Shown: piece by piece, positions 1 to 62,594 of the stretch
Position numbering within the stretch: position 1 is the first letter of the stretch
How the letters are laid out: each line of letters opens with the position of its first letter
Origin: Microtetraspora fusca
GTDB taxonomy: Bacteria > Actinomycetota > Actinomycetes > Streptosporangiales > Streptosporangiaceae
Direction: 5' to 3'
DNA: 62,594 nucleotides
NCBI RefSeq assembly: GCF_001570365.1
Contig: NZ_BBYK01000079.1
Coordinates: forward strand, 1 to 62,594
Translations under genes and position numbers: made by a program
Notes under the pieces: model-generated
Seen by the model: the letters and a program-made list of their open reading frames with translations, nothing else
Databases searched by the model: none
Told to the model about the DNA's origin: nothing

Positions 1-150
1 CGCCGCCTTGACAGTAATCAATACTCTCAGGCGCTGAAATCCGATTTCCGACGGTTTCTTCTGGAACGTTCCCAGGTCCGGTCCGAACAAGGACGGCTGC
101 TCTCCCACGGGATCCTCCACGCCGACCGCGCTATGGAGCTCCAAGATTAG
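1..150 (+). CDS. possible 3' end of an unidentified gene (partial)
   Basis: Frame 1 is open from the window edge for 49 codons to a TAG at 148-150. The translation is hydrophilic and helix-like, with RRLDSN at the edge and HADRAMELQD at the end. Only about two thirds of its codons end in G or C, well below the surrounding genes, so it may be foreign DNA or just a chance open frame. I recognise no family. The missing upstream sequence would decide. Confidence 0.3.
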   Translation, partial: RRLDSNQYSQALKSDFRRFLLERSQVRSEQGRLLSHGILHADRAMELQD

Positions 151-422
151 CTTTACTCTCCCTTTGACGGCAGGTCTTCGGGAAGGGTCCCCAAGGGAGT
201 CGGCGCCGCTTGTACGGGGCGTGGAGGAATCGAGCAAGTTCCGGGCCGTCAACCACCAGCGGCGGGCTCACGCGACGGGTGCGCACCCTCTGGTCGAGGA
301 CGCGTAGTCCCGTCAGCATGAGCCTGGATCCCGGCCCGCGCTGCTTCAGGGAAGGCGGACCCGGTCCGCCGGAGGGGGTGGCACCGCGACGGTCGCCGGC
401 ACGCCCGGCCGGGGGACGCGCT
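151..422. other. intergenic stretch, no convincing gene
   Basis: No convincing coding frame. A minus-strand frame at 131-319 has no ribosome binding site and no recognisable domain. A GC-rich inverted repeat at 354-370 (GGCGGACC and GGTCCGCC around one base) lies 3' of the membrane-protein gene that ends at 423 and could act as its terminator, although no T-tract follows. Confidence 0.4.
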
Positions 423-971
423 TCACCCCGAGGCCGCCAGCGGTCGCTCCCTGACCATGAGCCGTACGCCGATCACCGCCCAGGTGGCCGCGGGGGCCAG
501 CGAGCCCGCGTCGCCGAGGACGAGCATCAGCACGAACGACGCCGGCAGGAGGACGGACACGGGCCGTGGCAGCACTCCGGCCCGATAGGCGGCGACCGCG
601 ACCAGCGCCGTCCCCGCCGCCCAGAGCACGAGGCCCGGGAGGAACAGCGCCTGCGGCAGGGGGAGCTCGTCGGCGGTGACGAGCGTGACCGTCGCGGAGA
701 CCAGGACCAGCGCCTGGCCCAGGCCGTACAGCACGGCGCCGACGTCGCCGAGGCGGCCCCAGCCCGGGACGGCCGCGTGCGCCGCCCGCAGCGCGACCAC
801 GGCGAGCACGCCCGTGGCCAGCGTGAGGGCGAACGCCGCCTCCATCAGATAGTCGGCGAGCGTGGTGAACGGGATGTGCTGCCGCCCGGCGACCGTCTGG
901 GTCACCCACAGGGTCACGGCGGCGAGCGCGGCGGCGAACGGGAACGCCGCCCGCACGGATGTTCTCTTCAT
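423..971 (-). CDS. small multi-pass membrane protein, function unknown
   Basis: 182 aa with five or six hydrophobic segments (about residues 8-25, 41-62, 77-100, 106-129, 136-155 and 158-172) and short basic loops, so an integral membrane protein. I see no catalytic motif and do not recognise the family. It is the last gene of a run of same-strand genes, 78 bp after the response regulator, so it may be co-transcribed with that two-component system or be its target. A sensing or envelope role is only a guess from position. Confidence 0.75.
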   Translation of the reverse strand: MKRTSVRAAFPFAAALAAVTLWVTQTVAGRQHIPFTTLADYLMEAAFALTLATGVLAVVALRAAHAAVPGWGRLGDVGAVLYGLGQALVLVSATVTLVTADELPLPQALFLPGLVLWAAGTALVAVAAYRAGVLPRPVSVLLPASFVLMLVLGDAGSLAPAATWAVIGVRLMVRERPLAASG

Positions 972-1049
972 GGTTCCGAGGGTCGGCCCGGTCCCATCCC
1001 GTACGGCAGAGCCGACCGTCCCGGCCGAGGGGGAGCCGATCCCGAGGGG

Positions 1050-1694
1050 TCAGGGCCGGCCGAGGCCGGCGTCGCGCGCGGCGGCGATGGCGGCGGCCCG
1101 GTCGGGAACGGCCAGCTTGACGAGGATGGCGGACACCGTGTTGGCCACGGTCTTGGGGCTCAGGTGCAGGCGGGAGGCGACCGCCTGGTTGCCGAGGCCG
1201 CGCGCGACGAGGTCCAGGATCTCGTACTCGCGGTCGGTCAGCTTGGGGAAGGGGCGCTCCGAGGTGCGCGGCGGCGCGTGCAGCAGCGCGATGACCGCCT
1301 CGGCGGCTCCCTGGCCGAAGACGGCCTGCCCGAGGACGGCGCCCCTGACCGCGCTGACGACGTCGTCCTGGGTGGCGGTCTTCAGCAGATAGCCCCTGGC
1401 CCCGGCCCGGATGGCGGCGAGCATCGACAGGTCGTCGTCCGACATCGTCAGCATGATCACCACCGGTGGGGCGGGCTGCGCGGCGAGCCGCCGGGTGGCC
1501 TCGATGCCGTCCATGACCGGCATCGCGATGTCCATGAGCACCACGTCGGGCGCGTGCTCGCGGGCCGCGGCCAGCGCCTTCGCGCCGTCCTCGGCGACCG
1601 CCGTCACCTCGAGGCCGGGAACGCTGGACAACATCGCCCGCAGCCCGTCACGGAAAAGGGGGTGGTCGTCCACGACCATGACGCGGATCGTCAT
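1050..1694 (-). CDS. NarL/LuxR-family response regulator
   Basis: 214 aa. The N-terminal receiver domain opens with VMVVDDHPLFRDG and carries the phosphoacceptor Asp at residue 55 (VVLMDIAMPVMDG). The conserved Thr and Lys follow in IMLTMSDDD and GYLLK. The C-terminus is a LuxR-type helix-turn-helix (LTDREYEILDLVARGLGNQ, then LSPKTVANTVS). The ATG overlaps the stop of the upstream kinase gene by 4 bp (ATGA), so the two are translationally coupled and form a cognate pair. Targets cannot be read directly. The adjoining ABC exporter is the obvious candidate. Confidence 0.95.
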   Translation of the reverse strand: MTIRVMVVDDHPLFRDGLRAMLSSVPGLEVTAVAEDGAKALAAAREHAPDVVLMDIAMPVMDGIEATRRLAAQPAPPVVIMLTMSDDDLSMLAAIRAGARGYLLKTATQDDVVSAVRGAVLGQAVFGQGAAEAVIALLHAPPRTSERPFPKLTDREYEILDLVARGLGNQAVASRLHLSPKTVANTVSAILVKLAVPDRAAAIAAARDAGLGRP

Positions 1695-3547
1695 CGTTCC
1701 TCGCCGAGGGGGATCGAGGCGATCACGGTGGTGCCGGGATCGCCGGAGGTGAACGCGAGCGTACCGCCCAGCTCTGCCACGCGTTCGCGCATGGACGACA
1801 GGCCGACGCCGGGGGTGACCCGCTCGGGCAGGCCGGTGCCGTCGTCGGCCACGGTGACGGTGAGCGCGGTCGCGGTGCGGCTCAGCCGTACCGCGCAGTG
1901 GCGGGCGGCGGAGTGCCTGATCGCGTTGGTGAGCGCCTCCCTGGCCACCAGGTAGGCGGCGGTCTCGGCCGCCGCGCCCAGCCCGGAGGTGTCGCAGACG
2001 CCGACCTCGACCGCCACGCCCGAGGCGTGCAGCGACGCGGACGCGTACTCGATCGCGGGGCCGAGCCCGAGCTGGGCCAGCTCCGGAGGGCGCAGCCCGC
2101 GTACGAGGCGGCGCACGCTCGTCCCCGCCTCGCCCACCTGCTCCCTGATGTGGGCGAGCAGCGACGACGCCCGGTCGGGGTCGTCGCGCAGGGCGTTCCC
2201 CGCGGCGTCCACGGAGAAGCCGATCCCGGCGAGCACGGGCCCGAGACCGTCGTGCAGGTCCCGGCTGATCCGCCGTCGCTCCTCCTCGCGGGCGGTGACC
2301 AGCAGCCGCCGCGAGTGCTGGAGGGCCATCTGCCGGTGGGCGGCGGCCAGCGCCGCGCCCGCCTGGAGCGCCAGGCCGCGCAGCGTCCACGCGCTGCCCT
2401 CGGCGACGTCGAGCGAGCCGAGCGCCTCTCCCTGGAAGGAGAGCGGCACGGTGAGGGCGACCCGGGGCGGCCCGCCGCGCTCGATGACCTTCAGAGGGGC
2501 GTCCTGAGGGCCGAGGCGCACCCGCAGGTACGGCGTGCGTGTCACGTCGGTGACCGCGTCCGCGAGCGCGGCGACGATCTCGTCCGGGACCGAGGTGGCG
2601 GCCAGTCGTTCGGCCAGCCGTGCGGCCGCCTCCCGTGGGTCGGCGCGTCCGCCGTACAGGAGCCGGCCGGTGGTTCGGCCGAGATAGCGCCGCGTCGGCT
2701 CCGCCGCGAGCGCCACACCGGCCGCCGCCACGGCGTTCGCGTCCCCGGGAATGGGCGCGAGCAGCGCGAACACGCCGACCAGCACCAGCGCGAGCAGGCC
2801 GTAGGTCAGGATCGCGCGCAGCAGCGGCCCGGTCTCGTAGAGGTCGTGCCTGAGCATGGCCAGCGCGATGCCCGCGGGCAGCGCGAACGTCCCCACGGCG
2901 GTCAGCGGCACGGCCACCGCCGATGGGAGCACCGACTCGGAGAACGAGCCGATCGCGAACGCGGCCCCGCCCGAGCAGATCCACAGGAGCTGGAGCCGCT
3001 GTCGCCCGGTCGCGCGCACGGTCCGCACGACCAGCCCGGCCATGCACGAGATCGAGATCAGGGCGAGCACGCCGAGCGCGATCGGCAGCGCCCACACGAG
3101 CGGCCGCAGCGCCTCCACGGCGTACGGATTGTCCATCACGGGGTCGGGGACGAACGCGAGCAGGACGGTGAAGGCGGTGATGACCACGACGGCGACGGCG
3201 GCGACCGGCCGCCAGCGCGGGCTCGGCAAACGCCCCTCCGGGACGAGGAGCAGCAGCACGCTCGTGATGGTCAGCAGCGGAGGCGCCCACACCCAGCCGG
3301 CCAGCCAGCGGAGCCAGTCGACGTGCGCGCCGTACCGCTCCGCGGCGTGCGCCGCCGCCCCGAGCACGGCCATGAGGCACAGCGGGCCGACCGCGCCGCC
3401 CGCCCGCCGGGCCACCAGGTACGCGCCGAGCGGGCAGAAGCTCAGCGCGATCGCGACGTCCTGGGCGGTCCTCTGGGTGAGGGGTCCTCCCGCGACGGCG
3501 AGCACGCAGGCCAGGCCGAAGACGCTCCACGCGAGACCGATGCGCAC
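1691..3547 (-). CDS. membrane sensor histidine kinase, NarL-partner (HisKA_3) type
   Basis: 618 aa. About the first 300 residues hold a string of hydrophobic segments, the sensory membrane domain. A linker of GAF-like character follows (around residues 300-390), then the dimerisation/phosphoacceptor helix EEERRRISRDLHDGLGPVLA with the His, and a HATPase domain with VADDGTGLP and GLSSMRERV. Start is GTG at 3547, preceded by AAGGAG at a 5-bp gap. It overlaps the response-regulator gene by 4 bp and lies 110 bp downstream of the ABC ATPase gene on the same strand. The signal sensed is unknown. Confidence 0.93.
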   Translation of the reverse strand: MRIGLAWSVFGLACVLAVAGGPLTQRTAQDVAIALSFCPLGAYLVARRAGGAVGPLCLMAVLGAAAHAAERYGAHVDWLRWLAGWVWAPPLLTITSVLLLLVPEGRLPSPRWRPVAAVAVVVITAFTVLLAFVPDPVMDNPYAVEALRPLVWALPIALGVLALISISCMAGLVVRTVRATGRQRLQLLWICSGGAAFAIGSFSESVLPSAVAVPLTAVGTFALPAGIALAMLRHDLYETGPLLRAILTYGLLALVLVGVFALLAPIPGDANAVAAAGVALAAEPTRRYLGRTTGRLLYGGRADPREAAARLAERLAATSVPDEIVAALADAVTDVTRTPYLRVRLGPQDAPLKVIERGGPPRVALTVPLSFQGEALGSLDVAEGSAWTLRGLALQAGAALAAAHRQMALQHSRRLLVTAREEERRRISRDLHDGLGPVLAGIGFSVDAAGNALRDDPDRASSLLAHIREQVGEAGTSVRRLVRGLRPPELAQLGLGPAIEYASASLHASGVAVEVGVCDTSGLGAAAETAAYLVAREALTNAIRHSAARHCAVRLSRTATALTVTVADDGTGLPERVTPGVGLSSMRERVAELGGTLAFTSGDPGTTVIASIPLGEER

Positions 3548-3657
3548 GGGCGCTCCTTGAGGAGGGGGACCGATCGCCCATATTGCCGCACATCGGGCGT
3601 CCCGGCGTCACGGGAGAGACCTCCCGGCGCGCCGGGCACGTCATCCGGCCGGCGCGA

Positions 3658-4527
3658 TCAGCCGGGTACGGCCTCCCGCATGAGCGCGACGTAGCCCTCC
3701 TCCAGCGACGGCTGCACGGGGACCGCGGCCGGGTCCGGCTTGGTGGGGCTGACCACGCGGTAGTGGGTGCCGCCCGGACGGCCGACCGCCGACACCACCA
3801 CGCCGGTGGACGGGGGCGGCCCCTGGGTGACGACCTCCCACGTCGCGCCCTGGGCCCGGTCGATGATGCCGGTCACCGGGCCGGTGAAGACCACCCGTCC
3901 CGAGGCCATGACGGCGGCCTCCTGGCAGGTCTGCGCGACGTCCTCCACGATGTGCGTGCTCAGCAGCACCGTCCGGTGGCCCGCGATCTGGGCGAGGAGC
4001 GTGCGGAACCGGATGCGCTCCTCGGGGTCGAGCCCGGCCGTCGGCTCGTCCACGACCACCAGGGCGGGGTCGCCGAGCAGGGCCTGGGCGATGCCGACCC
4101 GCCGCCGCATGCCTCCGGAGAAGCCCTTGAGCCGGCGCCGGGCCACGTCGGACAGCCCCACCATGTCGAGCAGCTCGCCGATCTGGCGCCGCCGGGCCGC
4201 GTCGTCGTCCAGGCCCTTGAGCAGGCCGACGTACTCCAGGAACTCGTGCGTCGTCAGGTCGGGATAGAGGCCGAGGTCCTGCGGCAGGTATCCCAGCCGC
4301 CGCTGTACGGCCAGCCGTCCCGCCCGCGTGGTGATGTCGTGGCCGCCCACCAACACCCGCCCGCTGGTCGGGGGCAGCACCCCGGCCAGGATGCGCATGA
4401 GGGTGGTCTTGCCCGCGCCGTTCGTGCCCAGCAGGCCGAACATGCCTCCCGGTACGGCGAGATCGACGCCGCGCAGCGCCTCGACGCGCCCGAACCGCCG
4501 GCGCAGCCCGCTGATCATGATGTCCAT
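3658..4527 (-). CDS. ABC transporter ATP-binding protein (ABC-2 exporter type)
   Basis: 289 aa. Walker A is GTNGAGKTT near residues 34-42, the signature is FSGGMRRR, and Walker B is LVVVDEPTAGLD, followed by the switch His in LLSTHIVED. About 80 C-terminal residues after the ATPase core resemble the tail seen in drug and lantibiotic exporters. An AAGGAAG motif precedes the ATG. Two membrane-protein genes lie immediately upstream on the same strand (20 bp gap, then a 4-bp overlap), so the three should form one exporter. Confidence 0.93.
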   Translation of the reverse strand: MDIMISGLRRRFGRVEALRGVDLAVPGGMFGLLGTNGAGKTTLMRILAGVLPPTSGRVLVGGHDITTRAGRLAVQRRLGYLPQDLGLYPDLTTHEFLEYVGLLKGLDDDAARRRQIGELLDMVGLSDVARRRLKGFSGGMRRRVGIAQALLGDPALVVVDEPTAGLDPEERIRFRTLLAQIAGHRTVLLSTHIVEDVAQTCQEAAVMASGRVVFTGPVTGIIDRAQGATWEVVTQGPPPSTGVVVSAVGRPGGTHYRVVSPTKPDPAAVPVQPSLEEGYVALMREAVPG

Positions 4528-4547
4528 GGTCTTCCTTGGTCTCCGTT

Positions 4548-5339
4548 TCAGGACGAGGTACGGCGGGCGAGCAGCGGGCTCGCGAACACGAGGGGCGGCG
4601 TCGCGAGCACGGCCAGCAGGACGACGCTGAGGAGCGCCGCGCCGCCGCCGGGTTCGGGCCGCAGGAAGGAGAGCCAGCCGGGGGCGCCCGCGTACAGAGC
4701 GCGCTCACCGATGAGCCAGCTCGCCGGGTAGTCGCCGATCGGCGTCAGCAGGGTGCCCGTCAGCGAGGGCAGGTAGTTCGGGCCGAGCAGGTTCCCCCAG
4801 AACCAGTAGCCCGCGAACAGCACCCGGAACAGCGGCGCCGAGAACATCAGCGGGCAGACGAGCGCGAACGCGGCCACGAACGCCAGGCCCGGCAGCAGCA
4901 CCACGGCGAACGCGACGACCGCCCAGAGGAACAGGGCCGGGTCGCCCCGGTGGACGAACTCGCCCGCCGCCGTGACGAGCAGCACCAGCAGGGCGGGGAC
5001 GGCGGTCGCGGCGACGGACCCGGCGTACTTCCCGGCTACCAGCGCGCCCGGCCGGGTCGGCAGGCTGGCGAGCAGCGACGCGGCGCCCAGCCGGTGGTCG
5101 CGGACGAGCCGGTCGGCCAGCACCATGCCGAACCCGATGGGCAGCAGCATCGAGAACAGCAGCGCCCACGAGCCCATCACCCGGGCGGCGTCCGCGGCGG
5201 CCGGCAGGTGGCGCGGGCCCCGGTCGCCCTGGGCGACGGCGATGAGGACGGCCAGACCGGCCGTACTCAACCACAGGGACCGCTTGCGGATCTGCATGCG
5301 GAACTCGTAGCGGCAGACGGCGAAGAAACGCCCCCTCAT
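4548..5339 (-). CDS. ABC-2 type exporter membrane subunit
   Basis: 263 aa with about six hydrophobic segments and a basic N-terminus (FRMQIRKRSLWLS), typical of ABC-2 permeases. Its start overlaps the preceding permease stop by 4 bp (5336-5339), indicating translational coupling, and the ATPase gene follows after 20 bp. The DRLVRDHRLGAASLLASLPT stretch resembles the cytoplasmic loop of such permeases that contacts the ATPase. No substrate can be read. Regulation is probably shared with the adjoining two-component or sigma systems. Confidence 0.85.
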   Translation of the reverse strand: MRGRFFAVCRYEFRMQIRKRSLWLSTAGLAVLIAVAQGDRGPRHLPAAADAARVMGSWALLFSMLLPIGFGMVLADRLVRDHRLGAASLLASLPTRPGALVAGKYAGSVAATAVPALLVLLVTAAGEFVHRGDPALFLWAVVAFAVVLLPGLAFVAAFALVCPLMFSAPLFRVLFAGYWFWGNLLGPNYLPSLTGTLLTPIGDYPASWLIGERALYAGAPGWLSFLRPEPGGGAALLSVVLLAVLATPPLVFASPLLARRTSS

Positions 5340-6028
5340 ACTTCTTCCTCCGTCAGGAGGCGCTCCGGCCGGCGCAGCAGCAGGAGCGCGGTCGTGATGA
5401 ACAGGACGCCGCAGGCGGCGAGCACCGCGCGGTTCGTCCACCAGCCGTCGGCGACGCCCTCCCGGCTGGTCAGGAACAGAAAGAACGGACGCGACCACGC
5501 GCCGGCGACCAGCGCCGAGGCGAAGAGCTGCTGGCACAGCCACACCATGGCGACCGTCGTGGTGGCCAGCACGACGCTGCGCCCCAGGACGGCCACGAGC
5601 AGGGCCAGCCCGGTGAGCCCCAGCAGCGGCGACGCCCAGACCAGGGCCGACGCGAGGGGCGAGTCCGGCCCGGCCCACGAGCCGGTGAGCCGCAGCGCGG
5701 CCGAGAAGAGCAGCGACAACACGGCGCCGATCCCGGCCACCACACCCAGCCGGCGGCCCAGCGTCCAGGAGTAGCCGGTGGGCAGCGCGAGCTGAAGTTC
5801 GCGGCAGCGGTCCACGCTGACCACCGTGACCGCCGCCATCGCCGCGGCCAGCGGGACGAGCGCCTCGACGCCGGAGAGGAGCAGGTTGTGGACGAACGGC
5901 CGCGGCGTGCCGAAGGCCGCCCCCGCCGCCGCGAGGGCGAGGGTGACCAGAAGGGAGGCGGGCGGCGCCAGGCAGGCCGGCCATCCCGCACGCCGGGCCT
6001 CGTACCGCCACAGGGACATCGGTTTCAC
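5336..6028 (-). CDS. ABC transporter-associated membrane protein
   Basis: 230 aa with about six hydrophobic segments. It opens with a basic amphipathic stretch (MSLWRYEARRAGW), like many ABC-2 permease subunits. It overlaps the next permease by 4 bp and starts 51 bp after the anti-sigma-like gene. The start used is GTG at 6028. An internal ATG at 6019 is equally plausible, since neither has a clear Shine-Dalgarno. I take it as the second membrane subunit of the exporter, from position and topology only. Confidence 0.75.
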   Translation of the reverse strand: MKPMSLWRYEARRAGWPACLAPPASLLVTLALAAAGAAFGTPRPFVHNLLLSGVEALVPLAAAMAAVTVVSVDRCRELQLALPTGYSWTLGRRLGVVAGIGAVLSLLFSAALRLTGSWAGPDSPLASALVWASPLLGLTGLALLVAVLGRSVVLATTTVAMVWLCQQLFASALVAGAWSRPFFLFLTSREGVADGWWTNRAVLAACGVLFITTALLLLRRPERLLTEEEV

Positions 6029-6079
6029 ACAGGTGGGTACCGGCCGGGCCGGATCGGTTCACCGGAATCTTGTTCCGGT

Positions 6080-6994
6080 TCAGAGGCCGGCCCGGTGCGC
6101 CGCTCCGCGCGGGAGACGCGGTGCCAGCAGCACCGTCACCGCGACGAGCGCCGCCGCGCCCACCAGGATGCCGGAGCCCGGCGACCACAGCGGCTCCATC
6201 ACGGCCGCCACCGCCCGGTCGATCTCGCCTGTCGTCGCGAGCATCCGGAGCAGCCACAGCGTCATCGCCGCCCCCACGCCGACGGACGGCCGCCACAGCA
6301 CCGACAACGCGAAGCTGAGCGCGGACAGCGGCACCAGCGGGCCGAACCACGCGGCCACGAGGCCGAGAGCGCCCGCGACCGGTTGCAACGGGGTGAGCGC
6401 GAGCGTGACGAGCAGGCCGCCCGTGACGATCACGCCGAGCACCAGCGACAGCCGGGCGAGCAGCACCACCCTGGGCGAGGTGGGCGTGGCCGCGAGCAGC
6501 TCGCCCACCGGCTCGCGCTCCGCCCCGCACGCCCCCGCCACCGCGATCGCCGCGGCCAGCGGGATCACGGTGGCGAGCGCGTGCGGTGCCAGCCCCAGCG
6601 ACGAGACCCGGGCGGCGATCACGCCGCCGAGCACGAGGGCGGCCGCGGAGACCACCCAGACCGGCCATCTGATCAGGGTCCGCTGGCGGGCGAACAGGCC
6701 GACGGCCCGCCGCCACGGCCGCTCTCCCAGTGCGCCGCCGTACCGGGGGACCGGGCGGAGGCGGGCGGCCGACCCGGCCGATGCCGATCCGATCCCCGCG
6801 CGGATGGCGGCGAAGATCGACGGTGTGGGCGGGGCCACCGCGGCGGCCCGCTCCGTGACGGCCGTACGGACCCTGCGCCACGACTCGGCCTCGGCCGCGC
6901 ACTCGGCGCACGCCTCCACGTGGGCGGCCACGGCGGCCGGGTCGGGAAGGACGCCCGCGGCGTAGTCCGGCAGCAGTTCGGTGGGATGGTTCAT
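6080..6994 (-). CDS. zinc-finger membrane anti-sigma-like protein
   Basis: 304 aa. The N-terminus carries the H-x3-C-x2-C zinc-binding anti-sigma signature (His25, Cys29, Cys32). Several hydrophobic segments follow through most of the C-terminal two thirds, so it is polytopic rather than the usual single-pass anti-sigma. Its ATG overlaps the stop of the ECF sigma gene by 4 bp. By analogy with zinc-binding anti-sigma factors it should hold the sigma factor at the membrane. The permease-like C-terminus is odd and could be the sensory part or an ABC-associated domain. Confidence 0.8.
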   Translation of the reverse strand: MNHPTELLPDYAAGVLPDPAAVAAHVEACAECAAEAESWRRVRTAVTERAAAVAPPTPSIFAAIRAGIGSASAGSAARLRPVPRYGGALGERPWRRAVGLFARQRTLIRWPVWVVSAAALVLGGVIAARVSSLGLAPHALATVIPLAAAIAVAGACGAEREPVGELLAATPTSPRVVLLARLSLVLGVIVTGGLLVTLALTPLQPVAGALGLVAAWFGPLVPLSALSFALSVLWRPSVGVGAAMTLWLLRMLATTGEIDRAVAAVMEPLWSPGSGILVGAAALVAVTVLLAPRLPRGAAHRAGL

Positions 6995-7545
6995 CGGCCG
7001 GCCTCCTCGACCACGACGGGCAGGGCCCGGGCCAGCGCGGCCCGGGCGTTGAACAGGCGGCTCTTCACCGTGCCGACCGGGATGCCCAGCACCTCGGCGA
7101 TCTCCGCATGCGACATCTCGGCGGCGAACGCGAGATCGAGGACCTCGCGGTGGAGCGGCGCCAGCGTCCCCAGCGCGGCGGCGACCGCGGCGGCGTCGGC
7201 GCGCGCCAGCGCCACGGCCTGCGGCCCCGGCTCGGGCGAGGGCAGGTCGAGCGCGTCGTCGAGGGGGCGTAGCGCCGGCAGATGGCCGCGCATCCGCTTG
7301 AGCGCCTGACGGCGGCAGATGCCGAACAGCCAGGTGCGCACCAGCGACCGCTCCTCGAACGAGTCCGCGCCGCGCCACACGGCGATGAACGTCTCCTGGA
7401 GCGCCTCCTCGGCCGGTCCGCGCTCGCCCAGGAGTCCTTCGGCGTACGCCAGGAGCGCCGCCGCGTGCCGGGCGTACAACGCCTCGAAGGCATGCTCGTC
7501 ACCCCGGCTGACCAGCCGCAACAGCTCCAGATCCGTCATCTCCAT
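6991..7545 (-). CDS. ECF-family RNA polymerase sigma factor
   Basis: 184 aa, the usual length. Region 2 contains EEALQETFIAVWRG and TWLFGICRRQALKRMR. Region 4 carries the helix-turn-helix MSHAEIAEVLGIPVGTVKSR. The zinc-finger membrane protein follows with a 4-bp overlap, the classic sigma/anti-sigma arrangement. A second ATG two codons in (7539) could also serve. It heads a same-strand run that includes an ABC exporter and a two-component system, so those are its plausible targets. Confidence 0.93.
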   Translation of the reverse strand: MEMTDLELLRLVSRGDEHAFEALYARHAAALLAYAEGLLGERGPAEEALQETFIAVWRGADSFEERSLVRTWLFGICRRQALKRMRGHLPALRPLDDALDLPSPEPGPQAVALARADAAAVAAALGTLAPLHREVLDLAFAAEMSHAEIAEVLGIPVGTVKSRLFNARAALARALPVVVEEAGR

Positions 7546-7594
7546 CGTTGTGGGTACTCTTCCGGACCCGCGGGTTCACCGCAAAACGCGGGCA

Positions 7595-7620
7595 CTTCAC
7601 GTGATTCAAGTCACGCTGAA
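7595..7620. promoter_or_regulatory. imperfect inverted repeat between the sigma and peptidase genes
   Basis: TTCACGTGA and TCACGCTGAA form an inverted repeat around TTCAAG in the 104-bp divergent intergenic region. It could be an operator for either gene. One arm has an extra base, so the symmetry is imperfect. Confidence 0.35.
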
Positions 7621-7649
7621 CCCGTGCGGCCTCCCCGGCACTCAGCAGC

Positions 7650-9149
7650 ATGGGAATTCCTCGTGCCATCGCGCGATCCTCCGCGTTCCGCGTCCGGGGC
7701 GGCCGGGCGTCGCTCGCCGCTCTCGCCGCGCTGCTCTGCCTGCCCGCGCTCCCCGCCGCGGCGGCTCCGTCACCGGCGGGGGTGCGGGCCGTCTCCTGGG
7801 TCCCGTGCGACCCGCCGGACGAGGGCGCCCGCTGCGGCGCCGTCACCGTCCCCGTCGACTGGGATCATCCGTCCGCGTCCGGCTCCGCCCAGGTGCGGAT
7901 CGCGGTACGGCCGGCCCGTGACCGCGCCCGCCGCGTCGGCGTGCTGATGTTCAACCCCGGCGGTCCCGGCGCGGGCGCCGCCGACATGGCCGCACGCAAG
8001 GACTGGGCGGAGTTCTGGTTTCCGCCCGCCCTGCTCGACCGGTTCGACATCGTCGGCGTGGACCCGCGGGGCGTGCCGGGCAGCACGCCGGTCTCATGCG
8101 CCGATCCGGTGAATCCCGAGGTGTCGCGCTTCCCCCGTACGCGGGCCGAGGTGCGCGGTCTGGTCGCGGCGAGCTCCTCGTTCGCCGCGTCGTGCCTCCA
8201 GCGGACCGGCCCGCTCGCCGCCCACCTCGACACCGACACCGTCGCCAGGGATCTCGACGCGGTCCGCGCGGCGCTCGGCGAGCCCACGATCAGCTTCCTC
8301 GGCGTCTCGTACGGCACGATGCTCGCCCAGGCCTACGCCGAGCGCTATCCGAGCCGGGTCCGCGCCCTCGTCCTCGACGGCGTCGTGGACCGCTCCCTGC
8401 CGGCCGCGCGGCTCGTCCTCGACGGGGCCGCCGCCGTCCAGGACGGCCTGGCCCGCTTCGCCGCCCGGTGCGCGGTGACCGAGGCGTGCGTCCTGCGCGG
8501 CAAGGACGTCACCGCCGAGCTCCGCCGCATGTACGCGCGGGCGGAGCGGGGCGAGGTGCGCGCGGGCGGTCGGGCGGTGACCGCCGAGGAGCTCCGGATC
8601 GCCGTCAACGACGGGCTGAACACGCCCCTCGTCGACGGCAGGCTCGCCGCGGGCATCCGGGACGCGACGGACAAGGGGGATGCCAACCTGCTCACCTCGC
8701 TGTCCCGCTACCAGGGACGGGACGAGTACACGCGCTATCGCGCCATCATCTGCCAGGACGTGCCGCGCGTGCGTCCCGACGAGTTGATCGGACTGGCCGG
8801 CGCGGCGACGCGGCGGGGGCCGAGCCTGCGCGGCGCCTCCGAGATGTGGGACATCGTGTCCGGCTGCGCGGGCCTGCCGCAGCAGGCCCACTGGACCCCG
8901 CACGCCTGGCGGGTGCCCGCCACGGTCACGCCGCTGATCCTCTCCGGCGCGCACGACGTCGCCACGCCGCGCCGCTGGGCCGAGTCCGTCCACCGGCGGC
9001 TCCCCGGAAGCACCCTGATCCGCTGGGACGGCGACGGGCACGCCGCCTGGCCGATGCACAACGCGTGCGCCATGACGGCGGCCGTGACCTACCTGACCGA
9101 CCTCGCCCCGCCCACCTCGACGAGCTGCCCGGCGGACCGGGCATCCTGA
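7650..9149 (+). CDS. secreted alpha/beta-hydrolase, TAP-like (tripeptidyl aminopeptidase family)
   Basis: 499 aa. An N-terminal Sec signal peptide (basic start, hydrophobic stretch, cleavage near ALPAAAAPS at about residue 39) points to export. The oxyanion motif is MFNPGGPG. The nucleophile Ser lies in GVSYGTMLAQAY, the Asp in ILSGAHDVATP and the His in WDGDGHAAW. The C-terminal TAP-like segment is present and the length fits the Streptomyces tripeptidyl aminopeptidase/SlpD-SlpE group. It is divergent from the sigma gene and stands alone. The true substrate (peptide or ester) is unknown. Confidence 0.88.
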   Translation: MGIPRAIARSSAFRVRGGRASLAALAALLCLPALPAAAAPSPAGVRAVSWVPCDPPDEGARCGAVTVPVDWDHPSASGSAQVRIAVRPARDRARRVGVLMFNPGGPGAGAADMAARKDWAEFWFPPALLDRFDIVGVDPRGVPGSTPVSCADPVNPEVSRFPRTRAEVRGLVAASSSFAASCLQRTGPLAAHLDTDTVARDLDAVRAALGEPTISFLGVSYGTMLAQAYAERYPSRVRALVLDGVVDRSLPAARLVLDGAAAVQDGLARFAARCAVTEACVLRGKDVTAELRRMYARAERGEVRAGGRAVTAEELRIAVNDGLNTPLVDGRLAAGIRDATDKGDANLLTSLSRYQGRDEYTRYRAIICQDVPRVRPDELIGLAGAATRRGPSLRGASEMWDIVSGCAGLPQQAHWTPHAWRVPATVTPLILSGAHDVATPRRWAESVHRRLPGSTLIRWDGDGHAAWPMHNACAMTAAVTYLTDLAPPTSTSCPADRAS

Positions 9150-9156
9150 GCCTCGG

Positions 9157-9780
9157 TCAGCGGACCCCGCGCGGGCGGAACTGGACGCTGATCCTGGGCC
9201 CCACCGGCCGTGCGGTCTTCGGGATCGCGTGCTCCCACGTGCGCTGGCAGCTCCCGCCCATGACGATGAGGTCCCCATGGCCCAGCTCGTGGCGCAGCGT
9301 CGGCCCGCCGCCGCGCGGGCGCAGCAGCAGGGAGCGCGGCGTCCCGATCGAGACGATCGCCACCATCGTGTCCTCGGTGCTCCCGCGCCCGATGGTGTCG
9401 CCGTGCCAGGCGACGCTGTCCCTGCCGTCGCGGTACAGGCACAGCCCGGCGGTGCGGAACGGCTCGCCCAACTCGGCGGCGTAGTGGGCGTTCAGCGCCT
9501 TCTTCGCCTCGTCCAGGGCGGGGTCGGGGAGGGGGCGGCCCTCCTCGTAGAAGCAGAGCAGCCGGGGCACGTCCACGACCCGGTCGTACATGTGCCGCCT
9601 CTCCGCGTGCCACGGCACCGCGTCCAGCAGCCGATCGAACAGCGCGTCCGCGCCGGAGATCCACCCCGGCCGGACGTCGATCCACGCCCCGTGGTCCAGG
9701 AGGGTGCGCTTCACCGACGACCCGAGCGGGCCCGGCCCGATCTCGTCGCCGCAGTCCAGCAGCGAACTCTGGAAGAACAC
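9157..9780 (-). CDS. AlkB-like Fe(II)/2-oxoglutarate dioxygenase
   Basis: 207 aa. The double-stranded beta-helix motifs are in order: iron-binding HxD in AWHGDTIGRG, distal His in WEHAIPK, and 2-oxoglutarate-binding Arg in GPRISVQFRPR. The family oxidatively demethylates alkylated bases, so a nucleic-acid repair role is likely. A LexA-type SOS box sits just upstream of the start (9794-9809), which supports damage-inducible repair. The gene is convergent with the peptidase gene (7-bp gap). Confidence 0.87.
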   Translation of the reverse strand: MFFQSSLLDCGDEIGPGPLGSSVKRTLLDHGAWIDVRPGWISGADALFDRLLDAVPWHAERRHMYDRVVDVPRLLCFYEEGRPLPDPALDEAKKALNAHYAAELGEPFRTAGLCLYRDGRDSVAWHGDTIGRGSTEDTMVAIVSIGTPRSLLLRPRGGGPTLRHELGHGDLIVMGGSCQRTWEHAIPKTARPVGPRISVQFRPRGVR

Positions 9781-9793
9781 CCCCTCAGTCTAA

Positions 9794-9809
9794 TCAAACG
9801 TCTGTTCGA
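9794..9809 (-). promoter_or_regulatory. LexA (SOS box)-like operator upstream of alkB-like gene
   Basis: On the minus strand the sequence reads TCGAACAGACGTTTGA, one base off the actinobacterial SOS box TCGAAC-N4-GTTCGA. It lies 14-29 bp upstream of the alkB-like start, where it would cover the promoter. Repression by LexA and induction by DNA damage follow from known LexA biology. Confidence 0.7.
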
Positions 9810-9896
9810 TCATGGTGGACGCGCCGGGCCGGACCAGGTGGGCGACGGCGCGGCCGTGGTCAGGTCGGGGCGACTCGGCCAGGACGGTCAGGCCGG

Positions 9897-11309
9897 TCAG
9901 GCCGGCGCTCCGAGGTCCGCGTCCAGGTCGGCGCCGTCCAGGTCCACGCCGAGGTCCGGCCCCCGCTTGTCGCGTGCGGCGACGATCCGGACGGCGAGGA
10001 CGTGCTTGCACGGGCCGCGCGAGCCGCGGTGGTCGTACCACCAGTCGCAGGTGCAGGAGTCCTCGCCGAGCCGCACCCGGCGGACGGATCCGTTCGAGCT
10101 CACCTCGGCGGTGTCCCCCGTCACCCGTACGGTGCCCGCCTCGACGAGGGCGCGGGCGGAGACGAGCCGGGGGTTGAGCCCGCGCACGTGGTCGCGGTCG
10201 TAGGGCAGCTCGCGGTGAAAGTGGGCGGCCTCGGCCAGGTCGTACCCCACCCGCCCGGCGACGCCGAGCTGGGTGAGGGCGGCCTTGACGCGGGCGGGCG
10301 GGAGACCGGAGCGCTCGGCGAGCAGCCCCACCTCGACGGCGGGCTCGAAGTTGAGCAGCATGCCGACCACGTCGGCGTCGTCGGCCGCCTCGTCCGTGGC
10401 CAGGTCGGCGAGCACGGCGCCCTCCCCGGAGAAGCCGCGCCACGCCTCCGGCGAGATCGCCAGCGTGTAACGCATGCCAGGCAGCTCCAGCTCCCACGCG
10501 CTCGCCGCCACCTCGGCGCCGCTCCACGCCCGGGACGCGGCCGTGGCGGCCGGGCCGTACGCCCGCAGCGAGCGGGCGAAGCGCAGCAGCGGCAGCATCG
10601 TGGCGAGCCGGTGCGGGCCGGCCAGGCACACGGCGCCGGGCGCGGGCGCGGACGTGAGCCGCAGCTCGCGCCCCGCCGGAACCGCCCACACCGTCGTGTT
10701 CTTCTTGGGCAGGCCGCGCAGGAACCGCACCGCGTGCGGGCCGGACACCTCGGCGCGCAGGTCGAACCCCGAGGCGATCACCTGCACCTCGGCGAAGCCG
10801 CGCAGCCAGCGCTCGGGCAGGGGCACCTTCTTCTCCACCACGGCGCCGTCGAGCGTCGTGACGGTCAGCTCGTCGTGGCCGACGCCGAGGTGCAGGGGGT
10901 CGCGGGCGCCCACCCGGGCCAGCGCCTCGCGCAGCGGGAGGTTGACGTCGACGTTGGTGGTGCCCCGGTCCACCACCTCGCCGTCGAGCGCGGGACCGAG
11001 CACGTCGAGCCGCGCGTAGACGCCGCCGCACGCGGAGAACGACTCGAACCTGAGCCGGTCTCCGTCACAGGTCACCACGGGGTCGCGGCTCCAGCCGGGA
11101 CGCGGCTGGTGGTAGCGGGTCAGCGCCACGTCGGCGACGGCGAGCAGGCCGGCCGCCGCCGCGGCCGCCTGGGTGACCACCCCGCTGAAGAACCGCGGAT
11201 GATCGAGCAGGCCGCGCGTGGTGCGGCCACCGGACGTCGACAACCCCAGGTGACCCTCGCTGAGCGTGGAGGGGCCGGCGTAGGAATACGCCTGCACGGC
11301 ATTCGTCAT
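9897..11309 (-). CDS. SWIM zinc-finger domain protein
   Basis: 470 aa from the ATG at 11309. The C-terminal SWIM motif C-x-C-xn-C-x-H is clear (CTCDWWYDHRGSRGPCKHVL, near residue 430), followed by a short Asp-rich tail. The rest is conserved-hypothetical in character, with no other motif I recognise. Longer frames continue upstream of 11309, but codon use and homolog-like length favour this start. SWIM domains bind DNA or proteins. In actinobacteria such proteins often sit beside AAA or VWA genes, but none is adjacent here. The specific role is unknown. Confidence 0.8.
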   Translation of the reverse strand: MTNAVQAYSYAGPSTLSEGHLGLSTSGGRTTRGLLDHPRFFSGVVTQAAAAAAGLLAVADVALTRYHQPRPGWSRDPVVTCDGDRLRFESFSACGGVYARLDVLGPALDGEVVDRGTTNVDVNLPLREALARVGARDPLHLGVGHDELTVTTLDGAVVEKKVPLPERWLRGFAEVQVIASGFDLRAEVSGPHAVRFLRGLPKKNTTVWAVPAGRELRLTSAPAPGAVCLAGPHRLATMLPLLRFARSLRAYGPAATAASRAWSGAEVAASAWELELPGMRYTLAISPEAWRGFSGEGAVLADLATDEAADDADVVGMLLNFEPAVEVGLLAERSGLPPARVKAALTQLGVAGRVGYDLAEAAHFHRELPYDRDHVRGLNPRLVSARALVEAGTVRVTGDTAEVSSNGSVRRVRLGEDSCTCDWWYDHRGSRGPCKHVLAVRIVAARDKRGPDLGVDLDGADLDADLGAPA

Positions 11310-11390
11310 GGCGGCGAGAGTAGAGATCGCCTCCGACAAAACCGGGGGACCCGCGTTTCGCCTGGTCGGGCGCGGGCCGAGGTGCGCGCC

Positions 11391-11818
11391 GTGACCGATA
11401 CGGCCGAGCGGGTACGGCGGGCCGCGCGCGACCACCTCGGGCTGACGGACCTGCGCCCCGGTCAGCTCTCCGCGATGACCGCGCTCGCGGACGGCAGGGA
11501 CACGCTGGCGGTCATGGCGTCCGGCGGCGGGAAATCGGCGATCTACCAGGTGCCGGCCGCGCTGCTGCCCGGCCCGGCACTGGTGGTGTCGCCGCTGATC
11601 GCCCTCCAGCGCGACACACCCGCGTACGGCACGAGCAGTGGGGATGGGGCGAGGTAATCCGGCGGGAGGAGGACCGGCTGACTGTGCTGTTCGACGACGC
11701 GGGATATCACGAGCCGGCGCTCGGCCCGGTGGTCGAGCAGGGCTTGCTCCGCTCGGCGGCATCGGTTCGCGATGTGGGGGCAGGGCGAACGGGAGGACCC
11801 TCACACAAGGGGAGGTGA
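11391..11818 (+). pseudogene. recQ-family helicase remnant with a large internal deletion
   Basis: A GTG start at 11391 begins a RecQ-like N-terminus: LTDLRPGQLSAMTALADG, then Walker A variant MASGGGKSAIYQ and VVSPLIALQRD. It breaks off after about 80 residues and ends at a TAA (11655-11657). From 11633, in a different frame, comes what looks like the C-terminus of actinobacterial RecQ (EQWGWGEVIRREEDRLTVLF, then VVEQGLLRS), ending in TGA at 11816-11818. The helicase core between them, roughly 400-500 codons in the family, is missing. The junction is near 11619-11633. Confidence 0.75.
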
Positions 11819-11824
11819 GCGGTC

Positions 11825-13114
11825 GTGTTCGCTGACCGGCGTGACGCCGGAACCCGCCTGGGCGAGCGGCTTCGGGACCGACTCGGGGGCGCGGACGCGG
11901 TCGTGGTGGGGCTGCCCCGGGGCGGCGTCGTGGTGGCGTACGAGGTGGCCAGGGCGCTGGGCGCTCCGCTCGACGTGATCGTGGTGCGCAAGCTGGGCGT
12001 GCCGTACCAGCCGGAGCTCGGCTTCGGGGCGATCGGGGAGGGCGGCGTGCGCGTCCTGAACCCCGACATCGTACGGCTGGCCGGTGTCACGAAAGAGCAG
12101 ATGGCCAAGGTGGAGGAGGCCGAGCGCGAGGAGCTGATCCGCCGCGCGGCCCGGTTCCGAGGGGGCCGGCCGCGGGTCGAGCCGGCCGGGCGCACGGTGA
12201 TCGTGGTGGACGACGGCGTGGCCACGGGAGGGACGGCGCGCGCGGCGTGCCGGGTGGCCCGGGGCCAGGGAGCGGCACGGGTGGTGCTCGCGGTTCCGGT
12301 GGGCGCGCCCGACACGATCGACGCGCTGCGCGAGGACGCCGACGAGGTGGTGTGCCTGCAGACGCCGCGCGACCTGTACGCGATCGGGGCCTGGTACCAC
12401 GACTTCCCGCAGACGAGCGACGAGCAGGTGGTGGAGCTGCTGCACCGGGCCGTGCAGCCGGCCGGGTTCGACGGCGAGATCGGGGTGGACGCGGAGGGCG
12501 TCCCGCTCGCCGGCCGGCTGACCGTGCCGGAGGGGGCGCGCGGGATCGTCGTGTTCGTCCACGGCAGCGGCAGCAGCCGGCACAGCCCGCGCAACCGCTA
12601 CGTGGCGGCGGCGCTCAACCGGGAGGGCCTGGGCACACTGCTGTTCGACCTGCTCACCCCGGACGAGGAGATCGACCGGGCCAACGTGTTCGACATCCGC
12701 CTGCTGGCCGACCGGCTGGTGGCGGTGACCCGCTGGCTGCGGGGCCGGCCGGAGGCCGGGGGCCTTCCGCTCGGGTACTTCGGGGCGAGCACGGGCGCCG
12801 CCGCCGCGCTGTGGGCGGCGGCGGCGCCGGACGCGGACATCGCGGCGGTCGTGTCACGCGGCGGCCGGCCGGACCTCGCGGGGGAGCGGCTGTCGGCCGT
12901 GCCCGCGCCGACGCTCCTGATCGTCGGCGGGGACGACCACGTGGTGCTCGGCCTCAACCAGGCGGCCCAGCAGCGGCTCCGCTGCGAGAACCGGCTGCGG
13001 ATCGTGCCGGGCGCGACCCACCTGTTCGAGGAGCCGGGCGCGCTCGAGGCCGTGGCCGAGCTGGCCCGCGACTGGTTCGCCGAGCACTTCGCCGCGCCGG
13101 TCACGCGTGGCTGA
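11825..13114 (+). CDS. phosphoribosyltransferase fused to an alpha/beta-hydrolase
   Basis: 429 aa. Residues about 1-215 are a type I phosphoribosyltransferase domain. VVGLPRGGVVVA begins it, and the PRPP loop is VIVVDDGVATGGT. Residues about 225-429 are a dienelactone-hydrolase-like alpha/beta fold with VVFVHGSGSSRHSPRN, nucleophile region GYFGASTGAAAA, Asp in IVGGDDHVV and His in GATHLFEEP. The start is GTG at 11825 with GGAGG nine bases upstream. Such fusions are known in actinobacteria and elsewhere, but substrates are not established. The stop codon of the recQ remnant falls inside its ribosome-binding region. Confidence 0.85.
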   Translation: MFADRRDAGTRLGERLRDRLGGADAVVVGLPRGGVVVAYEVARALGAPLDVIVVRKLGVPYQPELGFGAIGEGGVRVLNPDIVRLAGVTKEQMAKVEEAEREELIRRAARFRGGRPRVEPAGRTVIVVDDGVATGGTARAACRVARGQGAARVVLAVPVGAPDTIDALREDADEVVCLQTPRDLYAIGAWYHDFPQTSDEQVVELLHRAVQPAGFDGEIGVDAEGVPLAGRLTVPEGARGIVVFVHGSGSSRHSPRNRYVAAALNREGLGTLLFDLLTPDEEIDRANVFDIRLLADRLVAVTRWLRGRPEAGGLPLGYFGASTGAAAALWAAAAPDADIAAVVSRGGRPDLAGERLSAVPAPTLLIVGGDDHVVLGLNQAAQQRLRCENRLRIVPGATHLFEEPGALEAVAELARDWFAEHFAAPVTRG

Positions 13115-13225
13115 TCATCACGTGCTTGCTCCAGTTGGAGGGGCCGAAGAAGACGCCCTCTCGCCGGAGCGCGGGTCGCGGCTCTCCCCGGCGATCACGT
13201 TGCGGAGGGTGTCCGGCGTGTCCAT
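13101..13225 (-). pseudogene. remnant of an unidentified gene (N- and C-terminal pieces only)
   Basis: An ATG at 13225, with GGAG just upstream and 13 bp after the ferredoxin-reductase stop, starts a believable protein (MDTPDTLRNVIAGE). The frame degenerates after about 22 codons. In a second frame a believable C-terminus appears (REGVFFGPSNWSKHVMISHA) and stops at 13101-13103, overlapping the end of the hydrolase gene. This looks like a gene whose middle was lost. The LRN-x-I-x-GE start and KHVM end faintly recall aldehyde dehydrogenases, but I cannot assign it. Confidence 0.45.
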
Positions 13226-13238
13226 CGGTTCTCCTGGG

Positions 13239-14429
13239 TCAGGCGGCCACAGGGGCGCGCATCAGCTCGGCGCGGTAGCGCGCGACGGCGGACGGGAGGC
13301 CGATCAGCACGACGCCGACGAGTGCGCCGCCGTCGTGGTAGCCGACCACGACCTCGCCGTCGAGGTCGCCGTCGAGGACCCGGATGTCGTCCGCGCCGAG
13401 CGCCGGGGCGCCGAACGACTGGATCCGCAGGTCGTACTGGTCGCTCCAGAACGTGGGCAGCGGCGCGAACGGCGCCGGTTCGGGCGCGCCCAGCCCGAGG
13501 TCGGCGAGCAGGGTGACCGCGGCGCGCTTGGCCGTGTCGGTCGGGATGCTCCAGTGCTCGACCCGCCGCGCCACGTCGTCGTAGCGCGGGTTGGGGAAGC
13601 GGGCCACGTCGCCCACCGCGACCACGCCGGACCGCCCCTCGACGCGCAGCGCGTTGTCGCACAGCACGCCGTCGGACAGGTCGAGGCCGTTGCCGTCGAG
13701 CCACTCGGTGTTGGACGCCGAGCCGACCGCCTCCACGACGACGTCGGCGTCGAGCCGGGTGCCGTCGGACAGCTCGGCCCCGGCGACCCGGCCCTCGCCG
13801 AAGAAGGCCGCGACGGTACGGCCCAGCAGGAACCGGACGCCGCGCGCCTCGTGGCGGCGCTGGAGGGCGGCCCCGAGGTCGTCGCCGAGCGGGCGGCGCA
13901 TCGGCACCGCCTCCGGCGCGACCACGGTCACGTCGGCGCCGAGGATCCGCGCCGTCGCGGCGACCTCGCATCCGATGAACCCGGCCCCGATCACCAGCAC
14001 CCGGGCGCCGGGGCCCAGCTCGCCGCGCAGCGTGCGGGCGTCCTCGATGGTGCGCACCACGTGCCTGCCCCGGGCCGGGCCCGGAGTGGGCAGCCGCCGC
14101 GGCCGCATCCCGGTGGCGACCACCAGGCCGTCGTAGGCCAGCTCGGCGCCGTCGGCGAGCCGTACGGCTCCCGCGGCGAGATCGGCGGAGGCGATCGGGA
14201 CGCCGAGCCGCCAGGTCACGTCGGCGACGGCCGGGCGCAGCCGGAACGCGACCGCCTCGTGGGTCACCTCCGAGGCGAGGGCCTCCTTGGAGAGCGGCGG
14301 CCGGTTGTACGGCATGTGGATCTCGTCGCCCACGGCGACGATTTCTCCCATGAATCCGGAGGCGCGCAGCCGCTCGGCCGCGCGCAGGCCGCCCATCGAG
14401 GCGCCCGCGATCAGGATGCGCCGGCTCAT
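13239..14429 (-). CDS. FAD-dependent ferredoxin reductase
   Basis: 396 aa. The N-terminal FAD-binding motif is GASMGGLRAAERLR. A second NAD(P)-binding Rossmann motif is VLVIGAGFIGCEVAA, and the second FAD motif is GVVAVGDVARF. The order matches the pyridine-nucleotide-disulfide family that feeds P450 ferredoxins and ring dioxygenases. A single-cluster ferredoxin gene lies 5 bp upstream in the same operon. With that ferredoxin it should pass electrons from NAD(P)H to the P450 encoded at 23.3 kb, whose operon shares the same operator. The start is ATG at 14429. Confidence 0.92.
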   Translation of the reverse strand: MSRRILIAGASMGGLRAAERLRASGFMGEIVAVGDEIHMPYNRPPLSKEALASEVTHEAVAFRLRPAVADVTWRLGVPIASADLAAGAVRLADGAELAYDGLVVATGMRPRRLPTPGPARGRHVVRTIEDARTLRGELGPGARVLVIGAGFIGCEVAATARILGADVTVVAPEAVPMRRPLGDDLGAALQRRHEARGVRFLLGRTVAAFFGEGRVAGAELSDGTRLDADVVVEAVGSASNTEWLDGNGLDLSDGVLCDNALRVEGRSGVVAVGDVARFPNPRYDDVARRVEHWSIPTDTAKRAAVTLLADLGLGAPEPAPFAPLPTFWSDQYDLRIQSFGAPALGADDIRVLDGDLDGEVVVGYHDGGALVGVVLIGLPSAVARYRAELMRAPVAA

Positions 14430-14434
14430 CGCGC

Positions 14435-14623
14435 TCAGTCCTCGATCGTGATGGCCTGCAGCGGGCAGACGTCGGCGGCCTCCTCGACGGCGTCGCGCAG
14501 CGACTCGTCGGGCTCCGCCACGTAGACCAGCCGGCCGTTCTCGTTGATCTGGAAGACCTCGGGGGCGGAGAAGACGCACTGCCCGTGGTCCTTGCAGACG
14601 TCCATGTCGACGACGACCTTCAT
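14435..14623 (-). CDS. P450-type single-cluster ferredoxin
   Basis: 62 aa. The cluster motif reads C-x2-H-x2-C (Cys10, His13, Cys16) and ends with Cys53-Pro. The second usual Cys is replaced by His, as in actinobacterial ferredoxins that serve cytochromes P450 and carry a 3Fe-4S or unusual 4Fe-4S cluster. It lies 5 bp upstream of the ferredoxin reductase and 20 bp downstream of the FAH-family gene. It is the probable electron carrier to the P450 in this cluster. Confidence 0.93.
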   Translation of the reverse strand: MKVVVDMDVCKDHGQCVFSAPEVFQINENGRLVYVAEPDESLRDAVEEAADVCPLQAITIED

Positions 14624-14643
14624 GGTGGAACTCCTTGTGGTGA

Positions 14644-15489
14644 TTAACGCTTCGGGGGGCGGACGCCGCGGAACTCCCAGTCGCCGCCGAAGGCGGTGGA
14701 GATGACCTCCTCCGACTCGGTCGGCTGGGCGCCGCAGTCGTCACGGATGGGGGCGGGCCCCTGGACCACGTGGTTGCGCAGCGTGCCGAGGCCCTCGACC
14801 TCGACCTCGACCACGTCGCCCGGCTGGACCGGCCGCGAGTTGGCCGGAGTGCCCGACAGCAGCACGTCGCCCGGGTAGAGCGTGATCGTGCGGGCGATGT
14901 CGGCGACGAGATAGTGCATGTCCCACTCCATCTCGTCGGTGGAGCCGTCCTGGGCGACCTCGCCGTTGACGTACGTGCGCAGCCGCTTGCCGCGGAAGTC
15001 CCAGTCGGTGACGAGGCCGGGGCCGAGCGGGCAGAGCGTGTCGGAGCCCTTCACCCGCAGCATCGAACCGGCGTCGGTGTCGCGGAAGTCGTGCAGGCCG
15101 TAGTCGTTGCCCACCGTGTAGCCGGCGATGTAGTCCCCGGCCTCCTGCGGCGAGATGTTGCGTGCGGTGCGGCCGATCACGATGGCCACCTCGCCCTCGT
15201 AGTTGAGGTACTTGCACCGCTCGGGACGGACGATCGCGCCCTTGTGCCCGTTCAGCGCCGAGGTCGGCTTGTGGAAGTACGTCGGCGCCGGGGGCAGCGA
15301 GGTCATGAACTCCTCGACCCGGCTGCGGTGGTTCAGGTGGACGGCGATGATCTTGCTGGGCACGCTCGGCGGCAGGTGGACGGCGTCCTCGACGCCCACC
15401 ACGCGGCCGTCGGCGCTGACCAGCTCGGCACCCTCGCGGCGCACCTGGGTGGCGGCGCCGTCCAGGAGGATCCTGCGGTACTCGGGCAT
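14644..15489 (-). CDS. fumarylacetoacetate hydrolase-family enzyme (HpaG-like isomerase/decarboxylase)
   Basis: 281 aa. The FAH catalytic region is recognisable: YFHKPTSALNGH, then YEGEVAIVIGRTARNI with the metal-binding Glu residues, GYTVGNDYGLHDFR and GDVLLSGTP. It overlaps the extradiol dioxygenase gene by one base (TGATG), so the two are translationally coupled. In the homoprotocatechuate pathway a FAH-fold enzyme decarboxylates or isomerises 5-carboxymethyl-2-hydroxymuconate products, and I infer that role here. Substrate specificity cannot be read, and acylpyruvate hydrolase activity is an alternative. Confidence 0.88.
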   Translation of the reverse strand: MPEYRRILLDGAATQVRREGAELVSADGRVVGVEDAVHLPPSVPSKIIAVHLNHRSRVEEFMTSLPPAPTYFHKPTSALNGHKGAIVRPERCKYLNYEGEVAIVIGRTARNISPQEAGDYIAGYTVGNDYGLHDFRDTDAGSMLRVKGSDTLCPLGPGLVTDWDFRGKRLRTYVNGEVAQDGSTDEMEWDMHYLVADIARTITLYPGDVLLSGTPANSRPVQPGDVVEVEVEGLGTLRNHVVQGPAPIRDDCGAQPTESEEVISTAFGGDWEFRGVRPPKR

Positions 15490-16430
15490 CAACGGGTCCC
15501 TTCGAGGGTGAACGGGTAGGGGTACGGGTCGCCCGAGCTGTCGGTCGCCCGGGGCGCGGCGAAGCCGCCCTCCGGCCGGTCGAACCAGACGTGCACCTGG
15601 CCGGTCCCCGTGGCGTTCTCGTAGTCGCTGTACTGCCGGCCGGGCGCGGTGAAGTCGTGCTCGCCGAGCGCCCCGGCCATCATCAGGTAGTGGCCGAACC
15701 GCCCCTCGGGCTTGAAGCGGTAGAAGTCCTCCATCGTGTCGAGCACGCGGGGGTGGTCGCCGGCGAGCATCCACGCGATGCGCTCCTCGTCGGCGGCCCG
15801 CGCCTCGGGGGTGCGGACGTGCGACGGGTCGCTCGACTCGTGCGCGCGCACGTGGCGCAGCGGCCAGAACATGTGCGAGAGAGCGCCGGACGCGATCAGC
15901 AGCACCTTGCGGTCGCTCGCCGCGACGGCCTCGCCGACCGCGCGGCCGAGCCGCAGGTTGTCCTCGGTCTCGGCGGTCTGGCACATGCCGATCGAGATCC
16001 ACCGCTTGCCCTCGACGCCGAGGTACTTCCACAGGTTGACTGTGGCGTAGAAGATCGGCAGGTGGTGGTCGTCGATCGCGGTGATCCAGGTGGCGTGCCG
16101 GTCCTGGTACGACGCGATCAGACGGGCCAGCTCCGGGTCGCCGGGGAAGTCGTACGGGATCCGGCACATGCCGCGGGGCAGCTCCTCGGAGGTGAAGAGG
16201 CCGGAGCGGCGGTCCTGCGCGGTCACCACGAACTCGAACGTGGTCGCCCAGTGCGAGTCGAAGACGATCACGGTGTCGTAGTCGACCGCGTCGAAGACCT
16301 CTTCCCGCAGGCGGCGCAGCCCGGGGACGATGCTGATCTCCTTGCCCTCGTTGAGCTCCTTGCGGACCTCGAGGGGCAGCATGACCGTCGGGGCGTGGGC
16401 GAGGATGCCCGCGCCGACGATTTCACCCAT
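15489..16430 (-). CDS. hpaD: LigB-class extradiol dioxygenase, HpaD-like (3,4-dihydroxyphenylacetate 2,3-dioxygenase)
   Basis: 313 aa. It matches the E. coli HpaD pattern throughout. Metal His12 lies in GILAHAPTV and His60 in VIVFDSHWATT. GLFTSEELP, then ASGALSHMFWP, and YENATGTGQVHVWF near the C-terminus also fit. Class III extradiol enzymes use Fe(II) to open catechol rings next to the hydroxyls. The neighbouring aldehyde dehydrogenase and FAH-family genes are the next enzymes of the homoprotocatechuate pathway, which supports the substrate. A substituted or amide-linked catechol remains possible. Confidence 0.88.
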   Translation of the reverse strand: MGEIVGAGILAHAPTVMLPLEVRKELNEGKEISIVPGLRRLREEVFDAVDYDTVIVFDSHWATTFEFVVTAQDRRSGLFTSEELPRGMCRIPYDFPGDPELARLIASYQDRHATWITAIDDHHLPIFYATVNLWKYLGVEGKRWISIGMCQTAETEDNLRLGRAVGEAVAASDRKVLLIASGALSHMFWPLRHVRAHESSDPSHVRTPEARAADEERIAWMLAGDHPRVLDTMEDFYRFKPEGRFGHYLMMAGALGEHDFTAPGRQYSDYENATGTGQVHVWFDRPEGGFAAPRATDSSGDPYPYPFTLEGTR

Positions 16431-17877
16431 TCCAGCCTCCCGGCGCGGTGACGGTGTTCTTGACGTCGCAGTAGAAGTCGAAGCTCCAGTCGCCACCCTC
16501 GCGCCCGACGCCGGACTGCCGTGCGCCGCCGAACGGGGCCTGCAGGTCGCGGACGAAGAAGCAGTTGACCCAGACGGTGCCGGCGACCAGCCGCTCGGTG
16601 ACGCGGTCGGCCCGCTCGCGGGAGCCGGTCGCGAGGGTGGCGGCCAGGCCGAACTTCGTGGAGTTGGCCATCTCGACGGCCTCGTCCTCGGTGCGGAACG
16701 TCTGGAGCGTGAGGACCGGTCCGAAGACCTCCTCGTTGACGATCTCGCTGTCCGGGGCGACGCCGGTGAACAACGTGGGCCGGTAGTACAGGCCGCCGAG
16801 GTCGGTGTTGGGTCCGCCGCCGATGACGGGGGTGCCCCCGGCGGCGATGGCCCGCTGGACGAACCCGTCGATCCGCTCGAAGTGCTCGCGGTGGATGTTC
16901 GGGCCGATGTCGGTGGCGAGGTCGCGCGGATCGCCCTGGCGCAGCGCGCTCGCCTTGGCGACGAAGCGCTCGGTGAACTCGGCGGCGACGCTCTCCTCGA
17001 CCAGCAGCCGGGTCCCGGCCAGGCACACCTGCCCGGCGTTGTCGTACTGCTCGACCGCGAGGTTCACGGCGAGGTCGAGGTCGGCGTCGGCGAAGACGAT
17101 CAGCGGAGACTTGCCGCCGAGCTCCAGCGACAGCGGGGTCAGGTTGGCCGCCGCGGCGCGGGCGATGTGGCGGGCGGTGGGCACCGAGCCGGTGAAGCTG
17201 ATCCGGCGCACGTCGGGGTGGGCGACCAGCGGGGCGCCGACCTCCTCGCCGTACCCCTGGACGACGTTGAAGACGCCGTCGGGCAGCCCGGCCTCGACCG
17301 TGATCTCGGCGAGCAGCGACGCGGTGAGCGGGGACCACTCGGCCGGCTTGAGGACGACCGTGTCACCCGCGGCGAGCGCGGGGGCGATCTTCCAGGTGGC
17401 CAGCATGAGCGGCGCGTTCCACGGGGTGATCAGCGCGCAGACGCCAGCCGGATCCCACGAGACGTGGTTGCGGTGCCCGCGGGTCTCGAAGTCGTCGTGC
17501 CCGAGCCCGAGCAGCCAGTCGGCGAAGAAGCGGAAGTTGTGCGCCACCCGGGGCATCACGCCGCGCAGGTGCGACCGCAGCAGAGCGCCGTTGTCGGTCG
17601 TCTCCACGATCGCGAGCTGGTCCAGCCGCTTCTCGACTCCGTCGGCGATCGCGTGCAGCAGACGCGCCCGCTCCTCACGGCTCGTGCGGGCCCACGCGGG
17701 GAACGCCTTGGTCGCGGCCCGGACCGCCTCTTCGGCCTCCTTCGCGCCGCCGCGTGCGACGCGCGCGATCACCTGTCCGTCGATCGGCGAGACGTCGTCG
17801 AACGTCGCAGGTGAGGAGACCCGTGCGCCTCCAATCCAGTGGTCCTCCTGGATCGTGACATCCCCGACAGTGGCCAT
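16423..17877 (-). CDS. hpaE: aldehyde dehydrogenase, HpaE-like (carboxymethyl-hydroxymuconate semialdehyde dehydrogenase)
   Basis: 484 aa from the ATG at 17877, which has GGAGGAG in place. A longer start at 17904 would overlap the operator and is less likely. Motifs are ITPWNAPLMLATWKIAP, KPAEWSPLTA, the Gly-rich SFTGSVPTARH, catalytic Glu in SLELGGKSP, catalytic Cys in NAGQVCLAGTRL and EEVFGPVLT. It overlaps the dioxygenase gene by 8 bp as first gene of the operon. It should oxidise the semialdehyde made by ring cleavage. A gamma-glutamyl-aldehyde substrate is an alternative. Confidence 0.9.
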   Translation of the reverse strand: MATVGDVTIQEDHWIGGARVSSPATFDDVSPIDGQVIARVARGGAKEAEEAVRAATKAFPAWARTSREERARLLHAIADGVEKRLDQLAIVETTDNGALLRSHLRGVMPRVAHNFRFFADWLLGLGHDDFETRGHRNHVSWDPAGVCALITPWNAPLMLATWKIAPALAAGDTVVLKPAEWSPLTASLLAEITVEAGLPDGVFNVVQGYGEEVGAPLVAHPDVRRISFTGSVPTARHIARAAAANLTPLSLELGGKSPLIVFADADLDLAVNLAVEQYDNAGQVCLAGTRLLVEESVAAEFTERFVAKASALRQGDPRDLATDIGPNIHREHFERIDGFVQRAIAAGGTPVIGGGPNTDLGGLYYRPTLFTGVAPDSEIVNEEVFGPVLTLQTFRTEDEAVEMANSTKFGLAATLATGSRERADRVTERLVAGTVWVNCFFVRDLQAPFGGARQSGVGREGGDWSFDFYCDVKNTVTAPGGWNG

Positions 17878-17890
17878 CCGCTCCTCCAGC

Positions 17891-17910
17891 TCGTTTGGTC
17901 CCAAACAACT
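17891..17910. promoter_or_regulatory. operator copy 1 (TTTG-N4-CAAA), aldehyde dehydrogenase side
   Basis: Reads TCGTTTGGTCCCAAACAACT, with palindromic core GTTTG-N4-CAAAC. It starts 14 bp upstream of the aldehyde dehydrogenase start. A second copy with 17 of 20 bases identical lies 56 bp away (17947-17966), about 14 bp before the divergent hydrolase gene. A MarR-type dimer is the likely ligand, since a marR gene lies 0.7 kb away and such regulators bind short inverted repeats. Confidence 0.75.
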
Positions 17911-17946
17911 TAGGTCTCGCTCTCCCGGCCAGTCAATATGCCGCTA

Positions 17947-17966
17947 TCGTTTGGAGTCAAACAACT
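17947..17966. promoter_or_regulatory. operator copy 2 (TTTG-N4-CAAA), hydrolase side
   Basis: Reads TCGTTTGGAGTCAAACAACT and differs from copy 1 only in the three central bases. It ends 14 bp before the ATG of the divergent PuuD-like gene. The two near-identical sites at both ends of the 103-bp divergent promoter suggest simultaneous control of both transcripts. Confidence 0.75.
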
Positions 17967-17980
17967 GCAAGGAGGCTGGG

Positions 17981-18679
17981 ATGCCCGACCGCCGGCCGAT
18001 CATCGCGATTCCCTCGCGGTTCGCCGCCACAACGTCCGCGCTCCGCTACTCGGCGGTGGTCACCGCCCGGGCGCTCGCCGACGCCGTCCACCGCGCGGGC
18101 GGCGAGCCCTTCCTCATGCACCCCGTGGGTGCGGACGAGGCCGCCGAGCGGCTCGCCGTCGCGGACGGCCTGCTGCTCCCCGGCGGGGGCGACCTCTCTC
18201 CGTCCGTGTACGGCGAGGACGCGGCGCACGAGAGCGTCTACGACGTGGACGCCGAGCAGGACGCCTTCGACCTCGCGGCGGCCCGGCACGCGCTGTCCAC
18301 CGGGATGCCGACCCTGGCCGTCTGCCGGGGCCTGCAGGTCGTCAACGTCGTCCTCGGCGGGCGGCTGGTCCAGCACATGGAGCCCGACCACCGCCACGTC
18401 GTCCACCCGGTGCGCGTACGGCCTGGCTCGCTGCTGGCCGAGGTGACCGGGGTGGAGAAGATCGAGGCGTCCTGCTACCACCACCAGTGCGCGTCGTCGC
18501 TGGGGGAGGGGCTGGAGGCCGTCGCGCACGCCGAGGACGGCACGATCGAGGCCGCCGAGCCGGCCGCGCGTAGGGGATGGTTCCTCGCCGTCCAGTGGCA
18601 CCCCGAGGACACCGCGGCGACCGACCCGGTCAACCAGCGGATCTTCGACGGCCTGGTCGCGGCGGCCCGCTCAGCCTGA
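17981..18679 (+). CDS. class I glutamine amidotransferase-fold gamma-glutamyl hydrolase, PuuD-like
   Basis: 232 aa of the peptidase C26 family. The nucleophile Cys115 lies in LAVCRGLQVVN. The triad His and Glu are in AVQWHPED near residue 206. LLLPGGGDLSPSVYG is the oxyanion-side loop. Family members cleave gamma-glutamyl amides such as gamma-glutamyl-GABA, and relatives act on gamma-glutamylanilide. The ATG follows GGAGG by 5 bases. It is divergent from the HpaE-like operon and shares its operators. A glutamine-synthetase-like gene of the same regulon could make the gamma-glutamyl substrate. Confidence 0.9.
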   Translation: MPDRRPIIAIPSRFAATTSALRYSAVVTARALADAVHRAGGEPFLMHPVGADEAAERLAVADGLLLPGGGDLSPSVYGEDAAHESVYDVDAEQDAFDLAAARHALSTGMPTLAVCRGLQVVNVVLGGRLVQHMEPDHRHVVHPVRVRPGSLLAEVTGVEKIEASCYHHQCASSLGEGLEAVAHAEDGTIEAAEPAARRGWFLAVQWHPEDTAATDPVNQRIFDGLVAAARSA

Positions 18680-19243
18680 CCGGCGGCGTCCCCCGCGGCG
18701 CGGCGGCGCGGGGGACTCCCGGCGCAGGTTCTCCCTGCGCTCCTCGCCGTGCTCCTCCAGGTGCGTGACGATCCGCCGCAGCGTGTCGGCGAGGTGCAGG
18801 GACTCCTCGGCGTCGAGCGCGCCGACCACGAACGACTCCTCGTCGTTGAACGCGGGGAACAGCTTCTCCATCAGCGCGAGCCCCTCGGGGGTGAGCCGCA
18901 GCAGCGCCAGCCGGCCGTCGTCGGGGTGCTGGCGGCGCTCGGCCAGGCCGCGCGACTCCAGGGTCTTGATGATGCCGGTGAGCGTGCCCTTGGAGATGCC
19001 CGCCTCGGCCGCGGCGTACCGCGTCTCGATCTCCTCCCAGATCCACACGACCCACAGCACGACGAACGCGCTCCAGGTGAGGTCGGCCGACCGGAGCGCC
19101 GAGTTCTCCAGGTGCTGGCGGACCGCGGCGGCCGCGCGATACAGGTTGGAGACCGCGGCGAGCGCCTCCCTGCGGACCGGGATCGGCCCCAACCTGCGCT
19201 TCACCGCCTCCTCGGTTTCGGAGAGCGAGTAGTGCGCGGGCAC
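18671..19243 (-). CDS. MarR-family transcriptional regulator
   Basis: 190 aa from a GTG at 19243. AAAGGAG lies five bases before this GTG, whereas an ATG at 19258 would put that motif inside the gene. The winged helix covers about residues 45-120 (DLTWSAFVVLWVVWIWEE, then GISKGTLTGIIKTLESRGL and the wing RRQHPDDGRLALLRLTPEG). A basic Pro/Arg-rich tail ends the protein. HpaR, a MarR protein, represses homoprotocatechuate genes in E. coli, which suits this context. It overlaps the PuuD-like gene end by 9 bp. It is the best candidate for the TTTG-N4-CAAA operator. Confidence 0.9.
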   Translation of the reverse strand: MPAHYSLSETEEAVKRRLGPIPVRREALAAVSNLYRAAAAVRQHLENSALRSADLTWSAFVVLWVVWIWEEIETRYAAAEAGISKGTLTGIIKTLESRGLAERRQHPDDGRLALLRLTPEGLALMEKLFPAFNDEESFVVGALDAEESLHLADTLRRIVTHLEEHGEERRENLRRESPAPPRRGGRRRSG

Positions 19244-19275
19244 CCCGACTCCTTTCATGTCAACTCTTGCGCGGG

Positions 19276-19330
19276 GTTCATTTGTACACGTACGATCCGC
19301 CAAACGGCAGGTCGTACGCACTCAAACGAT
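19276..19330. promoter_or_regulatory. divergent marR/permease control region with operator-like sequences
   Basis: GTTCATTTG at 19276-19284 followed by TACGAT at 19291-19296 matches the half-site and spacing found upstream of the decarboxylase-fold gene (21787-21807). CAAACG occurs at 19302-19307 and CAAACGA at 19323-19329, matching the other half of the regulon motif. No full palindrome is present, so I read these as weaker sites for autoregulation and permease control. Confidence 0.45.
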
Positions 19331-19419
19331 CTCATGAATTCCAGTGGTCAGGCCGGTGAGCGGGCGGATCGCTGACGAAACATCCCGCTCATCCACCCCT
19401 TTTTATATGGAAGGTTGCC

Positions 19420-20895
19420 ATGGCCGATGAGGCAATCGCCACCGGACGGCTTTCAGCCGGTGAACAGTCCGCCACGCACGCCCTCTCCCGACGTCGGATC
19501 GGCGTACCCGACATCGTCTTCTTCGTCGTGGCGGCCTCGTCTCCGCTGACCGTCGCGGCCGGCGGCCTTCCGATGAGCTACGGCACCACCGGGGTGACCG
19601 GGGTCCCGCTCATCTACCTCATCCTCGCGGCCGTGCTCGCCGTCTTCTCCGCCGGGTACGCCGCGATGAGCCGGCACATCTCCAACGCGGGCGCGTTCTA
19701 CTCCTACATCGCGCAGGGGCTCGGCCGGGTGACCGGCGTCGGCGCCTCGTTCGTCGCCCTCCTCGCGTACAACGCCATGCAGGTCGGGCTGTACGGCCTG
19801 TTCGGCGCGGCCGCCTCGGGGCTGGTCTCCGCGCACCTGGGTGTGGACGTGCCCTGGTGGGTGTGCTCGCTGGTCGCCCTCGCGCTGATCGCGTTCCTCG
19901 GCTACCGCAGGATCGACCTGAACGCCCGCGTGCTCGCCGTCCTGCTGGTCTGCGAGGGGCTCACCGTCCTGGTCTTCGACATCGCCCAGATCGGGAACGC
20001 CCCCTCGGGCCTGAGCGCGGAGCCGTTCACCTGGAGCGCCGTCACCACCGGTGCGGTCGGCGCCGGGTTCTGCTGGGTGATGGCCTCGTTCATGGGCTTC
20101 GAGTCCGGCGCGATCTACAGCGAGGAGTGCCGCGACCCGCGCCGCACCGTCAGCCGCGCCACCTACATCGCCGTCGCCCTGATCGGCGTCTTCTACGCCT
20201 TCACCGCGTGGGCGATGTCCATGGGCACCGGCGTCGACAAGATCATCGACGAGTCCGCGAAGAACGGCACCGACCTGGTCTTCATCCTCGGCGAGGCGAC
20301 CATCGGCTCGGCGTTCTCCACGCTCGCCAACGTCTTCATGGTCACCGCCGTGTTCGCCGCCCTGCTGTCCTTCCACAACGCGGTGGCGCGGTACTTCTTC
20401 GCGCTCGGCCGCGAGGGCGTCCTGCCCGCCCGGCTCGGCGACTCCCACCGCAGGCACGGCTCCCCGTACGTCGGCTCGCTCGCCCAGACGGTCATCGCGC
20501 TCGTGGTCGTCGTCGGCTTCGGCGTCCTCGGCGGCAGCCCCACCGACACGCTCTTCAACTGGTTCACCAACCTCGGCGCGCTCGGCGTGATCCTGCTGCT
20601 CGTGGTCACCTCGGTGTCGGTGATCGGGTTCTTCCGCCGCGACTCGCGCGGCGAGAACGGCTTCAGCCGCGTCCTCGCCCCCGCGCTGGCCGGTGCGGCC
20701 CTGGCGGCCATCCTCGTGCTCGCCGTCATCAACTTCAACGCCCTGCTAGGCACCCCGCCGGACTCGATCCTCAACTGGCTGATCCCCGGCCTCGTCCTGC
20801 TCGCCGGGATCATCGGCGTCGGCTACGGCCTGCGGATCAAGGCCGCCGACCCCGAGACGTACGCCCGGATCGGCCACGGCGCTCCCGGGGAGTAG
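19420..20895 (+). CDS. APC-superfamily amino acid/amine permease
   Basis: 491 aa with about 12 hydrophobic segments. The first helix motif SSPLTVAAGG and the AGAFYSYIAQGLGRVTG stretch are typical of APC permeases. GFESGAIYSEECRDPRRTV is the conserved cytoplasmic loop. GGAAGG stands seven bases before the ATG. Such permeases import amino acids, polyamines or aromatic amines by cation symport. Placement inside the gamma-glutamyl/ring-cleavage cluster suggests it imports the pathway substrate. A 14-bp terminator hairpin follows. Confidence 0.92.
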   Translation: MADEAIATGRLSAGEQSATHALSRRRIGVPDIVFFVVAASSPLTVAAGGLPMSYGTTGVTGVPLIYLILAAVLAVFSAGYAAMSRHISNAGAFYSYIAQGLGRVTGVGASFVALLAYNAMQVGLYGLFGAAASGLVSAHLGVDVPWWVCSLVALALIAFLGYRRIDLNARVLAVLLVCEGLTVLVFDIAQIGNAPSGLSAEPFTWSAVTTGAVGAGFCWVMASFMGFESGAIYSEECRDPRRTVSRATYIAVALIGVFYAFTAWAMSMGTGVDKIIDESAKNGTDLVFILGEATIGSAFSTLANVFMVTAVFAALLSFHNAVARYFFALGREGVLPARLGDSHRRHGSPYVGSLAQTVIALVVVVGFGVLGGSPTDTLFNWFTNLGALGVILLLVVTSVSVIGFFRRDSRGENGFSRVLAPALAGAALAAILVLAVINFNALLGTPPDSILNWLIPGLVLLAGIIGVGYGLRIKAADPETYARIGHGAPGE

Positions 20896-20911
20896 CCGTC
20901 CGGGCAGCGAA

Positions 20912-20942
20912 AAGGAGGGCCGGGGTGACCCCGGCCCTCCTT
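20912..20942. terminator. bidirectional terminator hairpin
   Basis: A perfect 14-bp stem (AAGGAGGGCCGGGG and its complement at 929-942) around a TGA loop sits in the 58-bp gap between the convergent permease and decarboxylase-fold genes. It can serve both, although the T-tract is short. Confidence 0.85.
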
Positions 20943-20953
20943 GACGGTTCGAC

Positions 20954-21763
20954 CTACTCCGCGCCGGACGCGCCCGACTCCAGCAGCGTGCCGCCGTTCC
21001 AGACGACCCCGACCTGGCGGTAGTAGCCGCCGATCATCTCGTCCACCGTGAGGTCGGCGAGCTCCTCGGTCGGCGCGTCGAACAGCTCGATCTCCGCGTC
21101 GCCGGTCCACGCCTGGCCGCCCTCGAAGCTCTCGGCGCCGGTGACGATCAGCTCGTCCAGAGCCAGTCCCTTCCCCGGCTCGATCGACTGGAGCCAGCGG
21201 TTGTGCGCCATCGGGTGGCCGTTGACGAAGCCGTTGGTCTCGCTGGGCTCGCGGAGCCGTACGACGGCCTGGGCCAGCCGCCGGTCGGCGGCGGCGAGCG
21301 TGGCGCCGAAGACGCCCCCCTCGCCGATCCGCGGCGCGGCCTGCCCGAACGGGTGCGGACGGGTCATATGGATGGAGCCCAGCTTCTTCGGGTAGCCCTG
21401 GTGGACGCCCCGGGCGATGGCGAAGTCCTTGTCCACCCAGATGTAGACGCACCGCGAGTAGGTCCGCCCCTTGTAGGAGCAGCGCACCACGACGAAGCAC
21501 TCCTTGTACTGCGACCGCACCGGGTCCAGCAGCTCCTCACGGCCTCCGGAGCACGACTGCCAGTCGGCCCAGATCACCGCCACCGCGCCCGGGTCCTCCT
21601 CGGCGAGCGAGAGCGGCTCGGGGAGCAGCGCGGCAACCTTGGCGGGGTCGGTCCGGTATTCCACGGTCAGCAGGTCGCCCGAGTAGTACCAGGGCGGGCT
21701 CGGAACCAGCGAGGACCGGCCGGTCACCGTCTTGGGCGTGTAGAAACCGCGCAGCTTGGCCAC
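20954..21763 (-). CDS. acetoacetate decarboxylase-fold enzyme
   Basis: 269 aa from GTG at 21763, chosen because AAGGAGG lies just before it. An upstream ATG at 21802 would overlap an operator. Family features are SLVPSPPWYYSGDLLTVEYR, YKECFVVVRCSYKG and VHQGYPKKLGSIHMTR, where the PKK stretch aligns with the Schiff-base lysine region. The superfamily includes decarboxylases and aldolase-dehydratases, so it could do a late step (decarboxylation, hydration or aldol cleavage) for which no other gene is seen here. The true reaction is unknown. Confidence 0.82.
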   Translation of the reverse strand: MAKLRGFYTPKTVTGRSSLVPSPPWYYSGDLLTVEYRTDPAKVAALLPEPLSLAEEDPGAVAVIWADWQSCSGGREELLDPVRSQYKECFVVVRCSYKGRTYSRCVYIWVDKDFAIARGVHQGYPKKLGSIHMTRPHPFGQAAPRIGEGGVFGATLAAADRRLAQAVVRLREPSETNGFVNGHPMAHNRWLQSIEPGKGLALDELIVTGAESFEGGQAWTGDAEIELFDAPTEELADLTVDEMIGGYYRQVGVVWNGGTLLESGASGAE

Positions 21764-21786
21764 GGCGCCTCCTTGGTGGTGGAGTA

Positions 21787-21807
21787 GTTCATTTGGATCC
21801 ATACGAT
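21787..21807. promoter_or_regulatory. operator-like site upstream of the decarboxylase-fold gene
   Basis: Begins GTTCATTTGGATCC and ends ATACGAT. The first 11 bases are identical to the minus-strand reading of the site at 21887-21909 in the glutamine-synthetase-like promoter, and the sequence also resembles 19276-19296. It lies 24 bp upstream of the GTG start. One half-site is good and the other is degenerate. Confidence 0.55.
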
Positions 21808-21864
21808 ATGGCCTGAGCTGCGCATTGTCATCAGCCGCCTCCGGATATCGTCAAAAACGGACTC

Positions 21865-21909
21865 TTGTTGTCCCCCCAATTGCGGCGTATTGTTTGCGTC
21901 CAAATGAAC
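21865..21909 (+). promoter_or_regulatory. promoter with overlapping TTTG-N4-CAAA operator, glutamine-synthetase-like gene
   Basis: TTGTTG (21865-21870), a 17-bp spacer and TATTGT (21888-21893) look like a sigma-70-type promoter. The operator (TTTGCGTCCAAA, 21893-21904, inside a longer match at 21887-21909) overlaps the -10 element, so binding would block transcription. The core matches the two sites at 17.9 kb. Confidence 0.65.
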
Positions 21910-21941
21910 CCCCCATGTGCTGTCACTATCGAGGAGGCCAC

Positions 21942-23279
21942 GTGAGCACGGAGTCCGCGGAACGGGCCGTTCAGCGCCTGCAGGACCAGGGCGTCGACGT
22001 CGTCCGTATCGGCTATCCCGACCTCATCGGCACCGACCGCGGCAAGGACGTGCTCGTCGAACGGCTCCCCGAGGTGTGCGAGAGCGGCGTCGCCTTCTGC
22101 CGCGCCGTCTACTACACCTCGCCGCAGGCCGACGTCGTCCCCGTGCCCGGCGGGCTCGACGAGGGCCTCCCCGACATCTCGATCCGTCCCGACCTGTCCA
22201 CGCTCGTCCCGCTCGCCTGGGAGCCCGGAGTCGCCTACTGTCTCGGCGACGCGGTCAACCCCGCCACAGGAGAGCCCTTCCCGGAGTCGCCGCGCGAGGT
22301 CGTCCGCGCCGCCGCCGCCCGGCTCGCCGAGCTCGGACTGACCGGTGTCGTCGGCCCCGAGCTGGAGTACTTCCTGATGGAGCCCGACGGCGCGGGCTGG
22401 AAGCGCTACGACGACGCCCCCGGCAACGTCTACGTCGTCGGCGCCAAGGGCGACCGCGGCTCCCACGTGCTGCGCACCCTGCGCACGCTGCGCGGGATGG
22501 AACTCGGCGTCACCATGGGCAACCACGAGTTCTCCGGCGGCCAGTTCGAGATCAACCTCCACCACTCCGAGGCCGTCGACGCCGCCGACCGGGCCTTCCG
22601 CTTCAAATCCGCCATCAAGGAGCTGGCCCGCCGCGACGGCATGATGGCCACCTTCATGGCCAAGCCGTTCAACGACGAGGGCGGCTCCGGCTTCCACGTC
22701 CACATCTCCTGCACGGACGAGAGCGGCCGCAACATCTTCGACGACCCCTCCGGGGCGTACGGGCTCTCGGACCGGGCCCGGCACGCCATCGGCGGCATCC
22801 TCGCGCACGCGCCCGCGCTCGCCGCCCTGCTCAACCCCACGATCAACTCGTACAAGCGGTTCGGGCCGGACACGCTCGCCCCCTGGCTGATCGACTGGGG
22901 CCTCGACAACCGCAGCGCCATGCTGCGCGTCCCGCCGGAGCGCGGCGCCGGCGCCCGCCTGGAGGTCCGGCTCGGCGACGCCTCCGCCAACCCCTACCTC
23001 GGCATCGCGGGCCTGCTCGCCGCCGTCTACCTCGGCATCCGCGACCGCGTGGAGCCGCCCGCCCCGCTCTCCGGCTACGGCTACGACACCAGTAAGGCCC
23101 CCGTGCTGCCGATGTCGCTGCCCGTCGCACTGGACGCCCTCAGCGCCGACACCGCCTTCAACGAGGTCCTCGGCAAAGAGTTCACCACCGCCTACCTCGC
23201 CTACAAGCGGAACGAGGTCGAGCGCTTCTCCCAGTTCATCACCGACTGGGAGTTCCGCGAGTACGCCTACCACCTCTAG
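21942..23279 (+). CDS. glutamine-synthetase-like gamma-glutamyl ligase (PuuA/GlnA3-4 type)
   Basis: 445 aa from a GTG preceded by GAGGAGG. It keeps the glutamine synthetase catalytic blocks: GPELEYFLMEP, NHEFSGGQFEINL, MAKPFNDEGGSGFHVHIS, NSYKRFGPDTLAP and the Arg region NRSAMLRVPPERG. It lacks the C-terminal adenylylation region of housekeeping GlnA. Relatives gamma-glutamylate putrescine (PuuA), ethanolamine (Streptomyces GlnA4), isopropylamine or aniline. A P450 gene follows by 36 bp in the same operon, and a matching gamma-glutamyl hydrolase is in the regulon. I infer ATP-dependent activation of an aromatic or other amine. Confidence 0.9.
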   Translation: MSTESAERAVQRLQDQGVDVVRIGYPDLIGTDRGKDVLVERLPEVCESGVAFCRAVYYTSPQADVVPVPGGLDEGLPDISIRPDLSTLVPLAWEPGVAYCLGDAVNPATGEPFPESPREVVRAAAARLAELGLTGVVGPELEYFLMEPDGAGWKRYDDAPGNVYVVGAKGDRGSHVLRTLRTLRGMELGVTMGNHEFSGGQFEINLHHSEAVDAADRAFRFKSAIKELARRDGMMATFMAKPFNDEGGSGFHVHISCTDESGRNIFDDPSGAYGLSDRARHAIGGILAHAPALAALLNPTINSYKRFGPDTLAPWLIDWGLDNRSAMLRVPPERGAGARLEVRLGDASANPYLGIAGLLAAVYLGIRDRVEPPAPLSGYGYDTSKAPVLPMSLPVALDALSADTAFNEVLGKEFTTAYLAYKRNEVERFSQFITDWEFREYAYHL

Positions 23280-23315
23280 CCATCCGTAGTTCCTGAAACC
23301 CCTTCTGGAGGATCA

Positions 23316-24563
23316 ATGCGCCTGGAAGACGTCGACCTGGCGGACAACGACAAGTTCCTCGACGGCGACACCCCGTGGCGCATGTTCGACGTGCTCCGCG
23401 AACAGGCCCCGGTGCACTGGCAGGACGAGGGCGACCACGGCAGCGGCTTCTGGTCGGTCACCCGTCACGCCGACATCGTCCGCGTCGACCGCGACCCGGC
23501 CACCTTCACCTCCATGAAGTTCACCAACCTGGAGGAGGTCGACGACCGGCAGGCCACCATCCGGCGCTCCATCCTGGAGACCGACGGCCCCCGGCACAGC
23601 GTGCTCCGCCGCATCCTGCAGCGCGAGTTCACCCCCAGGGCCGTCGCCGGCTACGAGGTCTTCCTGCGCGGGCTCACCGCCCGCACCCTGGACGCCGCGC
23701 TTGCCAAGGGCACGTTCGACTTCGTGAAGGAGGTCGCCGCCGACTTCCCGATCAACGTCCTGGCCAAGATGCTCGACGTGCCCGCCGACGACACCCAGCA
23801 GCTCATCGACTGGGGCAACCGCATCATCGGCAACACCGACCCCGACTACGCCGACGTCCTCCTGCACAGCGAGGAGAGCGAGAAGTACCGCGACCTGCCC
23901 TTCCGCAGCCCCGCCTCCATCGAGGTCTTCGAGTACGGCCGCGAGCTGGCCAGGCAGCGCCGCGGCGGCGACGGCACCGACCTCGTCAGCAAGCTGGTCA
24001 ACGAGACCCCCGCCGACGGCGTGCCGCTCTCGCCGACCGACTTCGACAACTACTTCCTGCTGCTCGTGGTCGCCGGCAACGAGACCACCCGGCACGCCAT
24101 CTCCCACACCATGCGCGCCCTGATCGACCACCCCGAGCAGGCGGAGAAGCTCCGGCAGGACCTCTCCCTCATGCCGAACGCGGTGGAGGAGTTCCTGCGC
24201 TGGGCCTCCCCGGTCTACCACTTCCGCCGTACGGCGACCCAGGACGTCGAGATGCACGGGCAGAAGATCGCCGAAGGCGACAAGGTCGTCATGTGGTTCG
24301 CCTCCGGCAACCGGGACGAGCGGGTCTTCGATTCCCCCTACACCTTCGACGTGACCCGGCAGAACAACGACCACATCACCTTCGGCAAGGGCAGCCCGCA
24401 CTTCTGCCTGGGCAACGCCCTCGCCCGCCTGGAGATCCGGATCATGTTCGAGGAGCTGCTGCCGCGCATCGCCGACATCAAGCTCGCCGGCGACATCCGC
24501 CGGGTCCGCTCCAACTTCGTCAACGGCATCAAGGAGCTCCCGGTCACCGTCACACTCGCCTGA
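23316..24563 (+). CDS. cytochrome P450 monooxygenase
   Basis: 415 aa and soluble. The I-helix oxygen-activation motif is VVAGNETTR (254-259 for GNETTR), the ExxR is EFLR (292-295), and the heme loop is FGKGSPHFCLGNALAR with ligand Cys364. CTGGAGG precedes the ATG. It is the second gene after the glutamine-synthetase-like ligase. A ferredoxin and a ferredoxin reductase are encoded in the operon under the same operator. The I-helix sequence recalls actinobacterial CYP125/142-type enzymes, but the context suggests an aromatic or gamma-glutamylated substrate. Likely chemistry is ring hydroxylation or O-demethylation. Confidence 0.93.
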   Translation: MRLEDVDLADNDKFLDGDTPWRMFDVLREQAPVHWQDEGDHGSGFWSVTRHADIVRVDRDPATFTSMKFTNLEEVDDRQATIRRSILETDGPRHSVLRRILQREFTPRAVAGYEVFLRGLTARTLDAALAKGTFDFVKEVAADFPINVLAKMLDVPADDTQQLIDWGNRIIGNTDPDYADVLLHSEESEKYRDLPFRSPASIEVFEYGRELARQRRGGDGTDLVSKLVNETPADGVPLSPTDFDNYFLLLVVAGNETTRHAISHTMRALIDHPEQAEKLRQDLSLMPNAVEEFLRWASPVYHFRRTATQDVEMHGQKIAEGDKVVMWFASGNRDERVFDSPYTFDVTRQNNDHITFGKGSPHFCLGNALARLEIRIMFEELLPRIADIKLAGDIRRVRSNFVNGIKELPVTVTLA

Positions 24564-24606
24564 ACACGAGTCCCGGCGTGGGGGAGCGGTCCTCGCGTCG
24601 ATGAGG

Positions 24607-24749
24607 GGCGCTGCGCTGCGGCGGGTGGCTGTTCCGGCGCGCCGTGATAGTTGCGCTCTGGTGATGCCGCTTTCGCGGCCATCGCGGGCGCGGTGGTACA
24701 GGGCACGGTCCTACGCGCGCCTCCACAACCACCCGCACTCCGCTCCGCT
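24607..24749 (+). repeat. 143-bp inverted repeat, copy A
   Basis: Begins GGCGCTGCGCTGCGGCGGGT and ends CACTCCGCTCCGCT. It is identical to the reverse complement of 28346-28488 except for one base (142 of 143). Weaker similarity continues outward to about 24585. Open frames run through it in more than one phase on both strands, which is typical of a repeated intergenic element rather than a gene. With copy B it brackets 3.6 kb carrying four genes. Confidence 0.9.
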
Positions 24750-24821
24750 CCCCACCGCCCCCCACTTCCCGCCGTCACGTCCCGTGTTCCGCACTTCCCC
24801 GCACCTGGGCATGGTCGATCG

Positions 24822-24859
24822 CCGTCCGAAGGCGTGATCGCGGCGGCCCCTTCGGACGG
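24822..24859. terminator. hairpin 3' of the SDR gene
   Basis: CCGTCCGAAGG (24822-24832) and CCTTCGGACGG (24849-24859) form a perfect 11-bp stem with a 16-base loop, 33 bp beyond the SDR stop. A terminator for the minus-strand SDR is plausible, though there is no T-tract. Confidence 0.45.
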
Positions 24860-24892
24860 GATAGCAGGGTGTTTCCGCCCGAGGGAGAGGGC

Positions 24893-25666
24893 TCACAGGC
24901 AGGAACCGCCCGTGGCGTCGATCACTCGCCCGGTCACCCAGCGTGCGTCGTCCGAGGCGAGGAAGGCCACGATGTCGGCCACGTCTTCCGGCTGCCCGAC
25001 CCGGCCCAGCGCGGACAAGGAGGCCGCGTGGGCTTCGGCTTCCGGATTGCCGCGCAGCCAGCTCGCGTTGACGTCCGTGTCGATGACGCCGGGGGCCACC
25101 GAGTTCGCCGTGATACCTCGGGGCCCCAGCTCCTTGGCGAGGTTCAGGGTGAAGGTGTCCAGGGCGCCCTTGGTGGCGCCGTAGGCGATGATCTCCGGCA
25201 TGGCGAGACGGGCCGCGCCGCTGGAGATGTTGATGATCCGCCCTCCGTCGCGCAGCCGCTTCAGTCCCTCCTGCACGATGAAGAACGGCGCGCGGACGTT
25301 CACGGCGAAGACCTCGTCGAACTGCTCCTCGGTCAGCGAGGCCAGATCCGAGCTGCGGCCGATGCCGGCGTTGTTGACGATGATGTCGACGCTCCCGTCA
25401 GGCGCGTGCTCGCCTATTTGAGCGTCGAAGGCGGCCCACAGGGAGGCCGCGTCGCCGTGCCGGCCCAGCTCCGCCCGCAGCGCGAACGCCTGGCCGCCGT
25501 TCTTCCGGATGCGCTCCACGACCTCGTACGCCGCCGTCTCATCGCGAGCGTAGGCGACCGCGACGGTGGCGCCGTCCCGGCTGAAACGTTCCGCGATGGC
25601 CCGGCCGATGCCCCGGCTGCCGCCGGTGACCAGCGCGACCTTGCCCTCAAGTCCCCGTGCACCCAT
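24893..25666 (-). CDS. SDR-family NAD(P)-dependent oxidoreductase
   Basis: 257 aa. The cofactor motif is VTGGSRGIGRAIAE (TGxxxGxG), followed by IIVNNAGIG. The catalytic Ser, Tyr and Lys lie in INISSGAARL and IAYGATKGALD, and VAPGVIDTD follows. This is the classical SDR layout. The ATG at 25666 follows AGGTGG. It is divergent from a tetR gene across an 85-bp region with palindromic operators, so that regulator probably controls it. The substrate is unknown. SDRs paired with a TetR repressor often deal with toxic carbonyls or quinones. Confidence 0.92.
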   Translation of the reverse strand: MGARGLEGKVALVTGGSRGIGRAIAERFSRDGATVAVAYARDETAAYEVVERIRKNGGQAFALRAELGRHGDAASLWAAFDAQIGEHAPDGSVDIIVNNAGIGRSSDLASLTEEQFDEVFAVNVRAPFFIVQEGLKRLRDGGRIINISSGAARLAMPEIIAYGATKGALDTFTLNLAKELGPRGITANSVAPGVIDTDVNASWLRGNPEAEAHAASLSALGRVGQPEDVADIVAFLASDDARWVTGRVIDATGGSCL

Positions 25667-25691
25667 GGTGATTACCACCTTCCGATTTGTT

Positions 25692-25739
25692 GAGCGATTA
25701 CTCAAGAAAGAACATACCATCCTTCTTGAGTGGTCGCTC
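25692..25739. promoter_or_regulatory. large inverted repeat / TetR operators between SDR and tetR
   Basis: GAGCGATTACTCAAGAA (25692-25708) faces TTCTTGAGTGGTCGCTC (25723-25739). The arms match at 15 of 17 positions. Each arm also contains its own small palindrome, GAG-N6-CTC. This could be two TetR-type sites arranged symmetrically in the divergent promoter, covering both starts. Confidence 0.7.
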
Positions 25740-25751
25740 TAAAATGGGGGC

Positions 25752-26369
25752 GTGAGCGATACGGATGTCAGGCGAGGGCGGCCACGGACGTTTGACCGCG
25801 GCGCGGCGCTGATGGCGGCCACCCGGCTGTTCTGGGAGCGCGGCTACGAGGGCACCTCCATTGGTGATCTGACCGAGGCGATGGGCATCAGGCCCGGCAG
25901 CCTGTACGCGGCTTTCAAGGACAAGAAGTCGCTGTTCCAGGAGGTCGTGCACAGCTACGGCCGCTCGCCGGTCGGCGGGTTCGTGGCTGTCGCCCTGGAG
26001 GAGGAGCCCACGGCCCACGGTGCGTTCGCGCGCATCCTGCGGGAGGCGGCGGTCATCTATCCCGACCCGTCCCACCCGGCCGGCTGCCTGACGATCAGCG
26101 CGGCGACCAACGTCGCCCCGCAAGACGCCGAGATCGAGGCGTTCCTGCGCAACCTGCGAAACGAGAACCTGGCCACCTTCGAAGCCCGCCTGCGGGTGGC
26201 CCAACAGGAGGGCGAGCTGCCACCTTCGGCCAACCCCCGTTCGCTGGCCGCGTACTTCGCCGCAGTCATCCAGGGCATGTCGCAGCGCGCCCGCGACGGG
26301 GCCACGGCGGCCGAGCTGACCGAAACCGCCGAACTGGCGCTCGACGCTTGGCCCGGGGCACGACGCTGA
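25752..26369 (+). CDS. TetR-family repressor
   Basis: 205 aa from GTG. The N-terminal helix-turn-helix reads AALMAATRLFWERGYEGTSI, then IRPGSLYAAFKDKKSLFQEV, the typical TetR DNA-binding domain of the AcuR/YdeS-like group. The C-terminal part is a ligand-binding helical domain (HPAGCLTISAATNVAPQ resembles the motif seen in these repressors). It is divergent from the SDR gene and probably represses both through the palindromes at 25692-25739. Confidence 0.9.
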   Translation: MSDTDVRRGRPRTFDRGAALMAATRLFWERGYEGTSIGDLTEAMGIRPGSLYAAFKDKKSLFQEVVHSYGRSPVGGFVAVALEEEPTAHGAFARILREAAVIYPDPSHPAGCLTISAATNVAPQDAEIEAFLRNLRNENLATFEARLRVAQQEGELPPSANPRSLAAYFAAVIQGMSQRARDGATAAELTETAELALDAWPGARR

Positions 26370-26400
26370 TCACCTCAGCGTGACCTGTTAGCGCTGGAGA

Positions 26401-27648
26401 TCAGTCGATGGACGGCTCGGTCTCCCGAGTGAGTCGGGCCGGCGCTTTCACGGGCAGCCGTCTCGACCGCCGGAGGGCCGGAACGCACAGCACGTACAGC
26501 GCCGCGCCGCAGACCCACACCCATCCGTCCCCGACATGGATCGTCGCGGAGTAGAGCGCGGTGAAGGCGAGGGGGCCGACGATCCCGCTGACGCTGTTCA
26601 GGCTCGCGAGCACGCCTTGCAGCCGGCCCTGACGGTCGTCGCCCACCGCCGTCGAGAGCAGCGCCTGGAGGGCGGGGGCCGCGACCCCGCCGAGAGCGAG
26701 CGGCAGCAGGATGGGCAGAACGAGCCAACCGCTCGCCGCGATCGACAGGGCGAGGAACCCGACGGCGTCCGCGCACATCCCGAGCGCGAGGGCGCGCCGT
26801 TCCCCGAGCCGGGCGACGAGCGGACCGGTGACCAGGGCCTGGGTGAGAGCGTGCACAGTGCCGAACGCCGCGAGCGAGAGCCCCACCGTGAGCGGATCCC
26901 AGCCGAAGCGATGCTCGGTGAACAGCACCCACATGGAGCCGGGGATCTGGCCGATCAACTGCACGAGTCCGAACACCGCGAGCAGCGCGAGGAGTCCGGG
27001 GACCATGCGGACCCAGCCGAGCGACCCGACCGGGTTCAGCGCGGCCAAACGGAAGGGCTCCCGCTCGGCCCGGGGTAGCGGCACGCGCGTCTCGCGCAGG
27101 AGCAGCGCGCCGACGAGCAGGTTCAGGCCGTTCAGCCCGGCCGCGGCGAGGAAGGGAGCGTGCGGCGAGAGCCCGCCGAGCACGCCGCCCAGTATCGGCC
27201 CGGCGACCATCCCGATTCCGTAGCACGCGCCGAGCATGCCGAACCGGCGGGCGCGCTCGTCCTCGCCGGAGACATCCGCGATGGCCGAGCCCGCCACCGC
27301 CGTCGTCGCTCCGGTGATCCCGGCGACGGCCCGGCCCAGATAGAGCACGCCGAGGACGGGGCTGAGCGCGAGCACGAGGTAGTCGGCCGTCGCTCCCGCG
27401 AGCGAGACGAGCAGCACCGGCCGACGGCCGAACCGGTCGGAGATCGCGCCGAGCACCGGGGCGAACAGGAACTGCATCACCGCGTAGAGGGCCGTCAGGA
27501 CCCCGACCTGGAGAGGGACACTGCGTGGCGCCACCAACCCGGACAACAGGGTGGGGAGCACGGGCATGACGAGCCCGAGTCCGAGCGCGTCCAGCGTCGC
27601 GGTCGTCATCACGACCGCGAGGGTCGGGGAAGATCGGGAGAGAGTCAC
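26401..27648 (-). CDS. tetA: TetA-type tetracycline efflux MFS transporter
   Basis: 415 aa with 12 hydrophobic segments. Motif A is GAISDRFGRRPVLL, and motif C-like GACYGIGMVAGPILGG follows. Blocks such as GITGATTAVAGSAIAD, SPHAPFLAAAGLNGLN, LWVLFTEHRF-like MWVLFTEHRFGWD and LPALRR match enterobacterial TetA(A)/TetA(G) closely as I remember them. The start is a GTG directly against operator 1, so the mRNA may be leaderless. It is divergent from a true TetR-like repressor with tet-type operators. Tetracycline is a strong guess, and other drugs are possible. Confidence 0.87.
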   Translation of the reverse strand: MTLSRSSPTLAVVMTTATLDALGLGLVMPVLPTLLSGLVAPRSVPLQVGVLTALYAVMQFLFAPVLGAISDRFGRRPVLLVSLAGATADYLVLALSPVLGVLYLGRAVAGITGATTAVAGSAIADVSGEDERARRFGMLGACYGIGMVAGPILGGVLGGLSPHAPFLAAAGLNGLNLLVGALLLRETRVPLPRAEREPFRLAALNPVGSLGWVRMVPGLLALLAVFGLVQLIGQIPGSMWVLFTEHRFGWDPLTVGLSLAAFGTVHALTQALVTGPLVARLGERRALALGMCADAVGFLALSIAASGWLVLPILLPLALGGVAAPALQALLSTAVGDDRQGRLQGVLASLNSVSGIVGPLAFTALYSATIHVGDGWVWVCGAALYVLCVPALRRSRRLPVKAPARLTRETEPSID

Positions 27649-27686
27649 TTTATCGACGATAAATTTATCGGCGATAAGCTGTCAAC
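27649..27686. promoter_or_regulatory. tandem tetO-like operators and tetA promoter
   Basis: Two adjoining 15-bp sites, TTTATCGACGATAAA (27649-27663) and TTTATCGGCGATAAG (27664-27678), share the palindrome TTATCG-N-CGATAA. This is the geometry of tetO (CTATCA-N-TGATAG) with changed bases. On the minus strand TTGACA (27686-27681) and a weak -10 about 17-18 bp later lie within the operators, so repressor would block the promoter. The tetA GTG begins at 27648. Confidence 0.8.
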
Positions 27687-28289
27687 ATGGCCGCTCGCAA
27701 ACCCCGCCTCGACCGCGCGACGATCGTCTCCACCGCCCTCGACCTGATCGATGAGTCCGGTCTCGACGCCTTCACCACCCGCCGCCTCGCCGACCGCCTC
27801 CAGGTCCAGCAGCCCGCGCTCTACTGGCACTTCCCCGGCAAGACCGCGCTCCTCGAAGCCCTCGCCGACGAACTGCTCGTCCGTGGCCACACCGCTTCGC
27901 TCCCGGAGCCCGGCGACACCTGGCGCTCCTTCCTCGACCGCAATGCCCGCAGCTTCCGCGCGGCGCTGTCCGCCGTCCGCGACGGCGCGCGCATACACGC
28001 CGGCACGCGCCCCCGGGGAGCGGGACGCGATACCGCCGAGCGCCAGGTCGCCTTCCTCGTCTCCGAAGGATTCGACGCCCGCGACGCGGTCTACGCTCTG
28101 ATCGCGATCAGCCGGTACACCGTCGGCGTCGTGCTCGAGGAGCAGGCCGCCGACGAATCCGCCGAGCTCGACCCTGCTCCCGGGCCCCTTTCCGGGCTGC
28201 TCGACGCGGTCGCGGCGGCAGGTCCCGACGCCGAGTTCGACTTCGGCCTCGCCGCCCTGCTCGACGGGATCGCGTCCCGGCGCACCTGA
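27687..28289 (+). CDS. tetR: tetracycline repressor-like protein (TetR class)
   Basis: 200 aa. The opening LDRATIVSTALDLIDESGLD, then TTRRLADRLQVQQPALYWHF, aligns with the TetR(B) DNA-binding domain. In the core, FLDRNARSFRAAL, RDGARIHAGTRP and YALIAISRYTVGVVLEEQ match the drug-binding and dimer helices of true TetR. That makes it far closer to TetR itself than to generic family members. It is divergent from tetA across tandem operators, so it most likely represses both genes until a tetracycline binds. Confidence 0.9.
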   Translation: MAARKPRLDRATIVSTALDLIDESGLDAFTTRRLADRLQVQQPALYWHFPGKTALLEALADELLVRGHTASLPEPGDTWRSFLDRNARSFRAALSAVRDGARIHAGTRPRGAGRDTAERQVAFLVSEGFDARDAVYALIAISRYTVGVVLEEQAADESAELDPAPGPLSGLLDAVAAAGPDAEFDFGLAALLDGIASRRT

Positions 28290-28345
28290 GCCTCCCCGTG
28301 CTTCATACCGGCGAACGTTGTGGACGGAGGCCGGTGCGGAGGGAA

Positions 28346-28488
28346 AGCGGAGCGGAGTGCGGGTGGTTGTGGAGGCGCGCGTAGGACCGTGCCCTGTACC
28401 ACCGCGCCCGCGATGGCCGCGAAAGCGGCATCACCGGAGCGCAACTATCACGGCGCGCCGGAACAGCCACCCGCCGCAGCGCAGCGCC
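28346..28488 (-). repeat. 143-bp inverted repeat, copy B
   Basis: Reverse complement of 24607-24749 with one mismatch. At its outer edge the first 18 bases (CCGCCGCAGCGCAGCGCC on the plus strand, 28471-28488) are repeated at 28513-28530, a 42-bp duplication absent from copy A. Beyond that the outward flank again resembles the outer flank of copy A. Confidence 0.9.
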
Positions 28489-28556
28489 GTAACCAGCGGC
28501 GCGAACATGGTCCCGCCGCAGCGCAGCGCCACTTATCGACGGCGAGGACCGCTTCC

Positions 28557-29021
28557 TCACACCCCGCCGTGGGTGAGGAGGTGGGTGATGACGCGGTCGA
28601 GGGCGTTGAGATCTGCCGGGTCCAGGGTGAGCAGTGCGGCGGGCGGTGTGCCGAGGATGCGCTCGGCGAGTTCGGCGGCCCGTACGCCCTCGGGGGTGAT
28701 CGAGACGATCTTGGCCCGCCGGTCGTCGGGATGGGGAGAGCGCTCGACCAGTCCTCGGCGTTCCAGGTCGGCGACCACGACCGTGGTGTACGGAGGGTCG
28801 GTGGTGAGCCGTTCGGCGAGCCGGCGCAGTGTCAGTGGTCCCGCCGCGACGAGGCGGAGGGCCTTGACGCGGATGAAGCTCATGCCGAGGGCCTCGCACA
28901 CTTCTTTGCGCCGTTCGTGCCGGTCGACGACCAGGCCGCGCATGCCGCGCCAGACGCGGATCGCGATTTCCTCGCCCTCGGACGCGGGTCTCTCGGTGCC
29001 GCGGTCGGGAAGGGCGTTCAT
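28557..29021 (-). CDS. MarR-family regulator of the adjoining efflux pump
   Basis: 154 aa. The winged helix includes LTLRRLAERLTTDPPYTTVV, then LERRGLVERSPHPDDRRAKI, the classical MarR recognition helix and wing. Its ATG overlaps the MFS stop by 4 bp, so it is translated from the pump mRNA as second gene. A palindrome at the pump start (30439-30454) is the likely binding site, which would give self-limited, ligand-inducible efflux. Confidence 0.9.
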   Translation of the reverse strand: MNALPDRGTERPASEGEEIAIRVWRGMRGLVVDRHERRKEVCEALGMSFIRVKALRLVAAGPLTLRRLAERLTTDPPYTTVVVADLERRGLVERSPHPDDRRAKIVSITPEGVRAAELAERILGTPPAALLTLDPADLNALDRVITHLLTHGGV

Positions 29022-30436
29022 CGGGACCTCGCCGGTTCGTACGGAGTCAGACGCGCGGCGGTCCGTTCGGCGGTGGCCATGGCCCACCCGCTGGTGCTGA
29101 CGAGGGCGAGGACCAGGACGAGCAGCCCGTACGCGGCGACGATCCACCAGGTGGCGTGGCTGGCCCGGGTGAATGCCGAGACGTCGGTGGCCGAGGCGAC
29201 CACCGATCCGGCGATGGCGACCCCGAGCGACTGGCCGACCTGGCGGCTGGTGGAGGCGACGGCGGCGGCGACGCCGGCCTGGGAAAGCGGCATTCCGGAG
29301 ACGGCGGTGTTGGTGATCGGCGGGTTGACCACCGCGAAGCCGAGCCCGAAGACCAGGTAGATCGCCAGCAGGACCGGGATGGGCGTGGTGGGGGTGATCT
29401 GGGCGAGCAGGACCCCGGCGACGGCCATGCAGGCGCCTCCCGTGACGAGTGACATGCGGGGGCCACGGGCGCCGACCAGCCGCCCGGAGAGCGGTCCGAA
29501 GATCAGCGTCGCGAGCGCGGCGGGCAGCATGCAGAGCCCGGCGTGCAGGGCGGACAGGCCGCGGATGTCCTGCAGGTAGAGCGTGTTGACGAAGAGGAAG
29601 GTGCCGAGCGCGGCGAAGCCGGCCACCGCGATGGCCGCCGCTCCCGAGAACGGGGCGCTGCGGAAGAAGCGTACGTCGATGAGCGGCTCGTCGCGGCGCG
29701 GCTCGTACCAGATCAGCGCGACGAGGGAGAAGAGGGCGACGGCGAAGCACCCGATGGTGAGGCCGGACGTCCAGCCCAGGCCGGGCCCCTCGATGATCCC
29801 GTACGTCAGGGTGGCCAGCAGGAGGATGACGAGCGCCTGGCCGATGGGGTCGATCCTCCGCGGCTTCTCGGACTTGGACTCGGGGACGAAGCGCCAGGTG
29901 AGCAGGACGGCGGCCAGCCCGATCGGCACGTTGATCCAGAAGATGGACCGCCAGCCGACGCTGTCGGTGAGGACGCCGCCGACGACGGGGCCGAGGGCCA
30001 TGCTGATGCCCACGACGCCGCCCCACACGCCGATCGCCTGGGCGCGTTCGCGCGGGTCGGTGAAGGTGTTCGTGATGATCGACATGGCCACGGGGTTGAG
30101 CATCGACCCGCCGATCGCCTGGAGCGCGCGGAACGTGACCAGCCATTCCAGGGTCGGGGCCATGCTGCACAACAGCGACGCGGACGTGAAGACGAGCAGA
30201 CCGATCTGGAAGACCCGCCGTCGCCCGATCCGGTCGCCGGTGGAGCCGGACAGCATGAGCAGGCTCGCGAGCGTCAGCGTGTAGGCGTCGATCGTCCACT
30301 GCAGCCCGGAGACGGGCGCGTGCAGGTCGCGTCCGAGCGAGGGGAGCGCCACGTTCACGATCGTGTTGTCGAGGGACACGATCAGCAGGCTGATGCAGCA
30401 GATGAGCAGCACCAGGACCCGTCGGCGGCGATTCAT
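29018..30436 (-). CDS. DHA2-family (EmrB/QacA-like) multidrug efflux MFS transporter
   Basis: 472 aa with about 14 hydrophobic segments. The DHA2 hallmark LDNTIVNVALPSLGRDL is in helix 1, followed by motif A-like GSTGDRIGRRRVFQIG and GPVVGGVLTDSVGWRSIFWINVP. I chose the ATG at 30436 because an operator-like palindrome ends just upstream. A GTG at 30445 lies inside that palindrome. Little or no leader is left, so translation may be leaderless. It is followed by its marR gene. Substrates are unknown. Confidence 0.92.
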   Translation of the reverse strand: MNRRRRVLVLLICCISLLIVSLDNTIVNVALPSLGRDLHAPVSGLQWTIDAYTLTLASLLMLSGSTGDRIGRRRVFQIGLLVFTSASLLCSMAPTLEWLVTFRALQAIGGSMLNPVAMSIITNTFTDPRERAQAIGVWGGVVGISMALGPVVGGVLTDSVGWRSIFWINVPIGLAAVLLTWRFVPESKSEKPRRIDPIGQALVILLLATLTYGIIEGPGLGWTSGLTIGCFAVALFSLVALIWYEPRRDEPLIDVRFFRSAPFSGAAAIAVAGFAALGTFLFVNTLYLQDIRGLSALHAGLCMLPAALATLIFGPLSGRLVGARGPRMSLVTGGACMAVAGVLLAQITPTTPIPVLLAIYLVFGLGFAVVNPPITNTAVSGMPLSQAGVAAAVASTSRQVGQSLGVAIAGSVVASATDVSAFTRASHATWWIVAAYGLLVLVLALVSTSGWAMATAERTAARLTPYEPARSR

Positions 30437-30438
30437 TA

Positions 30439-30454
30439 GTTGCACTATTACAAC
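30439..30454. promoter_or_regulatory. MarR operator-like palindrome at the efflux start
   Basis: GTTGCACTATTACAAC is an imperfect dyad with GTTG and CAAC at its ends. It ends 3 bp from the pump ATG. A second perfect 10-bp palindrome, ACGGTACCGT, adjoins it at 30453-30462. Binding by the MarR protein encoded downstream is inferred. Confidence 0.55.
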
Positions 30455-30670
30455 GGTACCGTGTTGATTTGCCTCGCTTCGCTCGGCGGGCTCGGGGCGC
30501 CCGAAGTCGGCTCGTGCCCTCCTCGCTCGGGGCTCGTCCCTCGCCCGCTCGCTCGTCGGTTACTTCACCGCCGCGCCCCTCACGTCCCTCGCTCCCCACT
30601 CGCTCCTCAGTCCAGACACCGCCGCGCCCCGAGCGTGATGGTTCGGCGCCGTAATGATTGACGGTGCTCG

Positions 30671-30704
30671 CCCGGGAGGCCGCCCGCGCCGGCGGCCTCC
30701 CGGG
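30671..30704 (-). terminator. terminator hairpin of the Roadblock operon
   Basis: CCCGGGAGGCCGCC and its exact complement (30691-30704) form a 14-bp stem with a CGCGCC loop, 7 bp beyond the last Roadblock stop. The strong GC stem fits a factor-independent terminator, although a T-tract is lacking. Confidence 0.75.
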
Positions 30705-30711
30705 GGAGCGG

Positions 30712-31083
30712 TCAGACCTCCAGGCGCTCTTCGATGGACCTGAGCTGGTGGCGGGCCATGGCCAGATTGGACCTGTTGCGATCGAGGGCCAGGTAGAGGA
30801 ACAGCCCCTTGCCGCTGCGCCCGGTGACCGGGCGGATGATGTGGTACTGCGAGCCGAGCGTGATGAGGATGTCCTCGATGGCGTCCTTGAGCTGGAGCGA
30901 CTCCATCGTACGGAGTTTGGCCTTGACGACCTCGGTGTTGCCCGCGGCCGCGACCGGGAGGTCGAGGTCCTTGGAGCCGCCGAGGGTGCCGAGGGCCATG
31001 CCGCTGCCGTAGTCGACGACGCAGGCGCCGAGGGCGCCGTCGATGCCCATCATCTCCTTGAGCGAGATGTCGATGTTCGTCAT
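30712..31083 (-). CDS. Roadblock/LC7 domain protein
   Basis: 123 aa. The Roadblock fold is indicated by GIDGALGACVVDYGSGMALG at the start, a central helix TEVVKAKLRTMESLQL and the strand pair IEDILITLGSQYHIIRPV, then GLFLYLALDRNRSNLAMARH. AGGAGGAAC precedes the ATG. It is the last gene of a four-gene operon with two more Roadblock-like proteins. In actinobacteria these proteins usually regulate Ras-like GTPases, but none is encoded here. Confidence 0.85.
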   Translation of the reverse strand: MTNIDISLKEMMGIDGALGACVVDYGSGMALGTLGGSKDLDLPVAAAGNTEVVKAKLRTMESLQLKDAIEDILITLGSQYHIIRPVTGRSGKGLFLYLALDRNRSNLAMARHQLRSIEERLEV

Positions 31084-31106
31084 GTTCGTTCCTCCTGTTG
31101 GTTCGG

Positions 31107-31514
31107 CTATTCGCGTTCGACGATGGCGGCGAGCCTGGCCGCCGTCTTGCGGCCCTCGATCCGGAGCAGGCCGAGGTTGGCCCCCGGCCCGGCGAGAACG
31201 GCGAGGACGAGCTTGGGACCCGCGGCGTAGCACGCGGCGTGCCCGCGCGTGCCGGAGATCAAGGTCTCCTCGAGGGCGCCGACCTGGACGAGGTCGGTCA
31301 TCCTGCGGGCCATCGAGATGAGCGCCGAGGAGAGCGCCGCCGTCTGCTCGGTGTGGCCGGAGATGTCGGTCGCGATGAGCATCCCGTCCACCGTGCAGGT
31401 GAGCGTGCCGGTGATCTCGGGCGCGCGTTCCCTGAGGAGGAGCATCTCCTCGTGTATTTCGCCGCGTAGATCCATCGAAATGCCCCTTCCGGCCCGCTTG
31501 AGCCAGGTGATCAC
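31107..31514 (-). CDS. Roadblock/LC7 domain protein, MglB-like
   Basis: 135 aa from GTG at 31514, which overlaps the upstream stop (GTGA) and has GGAGG seven bases before it. An ATG at 31475 is an alternative that removes 13 residues. Roadblock features are ITGTLTCTVDGMLIATDISG, a helix with SSALISMARRMTDLVQVG and KLVLAVLAGPGANLGLLRIE. MglB-type proteins act as GTPase-activating or scaffold partners. With no GTPase nearby, it may pair with the other two Roadblock proteins. Confidence 0.83.
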   Translation of the reverse strand: MITWLKRAGRGISMDLRGEIHEEMLLLRERAPEITGTLTCTVDGMLIATDISGHTEQTAALSSALISMARRMTDLVQVGALEETLISGTRGHAACYAAGPKLVLAVLAGPGANLGLLRIEGRKTAARLAAIVERE

Positions 31515-32410
31515 TGCAGCGCCTCCAGTGCGTCACGCAGCCTGATGAGCAGCTTCACGTCGGTCGGGTCGGCGCTGACCTGTGGCAGGTACGGCTGTGC
31601 CGGGTCCGCCCCCGGTCCGGGGCGCAGCTCGGCCCGCGGCCCGCTCCGCTCGGCGCGTTTCGGCAGTGCCGGCCGGGCGGGCGTGGCCTGGTCGGCGTGG
31701 TCGGCCCCGGTCGCGAGCAGCCCCGCCGCGCCCAGCTCACGTACGGCGAGCAGGGTCGAGTAGGCGGGACGGCCGAGGCGGTGGGCCAGTTCGGCGGGTG
31801 TGGCGGTGGTGTCCGCTCCGAGCAGTACCTCCCACTGCAGCGCGGTCAGCACCACGTGCCGGCCGGGGATGCGCCGGACGGGGATCACCGGTCGTGTGTC
31901 GAGCTCGCTCGACGGCCATGCTCGGTCCAATTGGGCCTTCCTCCGCCGGCACTCCTGGAAGAGACCGGGCACGTCGAAGAACCAGTGCGTCCCGAGCCAG
32001 TGCCGCTCCCCGTCCCTGAACCGGGGCTTGGGCGCGGGACGGGCTCCGCCCGCGTCGGCCGCTGCGGCGAGCGCCGGTCCGAGCAGGAAGTACGAGGCGT
32101 CGAGGGTGGCGCCCAGGACGCAGAACTCCAGCTCGCCCCTGGTGAGGACGCCGGCGTCGACCAGCAGGTCGCCGCCGCTCTGCGGGCCGCTCTCCCCGGT
32201 GGCGGTCTGGCGCGCCTTCCTGACCGCGCCGACGCTGATCCGCCCGGAGGCGGTCAGCAGCTCCTCCACGCCGGGCGTCCCCGTGCACTCGGCGTACGAC
32301 ACCCGGCCTCGGGTGAGGAAGATCGTGCCGGCGCGGCCGATCTTGAGGGAGCCGGTGGCCCTGTCCTGGGCCAGTCCGGCGAGCATGGAGTCGAGGGTCG
32401 CGGTGGCCAT
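31511..32410 (-). CDS. DUF4388/PATAN-like protein with winged-helix-like C-terminus
   Basis: 299 aa. The N-terminal third (SMLAGLAQDRATGSLKIGRA, then TIFLTRGRVSYAECTG and GVEELLTASGRISVGAVRKA) resembles the DUF4388 domain found near bacterial signalling GTPases. Around residues 195-240 the pattern QWEVLLGADTTATPAELAHR followed by AYSTLLAVRELGAAGLL looks like a winged helix. A Pro-rich linker leads to the short conserved end LLIRLRDALEALQ. It sits between Roadblock genes, with 4-bp and 3-bp junctions. A link between signal and scaffold is inferred. Confidence 0.72.
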   Translation of the reverse strand: MATATLDSMLAGLAQDRATGSLKIGRAGTIFLTRGRVSYAECTGTPGVEELLTASGRISVGAVRKARQTATGESGPQSGGDLLVDAGVLTRGELEFCVLGATLDASYFLLGPALAAAADAGGARPAPKPRFRDGERHWLGTHWFFDVPGLFQECRRRKAQLDRAWPSSELDTRPVIPVRRIPGRHVVLTALQWEVLLGADTTATPAELAHRLGRPAYSTLLAVRELGAAGLLATGADHADQATPARPALPKRAERSGPRAELRPGPGADPAQPYLPQVSADPTDVKLLIRLRDALEALQ

Positions 32411-32413
32411 GGG

Positions 32414-32812
32414 TCACGAGGCGATCAGCCGGTGGGAGATGGCCTGCAACCGGCGCAGGGCGAGGGCGAGGTTCGCCCGGTCGGGGTCGAGCCGGAGGCA
32501 GATGAGCAGCGGGCCGTCGAACATCGTCTCCATGGGTTTGATCAGGTGGTAGGCCCGGTCGGTGGTGATGATCACGTCCTCGATGCGTATCGTTCCGTCG
32601 GGCGTCGAGAGGGCGAGGCCGTCGAGCGTGGCGCGGAACGCCTCGCTCAGTCCCGCGGCCGACCCCTCCGGATAGGGCACGCCCTCGGCGGCGACCGCCA
32701 TTCCGCTGGTGTGATCCACGAGGATCGCGTCAAGTGCGCCGGGGATCGTCATGGCCTCGGAAAGGCACTCCTCTATCCCGATCACGCGCAGCTCCCTCGC
32801 CGTGTCGTCCAT
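32414..32812 (-). CDS. Roadblock/LC7-like protein
   Basis: 132 aa. It parallels the first Roadblock protein: IPGALDAILVDHTSGMAVAA, a central helix, IEDVIITTDRAYHLIKPMET and GPLLICLRLDPDRANLALAL. It is the first gene of the operon, and the next gene starts 3 bp after its stop. It is similar in pattern to the product of 30712-31083, so the two may derive from duplication and could form heterodimers. Confidence 0.8.
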   Translation of the reverse strand: MDDTARELRVIGIEECLSEAMTIPGALDAILVDHTSGMAVAAEGVPYPEGSAAGLSEAFRATLDGLALSTPDGTIRIEDVIITTDRAYHLIKPMETMFDGPLLICLRLDPDRANLALALRRLQAISHRLIAS

Positions 32813-33001
32813 ACAGCCCGGCCAACACTAGAGATGCCGGTGCCCGCACAGCCCGCACGATCGATCGCGATAAGAGATGAGATATAAGGATTAGTCCCTC
32901 AAGGAGGAGAAATCTCCAACCGTATAGAAGAGTTGTATTTACGGGCATATATGAAGATCGCGCGGCGTATTTTGGGTTAAGGGTGGGAGAGAATAGGCGT
33001 C
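32813..33001. promoter_or_regulatory. AT-rich divergent promoter region
   Basis: About 32860-32990 is conspicuously AT-rich for this DNA, with GATAAGAGATGAGATATAAG and a later TTGTATTTACGGGCATATAT. It separates the Roadblock operon from the DUF523 gene and must carry both promoters. I cannot assign individual elements. Confidence 0.45.
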
Positions 33002-33490
33002 ATGGAACGAGTCCTGGTCAGCGCCTGTCTCCTCGGCCGCAAGGTGCGCTACGACGGCGGCGCCAAGACGAGCGAGGACGAGCTGCTCGCGGCCTGGAAC
33101 GCCGAGGGGCGGCTTGTCCCGTTCTGCCCGGAAGTCGCGGGCGGACTTTCCGTCCCCCGGCCGCCGGCGGAGATCGAGGGCGGCGCGGGCGGCGCCGCCG
33201 TGCTGGCCGGGACCGCGCGCATCCTGACGCCGGACGGCGACGACGTGACCGAGGCGTTCGTCGAGGGGGCCCGGCGGGCGCTCGACGCGGCGCGGGCGGT
33301 CGGCGCCCGGGTGGCGATCCTCAAGGAGGGCAGCCCCTCGTGCGGCTCGCTGCGCGTCTACGACGGCACGTTCGCCGGGCGCACGACCCCGGGCCAGGGC
33401 GTGACCACCGCGCTCCTCGAACAGAACGGCATCCGCGTCTTCAACGAGGACGACATCGCCGGAGCCGCCCGGCATCTCCGGGAGGGCTGA
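33002..33490 (+). CDS. DUF523 (YbbK-like) protein
   Basis: 162 aa with the family's conserved blocks: VLVSACLLGRKVRYDGG at the start, LVPFCPEVAGGLSVPRPP with its Cys, KEGSPSCGS and GVTTALLEQNGI. Cys-containing motifs and length match DUF523. Its biochemical role is not known to me, though relatives have been tied to sulfur chemistry. It stands alone between the Roadblock operon and the DUF4032 gene. Confidence 0.88.
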   Translation: MERVLVSACLLGRKVRYDGGAKTSEDELLAAWNAEGRLVPFCPEVAGGLSVPRPPAEIEGGAGGAAVLAGTARILTPDGDDVTEAFVEGARRALDAARAVGARVAILKEGSPSCGSLRVYDGTFAGRTTPGQGVTTALLEQNGIRVFNEDDIAGAARHLREG

Positions 33491-33499
33491 CCTCCGAGT

Positions 33500-34732
33500 T
33501 CAGGGGGACAGCGGGTCGGCGCCGGAGTCGATGATCACCGCGTTCTCGTCCGGTTTGAACACCAGGACGTTCTCGACGTACGACCGGAGCGCGGCCTCGA
33601 GGCCCACGTCCGCCCCGGCCGCCTCGGACATGAACCAGCGGTGGTCGAGCACCTCGTGGAAGAGCTGGGCCGGTTCCAGCTTGCGCCGCAGCTCGGCCGG
33701 GATCCCGTTCACCACCGGCTGGAAGACCTCGGCCAGCCAGTGGTGCGCGACGATCGCCTCGTCCTCGTGGCGCAGGCCGCGCGACACACGGAACGCGTCG
33801 AGGTCGTTCAGCAGCCGCCTGGCCTGGTTCTCCTCCGCGTCCAGGCCGGTCAGCCTGAGCAGGCGGCGCTGGTGGTGCCCGGCGTCCACGACCTTGGGGC
33901 GGACGATCAGCCGTCCGGTCCCCGCCTTCCTGCGCACCATCATCTCGGCGACGCAGAAGCCGAGCGAGTTCAACCGCCTGATCCGCTGGTCCACCCGGTG
34001 CCAGTCGACGTCCTCGATGATCTCGTCGGAGTTCAGCTCGTTCCACAGCCGCTCGTACCGCTCGACGAGCTGGTCGGCGAACGCGAGCGGGTCGATCGAC
34101 GGGTGCAGCAGCTCGCCGGCCTCCAGATCGAGCAGCTCGCCGTAGATGTTGACGTGCGCGACGTCGATGTCGTGGGTCCGCTGCCCCTCGCTGATCATCG
34201 GATGCAGCTCGCCGGTCTCGGCGTCCACCAGGTACGCCGCGAACTCCCCGGCGTCCCGCCGGAACAGGGTGTTGGACAGTGAACAGTCCCCCCAGTAGAA
34301 GCCGGTCAGGTGGAGCCGTACGAGCAGGACCACCAGGGCGTCCAGCAGGCGGGTCAGCGTGTCGGGCCGGACCGAGCCCGACAGCACGGCCCGGTAGGGG
34401 AGGGAGAACTGCAGGTGCCGGGTGATCAGCGCGGAGTCCAGCTCCGTGCCGTCCGCGGCGGTGCGCCCGGTGACGACCGCGACCGGTTCGACGGACGGGG
34501 CGTCCAGCCGGGCCAGGTCCCACAGCAGCTTGTACTCCCGCCTGGCGTACCGCTCGCTGATCTCCTTGATGGCGTAGACCCGCCCGGACGCCCGGGCGAA
34601 CCTGACGACATGCCGGGAGATGCCGCGCGGCAGGGCCACGAAATGGTGCTCGGGCCACTTCTCCAGAGGGATGTCCCACGGCAGCCGGATCAGGTCGGGG
34701 TCGCCGGGGGTGCCGATCATCTGCAGGGGCAC
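33500..34732 (-). CDS. DUF4032 (kinase-like fold) protein
   Basis: 410 aa from GTG at 34732, selected because GAGGAG lies six bases upstream. Longer starts would run into the divergent gene at 34791. The first 270 residues look kinase-like: VYAIKEISERYARREYKLLW, LLVRLHLTGFYWGDCSLSNT and FAAYLVDAETGELH (catalytic-loop-like and metal-binding Asp). The C-terminal half, with VVDAGHHQRRLLRLTGLDAE and AHHWLAEVFQPV, is the DUF4032 part. Function is not established for the family. Confidence 0.87.
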   Translation of the reverse strand: MPLQMIGTPGDPDLIRLPWDIPLEKWPEHHFVALPRGISRHVVRFARASGRVYAIKEISERYARREYKLLWDLARLDAPSVEPVAVVTGRTAADGTELDSALITRHLQFSLPYRAVLSGSVRPDTLTRLLDALVVLLVRLHLTGFYWGDCSLSNTLFRRDAGEFAAYLVDAETGELHPMISEGQRTHDIDVAHVNIYGELLDLEAGELLHPSIDPLAFADQLVERYERLWNELNSDEIIEDVDWHRVDQRIRRLNSLGFCVAEMMVRRKAGTGRLIVRPKVVDAGHHQRRLLRLTGLDAEENQARRLLNDLDAFRVSRGLRHEDEAIVAHHWLAEVFQPVVNGIPAELRRKLEPAQLFHEVLDHRWFMSEAAGADVGLEAALRSYVENVLVFKPDENAVIIDSGADPLSP

Positions 34733-34790
34733 CGTTCGCTCCTCGTTGAGGGGGATTCGTGATCCAGTGTCGCGGATAGAGTCCTTGAGC

Positions 34791-36386
34791 ATGACACTGC
34801 TGGACGAGTTCATCGGTTGGTACTTCGAGGAGAACCCGGTCCGGGCCGCGCTGCTCGGAGCCGAGGGATATGACCACACGCTCGGTGACTTCACCGAGGC
34901 CGCCTTCATCGCGAGGGAACGCGGCGCCGAGCGCTGGCTGGAACGGCTCTCCGCCGAACGCGTCCCCGGCGAGACCGCGGGGGATGAGATCGACCGCGAG
35001 CTGGTCCTCTCCCAGCTGCGCGGGGCGGTGGCGAGCGCCCGCTGGCCGGAGTGGCGGCGCGATCCCGCGCCCTACGTGAACGCGATCTTCGGCGCCCTGT
35101 TCACACCGTTCCAGCAGCGGCTGAAGCCGGAGGCCGAGCTGGTCGAGAGCGCCCTCGCCCGGCTCGCCGAGGTGCCCGCGGTGCTCGCCGCCTGCCGCGC
35201 GAACCTCGCCCCCGACCTCGCGGCCGACCTGCTCGTCGCCCGCGGCCTGGGCCAGGCACGTACGGCGCGGCGCTTCCTCACCGAGACCGTCCCCGGCCTG
35301 GTGGCGGACCCGGTGCTGCGGGCCCGGCTGGCGGCGGCGGCCGAGCCGGCCGCGGCGGCGTTCGACGACTTCGTCTCCTTCCTTGAGGGCTTCACCGCGG
35401 GCGGCACCTGGCGCATGGGCGAGGAGCTCTACTCCACGCTGCTGCGCGAGCGGGAGATGCTCGGGTACGGCGCGGCCGAGCTGCACGAGAAGGGCCGCCG
35501 CGCGTGGGACGAGATCGACGCCCGGATGCGCGAGGTCGCGCCGCGCGTGGGCTCCGGCGAGTGGGGCGAGGACTGGCGGGCGGCGATGGAGTCGCTCATG
35601 GACGACCACCCCGAGACGCTGGAGGACATGCGCGCCGAGTACGAGGCCGAGACGCTGCGCGCCCGCGACTTCGTCCGCGAGCGCGGCCTGGTGACCTTCC
35701 CGGAGGGGGAGGAGTGCCAGGTGCTGCCGTCGCCGGAGTTCCAGCGGCCCATCCTGGCCGTGGCCAGCTACCTGGCGCCGCCGCCGCTCAGCGCGTCGAG
35801 GTCGGGCGTGTTCTTCGTCCCGTTCACGCCGGAGGACTTCACCCCCGAGCAGGTACGGCAGCGCCTGCGCACCAACTGCCGGGCGCAGATGCCGTCGATC
35901 GCCGTCCACGAGGCGTACCCGGGGCACCACTGGCACCTGGGGTGGATGGCGGCCAACCCGAGGAAGGTGCGCAAGATCTTCCGCACGCCGTACTTCACCG
36001 AGGGCTGGGCGCTGTACGTCGAGGGCGTGCTGCACGAGCAGGGGTACTTCGACACCCCGGCGACCGAGCTGGCCCACCTGGACTGCCGGATCTTCCGGGC
36101 CGCCCGGATGGTCGTGGACACAGCCCTGCACTGCGGCGACATGACGATCGAGGAGGCCGAGACGTTCATGGCGACCAAGGCGTCACTGTCGCCGGGCACG
36201 GCCAAGGGCGAGGTTAACCGCTACTGCGCGTGGCCGACCCAGGCGCCGTCCTACCTCACCGGCGCGCTGGAGATCCGGCGGATCCGGGACGACTACGCCG
36301 GCGACCTGCGCAAGTTCCACGACGAGATCGCCGGGAGCGGCGGGCTTCCGCTCGGCCTGGCCCGCCGTACGGTCATCCCGGGCTGA
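34791..36386 (+). CDS. DUF885 family putative metallopeptidase
   Basis: 531 aa. A zinc-site-like HEAYPGHH lies in SIAVHEAYPGHHWHLGW, followed by YFTEGWALYVEGVLHEQGYF with the downstream Glu, the core of DUF885. There is no signal peptide, so it is likely cytoplasmic. It is divergent from the DUF4032 gene, 58 bp apart start to start. Its 3' end overlaps the convergent aldolase gene by 14 bp. The family resembles oligopeptidases, but I cannot name a substrate. Confidence 0.87.
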   Translation: MTLLDEFIGWYFEENPVRAALLGAEGYDHTLGDFTEAAFIARERGAERWLERLSAERVPGETAGDEIDRELVLSQLRGAVASARWPEWRRDPAPYVNAIFGALFTPFQQRLKPEAELVESALARLAEVPAVLAACRANLAPDLAADLLVARGLGQARTARRFLTETVPGLVADPVLRARLAAAAEPAAAAFDDFVSFLEGFTAGGTWRMGEELYSTLLREREMLGYGAAELHEKGRRAWDEIDARMREVAPRVGSGEWGEDWRAAMESLMDDHPETLEDMRAEYEAETLRARDFVRERGLVTFPEGEECQVLPSPEFQRPILAVASYLAPPPLSASRSGVFFVPFTPEDFTPEQVRQRLRTNCRAQMPSIAVHEAYPGHHWHLGWMAANPRKVRKIFRTPYFTEGWALYVEGVLHEQGYFDTPATELAHLDCRIFRAARMVVDTALHCGDMTIEEAETFMATKASLSPGTAKGEVNRYCAWPTQAPSYLTGALEIRRIRDDYAGDLRKFHDEIAGSGGLPLGLARRTVIPG

Positions 36387-36993
36387 ACGCCCGCTCGACC
36401 ACCGCGGCGAGTTGCTCGTCGGTGAGGACGGTGGGGGTGCCGACGCCGAGCGCCCGCACGTAGACCTCGCACAGCCATTCGAGCAGGCGGGTCGCCTCGA
36501 ACGCCTTCTCCAGGGTCGGTCCGATGGTGACCCCGCCGTGGTTGGCGAGCAGCGCGGCCTGCTTGCCGGCCAGCGCGGCGCGCACGTGCTCGGCCAGCTC
36601 GGGCGTGCCGTACGTGGCGTACGGGGCGACACGGACCGCGCCCCCGAGCAGCAGCGCGTTGTAGTGGATCGGCGGCAGCTCGGTCGCGGTGGTCGCGACC
36701 ACCGTCGCGAAGACCGAGTGGGTGTGCACGAGGGCCCGCGCGTCAGTGGAGGCGTAGATGGCCAGGTGCATCGGCGTCTCCGACGACGGCCGCGTGTCGC
36801 CCTCGACGGGGTGGCCCTCCATGTCGAGGATCGGGCAGTCCTCCGGGTTGAGCCGGTCGAGCGCCACCCCGGAGGGGGTGACCGCCACGAGGTCGCCCTT
36901 GCGGACGCTCAGGTTGCCCGAGGTCCCGATGACCAGGCCCAGCTTGGCCGCTTTATGGCCGTACTCGCACAATTCCCGGCGAAGATCCCACAT
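36373..36993 (-). CDS. class II aldolase (L-fuculose-phosphate aldolase-like)
   Basis: 206 aa from ATG at 36993. A TTG at 37002 adds three residues and is less likely. Class II aldolase/adducin motifs are IGTSGNLSVRKGD, VTPSGV, the SSETPMHLAIY Glu, zinc His pair LVHTHSVFA and LANHGGVTIG with the third His. Such enzymes cleave sugar phosphates such as fuculose-1-phosphate. It is divergent from the ngcEFG-type operon, and two DasR-like sites lie between them, so it may share amino-sugar control. Confidence 0.9.
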   Translation of the reverse strand: MWDLRRELCEYGHKAAKLGLVIGTSGNLSVRKGDLVAVTPSGVALDRLNPEDCPILDMEGHPVEGDTRPSSETPMHLAIYASTDARALVHTHSVFATVVATTATELPPIHYNALLLGGAVRVAPYATYGTPELAEHVRAALAGKQAALLANHGGVTIGPTLEKAFEATRLLEWLCEVYVRALGVGTPTVLTDEQLAAVVERAFSPG

Positions 36994-37040
36994 GCCGGAC
37001 AACTTACTGCCTCTCCCCGTGGGCGCGGTCGATCGTGACG

Positions 37041-37054
37041 CTGGTCTATACCAG
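37041..37054. promoter_or_regulatory. DasR-like site (dre) 1
   Basis: CTGGTCTATACCAG is a near-perfect match to the DasR responsive element core TGGTCTAGACCA. It lies about 48 bp upstream of the aldolase start and 200 bp upstream of ngcE. DasR represses N-acetylglucosamine uptake and use genes in streptomycetes. Confidence 0.75.
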
Positions 37055-37155
37055 ACCTGATCGGATGATCCTACTTTTGGTAAGGCCTTTTAGCTGCTCA
37101 AACGTCGATATAACCTCCGAATGACGGCTGAAGGTGATCCCGGTCGGATCACAGA

Positions 37156-37169
37156 TTGGTCTAGACCGA
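37156..37169. promoter_or_regulatory. DasR-like site (dre) 2
   Basis: TTGGTCTAGACCGA keeps the full GGTCTAGACC core of the DasR element. It lies 10 bp upstream of the -35 hexamer of the ngcE promoter. Confidence 0.78.
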
Positions 37170-37179
37170 CCGTGGACTC

Positions 37180-37235
37180 TTGACGCGATTCTCGGCTCGC
37201 CGTACGTTCCAGCAACGTTTAGGAAACTTTCCTAA
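37180..37235 (+). promoter_or_regulatory. ngcE promoter with ROK-type palindrome
   Basis: TTGACG (37180-37185), 17 bp, TACGTT (37203-37208). Just downstream, TTAGGAAACTTTCCTAA (37219-37235) is a perfect 8+1+8 palindrome of the kind bound by ROK-family sugar repressors in actinomycetes. A repressor there would block a transcript starting near 37215. Confidence 0.7.
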
Positions 37236-37256
37236 CTGTCCCCCCAGGAGAGTTGG

Positions 37257-38708
37257 ATGACCAACACGCCTCGCGAGATCACCCGGCGCCAGATGATGCA
37301 CCGTCTCGGCCTCACCGCTCTCGTCGCCGGCCCCGCGGCCGGCCTGCTCAGCGCCTGCGCCACCTCCGGCGGCGGGAGCACCGCCGAGCCGACCGCCTCC
37401 GCCGCCGGCGGCGCGGCGACGTCGGCGTCCAACCCGTTCGGCGTCAAGGCGGACGCTCCCCTCGAAGTGGTCATCTTCAAGGGCGCCTACGGCGACGAGT
37501 ACGCGACCAAGTCGCACGAGCCGCTGTACGCCAAGGAGTTCCCGAAGGCGAAGATCACTCACCAGGGCATCCAGACGATCGCGCAGACCCTCACGCCGCG
37601 CTTCGCCGGCGGCGACGTGCCCGACGTGGTGAACAACTCCGGCACCGACAACCTGGACACCGGCTCCCTCGTCGCGGCGGGGCAGCTCCTCGACCTGACC
37701 CCGCTCTACGAGGCGCCGTCGATCGACGACCCGAGCAAGAAGGTCAAGGACACCCTCGTCCCCGGCACGATCGAGTCCGGCCTGGTCGGCGACCCCGCCA
37801 AGCCGTACCTCCTCAACTACGTCTACACCGCGTACGGCCTCTGGTACGACGCCAAGCTCTTCGAGAAGGAGGGCTGGACCCCTCCGAAGACGTTCGACGA
37901 GTTCAAGACCCTCGCCGACAAGATCAAGGCCAAGGGCATCGCCCCGTACGCTTACGCCGGCAAGAACGCCTCGTACTACCAGTACTGGATGATCCTGATC
38001 AGCGCGGCGAAGATCGGCGGCAACCAGGTCCTGATCGACATCGACAATCTCGCCGACGGCGCCTGGACCAACGACGCCGTCAAGCAGGCGGCGGCGGCCT
38101 GGGCCGAGATCGGCAAGTACATGGACAAGTCCTACGAGGGCCTGATCCACACCGAGGTGCAGACCCAGCAGAACCAGGGCAAGGTCGCGCTCTACCCCTC
38201 CGGCTCCTGGCTGGAGCCCGAGCAGGCCAAGGACACCCCGGCCGGCTTCGAGTACGCCATGGCGCCCACCCCGTCGGTCAGCGCGTCCGACGCCATGCCG
38301 TACGAGGCGATCCGGGCCATCGCCGGCGAGCCGTACGTCCTCCCGGCCAAGGGCAAGAACGTCAACGGCGGCCTGGAGTACATGCGCGTCATGCTCTCAA
38401 AGGAGGCGGCCAAGGCCTTCACCGAGAAGACCAAGAGCCTCACCGTCGTGGTCGGCGCCACCGAGGGCCTCACGCTGTCGCCCGGCACCGAGAGCGTGGT
38501 GGCCGCCCAGTCGGCCGCCGGCGCCAACGTGGTGACCTGGTCCAGCTTCGAGCAGTGGTACAAGGAGCTGGAGACCGAGCTGCGCAAGCAGACCAACGCG
38601 CTCATGTTCGGCCGCATCACCGCCGACCAGTTCTGCGCCAACATGCAGAAGGCCGCGGACAAGACCAAGGCCGACAGCTCGGTCACCAAGCAGAAGCGGA
38701 CCGCGTGA
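37257..38708 (+). CDS. ngcE: N-acetylglucosamine/chitobiose-type ABC substrate-binding lipoprotein (NgcE-like)
   Basis: 483 aa. The signal has twin arginines (ITRRQMMHRLGLTALVAG) and a lipobox LLSAC with Cys near residue 34, so a membrane-anchored lipoprotein. A Ser/Thr/Ala linker precedes the binding domain. LLNYVYTAYGLWYDAKLF, WTPPKTFDEFKTLADKIKAK and GKVALYPSGSWLEPE fit the NgcE group of sugar-binding proteins. Two permease genes follow within 5 bp each and no ATPase is present, as in ngcEFG, which relies on a shared MsiK-type ATPase. DasR-like sites upstream support the amino-sugar substrate. Confidence 0.85.
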   Translation: MTNTPREITRRQMMHRLGLTALVAGPAAGLLSACATSGGGSTAEPTASAAGGAATSASNPFGVKADAPLEVVIFKGAYGDEYATKSHEPLYAKEFPKAKITHQGIQTIAQTLTPRFAGGDVPDVVNNSGTDNLDTGSLVAAGQLLDLTPLYEAPSIDDPSKKVKDTLVPGTIESGLVGDPAKPYLLNYVYTAYGLWYDAKLFEKEGWTPPKTFDEFKTLADKIKAKGIAPYAYAGKNASYYQYWMILISAAKIGGNQVLIDIDNLADGAWTNDAVKQAAAAWAEIGKYMDKSYEGLIHTEVQTQQNQGKVALYPSGSWLEPEQAKDTPAGFEYAMAPTPSVSASDAMPYEAIRAIAGEPYVLPAKGKNVNGGLEYMRVMLSKEAAKAFTEKTKSLTVVVGATEGLTLSPGTESVVAAQSAAGANVVTWSSFEQWYKELETELRKQTNALMFGRITADQFCANMQKAADKTKADSSVTKQKRTA

Positions 38709-38712
38709 TCCC

Positions 38713-39657
38713 ATGCGGCATGGCAAGCTGTCTTCGGCCTCGCCGATGGCGCTGAGGCGGTACGGGTTCATCCTGTCCTTCCTCGCGGCGCCGCTGGTCC
38801 TCTACGTCGTCTTCGTGATCGCGCCGTACGTCCAGGCGTTCCAGATCGCGCTGACCAACTGGAAGGGCATCTCCCCGGACTTCGACTACGTCGGCTTCGA
38901 GAACTTCGGGAAGATGTTCGCCGACGACGTCTTCTGGCAGGCGGTGCGCCATCACGGGCTGTTGCTGCTCGTCATGCCGCTGGCCACCATCGCCATCGCG
39001 CTGTTCTTCTCGTTCCTCCTCAATATCGGGGGCGGGCAGGCGAACGGGCGGCGCACCGGTGTGCGGGGGGCGGCCTTCTACAAGATCGTGTTCTTCTTCC
39101 CGCAGGTCCTCGCCGTCGCCATCGTCGGCGTGCTGTTCCAGGCGATCCTGCGCCCGGACAAGACCGGCGTGGTCAACAACGCCCTCGGGGCCGTGGGGAT
39201 CGACCCCGTGGGCTGGCTGATCAACCCCGACCTGGCCCTGTGGACCATCATGGGCGTGATGGTCTGGCAGGCCGTCGGCTTCTACGTCGTGCTCTTCTCG
39301 GCCGGCATGTCGTCCATCCCGTCGGAGGTGTTCGAGGCGGCGGCGCTGGACGGGGCGGGACGGTTCACGCTCTTCTTCAAGATCACCCTGCCGCTGCTCT
39401 GGGACACCCTGCAGGTCGGCTGGGTCTATCTCGGCATCGCCGCGTTCGACGGGTTCGCCCTGGTCCAGGTTCTCTCCGTGGACCGGGGTGGCCCCGACAA
39501 CGCGACCACGGTGCTGCCGCTGGAGATCTGGCGCCAGGCGTTCACCTTCTCCAAGTACGGCTACGCCTCCGCGATGGGCGTCGCCCTGTTCTTCCTGACC
39601 CTGACGTTCGCCGTCCTCACCCTGCGGGTCACGCGGCGCGAGAGGATCGAGTTCTAG
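38713..39657 (+). CDS. ngcF: sugar ABC transporter permease (NgcF-like)
   Basis: 314 aa with six hydrophobic segments. The binding-protein-dependent permease motif (EAA loop) reads EVFEAAALDGAGRFTLFFKI. It starts 4 bp after ngcE. An in-frame ATG at 38746 is an alternative start. The length is typical of MalF-type subunits without the long periplasmic loop. It forms the channel with the next gene. Confidence 0.88.
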   Translation: MRHGKLSSASPMALRRYGFILSFLAAPLVLYVVFVIAPYVQAFQIALTNWKGISPDFDYVGFENFGKMFADDVFWQAVRHHGLLLLVMPLATIAIALFFSFLLNIGGGQANGRRTGVRGAAFYKIVFFFPQVLAVAIVGVLFQAILRPDKTGVVNNALGAVGIDPVGWLINPDLALWTIMGVMVWQAVGFYVVLFSAGMSSIPSEVFEAAALDGAGRFTLFFKITLPLLWDTLQVGWVYLGIAAFDGFALVQVLSVDRGGPDNATTVLPLEIWRQAFTFSKYGYASAMGVALFFLTLTFAVLTLRVTRRERIEF

Positions 39658-39659
39658 AC

Positions 39660-40523
39660 ATGACACGTCCCCCGCAGCGCACGGGCGGCCGGGTCGGCGT
39701 CTTCGGCGCGCTGTCGCACCTGGCCCTGGTCGTCTGGGCGATCCTGGTGATCTTCCCGATCATCTGGACGTTCCTCGGCTCCTTCAAGACCAACACGGAG
39801 ATCTTCGGCGAGCACCCCCTGGGGCTGCCGGCGACCTTCCACTGGGACGCCTGGGGCCGCGCCTGGGCCAAGGCCCACATCGGCCAGTACATGGTCAACA
39901 CCGTGATCGTGGTGGCCCTGTCCACCTTCTTCACGATGCTGCTCAGCTCGATGGCGGCGTACGTGCTGGCCCGGTACCGGTTCTTCGGCAGCAAGGTGAT
40001 CTATCTGCTGTTCGTCTCCGGCCTGTCGTTCCCGGTCTTCCTCGCGCTGGTCCCGCTGTTCCTCACGGTGAAGAACCTCGGCCTGCTCGGCACGCACACC
40101 GGCGTGGTCATCGTCTACGTCGCGTACTCGCTGCCGTTCTCGGTGTTCTTCCTGACCGCGTTCTTCAAGACGCTGCCGACCTCGGTGGCCGAGGCCGCGA
40201 TGATGGACGGCGCCTCGCACACGCGCACGTTCTTCCAGGTCATGCTGCCGATGGCGAAACCCGGCCTGATCAGCATCACGATCTTCAACATCCTGGGTCA
40301 GTGGAACCAGTACCTGCTGCCGATCGTGCTGCTGCCGGGCAACGCCGAGGACAAGTGGCTGATCACCCAGGGCATCGCCAACATCTCCACCAACGCCGGC
40401 TACGAGGCCGACTGGGCGGGGCTGTTCGCGGCGCTCAGCATGGCGATCATCCCGATGCTGATCGTCTACATCGTCTTCCAGCGGCAGATCCAGTCGGGGC
40501 TCACCGCGGGCGCGCTCAAATAG
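39660..40523 (+). CDS. ngcG: sugar ABC transporter permease (NgcG-like)
   Basis: 287 aa with six hydrophobic segments. The EAA loop reads SVAEAAMMDGASHTRTFFQV. It starts 2 bp after the NgcF-like stop, so it is translated together with it. It matches MalG-type permeases in length and topology. No ATPase gene follows, so an ATPase encoded elsewhere must energise the transporter. Confidence 0.9.
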   Translation: MTRPPQRTGGRVGVFGALSHLALVVWAILVIFPIIWTFLGSFKTNTEIFGEHPLGLPATFHWDAWGRAWAKAHIGQYMVNTVIVVALSTFFTMLLSSMAAYVLARYRFFGSKVIYLLFVSGLSFPVFLALVPLFLTVKNLGLLGTHTGVVIVYVAYSLPFSVFFLTAFFKTLPTSVAEAAMMDGASHTRTFFQVMLPMAKPGLISITIFNILGQWNQYLLPIVLLPGNAEDKWLITQGIANISTNAGYEADWAGLFAALSMAIIPMLIVYIVFQRQIQSGLTAGALK

Positions 40524-40557
40524 CGCGGCGGTCGCCTCTCGTGATCTCCTTGTCCGC

Positions 40558-40818
40558 ATGGGCGAACCGACCACGTGGCAGACCGACGGCGACACGATCC
40601 GCAGGACCGTGACCGCCCCCGATTTCCGCACCGCCATCGCGATCGTGAACGAGATCGCGGAGGAGGCGGAGAAGATGAACCACCATCCCGACATCGACAT
40701 CAGGTGGCGCACCCTGCACCTCGCGCTCACCACGCACGACGCGGGCGGCCTGACCGAGCTGGACTACACGCTCGCCGCCCGCATCGACGAGATCGCGGCC
40801 GCCCACGGGGCGAGCTGA
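40558..40818 (+). CDS. pterin-4a-carbinolamine dehydratase
   Basis: 86 aa. The active-site signature is present: EKMNHHPDIDIRWRTLHLAL with the His-His pair, followed by the Asp in GGLTELD. The family dehydrates 4a-hydroxytetrahydropterin formed by pterin-dependent aromatic hydroxylases, and some members serve as transcription cofactors. It lies 34 bp after the sugar permease and may be transcribed from there, though the functions appear unrelated. No pterin-dependent hydroxylase is in the window. Confidence 0.92.
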   Translation: MGEPTTWQTDGDTIRRTVTAPDFRTAIAIVNEIAEEAEKMNHHPDIDIRWRTLHLALTTHDAGGLTELDYTLAARIDEIAAAHGAS

Positions 40819-40821
40819 CCG

Positions 40822-41655
40822 TCAGTCGAAGAGGCCGGGCGGCGGCACGGGCGAGATGACCGGTTCGCCGTCCCTGATCGGGGCGGCGCCGGCGACGAAG
40901 TTCGTCAGCTCCCTGCCGTACAGGCAGCGGGCCTGGGTCAGGCCGCCCGCCGCCCGGCGGGTGACCGCCTCGATCGGCAGCTCGGCCGGGGACGCCGCCA
41001 CGATCAGGTTGCCGAAGCGCCGTCCCCGGAGGATGCCGGGCTCGGCCAGCAGCAGCACGTGGCGGAACGCGCCGAGCACGGTGGCGAGCAGCCGCCGGGC
41101 GAACGGCAGGCCCTTCCCGTCGGCCACGTTGATCAGCAGCGTGCCGCCGGGGCGCAGGACCCGCCGCACCTCGGCGAGGTATTCGGCGGTGGCCAGCTCG
41201 GCCGGCATGACCGCGCCGGAGAAGGCGTCGAGTACGAACAGGTCCGCGGACGCGCCGTCCAGCCCGGCCGCGGCCGCCCGCCCGTCGAGCACCCGCACCT
41301 TCAGCCGGGGCACCGACTTCAGCCGGAGCTGCTCGCGGACGAGCCGGACCAGCTCGGCGTCCGGTTCGATCACGATGTGCCGGGAGCCGGGCCGGGTCGC
41401 GGCGAGGTAGCGGGGCAGCGTGCAGGCCCCGCCCCCGACGTGTACGGCGTCGAGCGGCCCCTCGGGGAGGCAGCCGATCACCTCGGCCATCAGCCGGACG
41501 TAGTCGAAGTCGAGGTAGGTCGGATCGGCCAGGTCCACGTACGACTGAGCGACGCCGTTCATGACGAGCATCCACCCGTCCGGCCGGTCGAGGTCCCGCA
41601 GGAGCTCCACCTCGCCATACGTCACGGGATAGCGGCCCTGCGCCGGTTCTCTCAA
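40822..41655 (-). CDS. spermidine synthase-like methyltransferase-fold protein
   Basis: 277 aa from TTG at 41655, which has GGGAG seven bases upstream. A GTG at 41625 would also keep the fold. GVAQSYVDLADPTYLDFDYV and VHVGGGACTLPRYLAATRPG, then VIEPDAELVRLVRE and ASADLFVLDAFSGAVMPAEL follow the polyamine aminopropyltransferase pattern. However, the canonical YDVI-D-substrate loop is altered (LFVLDAFSG), as in actinobacterial fused or orphan SpeE-like proteins. True spermidine synthesis is doubtful. It is divergent from the PBP gene. Confidence 0.85.
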   Translation of the reverse strand: MREPAQGRYPVTYGEVELLRDLDRPDGWMLVMNGVAQSYVDLADPTYLDFDYVRLMAEVIGCLPEGPLDAVHVGGGACTLPRYLAATRPGSRHIVIEPDAELVRLVREQLRLKSVPRLKVRVLDGRAAAAGLDGASADLFVLDAFSGAVMPAELATAEYLAEVRRVLRPGGTLLINVADGKGLPFARRLLATVLGAFRHVLLLAEPGILRGRRFGNLIVAASPAELPIEAVTRRAAGGLTQARCLYGRELTNFVAGAAPIRDGEPVISPVPPPGLFD

Positions 41656-41716
41656 CCTTTTGCTCCCTTTGCGTGGTATATCGGGGGGAGCACTCCGACC
41701 CCCCAGGAGAAACCGT

Positions 41717-43378
41717 ATGCGCAGACGAGCGCTGCTCGCCCTCGTCGGGGTGGTCGTCGCCATCATCGTCACGAGCGTCACCGGGCTCGTTCTGCAGGGG
41801 AAGGACGAGGCCGGGACCGGCCCCCAGACGCGGCTCGTGATCGATGGTTCGACGCCGCCCCCGCCCGCCCCCGACGAGGGACCGGTCGAGGGGCAGGTCG
41901 AGGGACAGGTCGAGGGCACGCCGGAGGAGACGGCCCGCACCTACCTGAGCGACTGGGCGACCGGCGACTACGAGTCGATGCGCGAACTCGTGGACGAGCC
42001 GCCCTCCGGCTTCGCCGACCGGCACCGGCAGCTCGACGACGCCCTCTCCGCCCGGGTCGTACGGCTCACGCCCGGCAAGGTCATCAGGACCGGGGAGCAG
42101 ACGGCCGAGATGCGCTTCACCGGGGCGCGGAAGGTGGCCGGATACGGCGGCACCTGGGACTTCGCCTCGACGCTGCGCCTGGCCGTCCGGGACCTGAGCT
42201 GGAAGGTGCTGTGGACCCCGGCCGTGATGCACCCCGACCTGGCCGAGGGAGGCGAGCTGGTCCGGGTCGACAAGCAGGTGTCCGCCGCGCGGTTCCTCAC
42301 CAAGGAGGGGCACGCGTTCCCGCACGAGAACTACGCCGAGCCGTACCTCGCGGAGCTCGGCACGCGGATCCCGCAGCCGCCCTCCGGCACGGAGGTGGGG
42401 TGGACCATCGAGCTGCGGAACCCGGCCCAGCCGCCCCGGGTCCTGCTGGAGAAGAAGGCGAAGGCGGCGGAGGGGACCAGGACCACGGTCGAGGCGTTCA
42501 CCCAGGCGGCCGCGGCCCGGGCGCTCGACCCCGTCCAGCAGCCGGCCGCGATCGTCGCGGTGCGGGCGTCCACCGGCGAGGTGGCCGCGGTGGCCGACCG
42601 CCTGGGCGGCAGGGAGGCGTTCACCGGGAAGTACGCCCCGGGCTCCACCTTCAAGACGGTCACCGCCGCCGCGCTGCTCGACGGCGGGCTGAACGCCGAC
42701 TCCCAGGTCCCCTGCCCGGCGAAGTACACGATCCCGAACGGGCGGACGATCGACAACTACCAGGACAAGGACCACGGAAGCGTCACGCTCCGGCAGGCGT
42801 ACGCGCTGTCGTGCAACACGACGTTCGCACAGCTCGCGGTGCAGCTCGTGAGCGCCGACCGGCTGATGGAGAAGGCGGCCGCCTTCGGTTTCGGCGCCCG
42901 CCTCGCCACCGGCGTCGGCGGCGCCTGCGGCAGCCTGAATCGACCGGAGAACTCGGACGCGCTCGCGGAGGACTCGTTCGGCCAGGGCACGGTGGAGGCG
43001 AGCACGCTGTGCATGGCGAGCGTCGCGGCGGCCGTGCAGAGCGGCGCCTGGCATCCGCCGCGGCTGCTCCCGGCCGACGTGGCGGAGCGGATCGAGGGGC
43101 ACGCCCAGCCCGCCAGCGTGCCGCTGAACGACACGGTGGTGGCCGGGCTCCGGTCGCTGATGGGCGCGGTGACGACCGAGGGGACCGCGGCCGGATCCGA
43201 GCTGCCCGAGGGCGTCTCCGGCAAGACCGGCACCGCGGAGGACTGGCAGGGCGGCCCGGACCACGCCTGGTTCATCGGATACAAGGGCGACCTCGCGTTC
43301 GCCGTGTTCGTGAAGCACGGCGGCACCGGGCGCAACGCGGCGGTTCCGATCGCCGCGCGTTTCCTGCGTGCCCTGTGA
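41717..43378 (+). CDS. penicillin-binding transpeptidase with NTF2-like (MecA_N) domain
   Basis: 553 aa. A short cytoplasmic start and one membrane anchor (residues 5-26) precede an acidic Pro-rich linker with VEGQ repeats. An NTF2-like domain follows (about 60-180, PEETARTYLSDWATGDYESM), then a dimerisation segment and the transpeptidase. The active Ser lies in GSTFKTV, the SxN is SCN, and the KTG is GKTGTAEDW. The layout resembles MecA/PBP2a and actinobacterial class B PBPs that make cell-wall cross-links outside the membrane. AGGAG lies before the ATG. Low beta-lactam affinity is possible but unproven. Confidence 0.93.
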   Translation: MRRRALLALVGVVVAIIVTSVTGLVLQGKDEAGTGPQTRLVIDGSTPPPPAPDEGPVEGQVEGQVEGTPEETARTYLSDWATGDYESMRELVDEPPSGFADRHRQLDDALSARVVRLTPGKVIRTGEQTAEMRFTGARKVAGYGGTWDFASTLRLAVRDLSWKVLWTPAVMHPDLAEGGELVRVDKQVSAARFLTKEGHAFPHENYAEPYLAELGTRIPQPPSGTEVGWTIELRNPAQPPRVLLEKKAKAAEGTRTTVEAFTQAAAARALDPVQQPAAIVAVRASTGEVAAVADRLGGREAFTGKYAPGSTFKTVTAAALLDGGLNADSQVPCPAKYTIPNGRTIDNYQDKDHGSVTLRQAYALSCNTTFAQLAVQLVSADRLMEKAAAFGFGARLATGVGGACGSLNRPENSDALAEDSFGQGTVEASTLCMASVAAAVQSGAWHPPRLLPADVAERIEGHAQPASVPLNDTVVAGLRSLMGAVTTEGTAAGSELPEGVSGKTGTAEDWQGGPDHAWFIGYKGDLAFAVFVKHGGTGRNAAVPIAARFLRAL

Positions 43379-43511
43379 GACGGATGTTCTACGGCCGATG
43401 TGCCCAGGAGGTAGTAAAACGTTCTCCAGGAGGTTCATTCGACGGGAAAGTCTTCACATTCGACCCCGGTCGTGAGGGAATCGTGTTGTCCCGGCTCAAT
43501 GTGGAGGCGAT

Positions 43512-44792
43512 ATGGACCCGAACGCCGTGCACGACGTTCTCGCCCGGCACCTGCTCGTCGACGGCTTCCGACTGGTGCTCGATCTGGACAGGAGCGCGGG
43601 CTCCTGGCTGGTCGACGCGCGCGACGGCCGGAGATACCTCGACTTCTACACGTTCTTCGCCTCGTCGCCGCTGGGGATGAACCCCTTTGACGACGACCCC
43701 GAGTTCATGGCCCTGCTCGCGCGCGTGGCCGCCAACAAGCCCGCCAACCCCGACCTCTACACCACTCACCTCGCCGAGTTCACCGAGACCTTCCACCGGG
43801 TGCTCGGCGACCCCGAACTGCCGCACCTGTTCTTCGTCGAGGGCGGCGCGCTGGCCGTCGAGAACGCGCTGAAGTGCGCCTTCGACTGGAAGAGCCGCTG
43901 GAATGAGGCCCACGGCCGCCACCCCGGCCTCGGCACCAAGGTCCTCCACCTCACCCGCGCCTTCCACGGCCGTAGCGGCTACACGCTCTCCCTCACCAAC
44001 ACCGACCCGGTGAAGACCGACCGCTTCCCCAAGTTCCCCTGGCCCCGCATCGACGTGCCCGCCGTCCACTTCGGCGACGTGGAGGCCGCGGAGCGGCGCT
44101 CCCTGGCCCAGGCGCGCGACGCCTTCGCCCGCAACCCCCACGACATCGCCTGCTTCATCGCCGAGCCGGTCCAGGGCGAGGGCGGCGACAACCACATGCG
44201 TCCCGAGTTCCTCCAGGCGATGCAGGACCTCTGCCACGAGTACGACGCGCTCTTCATCGTGGACGAGGTCCAGACCGGCGTCGGGCTGACCGGCACCCCC
44301 TGGGCGTACCAGCAGTTCGGCCTGGCGCCCGACATCGTGGTCTTCGCCAAGAAGGTCCAGGTGGGCGGGGTGATGGCTGGCCGCAGGGTGGATCTGGTCC
44401 CCGACAACGTCTTCAACGTCAGCGGCCGGATCAACTCGACCTGGGGCGGCGGGCTGGTCGACATGGTGCGCTCGCGCCGGATGCTGGAGATCATCGAGCG
44501 CGACGAGCTGATCCCGAAGGCCGCGATCATGGGCGAGAAACTGCTCTCCGGGCTGCAGACCCTGGAGGCCGAGGGTCTCGTCGCGAACGCGCGGGGCCGC
44601 GGCCTCATGTGCGCGTTCGACGTGCCCGACCGGGCCGATGTGATCGCCCGGCTGCGCGACGAGGGCGAGGCCGGGGTGCTGGTGCTCCCGTCCGGCGAGC
44701 GGTCGGTACGGCTCCGCCCGGCACTGTCGGTGCAGCCGGACGAGCTGGAGTACGGCCTGGACCGCCTCCGCGAGGTCCTCAAACCGAGCTGA
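43512..44792 (+). CDS. lat: L-lysine 6-aminotransferase
   Basis: 426 aa class III aminotransferase. Diagnostic stretches are YTFFASSPLGMNPFDDDP, FVEGGALAVENALKCAFDWK, FIVDEVQTGVGLTG, the PLP lysine region VVFAKKVQVGGVMAG and INSTWGGGLVDMVR. These match actinobacterial LAT, which converts lysine to 2-aminoadipate semialdehyde for catabolism or, in cephamycin producers, antibiotic synthesis. No beta-lactam biosynthetic gene is in the window, so catabolism is more likely. TGGAGG stands six bases before the ATG. A 133-bp leader follows the PBP gene. Confidence 0.93.
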   Translation: MDPNAVHDVLARHLLVDGFRLVLDLDRSAGSWLVDARDGRRYLDFYTFFASSPLGMNPFDDDPEFMALLARVAANKPANPDLYTTHLAEFTETFHRVLGDPELPHLFFVEGGALAVENALKCAFDWKSRWNEAHGRHPGLGTKVLHLTRAFHGRSGYTLSLTNTDPVKTDRFPKFPWPRIDVPAVHFGDVEAAERRSLAQARDAFARNPHDIACFIAEPVQGEGGDNHMRPEFLQAMQDLCHEYDALFIVDEVQTGVGLTGTPWAYQQFGLAPDIVVFAKKVQVGGVMAGRRVDLVPDNVFNVSGRINSTWGGGLVDMVRSRRMLEIIERDELIPKAAIMGEKLLSGLQTLEAEGLVANARGRGLMCAFDVPDRADVIARLRDEGEAGVLVLPSGERSVRLRPALSVQPDELEYGLDRLREVLKPS

Positions 44793-44804
44793 CCGGGGCC
44801 GGCC

Positions 44805-45020
44805 TCAGTCGCCGGTCGAGTCCCGCCAGCGGCCGATCGCCGCGTTCCGCGACTCCACGCCGAGCTTGGCGTAGATGCGGTTGACGTGGTTCTTCACCGT
44901 CTTCTCGCTGAGGAAGAGGCGCTGCGCGATCTCACCGTTGGAGTGACCCACGGCGATGAGGTCCATGACCTCGGTTTCGCGTTTGCTCAGGCTCAAGCGG
45001 GTGCGGTCGTCGACTCTCAT
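44805..45020 (-). CDS. free-standing LuxR-type helix-turn-helix protein
   Basis: 71 aa, only a GerE/Lux[24 protein letters not shown], then [20 protein letters not shown] and [14 protein letters not shown]. There is no receiver or sensor domain. It is like short single-domain regulators such as GerE or WhiB-associated HTH proteins. It is convergent with lat (12 bp apart), with tRNA-His some 150 bp upstream. It may dimerise through the HTH and act constitutively or depend on expression level. Confidence 0.85.
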
Positions 45021-45143
45021 CCGGCCTCCCGGGCAGAATCAAGATCGCCGAGGCCCCCGCGCGTCCGGCGTAGCGGTCGAGAGCGAGCATAACGCGCATG
45101 GGTCATTTTTGTGGATCATTCGCGTTGCGCCGCCACAAAAGCC

Positions 45144-45171
45144 GACGGCCGGTCCTTTCGGACCGGCCGTC
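45144..45171 (-). terminator. tRNA-His terminator
   Basis: A perfect 12-bp stem (GACGGCCGGTCC and its complement) with a four-base TTTC loop (GAAA in the transcript) lies 5 bp 3' of the tRNA. On the transcribed minus strand it is followed by GGCTTTTG, so it is a standard intrinsic terminator. Confidence 0.9.
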
Positions 45172-45176
45172 TTCCG

Positions 45177-45250
45177 GGTGAGTGATGGGACTTGAACCCA
45201 CGACATCCAGGACCACAACCTGGCGCTCTGCCAGCTGAGCTACACCCACC
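45177..45250 (-). tRNA. tRNA-His (anticodon GTG)
   Basis: The minus strand folds into a cloverleaf: GGTGGGTG pairs with CACTCACC in an 8-bp acceptor stem, the extra G-1:C pair diagnostic of tRNA-His. GTAGCTCAGCTGGCAGAGC forms the D arm. The anticodon loop TTGTGGT sits in the CCAGG stem and gives GTG, which reads CAC and CAU. GTGGGTTCAAGTCCCAT is the T arm. CCA is not encoded. Confidence 0.95.
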
Positions 45251-45325
45251 ATGTCCGCCGCGCTCAGCGGCGTACGAGAAAAGTGTAGCGGTATTTCGGA
45301 GTCGTCATGTCGCACCGCGCGGCGT

Positions 45326-45982
45326 TCACCGATTCGTCACCTCCGGGCCGGCTTCTGCGGCTTCGTCGAGCGAGGCGCGCAGGCCCAGCAGGAGGATGTG
45401 GAGGCCGCCCCGGAACTCGTCCCCGGCGCCGATCTCCCGTGCCCCGTGCGCGGTCTCGGCCAGCAGGGGGTGGGCCTCGGGCGACAGCCGCGCCATCGCC
45501 TCCGTGCCCGCGCCGGACAGCGGCCCGAGGTGGTCCATCTGGATAGAGCCGATCAGATGGCCCAGCAGGCAGCGGAGCGCGACCGCCCGCCGGTCTCCGG
45601 TGAACCCCGCGGCGGTCAGCACGCCGAGGACGGCCTCCGCCCAGCGCAGCACGCTCGCCGAGGTGTGGCGGTGGGTCAGGGTCAGCGGCACGACCTGCGG
45701 GTGTGCGGCGACGGCGTCGCGGGCGCGCTCGACCAGCACCGTGAGTTGCTCGTTCCATGGAAGGTCCGGTGGCGGTGTCGTGTCGACGGCCGAGAGCACG
45801 AGATCGACGACGAGCCCCTCCAACTGCTCGCGGTCGCTGACGTAGCGGTACAGCGACATCGTGCCCAGGCCGAGCCGGACCGCGACGGCGCGCATCGAGA
45901 GCGCGGCGAGCCCGTCGTGGTCGATGACCGCGAGGGCGGCGGCGGCGATGTCCGTTTCGGAGAAGGAGCGGGGTCGGGGCAC
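45326..45982 (-). CDS. TetR-family regulator
   Basis: 218 aa from GTG. The HTH is ALAVIDHDGLAALSMRAVAV, then GLGTMSLYRYVSDREQLEG. The C-terminal domain resembles TetR_C actinobacterial types. There is no Shine-Dalgarno and the gene starts close to a palindromic operator, so it may be leaderless. Two GCGTA-N5-TACGC sites lie between it and a divergent thioredoxin-fold gene, so self-repression and repression of that gene are likely. Confidence 0.9.
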   Translation of the reverse strand: MPRPRSFSETDIAAAALAVIDHDGLAALSMRAVAVRLGLGTMSLYRYVSDREQLEGLVVDLVLSAVDTTPPPDLPWNEQLTVLVERARDAVAAHPQVVPLTLTHRHTSASVLRWAEAVLGVLTAAGFTGDRRAVALRCLLGHLIGSIQMDHLGPLSGAGTEAMARLSPEAHPLLAETAHGAREIGAGDEFRGGLHILLLGLRASLDEAAEAGPEVTNR

Positions 45983-45991
45983 GAGTTGACA

Positions 45992-46036
45992 GCGTACAAC
46001 ATACGCTCATAACGTCCGTAGGCGTACGTCATACGC
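45992..46036. promoter_or_regulatory. paired TetR operators GCGTA-N5-TACGC
   Basis: GCGTACAACATACGC (45992-46006) and GCGTACGTCATACGC (46022-46036) are 15-bp sites with perfect 5-base arms, spaced exactly 30 bp (about three helical turns). They fill the 73-bp divergent promoter of the tetR and thioredoxin-fold genes, so cooperative binding of two dimers on one DNA face is likely. Confidence 0.8.
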
Positions 46037-46055
46037 CTACGGAGAGGAGAGGGCG

Positions 46056-46652
46056 TTGGCGCGATACGGGGGTCCCGGACGGATCACGGCAGGCGCGACG
46101 ATCACGCAGCGGTGGTGGACCGCCGTCTCGGGGGAGGCGGTCCCGATCCCGGACGCCGACCGGCTGGTCCACCTTCAGTTCCGGCGGTTCGCCGGCTGTC
46201 CCGTCTGCAACCTGCACCTGCGCTCGGTGGCGGCGCGGCACGACGAGATCGCGGCCGCGGGCGTGCGCGAGGTGGTGGTCTTCCACTCGACGGCGGAGAC
46301 GCTGCGGCCGCATACGGCGGAGCTGCCGTTCGCGGTCGTCGCGGATCCGGGCAGGCGGCTGTACCGCGAGTTCGGCGTCGAGTCCGCGCTCCGCGCCCTG
46401 CTCGACCCGCGTGTCTGGGGCCGGGTGGTGTACGGAGTGCTCCGCGATCTCGGTCCCGTCCTGCGCGGGCGGCGGCCGGCGCCGTCACTCAATCCCGAGG
46501 GCGGGCGTCTCGGGCTGCCGGCCGACTTCCTGATCGCACCCGACGGCCGCGTGGTCGCGGTGAAGTACGGCGACCACGCCTACGATCAGTGGCCGGTGGA
46601 CGAGATCCTCGCGCTCGCCCGTGCGGAGCGCGAGGACCCGGCCAGGACCTGA
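46056..46652 (+). CDS. AhpC/TSA-like thioredoxin-fold protein
   Basis: 198 aa from TTG with a GGAGAGGAGA tract before it. The redox motif CPVC lies in RFAGCPVCNLHLRSVAARHD. VVVFHSTAETLRPHTAELPF, VVADPGRRLYREFGVE and GLPADFLIAPDGRVVAVKYG are the other peroxiredoxin-like blocks. The CxxC is unusual for a peroxiredoxin and suggests thiol-disulfide oxidoreductase activity. It is divergent from, and probably repressed by, the TetR protein. It may respond to an electrophile or oxidant. Confidence 0.87.
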   Translation: MARYGGPGRITAGATITQRWWTAVSGEAVPIPDADRLVHLQFRRFAGCPVCNLHLRSVAARHDEIAAAGVREVVVFHSTAETLRPHTAELPFAVVADPGRRLYREFGVESALRALLDPRVWGRVVYGVLRDLGPVLRGRRPAPSLNPEGGRLGLPADFLIAPDGRVVAVKYGDHAYDQWPVDEILALARAEREDPART

Positions 46653-46659
46653 GAACCGG

Positions 46660-47256
46660 TCAGTCGGTGGAGACGGCCTCGGCGACCTCGCGTGCCGTGG
46701 CCGTGTCGGGGCCCGGCGGCGGCACGAAGACGGCCGCGCGGTAGTAGCGGAGCTCCCGGATGCTCTCGGTGATGTCCGCCAGCGCGCGGTGGCCGCCCTG
46801 TTTCTCTGGGGAGGCGAAGTAGGCCCGCGGGTACCACCGGCGGGCCAGCTCCTTGATGGAGGAGACGTCGATCATGCGGTAGTGCAGGAAGCCGTCCACG
46901 AGCGGCATGTCCCTGGCGATGAACGAGCGGTCCGTGGCGATCGAGTTGCCGCACAGCGGGGCCTTCTTGGGCTCGCGGATGTGGGTCCGGATGTACTCCA
47001 GGACGATGGTCTCCGCCTCCGCCAGCGTCACCCCGGTGGGAAGGGCGCTCAGCAGACCCGAGGTGGTGTGCATGTCGCGCACCACCTCGGACATCTGGGC
47101 CAGGGCCTCGGGCGGGGGCTTGATGACGACGTCCACGCCCTCGTCAAGCTGGTTCAGCTCACCGTCGGTGACGATACAGGCCACCTCGACGAGCGCGTCA
47201 CGGCCGAGGTCGAGCCCGGTCATCTCACAGTCGATCCAGACCAGCAGGTCAGTCAT
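46660..47256 (-). CDS. orn: oligoribonuclease
   Basis: 198 aa, the usual length. DEDDh exonuclease residues are in [15 protein letters not shown] (Asp, Glu), [15 protein letters not shown] (Asp) and [16 protein letters not shown] (His, Asp). FPRAYF-like [17 protein letters not shown] is typical of Orn. It degrades 2-5 nt RNAs and pGpG left from c-di-GMP, in the cytoplasm. It is convergent with the thioredoxin-fold gene. Confidence 0.96.
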
Positions 47257-47278
47257 GGGACCCAGAGTAGTAGGGCGT

Positions 47279-48301
47279 TCAACTCACTTGGAGGGAGTCC
47301 ACCACCTGCTGGAGCACCGACTGGTCGAGATTGTCGGGCACCGAGGCGTAGACCAGGGCCGGCTGCTGCCCCGCACCCCGGTCCACCAGGATGAACGCGC
47401 CCTTCTCCGTCTTGAACTTCCAGCCGTTGCGCTGGGACTCCTCGGTGAAGTCCATCTCGAACTCGGTCATCCAGGCGTCGCGGCCGCTCACCTTGATCGC
47501 CTTGTTGCTCACGATCTTGCGCGTGTGCTGGGGCGAGTAGAAGAACGGCTCGTACGCGGCCAGCACCCCGCTGGTGAGGTTGCGCAGGTCCTGCGGGCCG
47601 CTGTACGGGAAGAACTCGGGCAGCGGAGCGGCGAAGACCGAGGCGACCCAGTCGCCGTTCTTGCCGTCGAAGTTCTGCTGGGAGAGGGCCTCGTAGCCGC
47701 TCGACCACAGCGGCATCCTCTGGTTGTTCGGGTTGTTGATGTCCGCCGCCTTCGGCACCGCCCACGGGTCGCCCGGGAAGGCGTACGACAGTCCGGTGAC
47801 GGGGTCGGAGATCCGGCCGTCCGACGGCTGCGGCAGCTCGGGGAGCTGCTGCGCGGGCGGCTCCGTCTCCTGGGGAGGGACGGTGTGGTCGAGCGGGGGC
47901 GCCGTCGTCTCCGTGTTGGTCCCTGCGACCGCGCCGCCGCTCTGGCCGCGGAAGAGGAACAGCCCGGCGGCGGCCACCAGGGCGAGCACGATGACGACCG
48001 AGAGCCCGCCCAGCAGCCATGGCCACGGTGACGACTGCTTCGGCGGCGGCGTCCCGAAGCCGGGGAGGGGGTACTGGGCGGTCTGGGGCGCGGAGCCCCA
48101 CTGCGGGCCGCCGGCCTGGGTCGGGAAATCGCCTTCGTTGCCGCCCTGCGCGCCGCCGGGAACGGTCTGCCCGGCCTCCGGCTGGGCGCCGCCCGGCTGC
48201 TCCCTGGAATGCGTCGCGTCGGTCCACTGGGACCCGTCCCACCACCGCAACAGAGGAGAGCCGTACGGATCCGGATACCAGCCGGCGGGCGTCGTCGTCA
48301 T
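47279..48301 (-). CDS. DUF2510 membrane protein
   Basis: 340 aa from ATG at 48301. The DUF2510 motif [20 protein letters not shown] begins the protein. A Gln/Gly/Pro-rich cytoplasmic stretch, one hydrophobic segment (about residues 95-118, [20 protein letters not shown]) and an outer Thr/Pro/Glu linker lead to a folded extracellular domain of about 190 residues. DUF2510 is an actinobacterial N-terminal module of unknown role. It lies 22 bp upstream of orn on the same strand. Confidence 0.87.
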
Positions 48302-48410
48302 GCGGGCCACATTAGCAATCCCGCATCTGTTCATGAGATTGCCGGAAAACGTCGGCTTTCTGTGATGTTGCTGTCAGTTCGCGGGAAAGTGCGGTCAAAT
48401 CGCGGTCACC

Positions 48411-48528
48411 CGGGCGCGCCGTTTCAGCACCGGAGTTCAAGCACCAGGGTTCACGCAGCGGGTTCACCCACCGTGTTTCCGCACGGTGTTGCTGCAGGTG
48501 TTTCCGCAGGTGGTGTCCGCATCGGGTT
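48411..48528. repeat. degenerate short repeats, no gene
   Basis: CACCGTGTTTCCGCACGGTG (48472-48491) contains a hairpin-like stem. GTTTCAGCACCGG occurs at 48422-48434, and the related GGTTCAC, TTTCCGCA and TTTCAGCACCGG recur through to 48537. Spacing is irregular. It lies between the DUF2510 start and the 3' end of the pseudokinase gene. Possible roles are terminator or promoter structure. Confidence 0.4.
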
Positions 48529-49902
48529 TCAGCACCGGTACGAGAAGGACGCCTTGTCCTGGAGCGGCTTTCCCGAGGCGGTCGGCGACAGGACGCGCAA
48601 CGTGGCCACGCCCTTGAAACGGCCGGACCCCGTCACCTCCCAGCGCAGCGGGAGCTCGACCGACGTGTCCCCCGAGAGCACGTTCTGCTCGCGCTCCGGC
48701 ATCCGCACGCCGTCGCTGCGCAGCCAGACGTACCGGATGCTGCCCGCGCCGCCGTTGGTGGTCACCGTGCCGACGAGCGTGGCCGTGCCGTCGCAGGCGA
48801 TCGCCTTCTTGGGGCCGCGCACGTCCACCTTCTCGGCCAGCACGTCCGCGGCCGGCTGGAAGCGCAGCCACAGGATGACCACCGCGAGGAGTATGGCGAG
48901 GAGCACCGATCCCGCCCACGCGCCCCGCCGGCCGCGCCGCCCACCGCGCCGCCCACCGCGCCGCCCACCGCGCCGGGCCGGCCCGGCGCTCCGGTCCACA
49001 TCGCCGGCGAACTGCGTGGTCGTCCCGGAACGCCAGATCTGCGCCGCCGTCGTGTCGGCGGGAACGCCGGGACCGAAGCGCATGACGACGTCGTCCGCGG
49101 CGGCCGTACCGGGGATCCCCAGCAGGGTGACGGCGTCACCGATCTCGTCCGCCGCCGGGGCGGGTTCCGGAGCGGCCGAGGACCACAGGTGGAGCGTGCG
49201 GACCAGCGGCTCCCTGGTCGTGTGGCTCTGGGTGATCGGGTCGCCCACGGCGAGGAGGACGTCGCGGGCGGCGGCGAGCCCGTGGGCCGTGGCGACCGCC
49301 GCCGCGCGCTCGAACAGGCCGGCCGAGCCGTCGTCCGCCCAGCTCGCGGCGAGCCCCCTGGCGAGCTCGGCCCAGGCCGCGACGTCCCGCTCCGGCGACG
49401 CGGGCGCACCGCGCAGCGCCTGCAGCAGGCCGCGCTCCGCGAGCAGGGCCGTGCCGTCCCCCGCGATCACGATCGTGCCGGGGTGCGGCGCGCCGTGGGC
49501 GAGCCCGGCCGCGTGCAGGTCGAGCAGGGTCCGCGCGGTGTCGGCCAGGATCGCCGCCACCGCGCCGGAGCCGGGGGAGGGGACGCCCCTGCGGTACACC
49601 TCGGTGAGCAGGTCGGCGAGCGCGGGAACGGGCGCGCCGTCCGTGATGAGCCAGATGTCGCCGCGCGCGGTGACGAGGTCGGCGACCGGGAGCAGCCCGG
49701 TGCTTCCGGCGAGGTGGCGGTCGGCGGTCACGGCGGCGACCAGCCGTTCGCGGGCCGCGGGCGCGGCCACCAGGGCGGGGTCGAACCGCAGCACGCCCGA
49801 TGGCGTTCCGGCGGGGGAGACCGCCTCGCTCCAGATGCCGATCTCGCCGGACCGGGCGCGTCCGGTCAGCCGGTGCCCCGCGACGGAACCGCCGTCATCC
49901 AT
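48529..49902 (-). CDS. membrane-anchored pseudokinase-like protein
   Basis: 457 aa. The first 230 residues follow a kinase C-lobe pattern, with LHAAGLAHGAPHPGTIVIAG where active kinases have an HRD catalytic loop, so the catalytic Asp is missing. No Gly-rich loop or DFG is visible. A basic linker GRRGGRRGGRRGRR is encoded by three 12-bp repeats (48934-48969). One membrane helix follows (about 330-350), then an extracellular Ig-like domain ending in a Cys pair (KKAIACDG and SFSYRC). It starts next to the Ser/Thr kinase stop. It may be the partner of that kinase. Confidence 0.75.
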   Translation of the reverse strand: MDDGGSVAGHRLTGRARSGEIGIWSEAVSPAGTPSGVLRFDPALVAAPAARERLVAAVTADRHLAGSTGLLPVADLVTARGDIWLITDGAPVPALADLLTEVYRRGVPSPGSGAVAAILADTARTLLDLHAAGLAHGAPHPGTIVIAGDGTALLAERGLLQALRGAPASPERDVAAWAELARGLAASWADDGSAGLFERAAAVATAHGLAAARDVLLAVGDPITQSHTTREPLVRTLHLWSSAAPEPAPAADEIGDAVTLLGIPGTAAADDVVMRFGPGVPADTTAAQIWRSGTTTQFAGDVDRSAGPARRGGRRGGRRGGRRGRRGAWAGSVLLAILLAVVILWLRFQPAADVLAEKVDVRGPKKAIACDGTATLVGTVTTNGGAGSIRYVWLRSDGVRMPEREQNVLSGDTSVELPLRWEVTGSGRFKGVATLRVLSPTASGKPLQDKASFSYRC

Positions 49903-51492
49903 CTATCGCCGCCTCCGATGCCGTCCCGTCATCCTCTTCACGGCCAGTGTGGCGGGAACGAGGCCGGTCGTCACCAGGCCCAGGGCGAACGCCCCCATCG
50001 AGGCGGTGGGCACGGGCGCGGAGGTGAGCCGGGGAGTCTCCTGCGGCGTCTCCGTGGGGCGGCCCGTGTCCGTCGGCGCGGACGTGGGCGAGGAGGTCGT
50101 GGGGGTGCTCTGCGGCCGGGTCGGCGTGGACCCCAAGTCCGGGAGGTCGGGGATGTTCACCGTGTCGTCCGGCTGCGGGCTCGACTGACTCGGCCGGGGA
50201 CGCGGGCGGGTGGGCGTCCGCGAGGGCGTCGGCCTCCTGCTCGGCGACGGCTTCGCCGACGGGACCGTCGGCGGGGTGGTCCTGACCGTGGGCTGGACGC
50301 TGGGCGAGGGGGAGGGGGTGGGGGTGGGGGTGGGCGTCTGCGACGGTGACGGCGACGCGTCGGGTGTCACCTCCACGACCGGTTCGTCCTCGTCGTCGAT
50401 GCCGAGGTCCAGGGGCGTGCTGCTGGGGGAATCGACCGTCGTGTGGGCCTGCAGCTTGGCGCCGCCGAACGACCCGACGAGCGCGGCCGTGCCGCCGCCG
50501 ACCAGCGCCACCGAGACCGCGACCAGGCCGATCCTGATGCTGAGCTTGGTGAACCGGTTGCCGGCGAGGTGCGTCTCGGCGAGCGCCGTGGCGGCCTCGG
50601 GCGTCTCCTCGGCCAGCGGGAAGAACGGGAGCAGCAGGCCGGCGAGGGCGGCCAGGCGCCGCCGTCCCCGCTCCTCCCAGGCGGGCCCGTACGCCTCGGT
50701 GGCGACGGTCTCCAGCTCACGCAGGAACGCCTCCGCCGACGAGGGCCGGTCGGCCGGGTTCTTGGCCATGCCGCGCTCGATGAGCGCCTGGAGGGCCTGC
50801 GGCACCTCCTCGACCGGCGGGGGCGTGGACTGGTGCTGGCGGGCGAGCGCGGGCAGGCTCTGCGCCCGGAACGGCCGGGTTCCGGTGAGGCACTCGAAGA
50901 AGACCACGGTCGCGGCGTACACGTCGGTGGCCCGGCTCGCCGAGCTGCCCGACCACTGCTCCGGCGCCATGTACGGCGGGGTGCCGGCCGCGCTCACCCC
51001 CTCGCCGGCCCGCGCGGCGATGCCGAAGTCGACCAGCTTGCTCATGCCGTCGGCCGTGACGATCACGTTCTCCGGCTTGTAGTCGCGATGGACCACTCCG
51101 ACGGAGTGCGCGGCGGCGAGCCCGAGCAGCGAGCCCTTCAACACCGTGAGCGCGGCCTCCGGCCCGGTAGGCCCTTCCGAGCGGAGCATCGCGCGCAGCG
51201 AGACGCCGTCGACCAGTTCCATCACGATGGCGGCGCCGAGCGGCGCCTCGATGTACTCGTAGAACCGCGCCGCGTGCGGACTGGGCTCCATGAGCGCGAG
51301 GAGGTGCGCCTCCTGGCGGAAGCGGCCGACGAAGTTGAGGTCGGAGCGCAGCGCGTCGGACAGGTATTTGATCGCCACCTGTATGCCGTCGGCGTCGTGC
51401 CTGGCGAGCACGACCCGGCCGCCGCCCCCCGTGCCCAGCTCGCGAATCTCGGTGTATCCGGGGGCACTCCAGGCGCCCGTCTGCCCGTACAT
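49903..51492 (-). CDS. receptor-type Ser/Thr protein kinase
   Basis: 529 aa. Kinase domain about 1-270: Gly loop ELGTGGGGRVVLA, Lys in VAIKYL, catalytic loop VVHRDYKPENVIV, DFG in KLVDFGIAARAG, and the APE motif MAPEQ. A membrane segment lies near residues 320-345. The outer part is a long Thr/Pro/Ser-rich stalk (TPTPTPTPSPSPS) without PASTA repeats, and the C-terminus holds a second hydrophobic segment and a basic end. A pseudokinase gene follows directly. It probably senses envelope signals. Confidence 0.93.
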   Translation of the reverse strand: MYGQTGAWSAPGYTEIRELGTGGGGRVVLARHDADGIQVAIKYLSDALRSDLNFVGRFRQEAHLLALMEPSPHAARFYEYIEAPLGAAIVMELVDGVSLRAMLRSEGPTGPEAALTVLKGSLLGLAAAHSVGVVHRDYKPENVIVTADGMSKLVDFGIAARAGEGVSAAGTPPYMAPEQWSGSSASRATDVYAATVVFFECLTGTRPFRAQSLPALARQHQSTPPPVEEVPQALQALIERGMAKNPADRPSSAEAFLRELETVATEAYGPAWEERGRRRLAALAGLLLPFFPLAEETPEAATALAETHLAGNRFTKLSIRIGLVAVSVALVGGGTAALVGSFGGAKLQAHTTVDSPSSTPLDLGIDDEDEPVVEVTPDASPSPSQTPTPTPTPSPSPSVQPTVRTTPPTVPSAKPSPSRRPTPSRTPTRPRPRPSQSSPQPDDTVNIPDLPDLGSTPTRPQSTPTTSSPTSAPTDTGRPTETPQETPRLTSAPVPTASMGAFALGLVTTGLVPATLAVKRMTGRHRRRR

Positions 51493-51527
51493 CAGGTCTC
51501 CTCATCGGCGCATGACGAGACCGTAGC

Positions 51528-51545
51528 TTAGTGATTGATCACTAA
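51528..51545. promoter_or_regulatory. palindrome upstream of the kinase operon
   Basis: TTAGTGATTGATCACTAA has perfect 8-base arms around TG and begins 36 bp upstream of the kinase start. The intergenic gap is only 90 bp. The regulator is unknown. It shares TTGATCAC with the palindrome at 61395-61415. Confidence 0.6.
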
Positions 51546-51582
51546 ATAAGACGAAAAGTCGTGAAACTCGGTCACAAACCCG

Positions 51583-52221
51583 TCATGACCTGCCGAGAAC
51601 GTGCTCCGGGACGGGAATGCCGGGGGTCAGCCTCGGGTCGGGCTCCGGTTCGCCCCAGACGCTCCGCAGCGGCAGCACCCCCGCCCAGATCGGCAGGGCG
51701 TAGTCCTCCTCGTCGTCCACCGGCGGGCCCTGCCGTACCTTGACGGACGCCTCCTCCAGGGAGAGGGCGAGCACGGCGGTGGCGGCGAGCTCCTTCCTGG
51801 TCGGCGGCCGGACCGCGTCCCACTGGCCGGGGGCGATCCGCTCGGTGACCGCGCGCAGGCCGTCGAGCCGCTCGCCGTCGTCCTCGACCTCCCGGGCCAG
51901 GCCGTAGACCATCGCCGAGCGGTAGTTCACCGAGTGGTGGAACGCCGACCGCGCCAGGACGACGCCGTCCAGGTGGGTGACGGTCACGCAGACCGGCGCG
52001 GCCCATGCGGCGCGCAGCGAGGCGGCCCCGGTGGAGCCGTGGAGGTACAGCGTCTCGCCGATCCGGCCGTACCCGGTGGGGATCACTCTCGGCGCCCCGT
52101 CCACCAGGACGCCCAGGTGGCAGATGAGCCCGGCGTCCAGCACGGCGTACAGGTCGGCGCGGTCGGTGCGGGCACGGTCCTTGCCGCGCTTGAGGACGGT
52201 CCGGGGTGTTGTGGAAAGCAT
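51583..52221 (-). CDS. pyridoxamine 5'-phosphate oxidase-family flavoprotein
   Basis: 212 aa. The split-barrel flavin pattern is present: DAGLICHLGVLVDGAPRVIP, LYLHGSTGAASLRA, CVTVTHLDGVVLARSAFHHS and YRSAMVYGLAREVED. It is of the PNPOx-like group with uncertain substrate, often F420- or FMN-binding. It is divergent from a MocR-type regulator across 35 bp, and MocR proteins frequently control vitamin B6 genes, so a B6-related role is plausible but not shown. Confidence 0.87.
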   Translation of the reverse strand: MLSTTPRTVLKRGKDRARTDRADLYAVLDAGLICHLGVLVDGAPRVIPTGYGRIGETLYLHGSTGAASLRAAWAAPVCVTVTHLDGVVLARSAFHHSVNYRSAMVYGLAREVEDDGERLDGLRAVTERIAPGQWDAVRPPTRKELAATAVLALSLEEASVKVRQGPPVDDEEDYALPIWAGVLPLRSVWGEPEPDPRLTPGIPVPEHVLGRS

Positions 52222-52256
52222 GTCCGTTACGTTAGGGGCCGAGTGGACCGCTGCAC

Positions 52257-53675
52257 ATGGCCACTTCCGGGGATGAATGGGGGACCACTTTGCGGGCGCA
52301 CGTCGACCTTCCGCTGGTCGTGGACCGGCTCTCGCCCGTCGCGCTCGCCGCGCAGGTGACCGACCAACTCCGGGACGCCATGCGCGGCGGGGCGCTGCGG
52401 GCGGGCGAGCGGCTGCCGTCCAGCCGCGCGCTGGCCACGCTGCTCGGCGTCAGCCGTACGGTCGTGACCGACGCCTACCAGCAGCTCTACGCCGAGGGCT
52501 GGCTCGACGGCAGGCGCGGCTCCGGCACGTACGTCGCCGATGTCACGATATTTCCGGATTTGGTGAGGCCGCTGGAGCCGAGGATCCCGTGGGATCCGAC
52601 GGACCCCTTCGAACCCGCCGGGCCGGATCTGCTGGACCTGCGCCCGGGACGGCCCTGGGTGCTCGGGTACGACGTCGCCGTGTGGCGCCGGGCCTGGCGC
52701 GACGCCGGGGACGCGCCACCCGGCGACACCCCGGATCCCCGCGGGCACCCCGACCTGCGCGCCCTGCTCGCCGACCACCTCCGCCGGGCGCGCGCCGTAC
52801 CGGCCGGGCCGGAGAACGTGCTGGTCACCCGCGGCACCGGGCACGGGCTCGACCTCTTCGCCGCGTCCCTCCTCCGGCCCGGCGCCCGCGCGGGGGTGGA
52901 GGAGCCCGGCTACCGCGTGGCCAGGAACGTCCTGCGGGCGCGCGGCGCCGAGATCGTGCCGTGCCCCGTGGACGACCAGGGCGTGATCGTGGACGAGCTG
53001 CCGGACGACCTGGACGTGCTGTACACCACTCCGGCCCACCAGTTCCCGCTCGGCGGACGGCTGCCCATGGCCCGGCGCGAACGGCTCCTCGCCTGGGCCC
53101 GCCGCACCGGCGCGGTCATCGTGGAGGACGACTACGACGCGGAGTTCCGCTACGACGTCGCGCCGCTGCCCGCGCTTTACGGGCTCGACCCCGCGCGGGT
53201 CGTGCTGCTCGGCACCCTGTCGAAGTCGCTCAGCCCCGACGTGGGGCTCGGCTGGCTGGTGGCCGCGCCGGAGCTGCTCGCGCGGGTCGCCGAACGCAGG
53301 ACGCTGCTCGGCGACCGCACCTCCGGCCCGGTGCAGCGCGCGGTCACGACCCTGCTGCGGCGCGGCGACCTGGACCGGCACCTGCGCCGGATGCGCCTGG
53401 AGTACGCGCGCCGGCGGGCGGCGGTCGTCGAGACGCTCGGGCCGCTGGTGAAGGGCGACACCGCCGGCCTGCACGTCCTCGTCGAGCTGCCCGAGGACGC
53501 GGTCGGCCCGCTCGTGGAGGAGGCGCGGGCGCGTGGCGTGCTGCTCGACACCACCGCCCGGCACCACCACGGGCCGATCCGGGTCCACGGCCTCGTCCTG
53601 GGGTACGGCTCCGCGTCGCTGGCGGATCTCCGGCGCGGCTGCGCCGTCATCCGGGAGCTGGCCCGCGATCTCTGA
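52257..53675 (+). CDS. MocR/PdxR-type GntR regulator with aminotransferase domain
   Basis: 472 aa. A GntR winged helix (about 25-90; QLRDAMRGGALRAGERLPSS, then SRALATLLGVSRTVVTDAYQ) is fused to a fold type I aminotransferase domain. That domain has the PLP lysine region LLGTLSKSLSPDVGLGWL and the Asp/Tyr elements VIVEDDYDAEFRYD. MocR proteins use PLP as cofactor and effector. It is divergent from the PNPOx-family gene, which it likely controls, possibly in response to PLP level. Confidence 0.93.
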   Translation: MATSGDEWGTTLRAHVDLPLVVDRLSPVALAAQVTDQLRDAMRGGALRAGERLPSSRALATLLGVSRTVVTDAYQQLYAEGWLDGRRGSGTYVADVTIFPDLVRPLEPRIPWDPTDPFEPAGPDLLDLRPGRPWVLGYDVAVWRRAWRDAGDAPPGDTPDPRGHPDLRALLADHLRRARAVPAGPENVLVTRGTGHGLDLFAASLLRPGARAGVEEPGYRVARNVLRARGAEIVPCPVDDQGVIVDELPDDLDVLYTTPAHQFPLGGRLPMARRERLLAWARRTGAVIVEDDYDAEFRYDVAPLPALYGLDPARVVLLGTLSKSLSPDVGLGWLVAAPELLARVAERRTLLGDRTSGPVQRAVTTLLRRGDLDRHLRRMRLEYARRRAAVVETLGPLVKGDTAGLHVLVELPEDAVGPLVEEARARGVLLDTTARHHHGPIRVHGLVLGYGSASLADLRRGCAVIRELARDL

Positions 53676-53827
53676 TGGGGTGTCCACGACCCGGGTGGGT
53701 CACTTCGCCGGAGGGAACCTGCGGGCCTCGCGAATGCCCGCTTCGCCGGGCCTCGCTCCCTTCCGCTCCGCTCCCTCGATCCCGGTGAACGCCCGCGGAC
53801 AGCGCACCCGCGGGGCTCCCGGCCCGC

Positions 53828-54430
53828 TCAGATGACCCGTTCGAGCATGCGGAACTCCTCCCGCGGGCGGGGCAGCTCGAACGGCGGCACGCTCTCGCCG
53901 GTGATGCGGTTCACGTCGATCCCGCCGGGGTCGCCCTCCACCGTCCCCGGCACCTGCGAGTGGCCGAAGTGGCCGCCGCGCGCCCAGAGGCGGCGGCTGC
54001 GCTCGGCCGCCAGCGAGTGCGGCGAGGGCAGCGGAGGCCCGGCCGGCCAGCGGCGGGGGACCCGCCAGGCGTCCAGCCAGGTCAGGATGTCGTCCAGACC
54101 GTCCAGCTTCCCGTCGGTGAAGGGACGCTCCACCGAGCCGAGCACGCGGATCTGCACGCACACCCGTCCCTCACGTCCCCGATCGCCCGGCAGTCCGCAG
54201 GCCGCGCGCGTGGGGGGAAGCGACTGGGCGATCTCGCCGGTCACGGGATTCCAGACCAGGTGGGCGGGACACCCGAGCTGGATCATGCGTTGGGCGGCGG
54301 ACTTGGCCGACACCGCGAGAGGGTCGGTCGGCCAGATGAACCAGACGGCCCTCGGAACTCCGCCGATCATGGGGCCGGAGTCCTCGGGAGCGGGAATTCG
54401 GCTGGCGCCGGGCATCCATGCGTGGGCCAC
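53828..54430 (-). CDS. PGRP/amidase-like protein lacking canonical zinc residues
   Basis: 200 aa from GTG with GAGGGGG four bases upstream. RAVWFIWPTDPLAV sits where N-acetylmuramoyl-L-alanine amidases carry WHTTE, and the C-terminus has GHFGHSQVPGTVEGDPGGID, close to the usual HSQVPGN-x-H-x-DPG. The first metal His is replaced, so it is probably catalytically dead or uses another chemistry. No signal peptide is evident. It could bind peptidoglycan or be a phage-derived remnant taken up by the host. It precedes envelope-polymer genes. Confidence 0.7.
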   Translation of the reverse strand: MAHAWMPGASRIPAPEDSGPMIGGVPRAVWFIWPTDPLAVSAKSAAQRMIQLGCPAHLVWNPVTGEIAQSLPPTRAACGLPGDRGREGRVCVQIRVLGSVERPFTDGKLDGLDDILTWLDAWRVPRRWPAGPPLPSPHSLAAERSRRLWARGGHFGHSQVPGTVEGDPGGIDVNRITGESVPPFELPRPREEFRMLERVI

Positions 54431-54505
54431 TGTGCCCCCTCAATCTTCGATCGCCCTGATTTCTCCCCTTATGCGCCGGAGCTGACACCTAGTGAGCCGT
54501 GATTG

Positions 54506-55306
54506 TTACTGGCGAGTGGCAATCTTGCGCAAGCCGTACCGGGTGCGCCGGATCACGGCGTATCCCTTGGTCAGGGTGCGCTCCTTGAGGTAGATGAGAG
54601 GGACGCCGCGGCCCTCCACGGCGAGCGCGAACCGCGCCATCGTGGTGCCCCTGCTCACGGTCAGCCGGGGGATGGCCAGCTCGTCGTGCCGGTCGGCCGC
54701 GACGGCGTTGCCCACCGCACAGGCCGCCCAGTACCCCGCCCGGCGCACCTCACGGCGCACCCGTGCGCTCGAATAGCCGTACGGGTAGGCCATGGTGGTC
54801 ACCGGGCGGCCGAGGCGGTCTTCGATCAGCCCTTTGTTGCGGCGGAGTTCCTGACGCAGCTCGTGGTCGCCGATCTGGTCGAGCTGGGGGTGGCTGTGGC
54901 TGTGCCCGGCGATCTCCACGCCGTGCTCGGCCGCCTCGCGAGCCTGGCCCCACGAGAGCGTACGGTCCAGCGGCCGGCCCGCGGCGTCGGCGCCGGCGTC
55001 GGCCACCCAGCCGCTCGTCAGGAAGAGCGTGGCCGGGAAGCCCAGCCGGTCGAGCACGGGAAGCGCCTCCTCGTGAAAGTCGGCGTACCCGTCGTCGAAC
55101 GTGATCACCACGGGGCGGTCGGGCAGCTCCGGCCCGGTACGGTGCAGCGACGCCACCAGGTCGGCCACGGTGAGCGGGGTGAAGCCGCTCTGCCGCAGGT
55201 AGCCGAGCTGGTCGGCGAAGTCGCCCGGCCGTACGGCCAGCGGCCGCGTCTCCGGGGTGGGCCGGTCCGTCACCGAGTGGTACATCAGGATCGGGACCCG
55301 CGTCAT
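54506..55306 (-). CDS. polysaccharide deacetylase (CE4/NodB family)
   Basis: 266 aa. CE4 motifs: PILMYHSV at the start, VVITFDDGYADFHEEALPVL with the catalytic Asp pair, the zinc His motif IAGHSHSHPQL and TTMAYPYGYSS. There is no clear signal peptide. It overlaps the upstream glycosyltransferase by 4 bp, so the two are translationally coupled. It probably deacetylates GlcNAc units of an envelope or extracellular polymer made by the neighbouring GT2 enzymes. Confidence 0.92.
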   Translation of the reverse strand: MTRVPILMYHSVTDRPTPETRPLAVRPGDFADQLGYLRQSGFTPLTVADLVASLHRTGPELPDRPVVITFDDGYADFHEEALPVLDRLGFPATLFLTSGWVADAGADAAGRPLDRTLSWGQAREAAEHGVEIAGHSHSHPQLDQIGDHELRQELRRNKGLIEDRLGRPVTTMAYPYGYSSARVRREVRRAGYWAACAVGNAVAADRHDELAIPRLTVSRGTTMARFALAVEGRGVPLIYLKERTLTKGYAVIRRTRYGLRKIATRQ

Positions 55307-56262
55307 GAGCGGCTCCGGATGCGCATGCCGCCGACCAGGTAACCCCAGGTCGTCCAGGCCAGGCCGATCACGATGGCGCTCGCGCGGCCGAGGCCGGCGA
55401 GGTCGCCGCGCACGGTGTCGCCGAGGCCGCGCAGCACCCCCAGCGGCAGCGTCCTGAAGGTGTAGCCGCGTTCGCTGGAGAGCCCGTCGCCCGCGCCCAC
55501 GCTGCTCGTGACGAGCGCCTTGGACAGGCCCTCCGCGTAGCAGCGGGCCCGGAAGTAGCCGAACCGCGCCCGCTCGGCGGACACCTTGTGCCCGATGGCC
55601 GCGCCCGGCTCGAACAGCAGCACCGCCCCCGGCCGCCGCTGCGACAGCCGGATGCAGAACTCGGTCTCCTCGCAGCCGAGCGGCCGGCTCCTGCGCCCCT
55701 GGACGCTGCGCCCGATGGCCGTGCTGAAGCCGCCGATCTCGCCGACGATCTCGCGGCGGAACGCGGCGTTGCCGCCCATCACGTTGCGGATCGGGGCCCG
55801 CTCGACCGGCATCCCGCGGTAGGTGCAGCCGACCGTCCAGTCGAACTCCTCGGGGAACCAGCGGGGACGCCGGCCCCCCGCCCACAGCGGCCGGGTCAGC
55901 CCTCCGACCCCGGCCACCGCCGGATCGGCGAACCCCGTCTCGAACGCCTCCAGCCAGCCCGGATCGGCCACCGCGTCGTCGTCGAGGAACGCCACGACGT
56001 CGCCTCGGGCGACCTCCGTCCCGGTGTTCCTGCCGCCGGACAGCCCCCGCTCGTGGGCGTTCTCCACCACGACCGCGTCCGGGTACTCCCGCTTGAGCCG
56101 CAGGTGCAGGTCGGGGTTGTGGTCCACCACCAGGATCAGCTCGTACGCGGGACGGCGCTGGTGGCGGACCGACTCGACCGCCGCCCGGATGTCGTCCCAG
56201 CGGTCCTCGGTGTAGGCGCAGATGACGACCGACGTCCGCACCGGTGCGGGAGGCGGTGTCAC
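55303..56262 (-). CDS. GT2 glycosyltransferase
   Basis: 319 aa from GTG at 56262, which overlaps the preceding stop (GTGA). The GT-A features are VVICAYTEDRWDDIRAAVES, VDHNPDLHLRLK, LSGGRNTGTEVARGDVVAFL with DDD next, and MGGNAAFRREI. The acceptor-binding Glu-Asp-like CEETEFCIRLSQ follows. A C-terminal hydrophobic segment may anchor it to the membrane. It couples to the deacetylase downstream and the GT2 upstream. Substrate sugar unknown. Confidence 0.9.
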   Translation of the reverse strand: MTPPPAPVRTSVVICAYTEDRWDDIRAAVESVRHQRRPAYELILVVDHNPDLHLRLKREYPDAVVVENAHERGLSGGRNTGTEVARGDVVAFLDDDAVADPGWLEAFETGFADPAVAGVGGLTRPLWAGGRRPRWFPEEFDWTVGCTYRGMPVERAPIRNVMGGNAAFRREIVGEIGGFSTAIGRSVQGRRSRPLGCEETEFCIRLSQRRPGAVLLFEPGAAIGHKVSAERARFGYFRARCYAEGLSKALVTSSVGAGDGLSSERGYTFRTLPLGVLRGLGDTVRGDLAGLGRASAIVIGLAWTTWGYLVGGMRIRSRS

Positions 56263-57080
56263 GCCGCCCCCTGGTCGGCCGCCGAGGCGTGCGCCGGAGC
56301 GGGCCGCCGTACGGCCGGCCGCCGCCGCTCCCGCAGGATCGTGCGCAGGACGCGCAGGCCGTCCCGGAGCGCGTTGAGGTTGCTCTCGCCGTGCAGGCGG
56401 CACCGCTCGTGGCTCGGCACCTCGTGGACCCGCAGCCCGCCCCGCGCCGCGCGGATGTTCATCAGCGTCTCGACCTCGAACCCCGCGCAGTCCAGGTCGA
56501 GCACCGGCAGGTGGCGGGCCCAGAACGCGTTGTAGCCGTAGCACAGGTCGGTGTAGCGGGTGCCGTAGACGCGGTTGACCAGCGTCCGCAGCAGCGTGTT
56601 GCCCAGCCTGCGGGTGAAGGTGAGGTCGTCGCTCCCGCCTCCCGGGATGTACCGCGAGCCCTTGGCGAAGTCGGCGCCGCTCACCAGCGTGCTGACGAAG
56701 TGGACGATCTCGCGCCCGTCGGTCGAGCCGTCCGCGTCGATCATGACGATGATCTCGCCCGTGCATGCCGCGAAGCCCTCGGCCAGCGCGTCCCCCTTGC
56801 CCCGCCCGCGCTGGTGGACGACGCGCAGCCCCGGCCGCAGCCGGCGCGCGACGGCGACGGTGTCGTCGACCGAGTGGCCGTCGACCAGCACGACCTCGTG
56901 GATCCAGGAGGGCAGCGTGGCGAAGACGTGCGGGAGGTTCTCGGCCTCGTTCATCGCGGGGACGACCACGCTCACCGTGGGTGCGATGGCCAGGTGGGGT
57001 CCCAGAGGGGTCAGGCGGCGGCCGGCGGGCAGCGGGCGCACGGCGGCGAACGGGGAGGATGCGCTGTGCTCGGGACTCAT
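56259..57080 (-). CDS. GT2 glycosyltransferase, polyprenyl-phosphate sugar synthase-like
   Basis: 273 aa. SVVVPAMNEAENLPHVFATL, VVLVDGHSVDDTVAVARRL and IIVMIDADGSTDGREIVHF are the DPM1-type GT-A blocks. GYNAFWARHLPVLDLDCAGF, then EVETLMNIRA, is the conserved C-terminal acceptor region. Members transfer a sugar from a nucleotide to polyprenyl phosphate at the membrane. It overlaps the next GT2 gene by 4 bp. It could supply the lipid-linked sugar for the polymer made here. Confidence 0.88.
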   Translation of the reverse strand: MSPEHSASSPFAAVRPLPAGRRLTPLGPHLAIAPTVSVVVPAMNEAENLPHVFATLPSWIHEVVLVDGHSVDDTVAVARRLRPGLRVVHQRGRGKGDALAEGFAACTGEIIVMIDADGSTDGREIVHFVSTLVSGADFAKGSRYIPGGGSDDLTFTRRLGNTLLRTLVNRVYGTRYTDLCYGYNAFWARHLPVLDLDCAGFEVETLMNIRAARGGLRVHEVPSHERCRLHGESNLNALRDGLRVLRTILRERRRPAVRRPAPAHASAADQGAA

Positions 57081-57128
57081 GTGACTGGATGTCCTTCCGG
57101 GCGGTCTGTCATGAGCGGGGACCCCTCT

Positions 57129-57494
57129 TCACTTCGTGCCGGCCTCGCCTTCGCCCGGCGCCCGACCTCGGTAGAGGAACCGGATGACCAGCAGGAAGAA
57201 ACTCAGCACCCCGACGGTCGCCACCCCGGCCCGGGGGGACCAGGCGTCGAAGAGCAACATGGCCTCCGCGAGCACGACGTTGACGGCCAGGCTCGCGGCC
57301 GCGCCCACCGTCAGCGCCGAGAGAGGGTCGCGGTCGCGCAGCAGTCCGACGACCGCCGCTCCGGGGACCACGAAAAGGAACAGCGGGGTGAGGACCATCC
57401 GGACCGGCGTCCTGATGTCGGCGAGCGCGAGCACCGCGCCGACGGCGCACGCCACCCCGAGCACGACCACGGGGATACTCCGGTTCCTACCCAT
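57129..57494 (-). CDS. small four-helix membrane protein
   Basis: 121 aa with four hydrophobic segments (about residues 7-25, 33-50, 60-80 and 88-108), short basic start and hydrophilic tail. No family recognised. It lies 48 bp upstream of the glycosyltransferase operon on the same strand and may be its first gene, perhaps part of polymer export or anchoring. Confidence 0.72.
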   Translation of the reverse strand: MGRNRSIPVVVLGVACAVGAVLALADIRTPVRMVLTPLFLFVVPGAAVVGLLRDRDPLSALTVGAAASLAVNVVLAEAMLLFDAWSPRAGVATVGVLSFFLLVIRFLYRGRAPGEGEAGTK

Positions 57495-57754
57495 GTCTCC
57501 TGGTCTCCCGGCAGGTAGAGGCCACTATGACGCGGTTGGCGGGCCCATTTATGGGACCAATCGCAACATGCGTGCGTCAATGACGACGCCTTGCCTCAGC
57601 CCCCGGTTCACCGGTCCCCGCCGAAAAGAAGGATCTTATCCCAAATGTCGAAAGATGTTCATCGAATAGTGACGTTAACTGCGTGATCTTTTTGCATTTC
57701 CCCATATTCCTCTGCTTCCCCACATTCCTCGCATAACTCGCAAATTACCGACGA
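57495..57754. other. intergenic stretch, no gene seen
   Basis: Rather AT-rich in its second half (57630-57740), with T-rich and C-rich runs such as TTCCCCATATTCC and TTCCCCACATTCC. It must hold the promoter of the membrane-protein/GT2 operon and the 3' end of the sigma-like gene. No clear gene or structure. Confidence 0.4.
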
Positions 57755-59335
57755 TCACTCCGTTTCCTCGTCGGTCGCCGCGGTTTGCTCCGTGTCCGGG
57801 CTCGGCGGGGCGCCCTGCCAGGAGACCCGGCAGTACGGGTTCCCGCCGGCGGAGTGGAAGGTGACCAGCGCGCTCCCGGCCGACGCCGGGTCCGTCACCG
57901 TCAGCGTGATCCGGCCGGACGCCCCGGCCCGGAGCCTGCCCCGGCCGGGACGGAGCACGACCCCCTCGGGGGTGGTCGCGGTCCAGGCCATCGCGGCGTC
58001 GCGCGCGTACAGGGTGATCGCGCCCGCGCCCGCCCGGCCGAGCCCGCCCGGGCAGCTCACCGACAGCAGGGGAGCACGGCGGGGGGAAGCGAACGCGGGG
58101 CGGCTGTGTGAGGGCGACGTCACCGGCGGACGCGCCGCCGTCGGCGTACGCGAGGGACGGCTGTCCGGGGTGCGGCGCGCGGCGGGGGAGCGGCGCGGCC
58201 GGGCCGGGTCGCCGGGTGAGGCGTCCGGCTCCGGCGACCGGGTGGGGGAGGGGGTGGGCGGCGCGGCGCCGGGCAGGTCGCCCACGGGGCGCGGGGCCGG
58301 CACGGCGAGCGGCAGGTCCGTCACCCCGTCGGCGGCGACCTGCCACCTGGTGACCACCAGCGCGCCGATCAGCACCAGCGCGCACGCCAGGGCGGCCAGT
58401 GCGGCGCCCTGCCCGCTCGGGCGGCTGCGCCGGTTCCACCGACCGGGACCGCTCCGACGGATGGGCCCACTCCGATGACCGGGTTCGCTGCGGCGCCGCC
58501 TGCCGCGCCGATCGGCCCGCCGGACTCCTCGTCGGATCCCCGGCCGTTTCTCTGGCCCTTCCTCTGGTTGTTCCTCGGGTCGTTCCGGCACGCCGTCGGC
58601 GAGCACGGTCGGGCGGAGCGACAGCGGAGGGTAGGCGATCGGGATCGCGTCGAGGAGCCGCTCGGCGGACACGTGCCTGCGCGTGCCGTCGGCGCACCGC
58701 TCGCATCCGGCGATGTGCTTGATCAGGCGCCTGCGCAGCAGCGTCCCCGGGGAGCCGACCGGCGCGGACTCGACGAGCGCGGACAGGTCGGGGCAGTGCG
58801 CCCGCCCCCTCTCCGGCAGCACGACCGCCGCCGCCGCGTTCTCCATGCGGCCCCTGGCGCGGGCGAGCCGCGCCGCGGCCTGCCGCGAGGTCAGCCCCAG
58901 CACCGACCCCGTCTCGGCGGGCGTGAGGCCGTGCCGTACGGACAGATGGAGGATCTCGCGGTCGCCCGGCCCGAGCTCGGCGAGCGCGTCGCGCACCAGC
59001 GCCGCCGTCCCGGGGTCCGCGGGGTCGTCGAGCACGGCGACGGGGGCCGCCCTGCCCCGGTCGCGGGCCGCGCACTGGAGCCGGACGAGCGCGTACAGCC
59101 AGGCGCGCAGGCGGGCCGGGTCGGTCGGCCGCCGCACGCCCGCCCGCGCCGCCGCGAACGCGCGCCGCACCGCGTCCGCCGCCCGGTCCTGGTCGTCGAG
59201 CAGGGAATGGGCGTAGTCGGCCAGCCGGTCGGCGTACGCGTCGTAGAGCCCGGCGACCGCCTCCCCGTCACCTCGGCGCAGCGCCTCGAGCGATCTTCGG
59301 TCGTCGGCGCGGTTGATATACGGCCATGCGGGCAA
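57755..59335 (-). CDS. sigma-70-like protein fused to zinc finger, membrane helix and outer domain
   Basis: 526 aa from TTG at 59335, preceded by GGGGGAGGAA. Residues 1-190 resemble ECF sigma regions 2 (AGLYDAYADRLADYAHSLLD) and 4 (LTPAETGSVLGLTSRQAAAR). Then LIKHIAGCERC gives an H-x3-C-x2-C zinc finger of anti-sigma type. A highly basic linker, one membrane helix (about 325-345), a Pro/Ser/Thr stalk and an extracellular beta-rich domain ending in PYCRVSWQGAP complete it. Sigma and anti-sigma parts appear in one chain. The sigma part may no longer direct transcription. Confidence 0.75.
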   Translation of the reverse strand: MPAWPYINRADDRRSLEALRRGDGEAVAGLYDAYADRLADYAHSLLDDQDRAADAVRRAFAAARAGVRRPTDPARLRAWLYALVRLQCAARDRGRAAPVAVLDDPADPGTAALVRDALAELGPGDREILHLSVRHGLTPAETGSVLGLTSRQAAARLARARGRMENAAAAVVLPERGRAHCPDLSALVESAPVGSPGTLLRRRLIKHIAGCERCADGTRRHVSAERLLDAIPIAYPPLSLRPTVLADGVPERPEEQPEEGPEKRPGIRRGVRRADRRGRRRRSEPGHRSGPIRRSGPGRWNRRSRPSGQGAALAALACALVLIGALVVTRWQVAADGVTDLPLAVPAPRPVGDLPGAAPPTPSPTRSPEPDASPGDPARPRRSPAARRTPDSRPSRTPTAARPPVTSPSHSRPAFASPRRAPLLSVSCPGGLGRAGAGAITLYARDAAMAWTATTPEGVVLRPGRGRLRAGASGRITLTVTDPASAGSALVTFHSAGGNPYCRVSWQGAPPSPDTEQTAATDEETE

Positions 59336-59507
59336 CGGACATTCCTCCCCCAGAGTGGAAACCAGAACTTGCCGGGCCCCACGAGGAGGACGCCGCCTCA
59401 GCGGCCGCCGTTTACTCCCTGAAAAGTCATGCTCAACTGGCATTCACCGCGAAATTCGCCGCAAAATCCCGTAAGTCGGGTTATTGGGGCAGGCTAGAAG
59501 CCCAGCC

Positions 59508-61307
59508 TCAGCGTTGCGCGGATCCGCAGCCGGGCGCGCACAGCCGCCGGGCGATCCCCTTCAGGAAGATGTCGCGGATCTCCAGCACGGTCTGCGGGAA
59601 GTACGCCGCGCCTCTCGTGGCCTTGGCGATCCCGCTCATCTGCGCCCGGTCCACGCCCTTCTCGGTGTTGAACGAGATGATCAGGATGCCGACCGGCCGC
59701 TTGGGGTCGTAGGCGCTCTTCAGCTTGGCCAGGATCTCCCTGTTGGAGATCCCGCCGTTGGGGTCGTCGTTCCCGACGCCGTCGGTGAAGAGGATGATCG
59801 TGTTGACCTTGTCCGCCTGGTACTCCTCGCTCATCTTCCGGTAGGCGGCCCACAGCGTGTCGTTCAGACCGGTGTTGCCGTTGGGAAGCGCCTGGACGTT
59901 CCGCATCTCCTGGGCGATCCGGTCGCGCCGCGTCACGCCGTCGATCCGCTGCGCCAGCGGACCCAGCGGGACGATCTCCTTCCAGTCCACCCCCTGCCCG
60001 CGCAGGTTGTCGGAGAAGACCCAGGTGCCCACCTCGCTCTTGTCGGGGAACAGCTTGAGCCCCTCGATGGCGACGTCGCCGATGGCGCGCATGCGGCTCA
60101 CGCCCGTGCTGTCGGCGGGCTGGGCCATGGTGCCGGAGATGTCGATCAGCGCGAGGATCCGGGTGCCCAGCTTGACCTGGTGCCACGCCTGGGTCAGCTT
60201 GGCGACCGCCGCGCCGTCCGGGAGTGCCAGCTCGGCCGGCTTGTCGGCCTTGACGCCGTTCTCCGGGCTGAGCGCGCCGCCCGCCTTGCCCTGCGGCGTG
60301 CGGAAACCGTGGTCCTGCACGATCTGCCGGCCCGCCGCCGAGGTCAGCTCGGCCTGGAACGCCTCGGCAGCCTCGCGTACGGCCTCGTCCTTCGAGGTGA
60401 TGACGATGGGGTAGTCGAGGCTGATCGTGCCCTCCTCGGGATAGAGGGCGACCGCCGGGTTGGACGGGTGCGACGTGGTGTTGAACGCCCACACCGACTG
60501 CTCGGAGGCGACGCCGACCGGGATGCGCGCGGCGGCCTTGGTCAGCGTGGCGAACAGGCTGTCCGTCGAGGACACGGTCGACTCGGAGAGCTGTCGCAGC
60601 ACGCCCACGAGCAACTCGTCGCCGCCGCCCCCCGCCTTCAGCACCGCCGACCCGGCGAGCAGCGCGCCGAGACCCGCGGAGTTCAGCGCCGGGTCGAGCG
60701 CGAGCACCCGCACCTTCCGTGCCAGGCCGTCGGGGTTGGCGGCGTTCGCCGCGTTCAGCAGGCCGGTCCAGCTCGCCGGGCTGAACGCCGTCTGGAGCTT
60801 CTCCGCCCCCGTCTTGGACGCGGTGAGCACGACCGGTGACCGCGCCGCGCTGCCCGACGCCTTCAGGCCCGACCCGGCCAGGCCGGAGCGCGTCAGCCAC
60901 AGGCTGGAGTCGGGCACCCACAGGTCCGGATCGATCTTCCCCGAGGTCGGGCCGCTACCGGACATCGCGTTGGCCACGGTGGCCGACTGGGCCGCCTTCA
61001 CCGAGACGGCGACGCACCTGCCGCCCGCCGTACGCTCCGACTGGCCGAACTTCTGCGCCACCTTGGCGACGGCCGGCTCGATGTCGGGCGACGCCACCAC
61101 CGAGAGCCCGATCGGGTCGCCGTCGCAGCCCCGGCCCTTGTTCACCACGACGTACGCGGCCACCCCGCACAGCACGGCGATCGCGACCGCTCCGGCCAGG
61201 GGCGCGAGCACCTTTCCCCGGCTCGGCGGCCTCGAGCCGCGGCGGCGGCGCGGCGCGTACGGATCGTGCCCGCCGTCGGTCTCCTCTGTACGGTGGCGTC
61301 CGCCCAC
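59508..61307 (-). CDS. substrate-binding-like domain fused to VWA domain, membrane-anchored
   Basis: 599 aa from GTG with GAGGA upstream. A basic start is followed by one membrane helix (about residues 33-52). Residues 60-350 look like a type 2 periplasmic binding domain (LSVVASPDIEPAVAKVAQKF, DPDLWVPDSSLWL). Residues 385-599 form a von Willebrand A domain with a MIDAS-like LALIDISGTMAQ and ILFTDGVGND. The C-terminus has a Cys pair. The architecture is common in actinobacteria with unknown role. It lies upstream of the sigma-like fusion on the same strand. Confidence 0.87.
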   Translation of the reverse strand: MGGRHRTEETDGGHDPYAPRRRRGSRPPSRGKVLAPLAGAVAIAVLCGVAAYVVVNKGRGCDGDPIGLSVVASPDIEPAVAKVAQKFGQSERTAGGRCVAVSVKAAQSATVANAMSGSGPTSGKIDPDLWVPDSSLWLTRSGLAGSGLKASGSAARSPVVLTASKTGAEKLQTAFSPASWTGLLNAANAANPDGLARKVRVLALDPALNSAGLGALLAGSAVLKAGGGGDELLVGVLRQLSESTVSSTDSLFATLTKAAARIPVGVASEQSVWAFNTTSHPSNPAVALYPEEGTISLDYPIVITSKDEAVREAAEAFQAELTSAAGRQIVQDHGFRTPQGKAGGALSPENGVKADKPAELALPDGAAVAKLTQAWHQVKLGTRILALIDISGTMAQPADSTGVSRMRAIGDVAIEGLKLFPDKSEVGTWVFSDNLRGQGVDWKEIVPLGPLAQRIDGVTRRDRIAQEMRNVQALPNGNTGLNDTLWAAYRKMSEEYQADKVNTIILFTDGVGNDDPNGGISNREILAKLKSAYDPKRPVGILIISFNTEKGVDRAQMSGIAKATRGAAYFPQTVLEIRDIFLKGIARRLCAPGCGSAQR

Positions 61308-61394
61308 GGTGTCCTCTTTTCACCGAAGATCCCGGTAGTGCTTACGGAACACTACTGGGAAGTAGTAAGGGGGCAAAACACTCATTTTGCTCGG

Positions 61395-61415
61395 TTGATC
61401 ACCCTAGGTGATCAA
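61395..61415. promoter_or_regulatory. 21-bp perfect palindrome between VWA and methyltransferase genes
   Basis: TTGATCACC and GGTGATCAA flank CTA. It lies in the 147-bp divergent region. Nearby, GTAGTG (61335-61340) and CACTAC (61350-61355) form a second inverted repeat. A dedicated repressor is likely but not identifiable. Confidence 0.65.
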
Positions 61416-61454
61416 CTATGAGCGCGTCCCCGGCGCACGCCGTACCCTTGGCGG

Positions 61455-62258
61455 GTGGTCATTCCCATCGAAGACAGCACGGATCCCCGCATCGCCGACT
61501 ACGTACGGCTGCGCGACGTGGACCTGCGCAAGAGCCTCGAAGGCGGTCAGGGCCTGTTCCTCGCCGAGGGGGAGAAGGTGATCCGCCGGGCCATCGCGGC
61601 CGGGCACGGGGTCCGCTCCATGCTGATGACCGCCAAGTGGCTGGACAAGTTCGGCGACCTCATCGATGACGCGGGAGGCGTCACCGTCTACCTGGTCTCC
61701 GACGAGGTCATGGAGGGGATCACCGGCTTCCAGGTGCACCGGGGCGCGCTCGCCTCGATGGAGCGGCGCGAGCTGCCCTCGGTCGCCGAGGTGCTGCGCG
61801 GCTCCCGGCACGTCGTCGTGCTGGAGGATCTGGTCGACCACACCAACGTCGGCGCGATTTTCCGCTGCGCCGCCGCGCTCGGGGTCGACGCCATCGTGCT
61901 CTCGCCGCGCTGCGCCGACCCGCTCTACCGGCGGTCGGTGAAGGTGTCGATGGGCTCCGTCTTCTCGGTGCCGTACGCGCGGCTGAAGGACTGGCACGAC
62001 GGCCTGGCCGAGTTGCGGGCCCACGGCTTCCGGCTGCTCGCTCTCACGCCCGCCGAGAGCGCCGTCCCGATCGAGGAGGCGCTGACCGGCGGGCGCACCG
62101 CGCTGCTGCTCGGCTCCGAGGGCGACGGGTTGTCGTCGCGCTGGCTGGCCGAGGCCGACCAGGCGGTGCGGATCCCGATGAGCCGGGAGGTCGACTCGCT
62201 CAACGTCGCCGCCGCGGCCGCGATCGCCTGCTATCTGCTCACCGCAGCCGCCCGCTGA
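61455..62258 (+). CDS. TrmH/SpoU-family RNA 2'-O-methyltransferase
   Basis: 267 aa from a GTG lying close to a possible leaderless start. An N-terminal RNA-binding substrate domain (FLAEGEKVIRRAIAAGHGVR) precedes the SPOUT knot: VVVLEDLVDHTNVGAIFRCA, ALLLGSEGDGLSSRW and IPMSREVDSLNVAAAAAIAC, the three motifs that bind SAM. Members methylate ribose in tRNA or 23S rRNA, and the exact target is unclear. Its 3' end overlaps the convergent carboxypeptidase gene by 20 bp. Confidence 0.93.
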   Translation: MVIPIEDSTDPRIADYVRLRDVDLRKSLEGGQGLFLAEGEKVIRRAIAAGHGVRSMLMTAKWLDKFGDLIDDAGGVTVYLVSDEVMEGITGFQVHRGALASMERRELPSVAEVLRGSRHVVVLEDLVDHTNVGAIFRCAAALGVDAIVLSPRCADPLYRRSVKVSMGSVFSVPYARLKDWHDGLAELRAHGFRLLALTPAESAVPIEEALTGGRTALLLGSEGDGLSSRWLAEADQAVRIPMSREVDSLNVAAAAAIACYLLTAAAR

Positions 62259-62594
62259 GCGGGGCCGCGGCGCCGCTCTCGGGCTCGCCGGCCGCCCAGT
62301 CGAGCAGCTTGCGCGCCGTGGCGAGGCGGCGGGCCTCGCTGGTCTCGCCGAGGATCACGCCCACGTACGTGTGCTCGTCGCGCACCGCCGCGAAGGTGAG
62401 GCAGAACCCGGCGGCCTCGGTGTATCCCGTCTTGAGGCCGATCGCGCCGTACGAGCCGTACGACAGGAGCGTGTTGGTGTTGCGCCAGACGTGCGCGCGG
62501 TGGATCTTCGAGGCCGTCACCTTGTGCGTGCGCGCCTTGGCGACCACGGCGATCACCGGGTCGTCCAGCGCGACCCGGGCGAGGGCCACCTGGT
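62239..62594 (-). CDS. D-alanyl-D-alanine carboxypeptidase (partial, 5' end off the window)
   Basis: The last 118 or so codons of a serine-type PBP (peptidase S11). NTNTLLSYGSYGAIGLKTGY contains the KTG-type motif of penicillin-recognising enzymes, and TFAAVRDEHTYVGVILGETS follows. The Ser-x-x-Lys and Ser-x-Asn motifs and signal peptide lie upstream of the window. It trims peptidoglycan stem peptides outside the cell. Confidence 0.85.
   Translation of the reverse strand, partial: QVALARVALDDPVIAVVAKARTHKVTASKIHRAHVWRNTNTLLSYGSYGAIGLKTGYTEAAGFCLTFAAVRDEHTYVGVILGETSEARRLATARKLLDWAAGEPESGAAAPLSGRLR

Follow-up and report, generated by a model that had tools for sequence, protein, structure and literature searches.

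What does Microtetraspora fusca do with a cluster in which a glutamine-synthetase-like (GS-like) ligase, a cytochrome P450, and relatives of the hpa ring-cleavage enzymes lie side by side? The window, by which we mean the whole stretch of 62,594 nucleotides analyzed here, carries these genes at 13239-24563, and an initial annotation proposed that an aromatic amine is imported, gamma-glutamylated, oxidized by the P450, and released, and that its ring is then cleaved. From comparison with related loci we consider it probable that the cluster is a regulon for the breakdown of an arylethylamine (tyramine and/or dopamine), in which the glutamate cap would be kept through ring opening and the side chain would become GABA. 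Every gene named by the initial annotation is present among the eleven of the cluster, eight of which are picked by codon bias and three (ferredoxin, FAH, and PuuD) through translation and homology.

13239..14429, minus strand: ferredoxin reductase, Pyr_redox_2 plus Reductase_C, 396 aa (Pfam 191.2 bits, scored on a longer open frame)
14435..14623, minus strand: small ferredoxin, 62 aa, CxxxxxC...CP pattern (six-frame translation; beside the reductase in many relatives)
14644..15489, minus strand: FAH-family enzyme, HpaG-like (TIGR02303 205.1 bits, cut-off 276.4)
15489..16430, minus strand: HpaD-like LigB-fold extradiol dioxygenase, 313 aa (LigB 75 bits; HpaD_Fe 125.7 bits)
16423..17877, minus strand: HpaE-like semialdehyde/aldehyde dehydrogenase (Aldedh 534 bits; HpaE 526.2 bits)
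17981..18679, plus strand: PuuD-like class I amidotransferase-fold hydrolase, 232 aa (nearest solved chains: 3fij first, with PuuD 6vtv lower in the ranking)
18671..19321, minus strand: MarR-family regulator (MarR 43.4 bits; HpaR 41.3 bits against a cut-off of 121.2)
19420..20895, plus strand: APC-family amino acid/amine permease (AA_permease 111.5 bits)
20954..21802, minus strand: acetoacetate-decarboxylase-fold (ADC) enzyme, MppR-like (ADC 203 bits)
21942..23279, plus strand: GS-like ligase (Gln-synt_C 330.9 bits)
23316..24563, plus strand: cytochrome P450, CYP125/124 group (p450 82.7 bits)

Recurrence and a shared operator

The minus-strand genes from the reductase through the ferredoxin (which we take to be probably of the 3Fe-4S type), FAH, and HpaD-like genes to the HpaE-like gene form one tight run with gaps of 5, 20, -1, and -8 nt, and the P450 gene begins 36 nt past the ligase gene on the same strand. 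HpaH hydratase and HpaI aldolase genes are absent from the stretch of the window searched, and the window cluster has no PuuC/PatD-type dehydrogenase gene.

The initial annotation suggested comparing cluster conservation across actinomycetes. We compared 114 loci that carry the dioxygenase or a related protein: that of the window, 80 from GTDB contigs, four on plasmids, and 29 from genome stretches. These sets may share species, and contig ends truncate many of the loci. Across Actinomycetota, Acidobacteriota, and Alpha- and Gammaproteobacteria the same genes are found together again in a different order, and this rearrangement excludes a chance grouping. The ligase is present in 87 of the 114 loci, the P450 in 73, the HpaE-like dehydrogenase in 97, the FAH enzyme in 90, the ADC enzyme in 87, MarR in 70, and the PuuD-like hydrolase in 54. 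Add-on genes occur in a minority of these often truncated loci: PuuC/PatD-type dehydrogenases in 23, GABA transaminases (GABA-T) in nine, SSADH in six, and decarboxylases in 21. About 8% of the sampled genomes of the class carry the dioxygenase (30/394, the window's genome included), and sampling of 369 gammaproteobacterial genomes found only the one already known. For alignments, we dropped rows that contain internal stops or fall short of 75% of the length, leaving 86 ADC, 51 PuuD, 101 HpaD, 90 FAH, 72 P450, and 86 GS rows.

Two intergenic regions of the cluster carry a common palindrome, RTTTG-N4-CAAAY.

17893..17906, no strand: operator palindrome GTTTGGTCCCAAAC, between HpaE and PuuD, conserved in relatives
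17949..17962, no strand: operator palindrome GTTTGGAGTCAAAC, between HpaE and PuuD
21892..21905, no strand: operator palindrome GTTTGCGTCCAAAT, between ADC and GS

The 9.02-Mb genome has four such sites, three of them in cluster promoters (control, 0). Among the 114 loci there are 79 sites in 40 loci, 68 of them lying at most 500 nt before a cassette gene (GS, P450, HpaE, HpaD, ADC, PuuD, and PuuC-type genes among these), five inside HpaE-like genes, and six elsewhere; the control patterns gave 0 sites reversed, 4 with swapped halves, and 0 to 9 with other spacers. Between the MarR and permease genes of the window, the search turned up no complete operator. Because the palindrome lies in cluster promoters and precedes the same genes in relatives, these sequences indicate that the cluster genes form one regulon, as had been suggested initially, and the palindrome is presumably bound by the MarR regulator acting as a repressor. 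The comparison thus delineates a gene set with a common operator, recurring classes of add-on genes, and, as described below, either an ADC-fold enzyme or HpaH/HpaI.

Ligase, P450, and ring-cleavage enzymes

In the cassette ligases the positions of GlnA D51 and Y180 (ammonia site) are replaced; 84 of the 86 have Val in place of the Tyr, as does Escherichia coli PuuA, and the ATP, Glu, and metal catalytic residues checked are kept in 86/86; we assume that these residues have the roles of their GlnA-type counterparts. A function as glutamine synthetase is rejected on the ammonia-site replacements, and the gamma-glutamyl-amine ligase of the initial annotation is supported. The window ligase scores 261.6 bits with the gamma-glutamylputrescine synthetase model (cut-off, 650), and in a tree of 39 of the 86 GS rows the cassette ligases stand apart from GlnA and from PuuA, which is a long branch. 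The window enzyme is a predicted gamma-glutamyl-arylethylamine synthetase. The cassette ligases fall into two clades, each with support, but the node joining them is not supported (14), so a common substrate across cassettes is not assured.

The tyramine- or dopamine-like substrate suggested initially gains support from tyrosine/DOPA-type decarboxylases in some cassettes. That of locus L143 matches 6liu (387.6 bits) and those of L018 and L090 match 5hsi (the best stretch in L090 spanning just some 100 residues); the decarboxylase and ligase genes of L018 overlap. The L054 enzyme is nearest to serine/histidine decarboxylases, L157 is mixed, and diaminobutyrate decarboxylase is the best model for seven of the ten scored, all far below its cut-off. 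All four loci with an L018-type decarboxylase (L018, L029, L090, and the fragment L011) are without a P450. Of the 11 loci longer than 15 kb that lack a P450, eight also lack a decarboxylase, and a P450 is present in 14 of the 21 loci with a decarboxylase; a tie between P450 loss and decarboxylase gain is at most a hint.

The closest solved chain to the window P450 is CYP125MRCA (8vxi, 406 bits). Solved CYP125/124 P450s act mainly on aliphatic chains, and that this P450 may hydroxylate the ring of the capped amine is therefore only a guess.

The HpaD-, HpaE-, and HpaG-like proteins of the window fall short of the curated cut-offs and count as relatives of those families rather than as members: the dioxygenase scores 125.7 bits against 315.95 (TIGR02298), the dehydrogenase 526.2 against 638.35 (TIGR02299), and the FAH enzyme 205.1 against 276.4 for the HpaG-type isomerase/decarboxylase. 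The genome also encodes a true HpaD (347.9 bits, over the cut-off) on a different contig, and with the cluster's dioxygenase far under that cut-off the true HpaD/DHPA pathway was rejected. Dioxygenase residues H12, H60, E242, and H186 are conserved and common to two annotated HpaD proteins, and its AlphaFold model (pLDDT 92.6) is closest among solved folds to DHPA dioxygenase 8iq8 (TM 0.81/0.89, 22% identity). Some of the residues that separate it from true HpaD are also found in L093, a cluster without the ligase. The FAH enzyme is very strongly conserved across 90 sequences. In a dehydrogenase tree (pieces under 900 nt omitted, stops written as X) the window enzyme, 24 chosen cassette HpaE rows, and the HpaE of L093 form one clade (support 100, starred). 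We infer that the dioxygenase cleaves the ring of a glutamyl-capped catecholamine and that the FAH enzyme would be the isomerase/decarboxylase of the oxidized cleavage product. Ring cleavage within the same system, part of the original proposal, is likewise supported.

The ADC-fold enzyme and a predicted GABA endpoint

The closest solved chains to the ADC enzyme, to which the initial annotation gave no role, are 6eej/4zbo and MppR 4jm3. Its K139 and Q135 are kept in 86/86 sequences and, counted along the printed alignment, align with K156 and Q152 of 4jm3; we take them to be the Schiff-base lysine and the neighboring active-site Gln. Among the 87 loci with HpaE and FAH, 74 have ADC only, four have HpaH and HpaI only, none has both, and nine have neither (Fisher p 3e-4, relatedness uncorrected; the exchange rests on four loci), and the two never occur together in the 114 loci. 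PF06314 is absent from all three gammaproteobacterial genomes with HpaH/HpaI (metagenome-assembled, completeness not told). This distribution is consistent with a predicted hydratase-aldolase replacing HpaH/HpaI.

In the PuuD-like hydrolase C115, H207, and E209, presumably its Cys-His-Glu catalytic triad, are each kept in 95% or more of the 51 sequences, and the enzyme is a putative gamma-glutamyl-GABA hydrolase. The known hpa chemistry on a 2-aminoethyl side chain would give 4-aminobutanal, exactly the substrate of PuuC/PatD. In the dehydrogenase tree, the 22 rows longer than 900 nt for a second aldehyde dehydrogenase, all from an 84-locus set, divide into nine with E. coli PuuC (98, starred), four with PatD (99, starred), three with GabD (99, starred), three in a clade of their own, and three long unplaced rows; FeaB stands beside the PatD group with an unstarred 86. 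A PuuC/PatD-type gene on contig C45 of the window's own genome (PRK13473, 688.7 bits, over the cut-off) is a candidate for the same step there. The GABA transaminase of L031, one of the nine loci with such genes, is over its curated cut-off (562.5 against 506.65). We note that aldehyde dehydrogenase specificity is hard to judge from sequence. A search for the PuuB and TynA amine oxidase families and for FeaB found no relative in the 114 loci, and entry by a PuuB- or TynA-type amine oxidase was rejected. The adjacency of PuuC and PuuD, the GABA genes, and the absence of PuuB, TynA, and FeaB fit a late release, as gamma-glutamyl-GABA.

Proposed pathway, alternatives, and known systems

In the pathway that we propose, each catalytic step, each substrate, and the order are predictions. 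The permease would import the amine, or in some relatives the decarboxylase would form it from tyrosine or DOPA, and the ligase would couple it with ATP to the gamma-carboxyl of glutamate. Electrons passing from the ferredoxin reductase through the ferredoxin to the P450 would support ring hydroxylation to gamma-glutamyl-dopamine, whose ring the HpaD-like dioxygenase would open beside the side chain. The HpaE-like dehydrogenase would oxidize the semialdehyde, the FAH enzyme would isomerize and decarboxylate the product, and the ADC-fold enzyme, hydratase and aldolase in one protein, would yield pyruvate and gamma-glutamyl-4-aminobutanal. A PuuC/PatD-type dehydrogenase (nearby in 23/114 loci, elsewhere in the window genome) would then form gamma-glutamyl-GABA, and the PuuD-like hydrolase would release glutamate and GABA, the latter going to succinate. 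The cap would stop the free amine from cyclizing onto the ring-cleavage aldehyde and 4-aminobutanal. On balance we incline slightly toward the wider proposition of a multi-phylum, undescribed route from tyramine/dopamine to GABA and pyruvate, capped from before hydroxylation until after ring opening and with one ADC-fold protein for hydratase and aldolase. If this is true, the gene set, with a dioxygenase encoded in about 8% of the sampled genomes of the class, would gain a function, the ADC fold a catabolic hydratase-aldolase role, and neurotransmitter-type amines a link to GABA; enzymes would also become available for ring cleavage that tolerates amines.

Counted against the proposal were the endpoint genes in a minority of loci, the operator in only 40/114, and decarboxylases that are in part not clearly aromatic. 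The missing PuuC/PatD-type gene in the window cluster, the aliphatic substrates typical of the P450 group, the split of the ligases into two clades, the dioxygenase residues common to L093, and the difficulty of judging aldehyde dehydrogenase specificity weigh on the same side.

The order given initially, in which the glutamylated and P450-oxidized amine is released, or deaminated, to a 3,4-dihydroxyphenylacetate-type acid before hpa-like cleavage, agrees with the HpaD-, HpaE-, and HpaG-like proteins and the likeness of the LigB fold to 8iq8. PuuC-type dehydrogenases also score well on phenylacetaldehyde dehydrogenase models (L008: StyD 522.8, PuuC 578.6 bits), and class III transaminases could be amine transaminases. 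However, a PuuC-type gene adjoins PuuD in 14 loci, a GABA-T-like gene lies directly 3' of the dioxygenase gene in five, relatives of PuuB, TynA, and FeaB are missing, the dioxygenase is far below the HpaD cut-off with a true HpaD elsewhere in the genome, and glutamylation would be of little use if the amine were oxidized off first. Release of glutamate before ring cleavage is probably wrong, and we regard that order as unlikely.

It is equally doubtful that the cap serves the cleavage of another arylalkylamine (3-methoxytyramine, a hordenine-like N-methylated amine, plain phenethylamine, or a sulfated one), the P450 then acting as a demethylase or hydroxylating twice. GcvT-like folate demethylase genes near the cassette in L035, L091, and L150, a second P450 in L091 and L150, and sulfatases in 9/114 loci favor such substrates and suggest that these may differ between lineages, but the window itself has none of the three add-ons. 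A LigM-type O-demethylase assignment of the GcvT-like protein was rejected, the closest chains being TMAO demethylase, then aminomethyltransferases and sarcosine oxidase. That an MppR-like ADC enzyme and the P450 make a specialized metabolite, or detoxify, with the ring-cleavage genes as tailoring functions, is very improbable. Among NCBIfam models the ADC protein scores best with MppR (176.5 bits, under the equivalog cut-off of 380), and genes for an aromatase/cyclase, a condensation-domain protein, and SARP regulators are found near the pSLUN1 cassette; yet the cluster contains no assembly enzymes, the set spans Actinomycetota to Gammaproteobacteria, ADC exchanges with the catabolic HpaH/HpaI, and the add-on genes are catabolic.

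Capped cleavage of tyramine or dopamine, the reading we prefer, departs from the known microbial routes, in which the amine is removed first (by an amine oxidase, then via hydroxyphenylacetate) or the catechol is dehydroxylated, and we know of no description of a capped route ending in GABA. Among the literature matches listed, no described pathway joins all these parts, in line with the initial annotation. The hpa/hpc pathway shares the enzyme families and order of ring cleavage, semialdehyde oxidation, and FAH-type decarboxylation and a MarR-family regulator; the cassette differs in its three proteins under the cut-offs, in one ADC-fold protein for HpaH/HpaI in most cassettes, in its added ligase, P450, and PuuD-like hydrolase, and in a predicted side-chain product of GABA rather than succinic semialdehyde. 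With the E. coli Puu pathway it shares the ammonia-site loss of the ligase, the hydrolase with its Cys-His-Glu triad, in some relatives also a GABA transaminase and a dehydrogenase of the PuuC type, and, as predicted, the final intermediates; in contrast, it is without PuuB, the predicted origin of its aldehyde is an aromatic ring, and its ligase does not group with PuuA. The piperidine/morpholine pip cluster combines a CYP151-type P450, a ferredoxin, and a GS-like gene and is not known to include ring-cleavage genes; the window P450 has CYP125MRCA as its nearest solved chain.

The extracts of the following reports offer further parallels. In aniline and 1-naphthylamine pathways a GS-like enzyme (AtdA/TdnQ/NpaA1) gamma-glutamylates the aromatic amine before ring oxidation, an amidotransferase-like hydrolase lies in the cluster, and a Rieske dioxygenase gives a nitrogen-free catechol or dihydroxynaphthalene ahead of ring cleavage (PMC11335346), whereas the cassette has a P450 and its cap is predicted to outlast ring cleavage. 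An aniline-type Rieske system was rejected, as none of the 20 window proteins scanned (Pfam, 0.001) has a Rieske family match. ADC-related proteins, compared with MppR, are suggested to act in phenol degradation in Saccharolobus, in a terminal aldolase context of the meta-pathway (PMC7820114); there the substrate is phenol, the extract names no ligase, and the basis is induction, sequence, and modeling rather than, as here, HpaH/HpaI replacement. The extract on the catechol response in Streptomyces (PMC9814775) has no bearing on the cluster. Ethanolamine utilization in Streptomyces is not aromatic and, in the extract, has no oxygenase, but there the GlnA4 ligase accompanies permease, aldehyde dehydrogenase, and amidotransferase genes and the cap is predicted to be kept to the last step (PMC6529630).

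Gene content and recurrence of the cluster

The eleven genes described in the initial annotation are all present at 13239-24563, and the gene set is almost certainly real. Eight were recovered by codon-bias gene picking, and the ferredoxin, FAH, and PuuD genes by translation and homology. The five minus-strand genes from the HpaE-like dehydrogenase to the ferredoxin reductase are almost gapless, with two overlaps, and 36 nt separate the glutamine-synthetase-like ligase gene from the P450 gene. The host genome is 9.02 Mb, and the closest named relatives among those compared, other Microtetraspora species, carry the HpaD-like dioxygenase at 96% identity. Features elsewhere in the window are:

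11825-13114, phosphoribosyltransferase domain fused to an alpha/beta hydrolase, adjoining the cluster; position kept in four Microtetraspora loci (L001, L002, L003, and L005)
41660-43378, MecA_N penicillin-binding protein gene, preceding the next
43512-44792, lysine 6-transaminase, above the curated cut-off (642.9 versus 520.8 bits)

Cluster conservation, proposed earlier as a check, was examined in 114 loci carrying the dioxygenase or a relative: the window, the best 80 of 110 loci from a GTDB scan (Actinomycetota, Acidobacteriota, and Alpha- and Gammaproteobacteria, among others), four plasmids, the fourth (L093) a distant relative at 40%, and 29 genome neighborhoods, with some species overlap between sets. 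The neighborhoods come from dioxygenase carriers in an even sample of the class: 30 of the 394 genomes, counting that of the window, and 13 of the 138 genera. The same families recur, rearranged, in actinomycetes and beyond, with order and strand differing widely between loci. Because many loci end at contig edges, the counts are lower bounds: at least 97 of the 114 loci have the HpaE-like dehydrogenase, 90 FAH, 87 the ligase, 87 the acetoacetate-decarboxylase-fold (ADC) enzyme, 73 the P450, 70 MarR, 54 the PuuD-like hydrolase, and 49 the ferredoxin reductase. We note also an F420-dependent LLM-class oxidoreductase in 24 of the 114 neighborhoods (e.g., L091, 16311-17234).

A shared palindrome

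Two copies of the palindrome GTTTG-N4-CAAAC/T, at 17893 and 17949, lie in the promoter region of HpaE and PuuD, and a third, at 21892, lies in that of ADC and the ligase. Four matches with up to one mismatch are present in the window against 0.41 expected; no full palindrome was found there upstream of the permease. The initial annotation's proposal of one regulon is borne out, as three of the four exact copies in the whole genome lie in the cluster (a control pattern gives none), and 68 of 79 sites in the 114 loci (2.03 Mb scanned) are within 500 nt upstream of cassette genes; five others are within HpaE-like genes and six elsewhere. Control patterns gave 0 sites when reversed, 4 with swapped half-sites, and 0 to 9 with other spacer lengths (0 to 9). 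Among the loci, the palindrome precedes ligase, P450, dioxygenase, dehydrogenase, ADC, PuuD, and PuuC-type genes, so in the 40 site-bearing loci, at least, one control governs the genes for activation, ring cleavage, and release alike. The regulon is thus nearly certain, and the MarR protein is its putative palindrome-binding regulator. The sole copy outside the cluster is at 189093-189106 of contig C41. An M14 zinc carboxypeptidase gene in L090 (pSLUN1, 892-2265), with a palindrome just upstream at 2345, is a possible further regulon member.

Predicted ring cleavage and fate of the amine

In all 86 ligase sequences, every checked residue of the ATP, glutamate, and metal sites is intact, and the residues of the ammonia site are replaced; in 84 of them the Tyr has become Val, the state seen in PuuA. 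Of the 86, 39 were placed in a tree, where one supported clade has 21 and a second has 18, both separate from GlnA and PuuA; the joining of the two clades is without support. The dioxygenase model (pLDDT 92.6) is closest to the DHPA dioxygenase 8iq8, followed by 2-aminophenol and DOPA extradiol dioxygenases. Its active-site residues are common to two annotated HpaD proteins, and other invariant positions differ from HpaD, some being shared with the ligase-less L093. That Sphingobium plasmid locus (9567-18410) codes for an HpaD-like protein (40%), HpaE, FAH, HpaH, and HpaI without ligase or P450, and represents another branch of the dioxygenase.

The closest solved proteins to the ADC-fold enzyme are 6eej/4zbo and MppR, and all 86 sequences compared have the Lys and Gln that align with MppR K156/Q152. 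Among 87 loci with HpaE-like and FAH genes, 74 have ADC only, four HpaH and HpaI only, none both, and nine neither. The three gammaproteobacterial genomes with HpaH/HpaI (all MAGs, completeness not stated) have no ADC-family gene; two such genes are present elsewhere in the fourth HpaH/HpaI record, a Sphingobium plasmid. This exclusivity suggests one protein in place of two, and the ADC-fold protein reads as a candidate replacement for hydratase plus aldolase. For the corresponding part of the Saccharolobus phenol meta-pathway, a role of ADC-related proteins has been suggested (PMC7820114).

The hpa route takes a 4-substituted catechol through 2,3-cleavage, oxidation, decarboxylation, hydration, and aldol cleavage to pyruvate and an aldehyde comprising the side chain and two ring carbons; where the side chain is carboxymethyl, this aldehyde is succinic semialdehyde. 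A 2-aminoethyl side chain would yield 4-aminobutanal, whose glutamylated form would be a PuuC substrate, and the cap would block the free amine from cyclizing with aldehydes. This predicted product matches the PuuC, PatD, GabD, and GABA-transaminase genes seen in the loci.

If the amine were lost before ring cleavage, the loci should contain an amine oxidase together with a dehydrogenase for arylacetaldehydes. A search for relatives of E. coli PuuB or TynA found none in the 114 loci, and FeaB is nowhere the best match; PuuC-, PatD-, GabD-, and GABA-transaminase-type genes are present instead, and the release of glutamate before cleavage envisaged in the initial annotation is not supported. Among 22 second aldehyde dehydrogenases in a tree of the first 84 loci, nine group with E. 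coli PuuC (support 98), four with PatD (99), and three with GabD (99). Of the remaining six, three from Nitriliruptor make up a separate clade and three long ones have no placement; FeaB lies beside the PatD group (value 86, unstarred). The L006 enzyme exceeds the aminobutyraldehyde dehydrogenase cut-off (639.5 versus 615), and in 14 loci a PuuC-type gene and PuuD are same-strand neighbors. GABA-transaminase-like genes are present in nine of 114 loci, immediately 3' of the dioxygenase gene in five (36 to 39% identity to PuuE/GabT); that of L031 is above the GABA-T cut-off, and L139 has adjacent GABA-T-like and SSADH-like genes several genes away in the same stretch. The window's cluster has no second aldehyde dehydrogenase, and contig C45 of the same genome codes for an aminobutyraldehyde dehydrogenase above cut-off. 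Amine catabolism with the cap kept through ring opening is thus likely.

Glutamyl-capped catabolism is described (PMC11335346 and PMC6529630) for putrescine, ethanolamine, isopropylamine, anilines, and 1-naphthylamine, but in the aniline and 1-naphthylamine pathways described there nitrogen is lost at ring dihydroxylation, ahead of cleavage. Consistent with the earlier view that no described pathway joins all these parts, none combining ligase, P450, HpaD-like cleavage, and GABA release was among the matches listed in open-licence full texts. The predicted pathway is therefore regarded as new, and its component families are all known.

Substrate clues

PLP decarboxylases are coded in 21 of the 114 loci. 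For L143 the best match is plant tyrosine/DOPA decarboxylase (387.6 bits), and for L018 and L090 it is chain 5hsi, a Lactobacillus tyrosine decarboxylase (best stretch ∼100 residues); in L018 the decarboxylase and ligase genes share 13 nt. Matches for L054 and L157 are ambiguous, and several others score best, far under cut-off, on a diaminobutyrate decarboxylase model. Tyramine or dopamine is a plausible substrate.

The P450 is nearest CYP125MRCA and CYP124, an affinity that does not predict ring hydroxylation. It is absent from the four loci whose decarboxylase is of the L018 type (one of them a fragment), and its best relatives in the L011, L018, and L029 genomes reach at most 46% identity. 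This would be expected if the dopamine were made from DOPA and so required no hydroxylation. However, eight of 11 P450-less loci over 15 kb lack a decarboxylase, and 14 of the 21 loci with a decarboxylase also carry a P450, so the tie between P450 loss and decarboxylase gain is a hint only.

Nine neighborhoods, mostly gammaproteobacterial, code for a sulfatase (L034, L035, L048, L050, L052, L058, L059, L061, and L062), several together with tripartite tricarboxylate transporter genes, and perhaps act on sulfated aromatic amines. GcvT-like folate demethylase genes (L091, 23920-24924; L150, 7744-8865; L035, 704-1840), accompanied by purU and folD in L091 and by a second P450 in L091 and L150, perhaps reflect methylated substrates.
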